Of a DNA stretch of 38,301 nt, positions 1 through 38,301 are shown one piece after another; positions within the stretch are counted from its first letter, which is position 1; every line of letters starts with the position of its first letter. This DNA is from an uncultured Bacteroidales bacterium (lineage in GTDB: Bacteria > Bacteroidota > Bacteroidia > Bacteroidales > JAUNSR01). The stretch is taken from contig CAMTOJ010000002.1 of assembly GCA_947074145.1 (NCBI GenBank), positions 104,742 to 143,042 of the forward strand, written 5' to 3'. The position numbers and the translations under genes are program-made. The notes under the pieces are model-generated. The model searched no databases and had not been told where the DNA came from. It saw only the letters and a program-made list of their open reading frames with translations.

Positions 1-578
1 GTTACAGAATTTGCTCAGATTATCTTACAAATAGAATAAAAACACTTATTAAGGATGAAACTCCTTTGGTTGTGAATTTCTTTAGTGTAGATCCAAAAGA
101 GGGAAAAAGTTTCGTTATAGATTATTTAATGACAAGTTTTAGAGAACAAAATATTGATGTAGAAACTGTTCGTTATGGTGTGGATTTTACTGAAGATTTG
201 AATTATTCTACAAGTGATAACTTGAATTCAGTTCTTTCAAAACCTATCAAAAAAGAAACTCGAGTGATATTTGTTGAACATAACAATCTGAAAGGATCAA
301 CGATTCCATCAAAATTAGTTTTAAACTCAGATCTGAATCTGGTAATAATGAATGCTAAACGAGTATGGACAGAAAGTGATCAGATATATTTAAATCTTTT
401 GAAATCTGAATCATTGAAAGATAAAACCTTTATTTGTCTTAATAATACATCAAGAGATATTGCTGAAACATTTGTGGGTCAGTTACCTCCTATTGGACGA
501 TTTAGAAGTCTTTCATATGTATTCTTAAATATGGGAATAACATCAACTACACCATCTATCGAAAATAGATTAAAATGA
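1..578 (+). CDS. Wzz/Wzc-like polysaccharide chain-length protein, C-terminal P-loop domain (5' partial)
   Basis: The reading frame is open from the left edge (first full codon at base 3), so the TTG at 66 is only an internal codon and the gene starts outside the window. The visible part looks like the cytoplasmic P-loop domain of Wzc-type chain-length/export proteins of capsule and exopolysaccharide systems. It has a Walker A-like segment, SVDPKEGKSF, near the N-terminal end of the visible part and a strand resembling a Walker B-type segment, VIFVEHNNL. Both are imperfect: the first glycine of Walker A is Asp, and Glu stands where Asp is expected. There is no tyrosine-rich C-terminal tail. 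It overlaps the next gene by 4 bases (ATGA), so translational coupling with the polymerase is likely. Assignment is by family resemblance; the periplasmic Wzz part is not visible. Confidence 0.72.
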   Translation, partial: YRICSDYLTNRIKTLIKDETPLVVNFFSVDPKEGKSFVIDYLMTSFREQNIDVETVRYGVDFTEDLNYSTSDNLNSVLSKPIKKETRVIFVEHNNLKGSTIPSKLVLNSDLNLVIMNAKRVWTESDQIYLNLLKSESLKDKTFICLNNTSRDIAETFVGQLPPIGRFRSLSYVFLNMGITSTTPSIENRLK

Positions 579-2053
579 AAATATTTCTTTTGAAATCTTT
601 TTGGGAAAAATTATTAAAGCCGAATAATATAATCTTATTATCCGGCTTGATAACTATAATATTTTCTTTGGTTACACAGAATAGTGTTATTTATGCCTTA
701 GTAATCCTTTTTCCTTTATTGCTTATTTTTTCAATCTTTTCATTTCGATATCCTGTTTTTTTATTCATTCTGATATTTATATTGAATTATTATTTATTGG
801 GATTAACAAGATATATTGAAGCCTCCGGGGTAAGTTACCTCATGGATGGGTTAATGTTTGTGACCTTAATAATGATAATCTTTCATTCTTTGCTGTATAA
901 AAATGTTGAATGGAAAATATTGAGAAAAAACTATCTGTTTTGGGGTATGACAGTTTGGATGTTCTATTGTATTCTTCAATTAGCTAATCCTTCAGCTCAT
1001 ATTCAAGCATGGATAACCAATCGAGGATTGGCCTTTAACGGTTGTATTATTACATTGATTGCATCTGTACTACTTATAAAGAGAAAGCATTTGGATGGAA
1101 TATTAATTATATATTCAATTCTTACACTTACAGCGGTTGTTAAAGTTTTGTGGCAAAGATATATTGGATGGGATTATGCAGAATTACGTTGGTTAAATAA
1201 TGGAGGAGCATTAACTCATTTGATTATGACAGGAACAAGGTATTTTTCTTTCTTTTCAGATGCCGGGAACTTCGGATCCAATATGGGTTGTGCCGGAATA
1301 GTATTTATTATATCTGCATTATTTACTAAATCAAAATTAAAAAGTATTTATTATATAGCTGTTGGGAGTGGGGCATTTTATGCAATGATGCTCTCGGGTA
1401 CTCGTGGAGCGATGATAGTCCCTTTAGCCGGATTGGCATTATATACTTTATTAAGTAAAAACTTCAAGCTCATGGCATTGAGTGGAACAATGTTGGTGTT
1501 TATATATATATTCTTTGCCTTTACGATGATTGGTCAGGGAAATCAACAAATAAGGCGTATGCGAACCGCTTTTAGACCAACCGCTGATGCCTCTTTTAAT
1601 GTTAGAAGAGAGAATAAAAAAATATTAGCCGAATATCTAAAATATAAGCCTTTTGGAGAGGGTATAGGATTGTCAGGTGTAGAGAATAAAAAATTTTCAA
1701 CAAGATTGACAACAATGATACCTCATGATTCGACATATGTAAAAATATGGGTTGAAACCGGTATTGTAGGAGTTATATTCTATTTGGGGATATTATTTTT
1801 TACAATCTCATATTGCTCGTATCTATTACTTTTTAAAATAAAAGATAAAGAACTTCGTGGATATCTATCTGCTCTGCTATGTGGTATTTTTGGGATGTTA
1901 TTGAGTGCATATGGAAATGCATTTTGGGGACAATTTCCTACAAATATTATCGCTTTCGTTGGCCTTACTTTAATACTTAATGGTGAACGGATTGAACAAG
2001 ATATGAATGAAAAAAGAGAAGAAAACCAATCGTTATATAAATTAATTAATTGA
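575..2053 (+). CDS. O-antigen ligase/polymerase (Wzy-type) membrane protein
   Basis: This is a 492-residue polytopic inner-membrane protein with about ten or more hydrophobic segments across its length. It carries hallmarks of the O-antigen polymerase/ligase (Wzy_C) family: SGTRGAM near residues 274-280 and, after a large loop, HDSTYVKIWVETG near 383-395, where polymerase and ligase families keep a conserved His and downstream membrane helices. The family joins undecaprenyl-linked repeat units into polymer or transfers glycan to an acceptor, on the periplasmic face. The start ATG overlaps the stop of the chain-length gene, matching the usual pairing of polymerase and chain-length control. Sequence alone does not separate polymerase from ligase; the context favours polymerase. 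Confidence 0.82.
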   Translation: MKIFLLKSFWEKLLKPNNIILLSGLITIIFSLVTQNSVIYALVILFPLLLIFSIFSFRYPVFLFILIFILNYYLLGLTRYIEASGVSYLMDGLMFVTLIMIIFHSLLYKNVEWKILRKNYLFWGMTVWMFYCILQLANPSAHIQAWITNRGLAFNGCIITLIASVLLIKRKHLDGILIIYSILTLTAVVKVLWQRYIGWDYAELRWLNNGGALTHLIMTGTRYFSFFSDAGNFGSNMGCAGIVFIISALFTKSKLKSIYYIAVGSGAFYAMMLSGTRGAMIVPLAGLALYTLLSKNFKLMALSGTMLVFIYIFFAFTMIGQGNQQIRRMRTAFRPTADASFNVRRENKKILAEYLKYKPFGEGIGLSGVENKKFSTRLTTMIPHDSTYVKIWVETGIVGVIFYLGILFFTISYCSYLLLFKIKDKELRGYLSALLCGIFGMLLSAYGNAFWGQFPTNIIAFVGLTLILNGERIEQDMNEKREENQSLYKLIN

Positions 2054-2067
2054 AAATCTATATCATT

Positions 2068-3270
2068 ATGAATATTGATACTTTTTTTTATGAAATTATG
2101 AATTCACATAACAAAGTTGTAATCATCGTTGATGCAATATTGTTCCTTTTATTTATAATTTCAGTCTTATATCTATTTATATTTTCTATGGCATCATTAA
2201 GTAGTGCTGAGAATAAATATCCCAAAGCAAAGATTAATCACAACTTTATAATACTCTACCCGGTATTTAAGGGTGAATCTATAATAATAGAATCTGTAAA
2301 ATCTTTTTTGCGACAGGAATATCCTGTAGATAGATATAAAATAATTACTGTTATCGATGAAACAATGCAAGAAGAAATTCAAACATTGAATGATATGAAT
2401 ATAATAACAATACCTATTGATACCCAATCTATTTCAAAAGGTATTGCATTGAAACACGCTGTAGAGTTAATTGATTATAGATCATTAGATTGTGATGTCG
2501 TTGTAGTTCTTGATGCTGATAATGATGTTGATTCAGATATGCTTCAAAAGATAAACGATGCTTATTATTCTGGTTGCGATGCTGTTCAGACACATCGAAT
2601 TGCCAAAAAAAGAGAAACTCGTGTAGCAGTTTTAGATGCCGTCAGCGAAGAGATAAACAATTCTATTTTCAGAAAAGGACATACTGCTTTAGGTTTTTCC
2701 TCGGCCTTAATAGGATCAGGAATGGCATTCGATTATAAACTATTTGTAGAATGTATTAATTCTTGCTCATTGTTAGGTTTTGATAAACAGATGGAGCGGA
2801 TTTTATTGAGTAATAATTTATACATCGAATACCTTGAAACAGTGTTTACGTATGATGAAAAAGTTGATAATAAAAGAGGATTTTATGATCAAAGGAGTCG
2901 CTGGATGGCTTCTCATATTTATAATCTTTTGAATGGAATTTTTACACTCCCTACAGCCATTGTAAAAGGAAAATGGGATTATTGTGATAAATTATTTCAA
3001 TGGATGATGCCGCCTAGGTTATTACTTTTTGGATTTATAATTCTCATATCGTCATTTTTTACAATTTACGATTGGGTATTATCAATCAAATGGTGGATAT
3101 TATTCTTCACATTATGTATGACGTTTATTGTGGCTATACCTAATTATTTAGTTGACCATAAATTAAAAGATGCATTGCGAGGTATACCTTCAGTTTTTAT
3201 TCTAATGATAATCGGAGTTCTAAGAATAAGAAGAAGTGGCGAAAATGTGATACAACGATTAAGAGAATAA
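2068..3270 (+). CDS. Membrane-anchored family 2 glycosyltransferase, paralogue 1 of 3
   Basis: From the ATG at 2068 this is a 400-residue GT2 enzyme. An in-frame TTG at 2050 overlaps the previous stop but is less likely. Layout: one N-terminal membrane helix (about 18-42), a GT-A catalytic domain (about 60-290) and two or three C-terminal helices. Sugar-nucleotide-binding and catalytic motifs are visible: DADN near 149-152 and QRSRW near 275-279, the Q(Q/R)xRW signature of processive synthases such as BcsA and hyaluronan synthase. A block SEEINNSIFR near 193-202, followed by GFSSALIGSG, is shared almost word for word with the genes at 4512 and 9590. It probably adds a sugar at the cytoplasmic membrane face during repeat-unit assembly, or forms polymer; donor and acceptor cannot be read from sequence. 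Confidence 0.83.
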   Translation: MNIDTFFYEIMNSHNKVVIIVDAILFLLFIISVLYLFIFSMASLSSAENKYPKAKINHNFIILYPVFKGESIIIESVKSFLRQEYPVDRYKIITVIDETMQEEIQTLNDMNIITIPIDTQSISKGIALKHAVELIDYRSLDCDVVVVLDADNDVDSDMLQKINDAYYSGCDAVQTHRIAKKRETRVAVLDAVSEEINNSIFRKGHTALGFSSALIGSGMAFDYKLFVECINSCSLLGFDKQMERILLSNNLYIEYLETVFTYDEKVDNKRGFYDQRSRWMASHIYNLLNGIFTLPTAIVKGKWDYCDKLFQWMMPPRLLLFGFIILISSFFTIYDWVLSIKWWILFFTLCMTFIVAIPNYLVDHKLKDALRGIPSVFILMIIGVLRIRRSGENVIQRLRE

Positions 3271-3303
3271 AAGAACAAGAATTAATATAACAAGTTTATC
3301 GAT

Positions 3304-4437
3304 ATGAAAATAGCAATAGAAGCTCAGCGCATATTTCGCAAAAATAAGCACGGAATGGATTTCGTTGCTCTTGAGTCTATAAAAGAACTTCAGAAAATAG
3401 ATAAAAAAAATCAGTATTATATTCTTGTTGCACCGGGAGAAGATAAGTGTCTGAAAGAAACCGGCAATTTTAAGATAATAGAATTTGGATCTACTTTCTA
3501 TCCTTGTTGGGAACAGTTTAACCTACCTCGTGAATTGAAAAAGATTAAACCCGATATATTACATTGTACGAGTAATACAGCTCCCTTCTTTTGCAGTGTC
3601 CCACTTATACTTACTTTACATGATATAATTTTTCTTGAGCCTCGTGGCTCAAAAAATAAATCTTTATACCAAAACCTGGGATGGTATTATAGAAAATTGA
3701 TAGTACCAAAGATTTTACCAAAATGTAATAAAATCATAACGGTTTCTTCCTTTGAGTGTAAAAGGATTAAGGAGTCTCTAAAGTTGTCAGACGATATGAT
3801 CATGTATATATACAATGGTTTTAATAATCATTTTACAATGATGGAAGATGTTGATTATTCAGTTACAAAAAAATATATTGATTCGGAAAAATATCTATTT
3901 TTCTTAGGCAATACCGATCCTAAAAAGAATCTTGAAAGAACAATAGATGCATATAATATATATAACAGTAGATCTACAAAGAAACTTCCTCTTTTAATAG
4001 CTGATCTTGATAATAAGATTCTGGATTCTTTGTTGAAGGATAAAGATTTGGAATATCTTAAATCCCAGATAACTTGTGTGAAATATATTGACAATAAGGA
4101 TCTGACTTATATTTATAATAAAGCATCTATCTTTTTATATCCTTCTCTTCGCGAAAGTTTCGGGATTCCTATTCTTGAATCAATGGCATGTGGTACCCCT
4201 GTTATTGCCGGAAATACATCATCAATGCCTGAGGTTATTGGTGATAATGGAATATTGGCTGATCCTTTCAATTCCGAAGATATTGCATCTAAAATTCTTT
4301 TGTTGGAAAATAATAACGATTTATACGACAAAATCAGATCATATGGATTAGAACGTGTGAAGAGTTTTTCATGGAAAAATACAGCGGAAAATCTAATAAA
4401 AGTTTATACAAGTATATATGATTTAAATAAAAAATAA
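3304..4437 (+). CDS. Family 4 glycosyltransferase (GT-B fold)
   Basis: The 377-residue product starts MKIAIEAQRIF and has the two-domain GT-B layout of GT4 enzymes. The N-terminal half contains HCTSNTAPFF and LTLHDIIF. The C-terminal nucleotide-sugar domain contains FLGNTDPKKNLERTIDA and the E-x7-E region RESFGIPILESMACGTP near 282-298, followed by PVIAGNTSSMPEV. GT4 enzymes are retaining transferases, often using GDP-mannose, UDP-GlcNAc or UDP-glucose; the donor here is not predictable. The gene lies 33 bases after the first GT2 paralogue and in the same direction, so it is likely co-transcribed and builds one linkage of the polysaccharide repeat unit. Confidence 0.88.
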   Translation: MKIAIEAQRIFRKNKHGMDFVALESIKELQKIDKKNQYYILVAPGEDKCLKETGNFKIIEFGSTFYPCWEQFNLPRELKKIKPDILHCTSNTAPFFCSVPLILTLHDIIFLEPRGSKNKSLYQNLGWYYRKLIVPKILPKCNKIITVSSFECKRIKESLKLSDDMIMYIYNGFNNHFTMMEDVDYSVTKKYIDSEKYLFFLGNTDPKKNLERTIDAYNIYNSRSTKKLPLLIADLDNKILDSLLKDKDLEYLKSQITCVKYIDNKDLTYIYNKASIFLYPSLRESFGIPILESMACGTPVIAGNTSSMPEVIGDNGILADPFNSEDIASKILLLENNNDLYDKIRSYGLERVKSFSWKNTAENLIKVYTSIYDLNKK

Positions 4438-4511
4438 TTTATTATTTGAAAAATGAAACTAAATATGTAATATTGTTAGATATTTAATGCTTGTTAAAAT
4501 TCACTCATATT

Positions 4512-5675
4512 ATGACTTTTGTTTGCGTGCTAGACCACCTTATTTTATTATTTTTTGCAATTCAGGCAATTTACCTTTTAGTATTTGCAGTAGCTTCGAA
4601 GTTTTCACATAGAAATTACTTAAAATATACAAATTGCGATCATAAACGAATAGCAGTTTTGATACCTGCGTATAAAGAGGATTCAGTTATTTTGGAATGT
4701 GTTATGTCATGTTTAAATCAGGATTATAATAAAGATAATTATGACGTAATTGTAATCTCTGATAAAATGAAAGAGTCCACTAATACCAATTTAGAATCTC
4801 TGCCTATTATACTACATAAGGTATCATTTGAAAATAGTACTAAAGCAAAATCCTTAAATTTTTCTTTAAGCAAACTTGAAAACTATGATTATGCATTGAT
4901 TTTAGATGCGGACAATGTAATAGGTAATAATTTCCTCAGAGATCTAAATACTGCGTTTGCCAATACTAAAGCTCCTATAATTCAGGCTCACCGAAAAGCA
5001 AAAAATATAAATAATGATATGGCATTTCTTGATGCTGTGAGTGAAGAGATAAATAATAGTATTTTCAGATTAGGACATGTGAATCTTGGTTTCTCAGGCG
5101 CCTTAATTGGCTCGGGAATGGCTTTTGAATTTAATTTATTAAAAGAGGAACTTGAAAAGATTAATGCAATTGGAGGATTCGATAGAGCTCTTGAGTTGAC
5201 AATGTTTAAATTAAAAAAGAAAATAGCCTATATCGATAATCTGGAACTTTTGGATGAAAAAATTCAAACATATAACAATTTTGCACGTCAGCGAAAACGC
5301 TGGATGTCAGCACAGTTGCATTATTTGACAGAGTTTATCCCTGAATTACCCAAACAACTACGTCAAAGAAATAAAGATTTCATAAATAAGTTCTATCAAC
5401 AATTATCTCTACCAAGATTATTATTATTAGGAATATCTTTTATTATTTCATCCCTATATAGTTTTTTTGATTTAAACATGTCGATAAAGTGGTGGATAGT
5501 CTTTCTTATTATAAGTTTATCTTTATTTTTAGCTATACCTCAAAAATATGTTTCAAGAAAGCTATTTTGTTCGATCATAAAAGTTCCAATAGTTTTCTAT
5601 ATGATGTTTATTAATCTATTCTCATTAAAAGGAGCCAATAAGACATTTATTCATACTAAACATGGTGTTAAATAG
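4512..5675 (+). CDS. Membrane-anchored family 2 glycosyltransferase, paralogue 2 of 3
   Basis: From the ATG at 4512 the product is 387 residues. A TTG at 4491 would add seven residues with no support, and the ATG at 4487 is out of frame. It has the same layout as the genes at 2068 and 9590: one N-terminal helix (about 6-28), a GT-A domain and C-terminal helices. Motifs are IPAYKED near 51-57, DADN near 132-135, SEEINNSIFRLGH near 176-188, GALIGSGMAF and QRKRW near 260-264. All residues expected for an active inverting GT2 are present. It is clearly a duplicated relative rather than an unrelated GT2, and has diverged enough to suggest a different donor or acceptor. Confidence 0.84.
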   Translation: MTFVCVLDHLILLFFAIQAIYLLVFAVASKFSHRNYLKYTNCDHKRIAVLIPAYKEDSVILECVMSCLNQDYNKDNYDVIVISDKMKESTNTNLESLPIILHKVSFENSTKAKSLNFSLSKLENYDYALILDADNVIGNNFLRDLNTAFANTKAPIIQAHRKAKNINNDMAFLDAVSEEINNSIFRLGHVNLGFSGALIGSGMAFEFNLLKEELEKINAIGGFDRALELTMFKLKKKIAYIDNLELLDEKIQTYNNFARQRKRWMSAQLHYLTEFIPELPKQLRQRNKDFINKFYQQLSLPRLLLLGISFIISSLYSFFDLNMSIKWWIVFLIISLSLFLAIPQKYVSRKLFCSIIKVPIVFYMMFINLFSLKGANKTFIHTKHGVK

Positions 5676-5788
5676 TTGTCTAAGACGATGATTTATAATA
5701 CTTTTATTTTTGTGTACTGCTATATTTTAATAACTTAAAGATATTATCGGTTCTTACAAGCTAATTACTTGAACAAAAATTATAATAT

Positions 5789-6997
5789 ATGGAAAATATT
5801 ATTTCTAACAAAAATTTCGTTTTTACCGGAAACCAACCATGGGATATCCCAATAGGGTCTAATGCCAAAGATATCGCATTAGAGGTATCGAAGAATAATA
5901 GAGTTTTATATATTAATACTCCATTAGATATTATTACATATTATAAGTCAGATAATATTCAGGAAAATATAGTTAGACGATCAATTGTAAGAAATAAATC
6001 GAATTATGTAAAAAAGATAAATGAGAACCTTTTTACAGTAGATTTGCCATTTACTATTCTTCCAATTAATTCAATTCCGGATGGAAAGATCTATGATTTT
6101 TTTAATAAGCTAAATAATAAGAAGATATATTCTTTTGTAAATAAGATAATTAAAGAACTTAATTTTGAAGACCATATTCTTTTTATCGACAATGATTTTT
6201 ATAGAAGTTTTTATGCTAAAGAATATTTGAAATCAAAGTTTTCAATTTATTACAGAAGAGATAATTTCCGTAGCCCATTTTGGTTAAAACATTGTCTACG
6301 TTTTGAAAAAGAGATATGTAAGAATTCCGATATTGTATTATCAAATTCAGAAGAATTATCTGAATATTCAATTCAATATCAACCTAAAACCTATTGTATA
6401 GGACAGGGTGTAGATTTGTCAAACTATTCAATAAAAACCAATTACGAAAGACCTTCCGATTTAATTAATATAACAGGGCCAATAATTGGATATGCAGGCA
6501 TGTTAACTGCAAAACGATTGGACTTGAAACTAATATATGATTTAGCTGTATATTTTGATAAGATAAATTTTGTTTATGTAGGTCCTAAAGATGAAGAATT
6601 TTCAAAACATGATATCAATAATTTGAAAAATGTACATTTCTTGGGTCATAAAGATATAAAAGAGATTCCGGCTTATATTTCAAATTTTGATATCTGTATA
6701 AATCCTCAGCTAATCAATGAGGTAACTATAGGTAATTATCCCCGCAAGATAGATGAGTATCTTGCATTAGGTAAACCTATTGTAGCTACCAATACCCGTA
6801 CGATGAATATTTTTAAAGACTATTGCTATAATTGTGATAATATAGAAGACTATATAGATGCAATAAAAGCTATTTTATATAACAAACAGGAGCTTGGAAC
6901 TCCTGATGAAAAATTAAAATTTGCATTCTCGCATACGTGGGAAAACAGTGTGGGATTATTATATAAATATATTATTGAGAATATAAATAGTAAGTAA
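5789..6997 (+). CDS. GT4-like glycosyltransferase
   Basis: The 402-residue product starts at the ATG at 5789. The N-terminal half holds FTGNQPWDIPIGSNAKDIA and NNRVLYINTP, typical of GT-B enzymes that begin by binding the acceptor. A hinge follows, with ITGPIIGYAGMLTAKRLDLKL (the short Rossmann start of the C-terminal domain, written here in part) and NYPRKIDEYLALGKPIVATNT near 315-335, where the conserved acidic residue contacts the nucleotide-sugar. It resembles the TuaH/EpsF-like branch of GT4 in order of motifs. It sits 113 bases after the second GT2 paralogue and its stop is directly followed by the ATG of the acyltransferase gene, so these two are translated together. The linkage formed is unknown. 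Confidence 0.83.
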   Translation: MENIISNKNFVFTGNQPWDIPIGSNAKDIALEVSKNNRVLYINTPLDIITYYKSDNIQENIVRRSIVRNKSNYVKKINENLFTVDLPFTILPINSIPDGKIYDFFNKLNNKKIYSFVNKIIKELNFEDHILFIDNDFYRSFYAKEYLKSKFSIYYRRDNFRSPFWLKHCLRFEKEICKNSDIVLSNSEELSEYSIQYQPKTYCIGQGVDLSNYSIKTNYERPSDLINITGPIIGYAGMLTAKRLDLKLIYDLAVYFDKINFVYVGPKDEEFSKHDINNLKNVHFLGHKDIKEIPAYISNFDICINPQLINEVTIGNYPRKIDEYLALGKPIVATNTRTMNIFKDYCYNCDNIEDYIDAIKAILYNKQELGTPDEKLKFAFSHTWENSVGLLYKYIIENINSK

Positions 6998-7621
6998 ATG
7001 AGTATATTATTTAAACTGAAGAATTATAAAAATTTACGTCCATTTCTAATATGGTTAATTACTCCCAAAAAAAGTCCAAGACCTCGTCTATGGATTAGAT
7101 GGTTTATAAATCCTTTTATATATAAAATAGGTAGGGGCGCAGATATTCATTATATGAGATCACGCCTAGATCTTTTTCCTTGGCACAGATTTGAATTGGG
7201 AAAAAAAGGTATTATTGAAGATTTCGCCACAATCTCTAATGGAGCCGGAGATTTAATATTAGGTGATAACTGCAGAATAGGAATTGGTTCGGTAGTTCTT
7301 GGTCCTGTAACAATGAAATCCGGATGTGGCACTGGTCAGAACGTATTTATTGCCGGATTCAATCATGGATATAAGGATGCAACCCAAAATTCAAAACATC
7401 AAGAACTCGACCGTCGTCCTGTATTTATTGATGAAGATACGCATATTGGTTCTAACTCAGTAATTGTAGCGGGTGTTAAAATTGGAAAAAGATGTCAGAT
7501 TGGAGCAGGGAGTGTGGTCACTAAAGATATTCCTGATTATTCAATTGTCGCAGGTAATCCAGCTCGGATATTAAAACGATTTGATTTTGAAAAAAATGAA
7601 TGGGTAAAGGTAAAATATTAA
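6998..7621 (+). CDS. Hexapeptide-repeat (left-handed beta-helix) O-acyltransferase
   Basis: This 207-residue protein belongs to the WbbJ/LacA-like acyltransferase group. Repeats of the type [LIV]-G-x4 run through the C-terminal two thirds (LGDNCRIGIGSVVLG, DTHIGSNSVIVAGVKIG, IGAGSVVTKDIPDYSIVAGNPA). The loop FIAGFNHGYKD near 115-125 carries the likely catalytic His, and the closing AGNPARILK motif is complete. Such enzymes usually transfer an acetyl group from acetyl-CoA to a sugar hydroxyl. In this locus the likely role is O-acetylation of a repeat-unit sugar or lipid-linked intermediate. The ATG follows the previous stop codon with no gap. Confidence 0.88.
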   Translation: MSILFKLKNYKNLRPFLIWLITPKKSPRPRLWIRWFINPFIYKIGRGADIHYMRSRLDLFPWHRFELGKKGIIEDFATISNGAGDLILGDNCRIGIGSVVLGPVTMKSGCGTGQNVFIAGFNHGYKDATQNSKHQELDRRPVFIDEDTHIGSNSVIVAGVKIGKRCQIGAGSVVTKDIPDYSIVAGNPARILKRFDFEKNEWVKVKY

Positions 7622-7631
7622 TAATGTTATA

Positions 7632-8564
7632 ATGAACTATAGAAATTTTGCAGATTTAAATGAAACGATATTAAAAAGACTACATATTATTCCTCGAGAT
7701 ATAGACTTAGTTGTGGGAATTCCCAGAAGTGGAATGATTCCTGCAAATCTTTTGGCTTTATACTTAAATAAACCTTTTACCGATTTAGAATCTTTTATTA
7801 ACGGACACATTTATAAGGCGGGAGAACGACAACAGTTTTTTGATAATAGTGAGATACGTAATGTTCTTATAGTTGATGATAGTCTGGCTTCGGGAAATGC
7901 GTTAAACAAAAGCAAAGCAAAACTTGTTAAGCATGAACAAGTTTACAATATAAAATATGCTGTTGTATATACCATTCCGGGGAAAGAGAAATCTGTAGAT
8001 TTTTATTTCGACACAGTGCCTTTGCCACGATATTTTCAGTGGAACATATTAAATCATACTATACTTGAAAAAGCTTGTTTCGATATTGATGGTGTTCTTT
8101 GTGTAGATCCCTTACCTGAACAAAACGATGATGGTGATAAATACCGCGAATTTATTTTGAATGCAAAACCATTATTTATTCCGGGAGCCAAGATTGGCTC
8201 TCTTGTAACTTCCAGACTTGAGAAATATAGAAAAGAAACAGAAATATGGTTAGATAAAAATAATATTAAATATGACAAATTGATAATGCTGGATCTTCCG
8301 GATATGAGGGCCAGGCAAAAAGCTAACTGTCATGGATCATTTAAAGCATCAGAATACATAAAAGATAAATACATGTTATTTATTGAAAGTGAAAAAAGAC
8401 AGGCCGTTGAAATAAACAAAATAACCTCAAAGCCGGTTTTATGTACTGCAGACTTTAGCATGATCTTTGAGCATCAGTCAATAATATATAATGTTAAAAG
8501 TGGACAATATTTGCCTTTTCTTAGAAATATTCTATTGAAAATTAGAGATAAAATCAGAAAATAA
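7632..8564 (+). CDS. Phosphoribosyltransferase-HAD fusion protein
   Basis: The 310-residue protein joins two enzyme-like halves. Residues about 20-125 are a type I phosphoribosyltransferase: a GIPRSG loop at 29-34 and the PRPP-binding motif VLIVDDSLASG at 78-88. Residues about 145-275 look HAD-like: KACFDIDGVLC at 147-157 with two Asp in motif I, LVTSR at 191-195 as motif II, and a final segment LFIESEKRQA in place of the usual acidic motif IV. It sits 10 bases after the acyltransferase and is surrounded by glycosyltransferases, so its substrate may be a sugar phosphate or nucleotide precursor of the polysaccharide rather than a purine. A ribosyl-5-phosphate transfer followed by dephosphorylation would fit the two domains; that is inference. 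It has no membrane segment. Confidence 0.75.
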   Translation: MNYRNFADLNETILKRLHIIPRDIDLVVGIPRSGMIPANLLALYLNKPFTDLESFINGHIYKAGERQQFFDNSEIRNVLIVDDSLASGNALNKSKAKLVKHEQVYNIKYAVVYTIPGKEKSVDFYFDTVPLPRYFQWNILNHTILEKACFDIDGVLCVDPLPEQNDDGDKYREFILNAKPLFIPGAKIGSLVTSRLEKYRKETEIWLDKNNIKYDKLIMLDLPDMRARQKANCHGSFKASEYIKDKYMLFIESEKRQAVEINKITSKPVLCTADFSMIFEHQSIIYNVKSGQYLPFLRNILLKIRDKIRK

Positions 8565-8658
8565 TTATTTTTAATCCTTAATTATATTAACTAATGACTT
8601 CTCTTTAGAATGATATTAACAGGAAAAAATAACTGAATGATTAAATTTTTAATATATC

Positions 8659-9570
8659 ATGATAAATAAAGAATTTAATCTAAATGTAAACCATTATGTA
8701 TCAATCGTCACGGTCAATTATAATGGATTAAAAGATACATTGTTATTGTTGGAATCTCTAAAACAATATAATACTTATCCATCTGAAATTATTGTTGTTG
8801 ATAATGGATCTAAAGTAAATGAGGCAAAAAAAATAAAAGAAACGTATCCTGAGATTATATGTATCAGAAGTGATAAAAATCTTGGATTTGCAGGAGGAAA
8901 TAATTTAGGCATTAAAATAGCAAAAGGGGATGCGATATTTTTTATTAATAATGATGCCGAAATTCTTGACGATGGAATACATAAAATGATAGATTCTTTA
9001 TTTTCTAATGATGAAATAGGAGCCTTATCACCCAAAATAAAATTTTTTCATCCTCCCCAAAATATTCAATTTGCCGGTTATACTAAAATGTCAAAAGTGA
9101 CAATGAGGAATTTTTTAATCGGTTTTGAACAACAAGATCAGGAAAAATACAATAATAGAAAAGAAACATATTTCTTGCATGGCGCTGCAATGATAGTCAA
9201 GAAAAAAGTAATAGATCTAATAGGTGGAATGCCTGAAATCTATTTTTTATATTATGAAGAGCTTGATTGGTGCCAAAAGATAAGAAGTGCCGGATATAAA
9301 CTTATTTATGAACCAGGATTTACTGTATATCATAAAGAAAGTCAAAGCACAGGACAAAACAGCCCTTTTAAAACTTATTATTTAGTAAGAAATCGGCTAT
9401 TATATGCATTTCGAAATATAAAAGGTGGAAATAAATATATTTCTATTCTTTATCAGATGTTAATAGCCAGTCCCGTTCACTTTATTAAATTTTCAATAAA
9501 GGGAAATTTTAAAAATGCATATTCCATAATCAAAGGAACTATAAGTTTTTTTGTAATGAACAAATATTGA
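8659..9570 (+). CDS. Family 2 glycosyltransferase, rhamnosyltransferase-like
   Basis: The 303-residue soluble GT2 begins VSIVTVNYNGLKDTLLLLESL near residue 14, with IIVVDNGS near 44-51, NLGFAGGNNLGI near 75-86 and the DxD-equivalent INNDAE near 95-100. Later HGAAMIVKK and the acceptor-domain motif YYEELDWCQKIRSAGYKL are present. This pattern is typical of WbbL/RfbF-type enzymes, many of which are rhamnosyltransferases, and a complete dTDP-rhamnose set is encoded just downstream. The rhamnose donor is an inference from context. A gap of 94 bases separates it from the phosphoribosyltransferase gene and 19 bases from the next GT2. Confidence 0.86.
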   Translation: MINKEFNLNVNHYVSIVTVNYNGLKDTLLLLESLKQYNTYPSEIIVVDNGSKVNEAKKIKETYPEIICIRSDKNLGFAGGNNLGIKIAKGDAIFFINNDAEILDDGIHKMIDSLFSNDEIGALSPKIKFFHPPQNIQFAGYTKMSKVTMRNFLIGFEQQDQEKYNNRKETYFLHGAAMIVKKKVIDLIGGMPEIYFLYYEELDWCQKIRSAGYKLIYEPGFTVYHKESQSTGQNSPFKTYYLVRNRLLYAFRNIKGGNKYISILYQMLIASPVHFIKFSIKGNFKNAYSIIKGTISFFVMNKY

Positions 9571-9589
9571 TTCCAATAAATTTAAATTC

Positions 9590-10756
9590 ATGATTATGTA
9601 TAATTTCCTTGATATAATCTTTTATTTTCTTTTATTAATTCCACTTTTATACTATTTAATATTTTCTTTTTCCGGCAAAATAAAAACGAATGTCGTAAGG
9701 GCTCATATTGCTCGAAAACATCTAAACTATGCCATAATAATTCCAGCTTATAAAGAAGATAATGTAATATTAAATACTCTGAATCATTTAATAAAACAGA
9801 ATTACAACAAAGATAATTATACAATATTTGTTGCTGCCGATTCTATGGGAGAGGCAATAATGGAAAAGATTTCACATTTAGATATAACTATAATTAATAT
9901 AAATGAGGAAGTAAGTAGCAAAGCAAAAGCTCTTATTACAACAATGGACTCAATTGAAGGAAATTACGATGGTGTTATAATACTTGATGCTGATAATAAT
10001 GTAAACTCATGTTTTTTAAGTGATATTGATGATATATTCGATGGTAAAAGTGTATTGCAATTACATAGAACATCAAAAAACTGCGATTCCCAAATATCTA
10101 TGTTGGATAGTATAAGCGAGGAGATTAATAATTCCATATTTCGTAAAGGCCATACAAACATAGGTTTTCCTTCTGCATTAATTGGATCGGGAATAGTATT
10201 CCCTTTTATATGGTTTAAAAACAATGTGAAAAATCTCAAAACATTTGCCGAAGATAAGGAACTTGAACTCTTCTGTATTCAGGATAAATTAAATATAGAC
10301 TACATAGAAGATATATATGTATATGATGAAAAGATCAATAATAAAACGTCTTTTGCACGACAAAGACATCGTTGGATAAACACACAATATCTGATGTTTA
10401 TTAATGCATTTAAGATTATCCCTTTTCGTGATATTATTAGCAATATTGCCTTGTTAGATAAGCTTTTTCAGTGGATTTTACCTCCACGCCTTATTATATT
10501 TTGTTTTAATATCATTTTCCCTTTAATATTCCTAATATTATATCCATCTTCTACATCATATAAATGGATTCTTAATATTGTATTGATATTTGGAATAATC
10601 ATATTATCTGTGCCTTGTGAATATTTGAAAGAAAAAAGATTTTATACCTCATTGTTAAAAATACCATTACTTTTGTTAATAACCATAATGAATATATTCA
10701 AGATAAAATTGAAAATGAATAATTTTGGCGCTACAAATCATGGTTTAAATCAATAA
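9590..10756 (+). CDS. Membrane-anchored family 2 glycosyltransferase, paralogue 3 of 3
   Basis: This 388-residue protein (a second in-frame ATG at 9596 is also possible) repeats the design of the genes at 2068 and 4512: an N-terminal helix (about 7-27), a GT-A domain with IPAYKED near 51-57, DADN at 133-136, SEEINNSIFRKGH near 176-188, SALIGSG and QRHRW at 258-262, then C-terminal helices. Catalytic residues are intact. It is placed directly before the rhamnose genes (5-base gap to rfbC), so it is likely transcribed with them. It probably forms a further sugar linkage of the same polysaccharide; the donor is unknown. Confidence 0.84.
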   Translation: MIMYNFLDIIFYFLLLIPLLYYLIFSFSGKIKTNVVRAHIARKHLNYAIIIPAYKEDNVILNTLNHLIKQNYNKDNYTIFVAADSMGEAIMEKISHLDITIININEEVSSKAKALITTMDSIEGNYDGVIILDADNNVNSCFLSDIDDIFDGKSVLQLHRTSKNCDSQISMLDSISEEINNSIFRKGHTNIGFPSALIGSGIVFPFIWFKNNVKNLKTFAEDKELELFCIQDKLNIDYIEDIYVYDEKINNKTSFARQRHRWINTQYLMFINAFKIIPFRDIISNIALLDKLFQWILPPRLIIFCFNIIFPLIFLILYPSSTSYKWILNIVLIFGIIILSVPCEYLKEKRFYTSLLKIPLLLLITIMNIFKIKLKMNNFGATNHGLNQ

Positions 10757-10761
10757 TAAAT

Positions 10762-11301
10762 ATGAAAATAGAAAAATGTAATATCGATGGTTTATATATA
10801 ATCAAACCAACTATTTTTGGTGATGATAGGGGATATTTTTGTGAAACATATAAAAAAGATCTATTTGAAAAAGAGATAGGTCCGATTCAATGGGTTCAGG
10901 AAAATCAATCCAAGTCTACCAAAGGGGTACTTCGAGGGTTACATTTTCAAAAAGGAGATAAATCACAAGCTAAATTAGTAAGTGTGGTAAAAGGAAGGGT
11001 ATTTGATGTGGCTGTTGATTTAAGGAAAGAATCCCCAACATTTGGGAAATACTTTACTATAGAGTTGACAGAAGATAATTTATTTCAATTGTTTATTCCA
11101 CGAGGCTTCGCACATGGATTCCTTGTTCTCTCTGAAGATGCTATTTTCCAATATAAAGTTGATAATGAATATTCTCCGCGGGATGAGGGTTCTTTAAAAT
11201 GGAATGATAAAACGGTAAATATAAACTGGCCTGAAATGGATAAATATCATTTATCAGAAAAAGATTTACTTGCACCCGAGTTAGGAGATTATGCATTTTA
11301 A
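10762..11301 (+). CDS. rfbC: dTDP-4-dehydrorhamnose 3,5-epimerase
   Basis: The 179-residue cupin-fold protein has normal length for RmlC. It epimerises C3 and C5 of dTDP-4-keto-6-deoxyglucose in the cytoplasm, third step of dTDP-L-rhamnose synthesis. Recognisable segments are FGDDRGYFCETY near 19-30, QENQSKSTKGVLRGLHFQ near 45-62 with the catalytic His, VVKGRVFDVAVDLR near 75-88 and FIPRGFAHGFLVLSE near 112-126. It is the first of four consecutive rhamnose genes, here in the order C-B-D-A rather than the enteric B-D-A-C. Confidence 0.96.
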   Translation: MKIEKCNIDGLYIIKPTIFGDDRGYFCETYKKDLFEKEIGPIQWVQENQSKSTKGVLRGLHFQKGDKSQAKLVSVVKGRVFDVAVDLRKESPTFGKYFTIELTEDNLFQLFIPRGFAHGFLVLSEDAIFQYKVDNEYSPRDEGSLKWNDKTVNINWPEMDKYHLSEKDLLAPELGDYAF

Positions 11302-11339
11302 AAAAAAAAGAAAATAACAATTCTGTTATAATATAATGT

Positions 11340-12545
11340 ATGAAAGATAAAATACTATTGGTAACCGGAGCTGCCGGATTTATAGGTGCTAATTTTGTAA
11401 AATATATATTATCTAAATATGTCGGTGTTAAGGTGATTATTCTTGATAAGCTTACTTATGCGGGTAATATAGGTACTATTACAAATGAAATTGATGGCGA
11501 TAAAGTAGTATTCATAAAAGGTGATATTGGTAATCAAGAGCTGCTTGATCATATATTCAACTTATATGATATAGATTACGTTGTAAACTTTGCTGCCGAA
11601 AGTCATGTTGATCGCTCAATTGAAAATCCTCAATTATTTCTGCAAACAAATATATTAGGTACTCAGAATCTTCTCGATTGTACAAAAAAGGCATGGATAA
11701 AAGGAAAAGATAAACATGGATATCCTATATATAAAGAAGGAAAAAAGTATCTTCAGGTTTCTACGGATGAAGTTTACGGATCTTTGATTAAAGAATTCGA
11801 AACACCTCAAACTCTTGATATACTTGACGATGATGTCAAAAATATTGTAAAAGGCAGAAAGGATCTTAAGACATATGGGAAAAGTTTCTTTAAGGAAACC
11901 AACAACCTTGATCCTCGCTCTCCGTACTCAGCAAGTAAAACAAGTGCCGATCATATTGTAATAGCCTATCATGAAACATATCATCTTCCTATCAATATAA
12001 CAAGATGTTCTAACAATTATGGCCCATATCATTTTCCGGAGAAATTGATTCCTTTAATTATAAAGAACACTCTTGAAGGTAAGTCTCTTCCTGTTTATGG
12101 GAAAGGTGATAATGTAAGAGATTGGCTTTATGTTGAAGATCATGCAAAAGCGATAGATCTTGTTCTTCAAAAAGGTAGAGAAGGTGAAGTCTATAATGTT
12201 GGGGGATACAATGAGGAAACCAACATAAATATTGTGAAATTAATAATCCGTACCATAAAGGAATTAATGGAAACTAATCCACAATATCATACCTCTCTCA
12301 AGACCGACTTAAACCAAATTAATGATTCTCTTATTACATATGTCGGTGACAGATTAGGTCATGATATGAGATATGCTATTGATCCTACCAAGATTGTAAA
12401 AGAGCTCGGATGGTATCCTGAAACTCCATTTGAAGATGGTATCAGAAAGACTGTGATATGGTATTTGGAAAACCAGGAATGGGTTGAAAGTGTTGTAAGT
12501 GGAGATTATCAAAAATATTATGATCAAATGTATTTAAATCGATGA
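11340..12545 (+). CDS. rfbB: dTDP-glucose 4,6-dehydratase
   Basis: This 401-residue short-chain dehydrogenase/reductase converts dTDP-glucose to dTDP-4-keto-6-deoxyglucose. It shows the NAD-binding GAAGFIGANF near 10-19, FAAESHVDRSIENP near 83-96, VSTDEVYGSL near 140-149 with the Thr-Asp-Glu catalytic group, YSASKTSADH near 198-207 (YxxxK) and NNYGPYHFPEKLIP. It is longer than enteric RmlB (about 355) because of an insert between the STDEVYG and YSASK motifs (about residues 153-193), a form I associate with Bacteroidetes. Its stop overlaps the start of rfbD by 4 bases. Confidence 0.96.
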   Translation: MKDKILLVTGAAGFIGANFVKYILSKYVGVKVIILDKLTYAGNIGTITNEIDGDKVVFIKGDIGNQELLDHIFNLYDIDYVVNFAAESHVDRSIENPQLFLQTNILGTQNLLDCTKKAWIKGKDKHGYPIYKEGKKYLQVSTDEVYGSLIKEFETPQTLDILDDDVKNIVKGRKDLKTYGKSFFKETNNLDPRSPYSASKTSADHIVIAYHETYHLPINITRCSNNYGPYHFPEKLIPLIIKNTLEGKSLPVYGKGDNVRDWLYVEDHAKAIDLVLQKGREGEVYNVGGYNEETNINIVKLIIRTIKELMETNPQYHTSLKTDLNQINDSLITYVGDRLGHDMRYAIDPTKIVKELGWYPETPFEDGIRKTVIWYLENQEWVESVVSGDYQKYYDQMYLNR

Positions 12546-13402
12546 ATATACTTGTAACAGGAGGTAATGGTCAGCTTGGCAGATCTTTATCTAAAATTTC
12601 AAATAAATTTCCCAATCATAAATTTTTCTTTACTGATCTTCCGGAATCCGATATTACAAAAGAGGAAACAATATCTGAAATTGTAAAGAAAAATGATATT
12701 AATGCTATAATCAACTGTGCTGCATATACTGCCGTTGATAAAGCTGAAAGTGAACCTGATATCGCCCGCCAAGTCAACGTTATCGGACCCAGAGTCCTTG
12801 CTCGAATATGTAAGAAATATGATCTTAAATTTATACATATCTCCACAGATTATGTTTTTGACGGAGAGTCAAATGTGCCATTGTTAGAAACAGATTCATG
12901 TGACAATCCTATTGGTGTTTACGGACAAACAAAAAGAGATGCAGAGGAGATGATAGCACTTGCAGGAATTGATAGTGTAATAATCCGTACTGCATGGTTA
13001 TATTCAGAATTTGGAAATAATTTTCTTAAAACAATGCTTCGTCTTGCCCAAGACAGAAATGAGATTGGTGTTATTTTTGATCAGATAGGTTCTCCTACTT
13101 ATGCTCCTGATTTAGCATGCGCCATTATTAATATTCTTGATTTGGGTATAAAGAATGGTTGCGAACTTTATCACTATTCAAATGAAGGTATATGTAGTTG
13201 GTATGACTTTGCAAAAGAGATATTCGATATAAGTAACATCGATATAGAAGTTAAACCACTTCATACATATGAATATCTTACTCCTGCAAAACGCCCAAAA
13301 TACAGTGTGCTTGACAAAAGCAAAATTAAGGCATTAGGTATTCAAGTTCCATATTGGAAAATATCCTTAAAGACCTGTCTGAACGAACTTAATAAGCAGT
13401 AA
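12542..13402 (+). CDS. rfbD: dTDP-4-dehydrorhamnose reductase
   Basis: The 286-residue SDR enzyme carries out the last reduction to dTDP-L-rhamnose using NAD(P)H. It has [10 protein letters not shown] near 7-16, [14 protein letters not shown] near 60-73, [10 protein letters not shown] near 98-107, the catalytic YGQTKRDAE near 128-136 and [15 protein letters not shown] near 146-160, all in the family order and of normal length. The start ATG lies within the rfbB stop (ATGA), so the two are translationally coupled. Confidence 0.96.
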
Positions 13403-13412
13403 AAAAATATTT

Positions 13413-14276
13413 ATGAAAGGAATTATTCTTGCCGGAGGATCTGCAACACGTTTATATCCATTATCAAAAGCAATATCAAAGCAGATTATGCCGGTTTATG
13501 ATAAACCGATGATATATTATCCTTTATCAACGTTAATGCTTGCCGGGATAAAAGAAATACTTATTATTTCCACTCCAAGAGATTTACCTATGTTTAAAGA
13601 TCTTTTGGGAGACGGGAGTAGAATTGGTATGAAATTTTCTTATGTTATTCAGGAAAAGCCCAATGGTTTGGCTCAGGCTTTTGTCCTTGGTGCAGATTTC
13701 CTTAATGGAGATTCAGGTGCTCTTATATTGGGTGACAATATGTTCTATGGACAAAACTTCTCTATAATGCTTAGAAAAGCAGCATCCCTAAAAACCGGAG
13801 CTTGTATATTCGGTTATTATGTAAAAGATCCTTCTGCATATGGAGTAGTTGATTTTGATAAAGATGGTAAGGTTGTTTCTATAGAAGAAAAACCTGAAAA
13901 ACCGAAATCTAATTATGCTGTTCCGGGACTTTATTTCTATGACAACACTGTTGTTGAAAAAGCCTCGAAGATTAAACCTTCAAAACGAGGAGAGTATGAA
14001 ATTACTGATCTCAACAATTTATATCTTGAAGAGGGTACGTTAAAGGTTGAACTTTTCGGACGCGGTTTTGCATGGTTGGATACAGGTAATTGTTCCTCCC
14101 TTCTTGAGGCAGGAAATTTTGTCGAAACAATCCAAAAACGTCAGGGTTTTTATATTGCTTGTATTGAAGAGATTGCTTGGCGAAATGGTTGGATTGACAA
14201 TTCCAGACTTTTAGAATTGGCCAAAGAGTGCGAAAAAACAGATTATGGTAAATATTTGAAGGATTTACTAAACTAA
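13413..14276 (+). CDS. rfbA: Glucose-1-phosphate thymidylyltransferase
   Basis: The 287-residue nucleotidyltransferase makes dTDP-glucose from glucose-1-phosphate and dTTP, the first step of the rhamnose pathway. It has the signature [20 protein letters not shown] (1-20) with the activating Arg, [27 protein letters not shown] near 109-116 with the metal-binding Asp, and [20 protein letters not shown] near 156-175. Length is normal. It closes the plus-strand polysaccharide operon, 10 bases after rfbD; the next gene is convergent. Confidence 0.97.
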
Positions 14277-14482
14277 TAAGAGGAATTATAAACTAAAAAA
14301 TGATTCAAAAAGTGGGACATTCCACTTCTGAATTTGCAAATAGTGAAGTAAAAAGAGAATCATTCGATATGTATCGAATGAAAATTTGCAGATGAATGAA
14401 ACTGATATTTATTACTTTTTTAAGTTATATCATCGGGAACTTTCATCTGTAACTCTTCTAATTACGGCTTATATGATTTTAT
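14277..14482. other. Convergent intergenic region with stem-loops
   Basis: About 206 bases lie between the 3' ends of rfbA (+) and a GT2 gene (-). Visible structures are a hairpin AAGTGG-6 nt-CCACTT near 14310-14327, a 9-bp inverted repeat with a 2-base centre at 14361-14380 (CATTCGATA..TATCGAATG), and a looser inverted pair at 14386-14396 and 14442-14452. None is followed by a good T-run, so no classical terminator can be named. No gene was recognised. Confidence 0.5.
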
Positions 14483-15328
14483 CTATTTAATAAGATTCTC
14501 ATCCGAATCTTTAAAATCGGTTTTTATCGTAAAGTAAAGACTTAGAGTTGAAAAATGCTTCTTTATTCTTACCCAAAGAGCATTATAAATTGACCCATCT
14601 TTTGAAATTGTATTATGACAAGTAACCGGTCTTGCTTTTCTATCCCTTATAAATTTTATCTTCCCATATTCTTTTAATTGATACGCCATTGATCCATCCT
14701 CACCTCTTTTGATATTTGTTCGAAATCCTATTTTTCGAGCCAATTCAGCATTGTATGCAAAAACCATTCCTCTTACACATCTTTCAGGTCTTGAAAAATG
14801 TTGAATATAGATATGTATATCTCTAAGAAACTCATAGAAATATAGAAACCATCTTGGATTTTCATTATTAGGAACAAAACTATATAAAGAATTAACTGCT
14901 ACGACTCCGGGCTTTTCGAGATTTCGTGTAAGAATTTCCACATATTTAGGAGGATAAATAGTATCTGCATCCATTCCTATAATATATTTCCCTTTTGCAT
15001 TTTCAAGGCCCAAAGTACGTGCCCATCCATGACTTCTTTTTTCCTGTACATAATAAGTAACACCACATCTTTCATATATCTCTTTCGATCTGTCTGTCGA
15101 ATTATTATCTACCAATAGTATCTCGAATGGATATGAACATTTCATTTCAGATAAAGACCATAATAAAGAAACAAGATGAGATTCTTCATTTAGTCCAATT
15201 ATAACTATCGAAACAATAGGATTTTTACTTTGGATTTTCTCTAATCCTAATTTTATCTGTTCAAATAAAGTATCGGGAATTGTGTCGATATTTTTTTCAA
15301 AAGTTGAAAGATATTTTGTGTACCACAT
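14483..15328 (-). CDS. Family 2 glycosyltransferase
   Basis: The 281-residue GT2 protein has PIVSIVIIGLNEESHLVSLL near 37-56, FEILLVDNNSTDRSKEIYE near 76-94, the DxD site IIGMDADTIYPPKYVEIL near 124-141 and the later RGMVFAYNAELARKIGF, followed by RGEDGSMAYQLKEYGKI with the ED motif. No membrane helix is evident. It stands alone on the minus strand, convergent with the rhamnose operon and downstream of a NUDIX gene (106-base gap). It may belong functionally with the polysaccharide locus but is not in its operon; substrate unknown. Confidence 0.85.
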   Translation of the reverse strand: MWYTKYLSTFEKNIDTIPDTLFEQIKLGLEKIQSKNPIVSIVIIGLNEESHLVSLLWSLSEMKCSYPFEILLVDNNSTDRSKEIYERCGVTYYVQEKRSHGWARTLGLENAKGKYIIGMDADTIYPPKYVEILTRNLEKPGVVAVNSLYSFVPNNENPRWFLYFYEFLRDIHIYIQHFSRPERCVRGMVFAYNAELARKIGFRTNIKRGEDGSMAYQLKEYGKIKFIRDRKARPVTCHNTISKDGSIYNALWVRIKKHFSTLSLYFTIKTDFKDSDENLIK

Positions 15329-15434
15329 AATTATCTGGATTATAATATTTGTAACACTTTAAAACATAAGTGATAATAGTAAATATTATAATAACGAAGA
15401 GGAGTGGTCTAAAGTTTGAAAAAAATAAAAAAAA

Positions 15435-15959
15435 TTACAAAATGTAGCAATCGAATAGTTTTAATATACCTTCTTTAATTGAACGCAAACCGAAATCATC
15501 CGGGTTTAGATCATTTATCTTTATCCATTTTAATGCGCAAACATCATCCATAGCCTTGATAATAGAATCATCTTCTACAAAACATTCAAAAAAAAGATCC
15601 ATCGTGTCGACCACAATACCCGAATAAGGATATACATTCGGTATTGAAAAAAGATATTTAACACAGTTTACTTTTAATCCTGTTTCCTCCAATACCTCTC
15701 TTGCAACTCCTTGTTCAGCTGTTTCATTTAAATCAATAAATCCACCCGGTAAATCAAGAGTTCCCTTTGCCGGTTCATTAGCACGAACAGCTACAAGAAT
15801 TTCATTATTCTTATTTTTTATAACAGCAACTGTTGCTGCTCTTGGATTTGAATAATAAATAAATCCGCACTCTTCGCATCTCTTTGATATCTCATTATTG
15901 AAATAAAATTTATACGAACCGCAGATAGGGCAGAAGTGAAACTTTTCCAATGGATGCAT
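15435..15959 (-). CDS. NUDIX hydrolase with N-terminal zinc ribbon
   Basis: This 174-residue protein has a four-Cys zinc ribbon (FCPICG near 9-14, RCEECG near 32-37) and a NUDIX domain. The NUDIX box is complete: GGFIDLNETAEQGVAREVLEETGL near 72-95, with the REVLEE core that binds Mg2+ and hydrolyses nucleoside diphosphate-linked substrates. The ribbon resembles that of NudC-type NADH pyrophosphatases, but the NudC-specific tail is not evident, so the substrate is open. It starts 11 bases after the HAD gene stop and probably shares its transcript. Confidence 0.88.
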   Translation of the reverse strand: MHPLEKFHFCPICGSYKFYFNNEISKRCEECGFIYYSNPRAATVAVIKNKNNEILVAVRANEPAKGTLDLPGGFIDLNETAEQGVAREVLEETGLKVNCVKYLFSIPNVYPYSGIVVDTMDLFFECFVEDDSIIKAMDDVCALKWIKINDLNPDDFGLRSIKEGILKLFDCYIL

Positions 15960-15970
15960 ACTATATATAT

Positions 15971-16717
15971 TTATGAATTTTTTAATTCGCTCATTAATCT
16001 TATAAGCTCTTCCATATTTTCAGCCAGTTCATTCATCGAACCAAATACGATATCTGCACCCTCTTTATAAAGAATATCTTTATCGATTGGACCGGTAGTT
16101 ACAGCTACTGTAAAAATACCGGCACTATTTCCCGAACGAACACCTAAAGGCGCATTCTCAACAATAAAAGCCTCGTTGATTTTAGCCCCGGTTTTCTCAA
16201 GACCTTTTAGATAAGGTTCCGGATGTGGTTTCCCATATTTTACATCATGAGCAGTCACCATCTTATCTTCTGAAAATGTCGAAGGAAAAGCAATAGCTAG
16301 CTTTTCAAGTAGAGATCGCTGACCTGATCCTGTCACAAGAACTGGAGTAAGACCCGCCTGAAGAGTTTTATAAAGTACCTCGGGTGCACCATTCATAATA
16401 GGTGCCTCGCCACACAACTCAAAATAATGACTCTTCTTTTTATAAATATCTTTTTTTTCTTCTTCTGTCGCCTCTCTTTTAAATTCTCTCTTTATTATAT
16501 AGGCTATTGTATTAAATCCTGTTTGCCCCTCATAAAGATAAAATTCATCTCTTGTACAATCTATTCCGAGTTCGCTAATACATCTTTCCCATGACTGAGC
16601 ATGAAAAGGCATAGAATCAAACAATACCCCGTCCATATCAAAAAGAATACTCTTTATATCAAGCTCTTTCAGATTATTTCTTTTAAGATATTCTATAATA
16701 CTCTCTTTAATTTGCAT
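15971..16717 (-). CDS. HAD phosphatase/phosphomutase, beta-phosphoglucomutase-like
   Basis: The 248-residue protein is a HAD-superfamily member with a C1-type helical cap. Motif I FDMDGVLFDSMPFH lies near 26-39 (nucleophile and acid Asp), motif II VLVTGSGQRS near 125-134, motif III Lys in VKYGKPHPEPY near 157-167 and motif IV IVENAPLGVRSG near 184-195 (Glu-Asn in place of the usual Glu-Asp or Asp-Asp). Cap and core pattern match beta-phosphoglucomutase and 2-deoxyglucose-6-phosphatase relatives; the precise sugar phosphate is unknown. A strong terminator separates it from pgi upstream. Confidence 0.87.
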   Translation of the reverse strand: MQIKESIIEYLKRNNLKELDIKSILFDMDGVLFDSMPFHAQSWERCISELGIDCTRDEFYLYEGQTGFNTIAYIIKREFKREATEEEKKDIYKKKSHYFELCGEAPIMNGAPEVLYKTLQAGLTPVLVTGSGQRSLLEKLAIAFPSTFSEDKMVTAHDVKYGKPHPEPYLKGLEKTGAKINEAFIVENAPLGVRSGNSAGIFTVAVTTGPIDKDILYKEGADIVFGSMNELAENMEELIRLMSELKNS

Positions 16718-16740
16718 CTGTTTAGTAATTCTTTAAAATA

Positions 16741-16777
16741 AAAAACGCAGCATATATTTATTATATGCTACGTTTTT
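16741..16777 (-). terminator. Intrinsic terminator after pgi
   Basis: Arms at 16745-16756 and 16762-16773 form a 12-bp stem with a 5-base loop. Read on the minus strand the one non-identical position is a U-G wobble, and a run of T follows (A at 16741-16745). It lies just past the pgi stop. Confidence 0.8.
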
Positions 16778-16794
16778 GAATTTATAAATTTTTC

Positions 16795-18129
16795 TTATAA
16801 TCTTTCTTTGATAGCTTTTGTTTCAGCTTCGAATCCAGGTTTCTCAAGAAGAGCAAACATATTCTTTTTATAAGCTTCAACACCCGGCTGATCGAACGGA
16901 TTAACTTCAAGCATATAACCGCTGATACCGCAAGCACGTTCGAAGAAATAGATCATCTGACCAAGGTTATATTCATCTATTTTTTCGATAGTAACCTTCA
17001 TGTTAGGAACACCACCGTCAACATGAGCAATCTGAGTTCCAAGTTCAGCCATTTTATTAACCTGATCTACCGATTTTCCTGCAAGGAAATTCAATCCGTC
17101 AAGATTTTCAGAATCATTAGGAATGATAACGCTATTATTTGGCTTTTCAACAGAGATAACTGTTTCAAAAATTGTACGTTCACCCTCCTGAATCCACTGA
17201 CCCATTGAATGAAGATCTGTTGTAAAGTCAACAGCAGCAGGGAAAATACCTTTATTCTCTTTTCCTTCACTTTCGCCGTAAAGCTGTTTCCACCATTCTC
17301 CGAAATAATGAAGTTTTGGATGATAGTTTACAAGAATTTCTATTTTTTTGCCGTCTGCATACAACGCATTACGAGTTGCTGCATAAATAGCAGAAATATT
17401 GTCGTCAAATTTTACTGAAGTAGAAGTTGAATTTTCCATATCTACTGCACCTTTAACAAGAGTTTCAATATCATATCCCGCTACAGCAATAGGAAGTAAA
17501 CCTACAGGAGTAAGAACAGAGAAACGACCACCAACATCATCAGGAATTATAAATGTCTTGTAACCTTCCTGATTAGCTAAAGTACGAAGGGCACCTTTTG
17601 CTTTATCGGTAACAGCAATAATACGTTGTTTTGCCTCCTCTTTTCCTACTTGTGTTTCAAGCATATTCTTAAGAATACGGAATGCGATTGCAGGTTCAGT
17701 TGTTGTTCCCGATTTTGATATATTGATAATCCCGAATTGACGATCTTTTAAAGTGTTTTGTAGCTCATATAGATAATCTTCACCGATGTTCTGACCTGCA
17801 TAAAGCATGATCGGATTTTTACGATCGCGAAGAAGGAAATCAAATGAATTGCTTAAAGCATCGATTACTGCTTTAGCTCCAAGGTAGCTTCCCCCTATAC
17901 CTATAACAACTACAATCTCACATTTGCTTCTAAGCACTTCTGCCGCAGCTTTCAGTTCGGCAATATTTTCTGATGTGATTGAAGAAGGAAGATTTACCCA
18001 TCCAAGGAAATCATTTCCTTTACCCTGACCATTTTCTAAAAGCGCGTTGAATTGCTCTGCTTTTGTGGCCATCGCTTTAATTGTATTTTCTGAAACAAAC
18101 GAAAATACTTTTTCAATTGATAGTTTCAT
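16795..18129 (-). CDS. pgi: Glucose-6-phosphate isomerase
   Basis: The 444-residue protein is the shorter Pgi form found in Bacteroidetes and Firmicutes. It interconverts glucose-6-phosphate and fructose-6-phosphate. Recognisable parts are [20 protein letters not shown] near 73-92 (phosphate site), [19 protein letters not shown] near 135-153, [20 protein letters not shown] near 194-213, [21 protein letters not shown] near 275-295 with the catalytic Glu, and the [16 protein letters not shown] signature. It follows gpsA by 73 bases and ends at a clear terminator. Confidence 0.97.
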
Positions 18130-18150
18130 ATAATTCTAAATATTACCCTA

Positions 18151-18168
18151 TCCGGAATCACTTCCGGA
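18151..18168. repeat. Short perfect stem-loop between gpsA and pgi
   Basis: TCCGGAA and TTCCGGA flank a 4-base loop: a 7-bp perfect stem. On the minus-strand transcript it lies about 22 bases upstream of the pgi start. It is not followed by a T-run on that strand, so it may affect mRNA stability or translation rather than end transcription; function unknown. Confidence 0.45.
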
Positions 18169-18202
18169 AAATTTTTAATTATCTGTAATCTTTTAATTAT
18201 TT

Positions 18203-19198
18203 CTAACGCAAATGTTCTGTAAGGAGTTTGATCTCTACATATGGAGACATTTTCTTATACAATATATTGTATACGGCATCAAGTATAGGCATATGAACAT
18301 TATATTCCTGATTTATCTCCTTGATACATTTAGTTCCGTAATATCCCTCTGCTACCATTTCCATCTCTATCTGTGCAGATTTCACAGAATAACCTTTTCC
18401 AATCATTGTACCGAACATATGATTACGGCTAAACTTTGAGTAAGCTGTAACCAATAAATCTCCCAGATATACCGAATCGGTAATATTTCTCTCAAGAGGA
18501 TTTATCGTATTTACGAATCTGTTAAGTTCCTGAATGGCATTAGATACAATCACAGCCTGAAAATTATCGCCATATTTCAATCCGCTACAAATACCTGCTG
18601 CAATTGAATATACATTTTTCAGAACCGATCCGAACTCAATACCTGCTACATCTTTCGAGGTGCAAGTGTTTAGGAAATGAGAACGAAGAAAATCAGCAAG
18701 CATTGTAGCCTTTGACTCATCATTACAACCTATTGTCAGATAGGAAAGACGTTCATAAGCAATCTCCTCTGCATGGCAAGGACCACCAAGAACTGCGATA
18801 TTGTCGTTTGGCACATTATAGAACTTTTTCAGATATTCTGATATTATAAGGTTCTCATCAGGAACAATTCCCTTGATAGAGGTTACAATGAATTTATCGG
18901 AAATCTTAGTTCTTAATTTTTTCAGATGTAGTTTAAGATACGGTGATGGTGTAACAAAAATCAGAGTATCTGATTTTTTCACAATATCATTAATATTAGA
19001 ACTGAAATATATGCGATCAATATCGAATTTTACGCTTGATAGATATGCGGGATTATGACCGAATTTTTTAAATTCTTCAATACGGTCGTTTCTGCGCATA
19101 TACCAGTTTATTTTATCGGTATTGGTCATTACCATTTTAGCAACTGCGGTAGCCCAACTTCCGCCCCCAATAATCGCTATTCTTCCAGGTAATTTCAT
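18203..19198 (-). CDS. gpsA: Glycerol-3-phosphate dehydrogenase [NAD(P)+]
   Basis: This 331-residue cytosolic enzyme reduces dihydroxyacetone phosphate to sn-glycerol-3-phosphate for phospholipid synthesis. The dinucleotide site reads AIIGGGSWATAVAKMV near 8-23. FVTPSPYLKLHLK, IVTSIKGIVPDENL, VLGGPCHAEEIAYERLSYLT and EFGSVLKNVYSIAAGICSGL near 187-206 (catalytic Lys) follow in the usual order, and the length is normal. It sits between lysS and pgi, a neighbourhood I associate with Bacteroidetes chromosomes. Confidence 0.96.
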   Translation of the reverse strand: MKLPGRIAIIGGGSWATAVAKMVMTNTDKINWYMRRNDRIEEFKKFGHNPAYLSSVKFDIDRIYFSSNINDIVKKSDTLIFVTPSPYLKLHLKKLRTKISDKFIVTSIKGIVPDENLIISEYLKKFYNVPNDNIAVLGGPCHAEEIAYERLSYLTIGCNDESKATMLADFLRSHFLNTCTSKDVAGIEFGSVLKNVYSIAAGICSGLKYGDNFQAVIVSNAIQELNRFVNTINPLERNITDSVYLGDLLVTAYSKFSRNHMFGTMIGKGYSVKSAQIEMEMVAEGYYGTKCIKEINQEYNVHMPILDAVYNILYKKMSPYVEIKLLTEHLR

Positions 19199-19288
19199 AC
19201 GTAGTTTTTATTTATTTACAACTGTAATAATATATTTAAGTAAATTAATTATTAAAATATTATTACTATAAAGATATAAACTCATTAC

Positions 19289-19381
19289 AATACAAAAAAG
19301 AAAAATATCCCGGGAATCAAAAAGCAAAATTTAAACTTGGTTAATCTATATTAATTTTTATGCTTTGTGATACCTGGGATA
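19289..19381 (-). terminator. Probable terminator after lysS (long imperfect stem)
   Basis: Inverted arms at 19306-19319 and 19368-19381 pair over 14 positions with two mismatches, and the pairing can extend inwards (AAAGCA/TGCTTT). On the minus strand the stem is followed by a T-rich run (A-rich at 19289-19305). It lies 15 bases past the lysS stop. The loop of about 48 bases is large, so confidence is moderate. Confidence 0.5.
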
Positions 19382-19395
19382 AGTATTGCAATCAA

Positions 19396-21126
19396 TTATA
19401 CAACAATATTTTGTATCCATTGGTTTACATTTTCTACCGATGGATTATTCAAATTCAATTTATATTTTTTATTCAGGCCACAAATTTCCTGATGTAATTT
19501 CTGAGCAGATACTCCCTTAATAGAATCTACAGTAAGATATCCGGCTTTCTGAATTACAGGAACCCACTCTTCAGGAATTCCAAATTCTGTATATTTTGAT
19601 GCAGAATCTTTCTTAACTGTTTTTTCAGGACGCATCTGTGGGAAGAATAATACTTCCTGTATCGTTGTTTGTCCTGTCATCAACATTACAAGTCTGTCCA
19701 TTCCGATACCCATACCTGAAGTAGGAGGCATACCATATTCAAGTGCGCGAACAAAGTCAAGATCAATAAACATTGCCTCATCGTCACCTTTTTCGCTAAG
19801 ACGTAGCTGATCCTGGAATCTTCCAAGCTGATCAATAGGGTCATTAAGTTCAGAATATGCATTACAAAGCTCTTTTCCGTTTACCATCAACTCAAAACGC
19901 TCTGTAAGTTCAGGATTTTCACGATGACGTTTACATAAAGGTGACATCTCAATAGGATAATCAGTTATGAATGTAGGTTGAATATAATTGCCTTCACATT
20001 TTTCACCGAAAATCTCATCGATAAGTTTCCCTTTACCCATTGTTTCGTCTGCTTCGATTCCAAGTTCTTTACAGATTTGACGTAATTCATCTTCATTTTT
20101 TCCCGCAATGTCGTATCCTGTGAAATCTTTGATTGCCTCAGTCATAGTTTTTCTTGCGAATGGAGCCTTGAAGCTGATTGTATTTTCGCCAACTTTTACT
20201 TCTGTTGTACCGTTGGTTGCAAGACAAATCTTCTCAAGCATATTCTCTGTGAACTTCATCATCCAGTTATAATCCTTATAAGGAACATAAATCTCCATAC
20301 AAGTAAACTCCGGATTATGAGTTCTGTCCATACCTTCATTACGGAAGTTTTTTGAGAATTCATATACACCCTCGAATCCTCCGACGATCAATCTTTTTAG
20401 GTAAAGTTCGTTAGCGATTCTCAGATAAAGAGGTATATCAAGTGCATTGTGATGAGTGATAAAAGGACGAGCAGATGCACCTCCGGGAATTGATTGAAGG
20501 ATAGGTGTTTCTACCTCCATATACCCGAATGAGTTGAAATATTCACGCATCGTGTTGTAAACCTTGGTTCTCTTAATAAAGATATCTTTAATACCTTCAT
20601 TTACAACAAGGTCAACATATCTTTGGCGGAATCTCATTTCCGGATCTTCGAAAGCATCATAAGCAACGCCATCTTTATATTTTACTATCGGAAGAGGTTT
20701 GATTGATTTAGATAATACGGTTAGTTCTTGTGCATGAACCGAGATTTCTCCCATTTGAGTTCTGAACACATAACCTTTGATTCCAATAAAATCACCGATA
20801 TCAAGAAGTTTTTTGAATACTACGTTATAAAGATCTTTATTCTCTTCGGGACATAAATCGTCTCTTGAAATATAGACCTGAATTCTTCCTTTTGAATCCT
20901 GAAGTTCTACAAAAGAAGCTTTTCCCATTACGCGACGACTCATTATACGTCCGGCAATTGTAACAGGTCTTGCCTCAGCTTCATCGCTGAAGTTTTCTCT
21001 TATTTCTTCTGAATAACCTGTTACCACATATTCGGCAGCAGGGTAGGGCTCAATGCCCATTTTGCGTAATTCCTCAAGTGAGTTACGTCTTATAATCTCT
21101 TGTTCACTTAATTCCAGCAGATCCAT
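19396..21126 (-). CDS. lysS: Lysine--tRNA ligase, class II
   Basis: This 576-residue cytosolic class II aminoacyl-tRNA synthetase charges tRNA-Lys. The N-terminal OB-fold anticodon domain (about 55-150) includes [21 protein letters not shown]. Catalytic motifs follow: [11 protein letters not shown], motif 2 as [20 protein letters not shown] near 260-280, and motif 3 as [17 protein letters not shown] near 467-483. About 70 extra residues after the usual LysS end (beyond [11 protein letters not shown]) form the C-terminal extension common in Bacteroidetes LysS. A perfect inverted repeat with a -7-like box sits just upstream of the ATG. Confidence 0.98.
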
Positions 21127-21128
21127 TT

Positions 21129-21167
21129 AGTTTTTAATTTTGCATTATAGGTGCAAAATTAAAAACT
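21129..21167 (-). promoter_or_regulatory. lysS upstream palindrome carrying a Bacteroidetes -7 box
   Basis: Arms at 21129-21144 and 21152-21167 are perfect 16-bp inverted repeats around a 7-base centre, ending 2 bases before the lysS ATG. On the minus strand TAATTTTGC (21153-21161) matches TAnnTTTGY exactly; because of the symmetry the plus strand carries the same box at 21135-21143. No clear TTTG -33 box is seen at the usual distance. It could be an operator over the lysS promoter or a 5' hairpin in its leader. Confidence 0.55.
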
Positions 21168-21209
21168 TTACTCTATAAGGAGTCTCTTTTATAGACTAAA
21201 TTCTGATAA

Positions 21210-21917
21210 TTACCAATTATTTTCAATATACATCGAGATATCTTTGCTACAAATATCTTTTAATGCATATCTATCAAGTAATTTTATTGATGATGCATCG
21301 TAATCTATTATCTCACTTTCTTTAAGTTCATTCAAAACATTTATAAAAACAGATCGTTGCATTCCAAAAAATGTATAAAGATCTTTGTGACGACATTTGA
21401 TGTTTATATTTTGACCCTGTTTGCTGGTCAGATTTAAAATCCATCTTGATAACTTCTCTTTCATATCCGATGCAGACATAAAAGAAAAATTATTCATTGT
21501 ATTTTGAGATTTATTTGAAGTAAGATTTAGCATGTTTATAAGGCAAATCTCATGACTCATCATCACATTGATGAAAGTAGTTTTTGATATTTGCATTATG
21601 CTTGTTTCTCCCACTGAAGTAACAGCGTATGGATATGAGGTGTCTTTACCGAACAAATAATCGGGTGCTATGATGTTTGGAGCATCAAACTCTTCACAGA
21701 TCATTACTTTTCCATGGACAACTTCGTTTTCAATCCTTATTTTCCCACTTACAACGAATTTTAAATGTGTACACTCATCTCCCTTATTTACAATTAATTC
21801 GTCATTTGTAAACTTAAGAAACTGTACCGCACTTTTTTCAAGTAAAGAAGTTAACGTAATCGAGTTTAATCCAAGAAATATTGGCAATCTAAGGATCGAT
21901 TCATACATGTCGCTCAT
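21210..21917 (-). CDS. Crp/Fnr-family transcription regulator
   Basis: From the ATG at 21917 the protein is 235 residues: an N-terminal cyclic-nucleotide-binding-like beta-barrel (about 15-120; FTNDELIVNKGDECTHLKFVVSGKI) and a C-terminal winged helix (about 150-215; CRHKDLYTFFGMQRSVFINVLNELKE). A TTG at 21941 extends the frame, but that codon overlaps the predicted promoter -7 box, so 21917 is preferred; MSDMYESILRLPIFLGL is also a typical start for this family in Bacteroidetes. No Fe-S cysteine cluster is seen, and the cAMP-contacting residues of true Crp are not obvious, so the ligand is unknown. Targets cannot be inferred. It is followed by lysS on the same strand but with an 83-base gap. 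Confidence 0.9.
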   Translation of the reverse strand: MSDMYESILRLPIFLGLNSITLTSLLEKSAVQFLKFTNDELIVNKGDECTHLKFVVSGKIRIENEVVHGKVMICEEFDAPNIIAPDYLFGKDTSYPYAVTSVGETSIMQISKTTFINVMMSHEICLINMLNLTSNKSQNTMNNFSFMSASDMKEKLSRWILNLTSKQGQNINIKCRHKDLYTFFGMQRSVFINVLNELKESEIIDYDASSIKLLDRYALKDICSKDISMYIENNW

Positions 21918-21929
21918 AGTAGTATTGTA

Positions 21930-21970
21930 TATATATAACAAAAATATTTAACTTGTCTAATAAAAACAAA
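21930..21970 (-). promoter_or_regulatory. Bacteroidetes-type promoter for the Crp/Fnr gene
   Basis: On the minus strand TATTTTTGT (21938-21946) matches the -7 consensus TAnnTTTGY, and TTTG (21967-21970) lies 20 bases upstream as the -33 box. The start point would fall near 21930, leaving a short leader before the ATG at 21917. Confidence 0.6.
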
Positions 21971-22049
21971 ACAATTTATAAATAGTTCTTTTTTTCTTTG
22001 TAAAATTGCAGCTCTTTAACATAAACTTTTTATTAATATTTGTTTACAT

Positions 22050-22640
22050 ATGGATTTTGTTTTTAATTTCCAGGAGGCATTAAGCGCATTTATGGTACTT
22101 TTTGCCGTTATAGATATCACAGGATTAACTCCTATACTCATTGACCTGAAAGAAAAATCCGGACCTATAAATGCCGGTAAAGCTGCTTTTTACTCTTTAG
22201 CAATATTATTATTGTTTTTATTTGTTGGTGATCTGGTTTTAAAGCTTTTTGGTGTTGATATCTCATCTTTCGCCGTTGCCGGAGCATTGGTTATATTTGT
22301 AATGGCCATAGAAATGACCTTCGGAATTGAGATATTCAAGTTTGATGGCCCAAAAGATTCAGTCACTATAATTCCGGTTGTTTTTCCTTTTATAGCAGGA
22401 GCCGGGTCATTTACCACTCTTTTGTCGCTTCGTGCAGAATATAATCTTTTGAATATAATAATTGCACTGGTTCTTAATATCGCTTTGGTTTATATCGTGA
22501 TAAAAAAGATAACGCTTCTCGAACGGCTGATTGGTAAAGGTGGAATATATGTGTTACGAAAGTTTTTCGGTATTATTCTTCTTGCAATTTCTGTAAAACT
22601 TTTTGCATCAAATATATCGTCGCTATTTAATTCTTTGTAA
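22050..22640 (+). CDS. MarC-family (UPF0056) inner-membrane protein
   Basis: The 196-residue protein has six predicted membrane helices. It shows the MarC family pattern: FMVLFAVIDITGLTPILIDL near 14-33, an AFYSLAILLLFLFVGDLVLKLFG-like second helix region, ALVIFVMAIEMTFGIE, and VVFPFIAGAGSFTTLLSL near 110-127 with the conserved Pro and Gly-Ala-Gly. The transport substrate of MarC proteins is not established; early links to multiple antibiotic resistance were not upheld. It is transcribed divergently from the Crp/Fnr gene and ends at a strong terminator. Confidence 0.88.
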   Translation: MDFVFNFQEALSAFMVLFAVIDITGLTPILIDLKEKSGPINAGKAAFYSLAILLLFLFVGDLVLKLFGVDISSFAVAGALVIFVMAIEMTFGIEIFKFDGPKDSVTIIPVVFPFIAGAGSFTTLLSLRAEYNLLNIIIALVLNIALVYIVIKKITLLERLIGKGGIYVLRKFFGIILLAISVKLFASNISSLFNSL

Positions 22641-22687
22641 TTATTTTTATTTAATTAATACAAATATAAAATTAAAATCAAGAATAT

Positions 22688-22732
22688 AAAAGTCTAACAA
22701 TTAGGTTTATACCTATTGTTGGGCTTTTTTTT
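22688..22732 (+). terminator. Intrinsic terminator after marC-like gene
   Basis: An imperfect stem of about 15 bp pairs AGTCTAACAATTAGG with CCTATTGTTGGGCTT across a 5-base loop, with two U-G wobbles and one bulged base, followed by a run of eight T. Confidence 0.82.
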
Positions 22733-22962
22733 ATACTGCATTTCGAGTAAGTATTCTAAAATATCAATTCATGAATGAGTAAATGAATATATGGCTTAAA
22801 AATAGTAAAATAATATTAAAAACAAGTTTGTTTTTAGTGGTTTAACTTTTTTAGTGTTAAAAAATAACACATTTTATCCGGTTTTATTTTTATGTTAAAA
22901 ATGAAATTATGTTATTATTATATTCTTTATCATCATTGGAATGGTAAAGAATAGAGTGTTTT
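22733..22962. other. Remainder of the convergent marC/rhomboid intergenic region
   Basis: Together with the terminator this makes a 322-base gene-free stretch, very AT-rich. It contains a 6-bp hairpin GTGTTA-5 nt-TAACAC at 22854-22870 and a hairpin at 22923-22951 (TTCTTTA and TAAAGAA arms, extended by CATT/AATG) just past the rhomboid stop, which may act as a weak minus-strand terminator. No coding signal was found. Confidence 0.5.
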
Positions 22963-23583
22963 TTAGAGTTCAATCTCACTTTCTTCATCATCAATCATAT
23001 CCTCTATGCCACGATCGGGTAATGGCCCTTTTCTTATAAATACGCAAGCACATATTAATCCTGAAATAGCACCGGAAAGGTGTCCTTCCCAGGAAGTTCC
23101 GGGAGTGATTAATTCAGATATGGGAAGAAGGTTCCAGAACATACTTCCGTAGATAAATATTGTAATAAAAGCGACAGCCCACAGCTTTTGATTACGTCTG
23201 AAAATACCGCTAAAAAAAAGAAAAAATGCAAGAGAGTAGATAAGAGAAGATGCTCCGATGTGAATTCCTGATCGGCCTATCAACCATGTAATTGAGCCAC
23301 TTAATAACCAGCTTGTGAAAAATATATTCCATGCGATGTCTTTGTAAAAATAAAAAAGAAACCATCCTAATATAATTAGGGCAGAACAGTTTGCCAATAA
23401 ATGATTGAATCCCGAATGAAGTAGCGGAGAAAACAATATACCAGCTATACCGGAAAAGGTGCGTGGTTCGATACCCAGGAATCCTATCCTGAAACCAAAA
23501 AAATATTGACATATTTCGATGACTGATATCAGGAAAATAAAAAGTAAAATTGGTATTGAAGAAAGTCTTATTCTTTTTTCCAT
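22963..23583 (-). CDS. Rhomboid-family intramembrane serine protease
   Basis: The 206-residue protein has about six membrane helices and the rhomboid active site: HSGFNHLLANCSAL near 58-71 (the HxxxN helix), the serine in GIHIGASSLIYSL near 106-118 (GxSx) and the catalytic His in SWEGHLSGAISGLI near 164-177. It would cleave single-pass membrane proteins within the bilayer. The C-terminus is an acidic cytoplasmic tail rich in Asp and Glu. Length is normal for a short bacterial rhomboid. Targets are unknown; it is monocistronic by context, with convergent marC downstream and divergent porin upstream. Confidence 0.9.
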   Translation of the reverse strand: MEKRIRLSSIPILLFIFLISVIEICQYFFGFRIGFLGIEPRTFSGIAGILFSPLLHSGFNHLLANCSALIILGWFLFYFYKDIAWNIFFTSWLLSGSITWLIGRSGIHIGASSLIYSLAFFLFFSGIFRRNQKLWAVAFITIFIYGSMFWNLLPISELITPGTSWEGHLSGAISGLICACVFIRKGPLPDRGIEDMIDDEESEIEL

Positions 23584-24029
23584 TGTTGACTATTATTTAT
23601 TTTGAACCTATTGAGATTCATTTCGAAAAATAACATTTATATATCATATATATTCTCCGGAGTAGTTTTTTTAAATAATCTTTCAATTTTTCCTAATAAT
23701 GTTTTGTATCCTACCCGCCTTTAGGATAGAACCTAAAGGCGGGTATGTTATATCCTAAAAGCGGATAGGATATAACATAAAAGCGGATAGGTTACATATG
23801 TATAAAGAGAAAATTAAAATCGATTTGAAAAATAAGAAAAGATTCAACCATGTGAATGAAGAGTATTTGATTTAAGAAAATTAGGAAGGGAAATAATATT
23901 CCGGAAGAATCAGGATGAGGAATATGGACTATTATGGAGTAAATTAAATAACATTTCTTCAAACTAAATAATCATTTTATTGTTATAGAAAAATGATACA
24001 TAAATAAAAACTAATAAAGATTTACAAAT
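23584..24029. other. Divergent intergenic region between rhomboid and porin genes
   Basis: This 446-base stretch contains the nested repeat cluster described separately (23706-23797). Downstream of it, at 23860-23967, is a short open frame after a TGA that reads like ordinary protein (RVFDLRKLGREIIFRK and GLLWSKLNN). It has no start codon and may be a gene remnant. No clear -7/-33 pair was found for the porin gene. Confidence 0.45.
23706..23797. repeat. Cluster of 22-bp tandem repeats forming two adjacent hairpins
   Basis: Three imperfect 22-bp units lie head to tail at 23732-23753, 23754-23775 and 23776-23797, sharing the core TAAA(A/G)GCGG(A/G)TA. A fourth, inverted copy lies at 23706-23725. 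The inverted copy and unit 1 form a perfect 14-bp stem (23712-23725 with 23732-23745, 6-base loop). A second perfect 12-bp stem pairs 23745-23756 with 23767-23778 around a 10-base loop. The first stem has no T-run after it. Confidence 0.8.
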
Positions 24030-25328
24030 ATGAAGAAATTGTTATACTCTATAATATTGATAGTCGGTGCATCTTTTTTCGTGTCGCAATCAGTAGAAGC
24101 TCAGGATAATAACTCACCTATTGTTATTATAAAAACTCCGTTGGAAGATATTGAGTTTTTGCAGCAAAATAAACCACAAGATACTAAAACACCATCCGTT
24201 CCCTCATTTGTTGTAAAATCAAGAGGTGGTGATTTTATGCTCGCTATTGGTGGAAATATCAATACTATATTAGGTTTTGATATAGGAAATGATCTATATG
24301 ATACAGGAGCAGGCATAAATTTTATCTCTTCTTATATTCCGGTTCCGGCACAGAGAGGTCAAAAAAGTGTATTTTATATTAATTCACTGACATCTGTTCT
24401 CGATTTTCAATTTGTCGGCTTTAAGGGAACGCCAAATCAGATAGTAGGATATATGAAGTTTCAGCCAAATGGTATAAGCCCTGATATCCCCTTCAATCAA
24501 CTTTATATAAGTTATCGTAGATTTTATGCAGGATTAACCTACTCGCTTATGCAAGACCAATTAGCCTGTCCAAATACTATTGACCCTCAGGGCCCTAATG
24601 GTTATGTGTCATCGTATGCATATCAGATCACTTATAGGTCTAAATCTTATAATGGATTCTCTTTTGCTGCATCAATTGAACAACCAACCTTTTATGCCTT
24701 CAGGGGTGCATATAATGGAACAGATTATCCGAAATTCGACGGACATCAGTATTTTGGTAATGCATCACAGATTACCCCCGATATACCGGCATGGATTCAA
24801 TATGAAATAGATAAAAAATATCGCTTTAGACTAACAGGATTGTTCCGTCAATTTTCATATAGAAATATAGATGAAAATCGAACTCGCAGTACTACCGGTT
24901 GGGGTGCTATGTTGAGTGGTAGTTTGGCTCCTGTAAATGCCTTTACTTTCTATTATCAGGCTGTATATGGTGAAGGTCTTGGTAATTATATTCAGGATTT
25001 ACCGGGTTATTCGATGTCATTTATTCCTGATAATAAAAAACCGGGAAAAATGAAAGCTACTCCGATGATGGGTGTTGTGTTGGGGGCAACAATTAATGCA
25101 ACAAGCAAACTTACATTTAATGCGATGTGCTCAGAGGCACGAGTTTGGGAATCGGGAGAATATTATCCTGATTATAAATACGGATTATATGTAAATGGAA
25201 ATATGTTTTATAGTATAACACCTTATTTAAATTGGGGTATTGAGTATATCTGGGGTAGAAGAGAAACATGGAATAAAGGCGGTGCTGTAGATAATAGGCT
25301 TCAGACTCAAATTCAATTTGTATTATAA
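24030..25328 (+). CDS. Outer-membrane porin, DcaP-like
   Basis: The 432-residue protein starts with a clear Sec signal peptide (MKKLLYSIILIVGASFFVSQ, cleavage likely after VEAQ near 25). After a short linker rich in Pro and Thr (about 45-60), the rest shows alternating hydrophobic and polar residues typical of a beta barrel, with aromatic-rich strands, and ends in aromatic and hydrophobic residues (QIQFVL), as outer-membrane barrels do. The N-terminal part (FMLAIGGNINTILGFDIGNDL) resembles DcaP/TrpF-type trimeric porins. It should let small, perhaps anionic, solutes pass the outer membrane. The MFS transporter 142 bases downstream may handle the same solute. Confidence 0.72.
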   Translation: MKKLLYSIILIVGASFFVSQSVEAQDNNSPIVIIKTPLEDIEFLQQNKPQDTKTPSVPSFVVKSRGGDFMLAIGGNINTILGFDIGNDLYDTGAGINFISSYIPVPAQRGQKSVFYINSLTSVLDFQFVGFKGTPNQIVGYMKFQPNGISPDIPFNQLYISYRRFYAGLTYSLMQDQLACPNTIDPQGPNGYVSSYAYQITYRSKSYNGFSFAASIEQPTFYAFRGAYNGTDYPKFDGHQYFGNASQITPDIPAWIQYEIDKKYRFRLTGLFRQFSYRNIDENRTRSTTGWGAMLSGSLAPVNAFTFYYQAVYGEGLGNYIQDLPGYSMSFIPDNKKPGKMKATPMMGVVLGATINATSKLTFNAMCSEARVWESGEYYPDYKYGLYVNGNMFYSITPYLNWGIEYIWGRRETWNKGGAVDNRLQTQIQFVL

Positions 25329-25395
25329 TAAATTACAATACAATTTCACACACAAATAAACAAAGAGCATTGATTTAAAACCTTTTAAACATGCT

Positions 25396-25460
25396 TTTTA
25401 ATATGCCATGTTCGGTGCTTGATTTATTGTAAATTAAGATTCCGTACGTGGCATTTAAAA
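25396..25460 (+). promoter_or_regulatory. Inverted repeat in the leader of the MFS gene
   Basis: Arms TTTTAATATGCCA (25396-25408) and TGGCATTTAAAA (25449-25460) pair over about 12 positions with one bulge, and a few more pairs (CGG/CCG) are possible inside. The second arm ends 10 bases before the ATG at 25471, so the fold could mask the start region. It could also be a regulator site. Function unknown. Confidence 0.35.
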
Positions 25461-25470
25461 TCAAAACCAA

Positions 25471-26787
25471 ATGAAAGGGAAAATAAATTTGTTTTCAGGA
25501 AAATTCCCGGAGATTAATACAGGAAAAGGTATGATCACTTTATGGACTATGCTAAGTATATGGTCTATCTCAACAGTGACATCTTTGCCAGGACTCGCAG
25601 TATCGCCAATTCTTGGAAAGCTTGATACCGTTTTCAAAAATGTTTCCGATTTAGAGATCCAAATGCTAACCTCATTACCTAACCTAATGATAGTTCCTTT
25701 TGTTTTGCTATCGGGTAAGCTGACAGAAAGTAAAGGTAAGCTTCCTATGCTGATAATAGGTCTTTCTTTATTTTTGCTTAGCGGAATACTCTATTTTTTT
25801 GCCAATTCAATGAATACACTTATAATTATAAGCTGTTTTCTTGGGATGGGTGCGGGTATGATAATTCCTCTTTCAACCGGGCTAATAGCTGATTTTTTTG
25901 TCGGTAACTATCGCACAAAGCAAATGGGATTGAGTTCGGGGATAAATAATCTGACACTTGTTTTGGCTACTTTTCTTACAGGATGGCTTGCCAATATCAA
26001 TTGGCATCTTCCTTTTGCTGTATATCTGATACCTGTATTTTCTTTACTGCTGGTTCGATTCCTTACCGATGGGTATCTTAAAAAAGAGGGAAGTTATATT
26101 ATCGGGCAAGGGGCATCTAAGGGCTCTACAATGGAGCAAATTCATATGCAGGAAGATAGTGACAGTAAGAATATTTATTTAAAGCCGGGTCAATCCTTAG
26201 ATGTAAAGAAAATGATGGGATTGATGTTGCTCTATTTTTCTATCACTTATCTCAGTATAATGGGAACATTCAATATTTCTTTCGTATTGCAAGAGTATAA
26301 ATTGAGTAGTACTTATTCCGGTACGATAATATCTATCTATTTTTTAGCAATCACGATTCCCGGATTTTGCTTGCCTCAGATAATGAAGATATTGAAAAAA
26401 AGAGTGGTTTATTTGTGTTTTGCGATGGTAGCTATAGGCCTTTTTCTTGTAGTGCTTTTTAAAATAACGGTTATTATAGGAGTTGGATTCTTTCTTATGG
26501 GATTCGGAATAGGAATATTACAACCTCTTATTTATGATAAAACTTCTCTTATTGCAACTTCGAAACGCACAATATTCGCGTTGGCTGTTGTGATGTGTGG
26601 CAATTATATTGCTATAATCTTATGCCCTTTTATCGGGAAATTGTTTCAGATAATCTTCCATCAACAAGGAAATATGTTATTTCCGTTTTGGGTTAATGCA
26701 TTTCTTGCTTTAATAATAATGGTGTTAGCCTTTTTTAGACAACATAAGTTTGTTTTTTCAAATGAAAGTTCATCACTGAACCGTTAA
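25471..26787 (+). CDS. Major facilitator superfamily transporter
   Basis: The 438-residue polytopic protein has about 12 membrane helices in two halves joined by a hydrophilic loop near 205-250. The N-terminal half has LTSLPNLMIVPFVLLSGKLTESKGK, with the MFS loop 2-3 motif (G-K-L-x5-K), followed by GMGAGMIIPLSTGLIADFF near 128-146. Overall it resembles drug/metabolite antiporters of the DHA type. The substrate is not determinable. It follows the porin gene by 142 bases in the same direction and could share its transcript. Confidence 0.86.
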   Translation: MKGKINLFSGKFPEINTGKGMITLWTMLSIWSISTVTSLPGLAVSPILGKLDTVFKNVSDLEIQMLTSLPNLMIVPFVLLSGKLTESKGKLPMLIIGLSLFLLSGILYFFANSMNTLIIISCFLGMGAGMIIPLSTGLIADFFVGNYRTKQMGLSSGINNLTLVLATFLTGWLANINWHLPFAVYLIPVFSLLLVRFLTDGYLKKEGSYIIGQGASKGSTMEQIHMQEDSDSKNIYLKPGQSLDVKKMMGLMLLYFSITYLSIMGTFNISFVLQEYKLSSTYSGTIISIYFLAITIPGFCLPQIMKILKKRVVYLCFAMVAIGLFLVVLFKITVIIGVGFFLMGFGIGILQPLIYDKTSLIATSKRTIFALAVVMCGNYIAIILCPFIGKLFQIIFHQQGNMLFPFWVNAFLALIIMVLAFFRQHKFVFSNESSSLNR

Positions 26788-27504
26788 AAGTATTAATATG
26801 CGCTGTTTAAATATGTATTATGATAGTTGTTCTATAATGTTTTTATATCTTTAATACATAATTGATTTATATTTACAATTAAGTGAGGATGGGGAAATGT
26901 ATGCTTTTGGGCTTAAAAATGTCAAGTGTACAAGATGTTGATAATCAATAGGGTGTGTTCTTTGTTTGTTTTTTTGTTAAAAAAAATAAGGTTTTTGACA
27001 ACCGATATAACTCTGTAATTGTTATGTAAACAATAGTTCGAGTAAATTTTAATGAAATATTTCACCAAAAAATTCTTTATCATAACACATAATATGTTTG
27101 ATAATGTTAATTTTGAGGATGATTAGTAATTGTTGATTTGATAAAGGAAAAGTGATATATTTAGTGTGCTGACACATGATGCTTTTACTTTGATAAGTAA
27201 TGAAAAACATACATAACCTTGATATTGTGTCATAGTTGATGGTTTTTTCTCAAAAATGAATTAAAATTTTGAAATGAGAAAAAAAAATTACACATTGCAC
27301 AATGAAGTAAAAAGAGATTATTTTTATAAGAAATAATTGCTAATATATAAGTCTAAATTAGAGAATAAATAGATTATAATTTAAGTATAAATGATTGTCG
27401 TGACAATCGCTCGTGGATTGATTAAAGTGATAGTTATAATGATCAAAATGTATTTGAAATAAAAAAGTCTAATACCTGCAATAGAAAGAAAATGTAAAGA
27501 ATTT
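26788..27504. other. Long AT-rich region upstream of the glycogen operon
   Basis: There are 717 bases with no convincing gene on either strand. It holds several inverted repeats: TGACACA/TGTGTCA at 27170-27176 and 27226-27232, a perfect 10-bp pair TTTTTTCTCA/TGAGAAAAAA at 27243-27252 and 27275-27284, and a compact operator-like palindrome at 27393-27408. No unambiguous promoter was found, although TATGTTTG at 27093-27100 fits the -7 box without a partner. A long regulatory leader or an unannotated small RNA is possible. Confidence 0.45.
27393..27408. promoter_or_regulatory. Operator-like palindrome upstream of the glycogen operon
   Basis: GATTGTC and GACAATC are perfect 7-bp inverted arms with a 2-base centre, a common size for a dimeric regulator site. 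It lies about 97 bases before the debranching enzyme ATG. No regulator can be named. Confidence 0.4.
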
Positions 27505-29451
27505 ATGGGATATTTAAAGTTTGACAAAAACTTGCTGATTAATCTTGAACAATCATTGCCTCTCGAAGTTTTAAGGACCAATAAATCGGGTGCTTATCAC
27601 TGTACAAGTGTAATTGGTTGTAACACAAGAAAATATCACGGGCTATTGGTGATGCCGATACCTGGCATGGATGAAGACAATCATGTTATTTTGTCTTCAC
27701 TTGACGAAACAGTTATACAAAGAGGGGCTGAGTTTAATCTTGGTATTCACAAGTATCAGGGTGATAATTTCGCACCTAAGGGACATAAATATATAAGAGA
27801 ATTTAATTGGACCGCATCATCTCGCATGGTTTATCGAGTAGGTGGTGTTATCCTTTCGAAGGAAAAGATATTTATTTCACATGAGAATAGGATATTGATT
27901 AAATATACTCTTCTTGAGGCTCATTCTCCAACTACACTTTTGTTAAGGCCGTTCTTGGCTTTTCGAAATGTTAATGATCTGACTCATGAAAACGATCATA
28001 TAAATAAGCAATATCGTGTTATTGAAAATGGAATAGGATCCCGATTATATCCCGGATATCCCGAACTTTGTATGCAGTTGAGTAAAGAGTGTGAATTCAT
28101 AAGTCATTCCGATTGGTATAGAGGAATTGAATACCAGAAGGAGCAAGAAAGAGGATATGACTACAAAGAGGATCTTTATGTACCCGGTCATTTTAAGGTG
28201 ACAATAGAGAAGGGTGAGGAGATCATATTTTCTGCCGGAGTGACAGAGATTGCTACAAGTTCTCTCGAGAAGATGTATAAAAAGGAGCTTTCGATACGTA
28301 CTCCAAGGACAGGGTTTTACAACTGTCTTAAAAATTCGGCAATCCAATTTTATAATAAAAAAGGACGTAACAATTACATCCTTGCCGGATATCCATGGTT
28401 TCAGGTTCGGGCTCGAGATACGTTTATATCATTACCGGGATTAACATTGGCAATTGGTGATCAGAAGCATTTCGAACAAGTGATGGATACAGCTTCGGTG
28501 GCTATAAAAAATTATATAGATCATGGCAGATTAAGTGATATTATAAAAGAGATTGATGCTCCTGATGTTTTACTTTGGGCAGTTTGGGCTCTTCAACAGT
28601 ATGCAAAATATACAAGTGATAAACAGTGTATATCTAAATATGAGCCTTTGCTTGTAAAAATGATAAACTTCATTTTGACCGGAGATCACCCTAATTTGTT
28701 TATTCATCAAAACGGTCTTCTTTACACAAGCGGCGTAGTACGTCCTGCCTCATGGATGAATGCTATAATTAACGGTAAACCTGTTACTCCGCGTACAGGT
28801 TATTTGGTTGAGGTGAACTCATTATGGTATAATGCTCTGTTGTTTGGAGCAAGAATATTAAAGGAGAGTTCACAGGAAGAAAAAGCTGAACAATATAGTG
28901 CTTTAGCTCTGAAAACACAGGAATCATTTGTTTCTACATTCGTTAATGAATTCGGATATCTAAATGATTTTGTAACGGGAGATTATCGTGATAATAATGT
29001 TAGGCCTAACATGATATTTGCTGTTTCTCTTGAGTATTCGCCTCTTGAGAAATCCAAACAGAAACAAGTATTGGATTTTGTGACTCGTGAACTTCTGACT
29101 CCAAAAGGAATAAGGACTCTTAGTCCGATGTCCGGCTTATATAATCCTCATTATATAGGTAATCAGGATCAGCGTAGCTACGCTTATCATCAAGGCACAG
29201 TCTGGCCTTGGTTGATGGGTGCCTATGTGGAGGCTTATTTGAAAATTTTTGGAAGAAGCGGTTATTCATTTATAGAAAGAAAAATGATAGGTTTCGAAGA
29301 GGAGATGTCGAATCATTGTCTTGGAACATTATCAGAGCTTTATGATGGCAATCCACCTTTCACCGGACGCGGTGCAATCTCGATTGCTATTAATATAGGA
29401 GAGATCCTTAGAGTTTTAAATTTGTTAGATACCTTTAATCCTGATAAATAA
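27505..29451 (+). CDS. Glycogen debranching enzyme, amylo-alpha-1,6-glucosidase type (GH133)
   Basis: The 648-residue protein has the two-part GH133 layout. An N-terminal beta-sandwich domain (about 1-250) starts TNKSGAYHCTSVIGCNTRKYHGLLV and continues through LSSLDETVIQRG. A C-terminal (alpha/alpha)6 catalytic barrel (about 280-645) has GYPWFQVRARDTFISLPGLTL near 293-313, where Asp is the expected catalytic acid, then AVWALQQYA, TPRTGYLVEVNSLWYNAL and SYAYHQGTVWPWLMGAY near 559-575. The enzyme removes alpha-1,6 branch stubs from glycogen-like glucan in the cytoplasm. The next gene, a glycogen-synthase-like GT4, begins 4 bases after its stop, so the two are co-translated. Confidence 0.92.
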   Translation: MGYLKFDKNLLINLEQSLPLEVLRTNKSGAYHCTSVIGCNTRKYHGLLVMPIPGMDEDNHVILSSLDETVIQRGAEFNLGIHKYQGDNFAPKGHKYIREFNWTASSRMVYRVGGVILSKEKIFISHENRILIKYTLLEAHSPTTLLLRPFLAFRNVNDLTHENDHINKQYRVIENGIGSRLYPGYPELCMQLSKECEFISHSDWYRGIEYQKEQERGYDYKEDLYVPGHFKVTIEKGEEIIFSAGVTEIATSSLEKMYKKELSIRTPRTGFYNCLKNSAIQFYNKKGRNNYILAGYPWFQVRARDTFISLPGLTLAIGDQKHFEQVMDTASVAIKNYIDHGRLSDIIKEIDAPDVLLWAVWALQQYAKYTSDKQCISKYEPLLVKMINFILTGDHPNLFIHQNGLLYTSGVVRPASWMNAIINGKPVTPRTGYLVEVNSLWYNALLFGARILKESSQEEKAEQYSALALKTQESFVSTFVNEFGYLNDFVTGDYRDNNVRPNMIFAVSLEYSPLEKSKQKQVLDFVTRELLTPKGIRTLSPMSGLYNPHYIGNQDQRSYAYHQGTVWPWLMGAYVEAYLKIFGRSGYSFIERKMIGFEEEMSNHCLGTLSELYDGNPPFTGRGAISIAINIGEILRVLNLLDTFNPDK

Positions 29452-29455
29452 TATT

Positions 29456-30718
29456 ATGAAAGCATTAATGTTCGGTTGGGAATTTCCACCGCATATTCTG
29501 GGAGGTCTCGGAACTGCAAGTTACGGTCTGACCAAGGGTATGGCTATGAATGGAGATATGGATATAACATTTGTTATACCGAAGCCTTTTGGAGATGAGG
29601 ATAAAAGTTTTGCGAATATAATCGGGGCAACCAATACTCCGATAGTCTACAAAGATGTAGATTGGGATATGGTGGAACGACGATTCGGTTATTGTATGAA
29701 TCCTCAGGAATATTTTGATTTGAGAAAACATATTTATGCAGACTTCTCATATTTGCATACCAATGATATGGGATGTATTGAATTCTCCGGAAAATATCCT
29801 GATAATTTGCTTGAGGAGATAAACAACTATTCTATTGTTGCCGGAGTAATAGCAAGAAAAGAACAGTATGATGTGATACATTCGCACGATTGGTTGACAT
29901 ATCCTGCAGGTATTCATGCCAAACAAATTTCAGGAAAACCTTTGGTAATTCATGTTCACGCAACAGATTTTGACAGGAGTCGCGGAAATGTAAATCCTCA
30001 GGTGTTTGCCATTGAAAAGAATGGAATGGATTACGCCGATCATATTATTACAGTGTCTAATCTGACACGAAAAACTGTGATTGAAAAATATGGAGTAGAT
30101 CCTGCAAAAGTTACAACTGTACATAATGCGGTTGAACCAATGTCGCAGGAAATTTTAAATATGGCGGCAAGCCGCGGTACTGATGAAAAAGTTGTGACTT
30201 TTCTTGGAAGAATAACAATGCAGAAAGGTCCTGAGTATTTTGTTGAAGCCGCAGCTAAAGTGTTGCAGAAAGCAAAAAATGTAAGATTTGTAATGGCCGG
30301 AAGCGGAGATATGATGAATGAAATGATTCGTCTTGCCGCTCGAAGAAATATAGCAGATAAATTCCACTTTACAGGATTCCTTAGAGGAAATGCTGTGTAT
30401 GAAATGTTGAAGGTGAGTGATGTTTATGTTATGCCATCGGTATCGGAACCTTTTGGAATTTCGCCTTTAGAGGCAATGCAGGTTGGTGTACCAACTATTA
30501 TTTCAAAACAATCGGGATGCGCCGAGATTTTGCATCATGCAATAAAAGTTGATTATTGGGATATTGATGCCATGGCCGATGCTATGTATTCTATCATTAC
30601 ATATCCGTCTTTATACAGATACCTTAAAGAGGAGGGCAAAACTGAAGTTGATGAGATTAAATGGGAGTATGCCGGCAAAAAGGTGATTGATATTTACAAA
30701 AGACTTACGGGACTATAA
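29456..30718 (+). CDS. GT4-type glycogen/alpha-glucan synthase
   Basis: The 420-residue GT-B glycosyltransferase begins MKALMFGWEFPPHILGGLGT, the glycogen-synthase-like N-terminal loop for donor binding. It contains DVIHSHDWLTYPAGIHAK near 139-156, VIHVHATDFDRSRGNVNP near 163-180, and in the C-terminal domain FLGRITMQKGPEYFVEAA near 247-264 and SEPFGISPLEAMQVGVPTI near 329-347 with the E-x7-E pair. It probably extends alpha-1,4-glucan from ADP- or UDP-glucose. It is the middle gene of the debranching-synthase-GH57 operon, a set commonly conserved in Bacteroidales. Confidence 0.88.
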   Translation: MKALMFGWEFPPHILGGLGTASYGLTKGMAMNGDMDITFVIPKPFGDEDKSFANIIGATNTPIVYKDVDWDMVERRFGYCMNPQEYFDLRKHIYADFSYLHTNDMGCIEFSGKYPDNLLEEINNYSIVAGVIARKEQYDVIHSHDWLTYPAGIHAKQISGKPLVIHVHATDFDRSRGNVNPQVFAIEKNGMDYADHIITVSNLTRKTVIEKYGVDPAKVTTVHNAVEPMSQEILNMAASRGTDEKVVTFLGRITMQKGPEYFVEAAAKVLQKAKNVRFVMAGSGDMMNEMIRLAARRNIADKFHFTGFLRGNAVYEMLKVSDVYVMPSVSEPFGISPLEAMQVGVPTIISKQSGCAEILHHAIKVDYWDIDAMADAMYSIITYPSLYRYLKEEGKTEVDEIKWEYAGKKVIDIYKRLTGL

Positions 30719-30746
30719 TAAGTGAAAAAATAATTTATACATATTT

Positions 30747-32078
30747 ATGAAGACAATTTGTTTTTATTTTCAAATTCATCAGCCGTTTCGTTTAAAACGT
30801 TACCGCTTCTTTGATATAGGAAGAGATCATTATTATTATGATGATTTCAATAATGAAGAGATTATAAAAGAGATAGCGCGTAAGTCGTATATCCCGGCTA
30901 ATAATGCGATTCTTGAGATGATAAAAAGTTCGGAGAAACAATTTAAAGTGGCATTCTCGATTTCGGGAGTGGCTTTGGAGCAACTTGAGATTTATGTGCC
31001 GGAATTTATTGATTCTATGAAAGAGCTTGTAGCTACAGGTTGTGTAGAATTTCTTGCCGAAACTTATTCTCACTCACTTTCATCATTGAAAGATCCTGAG
31101 GAATTTGAACGTCAGGTAAAGATGCATAGCGATAAGATAAAGGCCTTATTTGGTCAGACTCCTACTGTGTTTAGAAATACCGAGCTTATTTATTCGGATG
31201 ATTTAAGCGAACAGATCTCTTATATGGGATTCAAGGGGGTTATAACAGAGGGCGCAAAACATATATTGGGATGGAAAAGTCCTAACTATGTTTATGAGTC
31301 AGCTACAAATCCTAATTTGAAGATACTTCTTAAGAATTATAAGTTTAGTGATGATATCTGTTTCAATTTCTCGAAATATAATTGGAGTGAATATCCATTG
31401 ACTGCCGATAAATTTATAAACTGGATATCAACTCTTCCTGAAAGTGAAAGAGTGGTAAACTTATTTATGAATTATGAAGTACTTGGTTCAATGCAGCCAG
31501 CCGGTACAGGAATTTTTGATTTCTTTAAAGCTTTACCAAGATTTGCCAAAGAAAAGAGCATTAATTTTATGACACCTTCTCAGATAATTGACAATTATCA
31601 GTCGGTAGGAGTATTCTCTGTTACTCATCCTATTTCTTGGGCTGATGAGGAAAGGGATACAAGTGCATGGCTTGGTAATACTCTTCAAAAAGAGGCTTGC
31701 GATAGACTTTATTCAATAGGAGAGAGAGTGAGATTGTGTAAGGATAGAAGAATTTTGCAAGATTGGGATTATCTGCAAAGTAGTGATCATTTCTATTATA
31801 TGAGCACAAAAAGAAAGAGTGACGGAGCAATGCATCAATTGTTTAGTCCTTATGATTCTCCTTACGAGGCTTTTACCAATTATATGAATGTATTAAGTGA
31901 TTTCATAATAAGGGTACAGCAGCAATATCCTTCATCAATAGAGAATGAGGAACTAAATGCACTTCTTACTACTATTCAGAATCAGGGTGAGGCTATTCAG
32001 AAATTAGAAGATAAGATTACCAGAATGAAAGATGCATCAAAGATAAAAGAGAAAGAAAAGGAGGCTAAACCTGCTTGA
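30747..32078 (+). CDS. GH57 alpha-amylase-like protein, probably lacking its catalytic acid
   Basis: The 443-residue cytosolic protein belongs to GH57 by conserved regions: ICFYFQIHQPFRLKRY near 4-19 (region 1, HQP), ISGVALEQLE (region 2), VFRNTELIYSDDLSEQISYMG near 141-161 (region 3, with nucleophile Glu in NTEL) and NLFMNYEVLGSMQPAGTGIFDF (region 4). In region 4 active GH57 amylases have an Asp acid/base followed by Tyr-Glu-Thr-Phe-Gly-Glu-His; here Asp reads as Asn and the Gly-Glu-His becomes Gly-Ser-Met. GH57-like homologues with incomplete catalytic pairs are known. The C-terminus has a short coiled coil and a Lys/Glu-rich tail (about 400-443). It may act as a glucan-binding partner of the two upstream enzymes rather than an amylase; that is inference. 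Confidence 0.85.
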   Translation: MKTICFYFQIHQPFRLKRYRFFDIGRDHYYYDDFNNEEIIKEIARKSYIPANNAILEMIKSSEKQFKVAFSISGVALEQLEIYVPEFIDSMKELVATGCVEFLAETYSHSLSSLKDPEEFERQVKMHSDKIKALFGQTPTVFRNTELIYSDDLSEQISYMGFKGVITEGAKHILGWKSPNYVYESATNPNLKILLKNYKFSDDICFNFSKYNWSEYPLTADKFINWISTLPESERVVNLFMNYEVLGSMQPAGTGIFDFFKALPRFAKEKSINFMTPSQIIDNYQSVGVFSVTHPISWADEERDTSAWLGNTLQKEACDRLYSIGERVRLCKDRRILQDWDYLQSSDHFYYMSTKRKSDGAMHQLFSPYDSPYEAFTNYMNVLSDFIIRVQQQYPSSIENEELNALLTTIQNQGEAIQKLEDKITRMKDASKIKEKEKEAKPA

Positions 32079-32116
32079 CTGACAAATATCAGCATGAATT
32101 GAAATTATATAAAATC

Positions 32117-32152
32117 AAAAGGGAGTTCATATGAGCTCCCTTTTTGTTTTTT
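32117..32152 (+). terminator. Intrinsic terminator after the glycogen operon
   Basis: A stem pairs AAAGGGAGTTCA with TGAGCTCCCTTT (one G-U wobble) around a tight centre, followed by TTTTTGTTTTTT. It lies about 40 bases after the GH57 stop. Confidence 0.88.
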
Positions 32153-32305
32153 AAGGATGTAATGTTATTTTTTTGTTTTTAAGAGTGTTTATGTATGTTT
32201 GCTTTATGTGCTGAGCTTTGCTTTTTATTGTATTAAATAATAGTTTATAATTTGAATAAAATATTGAAAATATCATTATTCTTTTAGTAATTGATATTTA
32301 TTTAC

Positions 32306-32314
32306 TTATTTTGC
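32306..32314 (+). promoter_or_regulatory. Possible -7 box for panC
   Basis: TTATTTTGC differs from TAnnTTTGY by one base and lies 16 bases before the panC ATG, so the transcript would have a very short leader. A TTG -33 box at the expected distance is not clear. Confidence 0.35.
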
Positions 32315-32330
32315 AGAGAATTTTAAAGTG

Positions 32331-33185
32331 ATGGAAACAGTACATAAAATCGCAGACCTGCAACACATTATAGCTGAGGCTAAAAAGAGTGGAAAAAAGG
32401 TAGGTTTAGTGCCCACAATGGGTGCTTTGCATGAAGGTCATTTGACTTTGGTAAGAAGATGTAAAGAGGAAAATGATATATGTGTAGTAAGTGTCTTTGT
32501 AAACCCTACACAGTTTAATAATCCGGACGATCTTGAAAAATATCCGAGAACGCCTGAAAAAGATTCCGAATTACTTGAAAGTGTAGGTTGTGATATAGTC
32601 TTTATGCCTTCGGCAGAAGAGGTTTATCCGCAGCAAGATACAAGAGTTTTTGATCTTGGTGCAATAGATAAGGTTATGGAGGGGAAAATGCGTCCCGGTC
32701 ATTTCAATGGAGTATGTCAGATTGTAAGTAAACTTTTCGATTATGTAAAACCGCATGCTTCATATTTTGGAGAGAAAGATTTTCAACAGGTTGCGGTCAT
32801 AAAAGAGATGGTGAGAATACTTGATCTTAATCTTGATATAATTCAGGTTCCTATTGTCAGAGAACCTTCCGGACTTGCAATGAGCAGTAGGAATATGAGA
32901 TTGACAGAGCAGGAGAAACAGAATGCAGTGGCTATTTCCAAAACTCTTTTTTCTGCTAAAGAAAGAATGGTAGAAATGACTCTTTCCGAATTGAGAAAAT
33001 GGGTTGTGGATACTATAAATAATGTAGAATCGTTAGAGGTGGAGTATTTCGATATTGTTGATGGAGATACTATGCAGGAAGTTGGTCAGTGGGGTGATTC
33101 AGAATATATAGTTGGTTGTATCACCGTTTATTGTGGAAAAGTAAGATTAATTGATAATATTATATTTAAAACTAACAACCGTTAA
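32331..33185 (+). CDS. panC: Pantothenate synthetase
   Basis: The ATG at 32331 gives 284 residues; a GTG directly before it is the alternative start. PanC joins pantoate and beta-alanine with ATP to make pantothenate, in the cytoplasm. The ATP-binding [18 protein letters not shown] near 23-40 (HxGH), [20 protein letters not shown] near 62-81, [21 protein letters not shown] near 120-140, GEKDFQQ and the KMSKS-like SGLAMSSRN near 181-189 are all present. It is followed 2 bases later by panD, which supplies beta-alanine. Confidence 0.97.
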
Positions 33186-33187
33186 CT

Positions 33188-33541
33188 ATGCAAATAGAAG
33201 TTATGAAGTCTAAGATTCATCGTGTAACAGTTACACAGGCGGATCTGCACTACATAGGAAGCATAACAATAGATGAAGAATTGATGGAAGCAGCTAATAT
33301 ACTTCCAAATGAAAAGGTCGCTATTGTAAATAATAACAACGGTGCTCGACTTGAGACTTATGTCATTAAAGGAGAGCGTGGTTCGGGCGTTGTATGTCTG
33401 AATGGTGCAGCAGCTCGTCTGGTGCAGCCCGGAGATGTTATTATAATTATTTCCTATGCGCTGATGGATTTCGAAGAAGCTAAGACATTTAAGCCATCAG
33501 TGGTTTTCCCTGACACGGCAACAAATAAGATAATCAAATAA
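33188..33541 (+). CDS. panD: Aspartate 1-decarboxylase precursor
   Basis: The 117-residue pyruvoyl enzyme makes beta-alanine from L-aspartate for pantothenate. It has [20 protein letters not shown] near 7-26, where the conserved Gly-Ser (GS near 24-25) is the self-cleavage site that makes the pyruvoyl group from Ser. [25 protein letters not shown] near 54-78 follows. Length is normal. It is co-transcribed with panC and ends at a perfect hairpin. Confidence 0.97.
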
Positions 33542-33574
33542 AATAAGGAAAAGATATTCTTTTTTGAAAATGGG

Positions 33575-33622
33575 AAGAAGCCATACATTATCAATATAGA
33601 TATGTATGGCTTCTTTTGTGTT
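33575..33622 (+). terminator. Intrinsic terminator after panCD
   Basis: Perfect 14-bp arms at 33575-33588 and 33602-33615 around a 13-base loop, followed by TTTTGTGTTTT-like sequence on the plus strand. Confidence 0.8.
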
Positions 33623-33637
33623 TTGTCTTGTTTGTCA

Positions 33638-33678
33638 CAAAAAAAATAAGAATCCCTTGATTGAAAGAGATTCTTATT
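33638..33678 (-). terminator. Intrinsic terminator after amtB
   Basis: Arms at 33645-33654 and 33669-33678 (AATAAGAATC/GATTCTTATT) make a perfect 10-bp stem with extra inner pairs. On the minus strand it is followed by a run of T (A at 33639-33646). Confidence 0.85.
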
Positions 33679-33704
33679 CTTTGTAATATTATAGTAGTTG
33701 TGAA

Positions 33705-34907
33705 TTAGTTTTCTGAATATTCGACCAATTCTCTCTCTTCGGTTAACATGCCAACACCATATATTTCGTCATGCTGACTTTTATCAAGACCAATAACTTC
33801 ACTTTTCTCTGATACTCTTATTGGAATCAATTTATTTGTAATCCAGTAAAGAGAGTATGTTACGACAAATGAGTAAGCTATAACAATACCTACTGCAAGT
33901 ACATGATTAAGGAAACTGTGGAAATATGATATTTCATTTGTTTCATAAACAAATATACCTGTAAGTATTGTTCCTAATATACCCCCCACACCATGTGTTG
34001 GAAATACATCAAGTGCATCATCTACGTTGGTTTTGTTTTTCCAATGTACAGCCATGTTACATACAATTGTTGTAATAAATGCAATAGTTATACTTTGTCC
34101 AACTGAAACCCATCCTGCAGAAGGAGTAATGGCAACAAGTCCGACAACTGCTCCGATTGCAGCTCCCATTGCAGAAGGTTTCTGTCCTCTAAGGCAATCG
34201 AATACAACCCAAACTATCATTGCCGTAGCAGAAGCGGTATTTGTATTTAAGAAAGCTTTTACTGCGATGCTGTCGGCAGCAAGTGAAGAACCTCCATTGA
34301 AACCAAACCAACCTAACCATAACATACCTGCTCCTAAAAGAACAAATGGAATGTTAGCGGGTTTATGATTTTTTGCTTTATAACGTTCTCCAAGGAATAT
34401 GGCTCCGGCAAATGCGGCAACACCTGAAGATGCATGTACTACGATACCTCCGGCAAAGTCTTTTACAAACATTTTAGCAAAAAATCCATCAGGATGCCAT
34501 GTCCAGTGAGCAAGCGGACAATAAACGAATATGCAGAATAAAATCATAAATACCAGATAACCAGAAAATCTTACTCTTTCAGCAAATGATCCTGTTATAA
34601 GGGACGGTGTTATGATAGCAAATTTCATTTGAAATAATGCATAAAGTGCAAGAGGTATGGTAAGACCAAGAGCTCCAAGGTTTTCATCTCCCTGAGGAAT
34701 ATGTGCTCCTACATCTTTAAACATGAAATAGGTTGTAGGATCTCCAATAAATCCACCTATACTATCTCCGAATGCAAGAGAAAATCCGAAAATAACCCAT
34801 ATTACACTTATTATTCCCATTGCTATAAAGCTCTGAAGCATTGTAGAGATAATATTTTTGGCTCTAACCATTCCACCATAGAAGAATGATAGACCGGGGG
34901 TCATCAT
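33705..34907 (-). pseudogene. amtB: Ammonium transporter, 5'-truncated by insertion
   Basis: The remaining 400 codons encode an Amt-family channel from the MMTPGLSFFYGGMVRAKN segment onward, with the pore histidines in GGIVVHASSG and FPTHGVGGILG and a complete C-terminal tail. The family normally begins further upstream, with the start of the first membrane helix and a leader. Here homology stops a few codons before the ATG at 34907: upstream in frame only NKFQQTIIFVL is open before a TAG, with no start codon. The break falls where the recombinase element begins. If translated from 34907, the product would lack most of helix M1 and probably would not fold as a working transporter; the original promoter is also gone. 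A terminator follows the 3' end. Confidence 0.85.
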
Positions 34908-34924
34908 TAGAACAAAAATTATTG

Positions 34925-34960
34925 TTTGTTGGAACTTATTCTACCTATAACTATATTTGC
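34925..34960 (+). promoter_or_regulatory. Promoter for the serine recombinase
   Basis: TATATTTGC at 34952-34960 is an exact TAnnTTTGY box. A -33 TTGG lies at 34929-34932, 19 bases upstream (TTTG at 34925-34928 is an alternative). The -33 region is within a few bases of the amtB junction. The ATG of the recombinase is at 34991. Confidence 0.65.
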
Positions 34961-34990
34961 AGTATAGATAAACAAAACCATTAGATCAAT

Positions 34991-36661
34991 ATGAAAAGAG
35001 TTATTGCATATCTTAGAGTTTCAACCGAACAACAGGATACAGAAAGACAATTAAACCAAATTAAAAACTATTGCTTTGATAATGATTATTCAATAGTTAA
35101 AGTAATAGAGGATAAAGTAACAGGTACTATAAGTAACAGAGAAGGTTTAATTGAATTGTTAAGGTGTAATAGTTCAGTTGCAGATATGGTTATTGTTTCG
35201 GAACAGTCAAGGTTTAGCCGTGAAAAGAATATAATGAGTGTACTATCAAGCATTACAAATGTTTTATATAATGGTTTAGATTTAATGTTCTTAGATAATC
35301 CAAATAAGGTTTATGTTGCTTTTCAGGATTTAGATATTAATGAACTACTCTTATTAATAATGGGTGCTTATGCAAGTAATATAGAAAAGGATAAGATAAT
35401 ATATAGGTTAAAGAGTGGTAAAGATGCAATCTTTGAAAAGGATTGTTTCGCTCAGGTTGATAATAATGCCGTGCCTTTTGGATTTAAAAGTATTCCCAAC
35501 CCTTTATATAATGGTATTGATAAAATAAGTAAGAATATTATTGTTAAGAATGATGTTGAGGTTATTGTTATAAAAGAAATATTTGATTTATATGTAAATC
35601 ATAATCTAAGCCTTAATAAGATATGTATTTATTTAAAATCTAAAGGTTATAACTTTGTTCCTTCTGTTTTAAAAAGTATAATGGAGAATAAGATATATAA
35701 AGGTGAGAGATGGCGAAAAGGGAAACTCATTCATTATATAGAACCTATTATTGAGCCTGAATTATTTAATATGGTATCTATAAAGGCAAAGGAGAATATA
35801 CTAATTAAAGATAATTCTACTAAGTATATAAACCCCTATAAGGGTATTATTAAATGCAGATGCGGAAGTAGTATGTATATTGCGGAGGGGAACAATAATA
35901 TACTTAGATATGCGTGCTTTGCACAGGCTAAAAAGAATTATAAAGAATGTAACAATACAGCCATTGGTAAAGATATAATTAATAAGGTTGTTAATAATGC
36001 ACTTAAAAGAACATCAACCTTTGAGTTATTCAATGAAAAGAATAATGAACATATAGAACAATTAAACAGGCAAATAGAGGTTAATAAAGAGATTATTAAA
36101 AGTAAATATATTATTGCATCCGAAATAGAAAATAAAATTAACAATACTATTAATGCAATATCAGAAACTGATATAAAACAGTTAAGGGACAGTTTGACAA
36201 TTAAATATAATACTCTTAATGAGGAACTATTAAATATAAATTCTGAAATAAAAACATTATCAAGTACTATTGATGAAATAAATAATAGAATAACATCTTT
36301 AAATATGAATAATATTGCATATAAAGAATATACTGAAACAGAATTAAAGGATATAGCAATTAAGATATTTGATAGTATTGTATATTATTCTTTCAACTCA
36401 TTAAAGGGTTGTATTCAATTAAACTTTAAGAATGGAATATCAATGTTATATGCAATTCGCAAAAATGGAGGTAAAAGAGTTGATGAAATGATATTAAGTT
36501 TACCTGATAGTTTTACATTTAATATAGAATATAATAAAATACAGGTCGAAGTTATGAAACCCGACATAATGAGTTTTAGTTTTAATAACTTTGAATGTAG
36601 ATATTATGATTTTAATGAATTGTTAATGTCTTTTGATTATAATGATTGGATTATTAACTAA
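34991..36661 (+). CDS. Large serine recombinase (integrase/resolvase family)
   Basis: The 556-residue protein has the three-part build of large serine integrases. The catalytic resolvase domain (about 1-140) has RVIAYLRVSTEQQDTERQ with nucleophile Ser11 and Arg8, and SEQSRFSREKN near 70-80 with the active-site Arg residues. A Recombinase DNA-binding domain (about 155-270; VPFGFK, NKIYKGERW) and a zinc-ribbon domain with Cys at about 289, 291, 309 and 320 follow. A long coiled coil spans about 350-445, as in integrases that use it to control synapsis. It should cut short attP/attB sites and integrate or excise the element. It starts about 70 bases from the broken amtB end, as expected for an integrase next to its attachment site. 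Confidence 0.93.
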   Translation: MKRVIAYLRVSTEQQDTERQLNQIKNYCFDNDYSIVKVIEDKVTGTISNREGLIELLRCNSSVADMVIVSEQSRFSREKNIMSVLSSITNVLYNGLDLMFLDNPNKVYVAFQDLDINELLLLIMGAYASNIEKDKIIYRLKSGKDAIFEKDCFAQVDNNAVPFGFKSIPNPLYNGIDKISKNIIVKNDVEVIVIKEIFDLYVNHNLSLNKICIYLKSKGYNFVPSVLKSIMENKIYKGERWRKGKLIHYIEPIIEPELFNMVSIKAKENILIKDNSTKYINPYKGIIKCRCGSSMYIAEGNNNILRYACFAQAKKNYKECNNTAIGKDIINKVVNNALKRTSTFELFNEKNNEHIEQLNRQIEVNKEIIKSKYIIASEIENKINNTINAISETDIKQLRDSLTIKYNTLNEELLNINSEIKTLSSTIDEINNRITSLNMNNIAYKEYTETELKDIAIKIFDSIVYYSFNSLKGCIQLNFKNGISMLYAIRKNGGKRVDEMILSLPDSFTFNIEYNKIQVEVMKPDIMSFSFNNFECRYYDFNELLMSFDYNDWIIN

Positions 36662-36677
36662 TATATATATATATTTG
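36646..36677 (+). promoter_or_regulatory. Promoter for the 94-residue gene
   Basis: TATATTTG at 36670-36677 matches the -7 box, with TTGG at 36646-36649 20 bases upstream. The pair resembles that of the recombinase promoter (TTGG, 19-20 bases, TATATTTG). The -33 part overlaps the end of the recombinase gene. Confidence 0.5.
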
Positions 36678-36716
36678 AAGTGTTAATTAATTTATAAACA
36701 ATTTAAAATTATAATT

Positions 36717-37001
36717 ATGGCAGTTACTAAAAATGCAAGTCTTAAAAAAGACATTAAGAGAGATGATGCACTAAGAATATTAGTTAATAAGTATGTAGCT
36801 TTTGAAGCTACTAAAGGTGCTTTAATAAGTAAAGGTTGGATTAAAGAAGAGCAATGCGAAAAGTTATTTAATTCACAACCAATTATAAAAGAATTAGAAG
36901 AAGAATTAAAGAAATATTGCAAGGTACTTAATACAGAAACTTCGGTTTCAGATAAAGTAGAGAATATTGATAGTGTTTTAAATGCCATTATGAATGAATA
37001 A
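36717..37001 (+). CDS. Small hypothetical protein of the element (94 aa)
   Basis: I do not recognise this family. The product is Lys/Glu-rich with no membrane helix, signal peptide or Cys cluster. A predicted helical stretch covers about 55-75 (IIKELEEELKKYCKVL), which could form a short coiled coil or dimer interface. It has a probable promoter of its own and is followed at once by a strong terminator, so it forms a single-gene unit right after the recombinase. That place is often taken by directionality factors, small regulators or antitoxins, but nothing in the sequence proves any of these. Confidence 0.72.
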   Translation: MAVTKNASLKKDIKRDDALRILVNKYVAFEATKGALISKGWIKEEQCEKLFNSQPIIKELEEELKKYCKVLNTETSVSDKVENIDSVLNAIMNE

Positions 37002-37027
37002 TAAACATCATTATTAAATACTCTATA

Positions 37028-37060
37028 AACCTTTATACTTAATTGTATAGAGGTTTTTTT
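37028..37060 (+). terminator. Intrinsic terminator after the 94-residue gene
   Basis: AACCTTTATAC (37028-37038) pairs with GTATAGAGGTT (37045-37055), 11 bp with one U-G wobble and a 6-base loop, followed by a T-run. Confidence 0.88.
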
Positions 37061-37184
37061 ATATGTATGAACTAAGACTATCATTTAAAAAGAGGTATTC
37101 ATATAATAGCCTTAAAATGCGAAATATGATGTTTTAGTTTTTAATAGTATATAATAATCAACCTACTATTTAGACTTATAATAA

Positions 37185-37201
37185 ATTGCAATTATTGCAA
37201 T
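37185..37201. promoter_or_regulatory. Double palindromic octamer ATTGCAAT
   Basis: Two copies of the self-complementary octamer ATTGCAAT stand one base apart (37185-37192 and 37194-37201), making a 17-base site that is both a direct and an inverted repeat. It resembles a tandem operator. Confidence 0.5.
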
Positions 37202-37280
37202 ATTTTTTATTTACTTACTATTTACTAATAAGACTATTATTAACCTTATATATGATACTTATATAGTGTTTTAGGTGGTG

Positions 37281-37505
37281 TTTTTGTGGCACATTTTTTT
37301 CGTATATATATAGAGGGTGTTTATTTTGTCTGTCAATTTTGGCGTATATATATAGATGGATATAATAATAAAATATTTTCATTTTTTTTACTTATATAAT
37401 AATCAATAATAAGATATATATAAGATTGATATAAACATTATATAGACATTATTACACTCTTTAAAATGGCTATTTTGTCAGCCATTTTTTCGGTATATAG
37501 ATATA
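37281..37505 (+). repeat. Three degenerate 34-bp direct repeats
   Basis: Units at 37281-37314, 37323-37356 and 37472-37505 align without gaps. They share TTTTGT in positions 2-7, CA near the centre followed by a T-rich tract, then a GTATATA core. Units 1 and 2 have identical final 14 bases (CGTATATATATAGA). Start-to-start distances are 42 and 149 bases. Confidence 0.65.
37463..37490 (+). terminator. Terminator-like hairpin in the third 34-bp repeat
   Basis: AAAATGGCT and AGCCATTTT form a 9-bp perfect stem with an 8-base loop that ends in a T-run. No annotated gene lies upstream within 400 bases, so it may end a small non-coding transcript. Confidence 0.5.
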
Positions 37506-37520
37506 CACATAATTCATAAT

Positions 37521-37534
37521 AAACAAATTTGTTT
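37521..37534. repeat. Perfect 14-bp palindrome
   Basis: AAACAAATTTGTTT is fully self-complementary, about 70 bases upstream of the 69-residue gene. It could be an operator for a dimeric regulator. Confidence 0.4.
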
Positions 37535-37550
37535 TAGTAGGTTAATATTA

Positions 37551-37575
37551 GGGTGTTGAGAAACACTCTTTTATT
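37551..37575 (+). terminator. GNRA-loop hairpin upstream of the 69-residue gene
   Basis: GGGTGTT and AACACTC pair over 7 positions (one G-U) around the tetraloop GAGA, then TTTTATTAT follows. It could be a terminator, an attenuator or the 3' end of a small RNA. Confidence 0.45.
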
Positions 37576-37604
37576 ATAACCTTAATGACTATCAACAATA
37601 ACCA

Positions 37605-37814
37605 ATGAAGACTTATAAACAATTAAAACAGGAAGCAAAAGAATACTATTCAAAATTATTAAAGGATAATAACCCACTAATAAAAGATAGTGTTATAGAT
37701 GAATTTAAAATATCAAATACAGAGGTTTATAAATATGCGAACCTAAAAGGATATAAAAGAATCAGAAAACAGATTAATAGTATTCGTAAATACTACTATA
37801 TAAAAGATAAATAA
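37605..37814 (+). CDS. Small basic hypothetical protein (69 aa), possible DNA-binding
   Basis: I do not recognise a family. The protein is strongly basic, rich in Lys and Tyr. The central part (about 28-52: VIDEFKISNTEVYKYANLKGY) has the spacing of a helix-turn-helix, and the C-terminus is a basic helix. This fits a small regulator or accessory DNA-binding protein of a mobile element, but is only suggestive. The next gene starts 25 bases after its stop, on the same strand, so the two are probably co-transcribed. Confidence 0.62.
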   Translation: MKTYKQLKQEAKEYYSKLLKDNNPLIKDSVIDEFKISNTEVYKYANLKGYKRIRKQINSIRKYYYIKDK

Positions 37815-37839
37815 CAATAACTATTAAATACAAATTACT

Positions 37840-38253
37840 ATGAAACAAATTGAAATCAAAACAGAAGACATTAAAAACATTACAGACAATGTAAATGAAT
37901 TATTACAACTTATTAATAATACAGAGTTTATTATTAGTCCTTCGGAACTAAAAACAATATTAAGTATTAATAACAATAACCTTTGGTGTGGTGGTGTAAA
38001 TAGCTTTATTATAGATGAAATTAAAGAAAGGCTAACAATAGTGTATATTAATGAAAAGATGGGTTTAAATCCTGAGGACATAACAGAGGAACTTTATAAA
38101 ATCTATGAGAATGTTATTAATAAGAAAGTAAAGAATCTAAACATATTAAAGAAAAGATCATATCATTTAAGCAATGCTTTTAAATATATCATACAGGACA
38201 ATACAGGCAAATATAAAATGATTGATAACTTTGATCAGGAAGTATTTAAGTAA
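37840..38253 (+). CDS. Hypothetical protein of the element (137 aa)
   Basis: Not recognised. The 137-residue product is soluble, rich in Ile, Asn and Lys, and mostly helical in appearance. It has a mid-protein NLWCGGVNSFIIDEIKERL segment (about 47-65) and a basic patch KKVKNLNILKKRSYHL near 95-110. No catalytic motif, signal peptide or membrane helix is visible. It follows the 69-residue gene in the same direction and its A+T-rich codon use matches the rest of the element. The stop is 48 bases from the window edge. Confidence 0.65.
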   Translation: MKQIEIKTEDIKNITDNVNELLQLINNTEFIISPSELKTILSINNNNLWCGGVNSFIIDEIKERLTIVYINEKMGLNPEDITEELYKIYENVINKKVKNLNILKKRSYHLSNAFKYIIQDNTGKYKMIDNFDQEVFK

Positions 38254-38301
38254 ACCGGAGCAAAACCGACCACCCCAATAATAAGAAAGAGCCAATTACA
38301 A

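Follow-up and report, generated by a model that had tools for sequence, protein, structure and literature searches.

Probable site-specific integration of a large serine recombinase element into the ammonium transporter gene amtB of an uncultured Bacteroidales bacterium

Why does an ammonium transporter gene lack its start directly beside a recombinase gene that reads away from it? The locus lies in a stretch of 38,301 nucleotides, here called the window, which covers bases 104742-143042 of contig C2 of an uncultured Bacteroidales bacterium (genome G000) and whose right end (38301) is the end of the contig. We consider it highly probable that the arrangement arose by site-specific integration of a mobile element into amtB, carried out by the adjoining large serine recombinase.

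The 3′ part of amtB occupies positions 33705..34919 on the minus strand, with an open reading frame of 400 amino acids (33705-34907) and homology to host sequence that continues to 34919. The frame is open from the ATG at 34907 (411 amino acids counting the codons before the first Met), and the in-frame sequence 5′ of this ATG runs for 11 residues to a TAG and contains no ATG, GTG or TTG. Comparison with profiles showed that the product matches positions 13-396 of 399 in Pfam Ammonium_transp and positions 14-403 of 406 in TIGR00836, a near-full coverage that omits approximately the first dozen positions, indicating that only the AmtB N-terminus is absent; in this family, the missing part corresponds to the start of the first membrane helix. 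The intact homologue in genome G003, from a sister species (public record CAMTOT010000028, uncultured Bacteroidales bacterium), encodes 451 amino acids and shares 93% identity with the window AmtB across the common part. Nucleotide local alignment of the two genes ends at 34919, a position that may be off by a few bases, and relative to the G003 gene 141 nt (47 codons) have been lost from the 5′ end. The ATG of the recombinase gene (34991) is located 72 bases from the cut, at a distance of 84 bases from the codon for the first Met left in the amtB frame, and the gene reads away from amtB. The original prediction, made from the sequence alone, of a late-starting minus-strand amtB with no start codon in the frame upstream and an outward-reading recombinase nearby was thereby confirmed; the truncation that it described is real, and its position is now placed more exactly, at 34919.

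The recombinase gene (34991..36661, plus strand) encodes a protein of 556 amino acids with Resolvase (PF00239), Recombinase (PF07508) and Zn_ribbon_recom (PF13408) domains, each above the Pfam cut-off, which is the architecture of large serine recombinases of the integrase type, and it matches the integrase family phrog_95 (E 1.5e-51). The residue S11, in an RVST motif, is invariant in 15 aligned proteins, the window recombinase included, and is presumably the catalytic serine. A protein search in which 7992 candidates were scored returned 17 entries including the query's own cluster, giving 16 other proteins with a best identity of 51%; the 11 first-listed of these (P0002-P0012) are 38-51% identical to the window protein (39% for P0010), and a genomic context was found for none of them. 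Relatives are rare within the order, being found at E <= 1e-60 in 3 of 393 sampled genomes, G000 included, at four loci. In viral contigs, alignment of the recombinase gave 50 loci with a best identity of 32%, three of which were inspected; the search with the recombinase alone gave no relatives among four matching stretches, and neither amtB nor the core pattern had any match there. Distant recombinases were present in 43 phage and 25 plasmid records, at 21-34% identity among the matches listed (20 each). The suggestion that the protein is not an integrase but a DNA invertase by which 5′ ends of amtB are exchanged is scarcely credible. Its best NCBIfam match is indeed the Mpi invertase family, but this match covers residues 4-93 only and scores 44.6 of the 272 bits set as the cut-off, the 556-residue length, Recombinase and Zn-ribbon domains and integrase PHROG all speak for the other class, and neither a second amtB 5′ end nor a second exact copy of the site was found in the assembly.

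The junction (34911..34926, no strand) resembles an attR site, with an inverted repeat (7 of 8 positions) whose centre, 34918|34919, we infer to be the crossover point; one half of the attachment site would thereby be known. An equally good dyad within 2 bases of the junction was seen in 37 of 10,000 shuffles, a figure obtained with the arm length and threshold chosen post hoc. Between the junction and the recombinase gene, the end of the element (34920..34990, plus strand) carries a TATATTTG box at 34952-34959. The same 8-mer precedes all four of the recombinase loci compared, in each case between junction and recombinase, at 32-39 bases from the ATG in three loci and at about 48 bases in that of genome G124, and it appeared by chance in 0.4-1.9% of shuffles per locus; we take it to resemble the Bacteroidetes -7 promoter element TAnnTTTG. 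In G000, the 19-base site has an exact match at the junction only, and allowing up to 3 mismatches gave 6 places, compared with 5 for a reversed control. A degenerate 20-base form of the site, with up to 2 mismatches, was found at 6 places in three of five genomes, namely the G000 junction, the two contig ends of genome G002 described below and three places with 2 mismatches. A near-match on contig C165 of G002 was rejected because, by eye, neither amtB nor a recombinase is present there.

The same site was then compared across relatives. The amtB starts examined came from a scan of public genomes that gave 592 relatives, the best 80 of which were used; this set was not thinned and includes a few near-identical sequences. 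Among these 80 loci, amtB is uninterrupted across the site in 79, the exception being a contig end in G002, and none has the same short AmtB without the element. Locus L104, from a Paludibacteraceae MAG and counted among the 79, had been considered as a further interrupted amtB and was dropped, as it appears to carry a one-base poly-T frameshift alone (10001 region), just after the conserved site and with nothing inserted, which is either a sequencing error or a pseudogene. The site encodes a strongly conserved stretch of the protein, TATIFVLMMTPGLSFF being present in 68 of the 80 loci, so that an integrase using it could, in principle, find hosts widely among the Bacteroidales.

The exception came from a sister species. 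Contig C192 of G002 (CAMTON010000192) carries the amtB 3′ half and has as its first base exactly the one that corresponds to 34919. The 5′ half, with the gene start, is located at the end of contig C127, and the last 55 bases of C127 recur without a difference as the opening 55 bases of C192. De Bruijn assemblers give contigs that adjoin at a branch of the graph an overlap of K bases. Comparison of contig ends in G002 (38 contigs taken, 10 consisting entirely of N left out, 28 compared) found two overlaps, both of exactly 55 bases, and contigs C2 and C99 of G000 likewise have an end of exactly 55 bases in common. As all of the overlaps are exactly 55 bases long, the G002 break has the look of a branch point in an assembly graph with K=55. 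The chance of a contig end falling at one named base in G002 is approximately 1 in 10,000 (about 410 ends from 205 contigs in 3.9 Mb, rounded). The G002 graph probably branches at the 55-mer that begins C192, although the branch could instead sit at the far side of this 55-mer. In the simplest, and likely, reading, the whole amtB and an alternative sequence joined at the same base coexist in the G002 population, which suggests, only indirectly, a mixture of empty and occupied sites. The G002 bin yielded neither this alternative sequence nor, in searches of which all but one had G000 as a positive control, a relative of the recombinase; both results count against integration. That the assembly of a sister species breaks at the same base of an otherwise whole gene suggests that insertion into amtB may recur and be reversible.

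This coincidence also bears on whether the junction in the window is an assembly chimera, in which an unrelated contig was fused to amtB. The G000 assembly is fragmented (106 contigs) and the contig ends in a repeat, both of which speak for such an artefact, but a chimera is not expected to coincide exactly with a break in the assembly of a second species, or to put an outward-reading recombinase at the short distance from the junction that is found in three relatives. We regard a chimera as very improbable.

If the junction was instead formed by integration, the amtB 5′ half should be located at the far end of the element. Neither the 5′ half nor the far end was found in the G000 assembly, which is 95% complete, and the contig stops at 38301, in a repeat 3.3 kb into the element. 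This result counts against integration. Absence of the 5′ half also speaks for an unclean event, in which an older insertion, or a deletion beside the integrase, had removed the amtB 5′ end permanently and left the gene as a dead remnant. The cut gene itself, however, shows no decay. It has no internal stop, and relative to G002 it has 19 residue differences with a dN of 0.039 and a dS of 1.77; by parsimony, at sites where two outgroups agree, there was 1 residue change on the window branch and 5 on the G002 branch. The lack of decay indicates that the insertion is likely to be recent or reversible. Together with a breakpoint at precisely the base where the G002 contig breaks, an intact recombinase and a dyad at the junction, it makes a dead remnant improbable.

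The sequenced part of the putative element amounts to 3.3 kb. Downstream of the recombinase gene, it contains three ORFs on the plus strand, which encode 94 amino acids (36717..37001; no family match), 69 amino acids (37605..37814; no significant family match) and 137 amino acids (37840..38253; no significant family match), the last codons of the third being inside a 55-base repeat (38247..38301, no strand). The 94- and 137-amino-acid ORFs had no match in phage records. The repeat is common to the ends of contigs C99 (55/55 bases) and C36 (53/55 bases), and the contig break is thus attributed to a multicopy sequence; the repeat probably belongs to the border of an insertion sequence or of some other multicopy sequence, and the element itself probably extends beyond position 38301. 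No terminase, portal or capsid gene was recognised in 34991-38301, which counts against integration, and no relaxase or mobilisation gene was recognised in the 3.3 kb. The element may be a prophage or a similar integrative element.

Three relatives of the window recombinase, in G124 (a genome of the same order), in G221 and on contig C52 of G000, are 28-33% identical to it, the C52 match spanning 208 residues only. At this level of identity, which counts against integration, these relatives support the habit of the group and not the amtB site itself. The relative in G124, at 28% identity, is located at one end of a tailed prophage on contig C21 (68.67-97.26 kb; loci L177 and L178) that carries terminase, portal and prohead protease genes and measures 28,592 bases (about 28.6 kb) from core to core. 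Both ends of this prophage are within a Cu-oxidase_4 (laccase-family) gene, which they split close to where it begins. When the flanks were joined at a CTTTG core, the open reading frame was restored, and the joined ends of the element formed an attP containing a perfect dyad of 20 bp. A dyad is likewise present in the restored attB, for which 6 of 2000 shuffles were equally good. A 10-bp AAATGTTGCG repeat was rejected as the G124 core, as the joined frame is wrong with it and right with CTTTG. The G221 recombinase lies directly beside a DMT_6 gene without a start (profile positions 39-104 of 104). A 12-bp direct repeat was tried as the G221 core and rejected, since the joined frame does not run on and the dyads are no better than those of shuffles. 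The relative on C52 (L121:2282-4404), which is the second large serine recombinase in G000, abuts a lipoprotein-like ORF of 117 amino acids that ends near the junction; this ORF had no match in Pfam, and we assume that it is perhaps the start of an M48 protease. For two of the three relatives, Pfam thus shows the adjoining gene to be cut, and both ends were found for one of the three; the far ends of the other two (G221 and C52) were not found. A terminase gene was also found beside the recombinase at L123, on a viral contig, and this locus is apparently a prophage.

The case for integration of a serine recombinase element into amtB, as put forward in the original prediction, is therefore supported by the uninterrupted gene in relatives, the sharp breakpoint, the G002 break at the same base and the G124 prophage with both ends in a conserved gene. 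In the proposed mechanism, the recombinase, as the putative agent of the insertion, would have recombined an attB within amtB with an attP immediately 5′ of the recombinase gene, with crossover predicted at 34918|34919. The other end of the element would then carry the amtB 5′ half, and the remaining AmtB, deprived of its N-terminus and promoter, would be inactive. Excision by the same recombinase, together with a directionality factor, would be predicted to restore amtB. Contig C57 of G000 encodes another Amt, full-length and 32% identical to the amtB product, and loss of amtB would therefore not by itself abolish ammonium transport. The original prediction is thus supported in part, the on/off switch for ammonium uptake that it raised being hypothetical at present. 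It is conceivable, but on present evidence unlikely, that amtB is a recurrent attachment site in the genus at which excision of a resident phage-like element acts as a reversible switch for one of two ammonium transporters, and that cells with and without the element share one population.

Insertion of serine recombinase elements within genes has precedents. In a survey of large serine recombinases (Durrant et al. 2022, PMC10083194), attB sites are grouped by the target genes that are disrupted. The window recombinase resembles those described there in its domain architecture, in the disruption of a conserved coding gene and in the location of the integrase beside the attachment site; it differs in its target, the terms 'amtB' and 'ammoni' being absent from the main text of the survey, and in the rarity of its relatives in the order (3/393 genomes, as above). 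Passages of PMC5704250 describe serine-recombinase IMEs that sit within genes and disrupt dispensable ones such as rumA. These are comparable to the present element in that the site is inside the gene and not at its end, and the gene is disrupted upon integration, whereas target and host are different and a mobilisation or relaxase gene was not recognised in the 3.3 kb seen here. In Listeria, as set out in passages of PMC8987985, a prophage splits comK, which is restored by excision (active lysogeny). The amtB locus is similar in that a gene in two parts would be restored by excision, but in this case excision is only predicted and a second full-length Amt is present in the genome. The tailed prophage of G124, from our own comparison, is like the present locus in that a conserved gene, split near its start, lies beside a related recombinase that reads away from it; it is distinguished by having both ends and phage genes, another target and a recombinase of low identity (28%). 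No report of amtB as an integration site was found in the open-access literature; where amtB is mentioned in passages of PMC3826726, PMC8725595 and PMC4174501, it appears only in other roles. Insertion of serine recombinases within conserved genes is thus known, and amtB appears to be a fresh target, with a hint of recurrence.

Should excision be regulated, one route of nitrogen uptake would come under the control of a mobile element. Together with the half site, the recombinase is also a candidate integration tool for the Bacteroidales, for which, to our knowledge, few large serine integrases have been described. At the opposite end of the window (1-14276), glycosyltransferase, polymerase-like and rhamnose-precursor-like genes occur in a run that, by eye, resembles a surface polysaccharide cluster.
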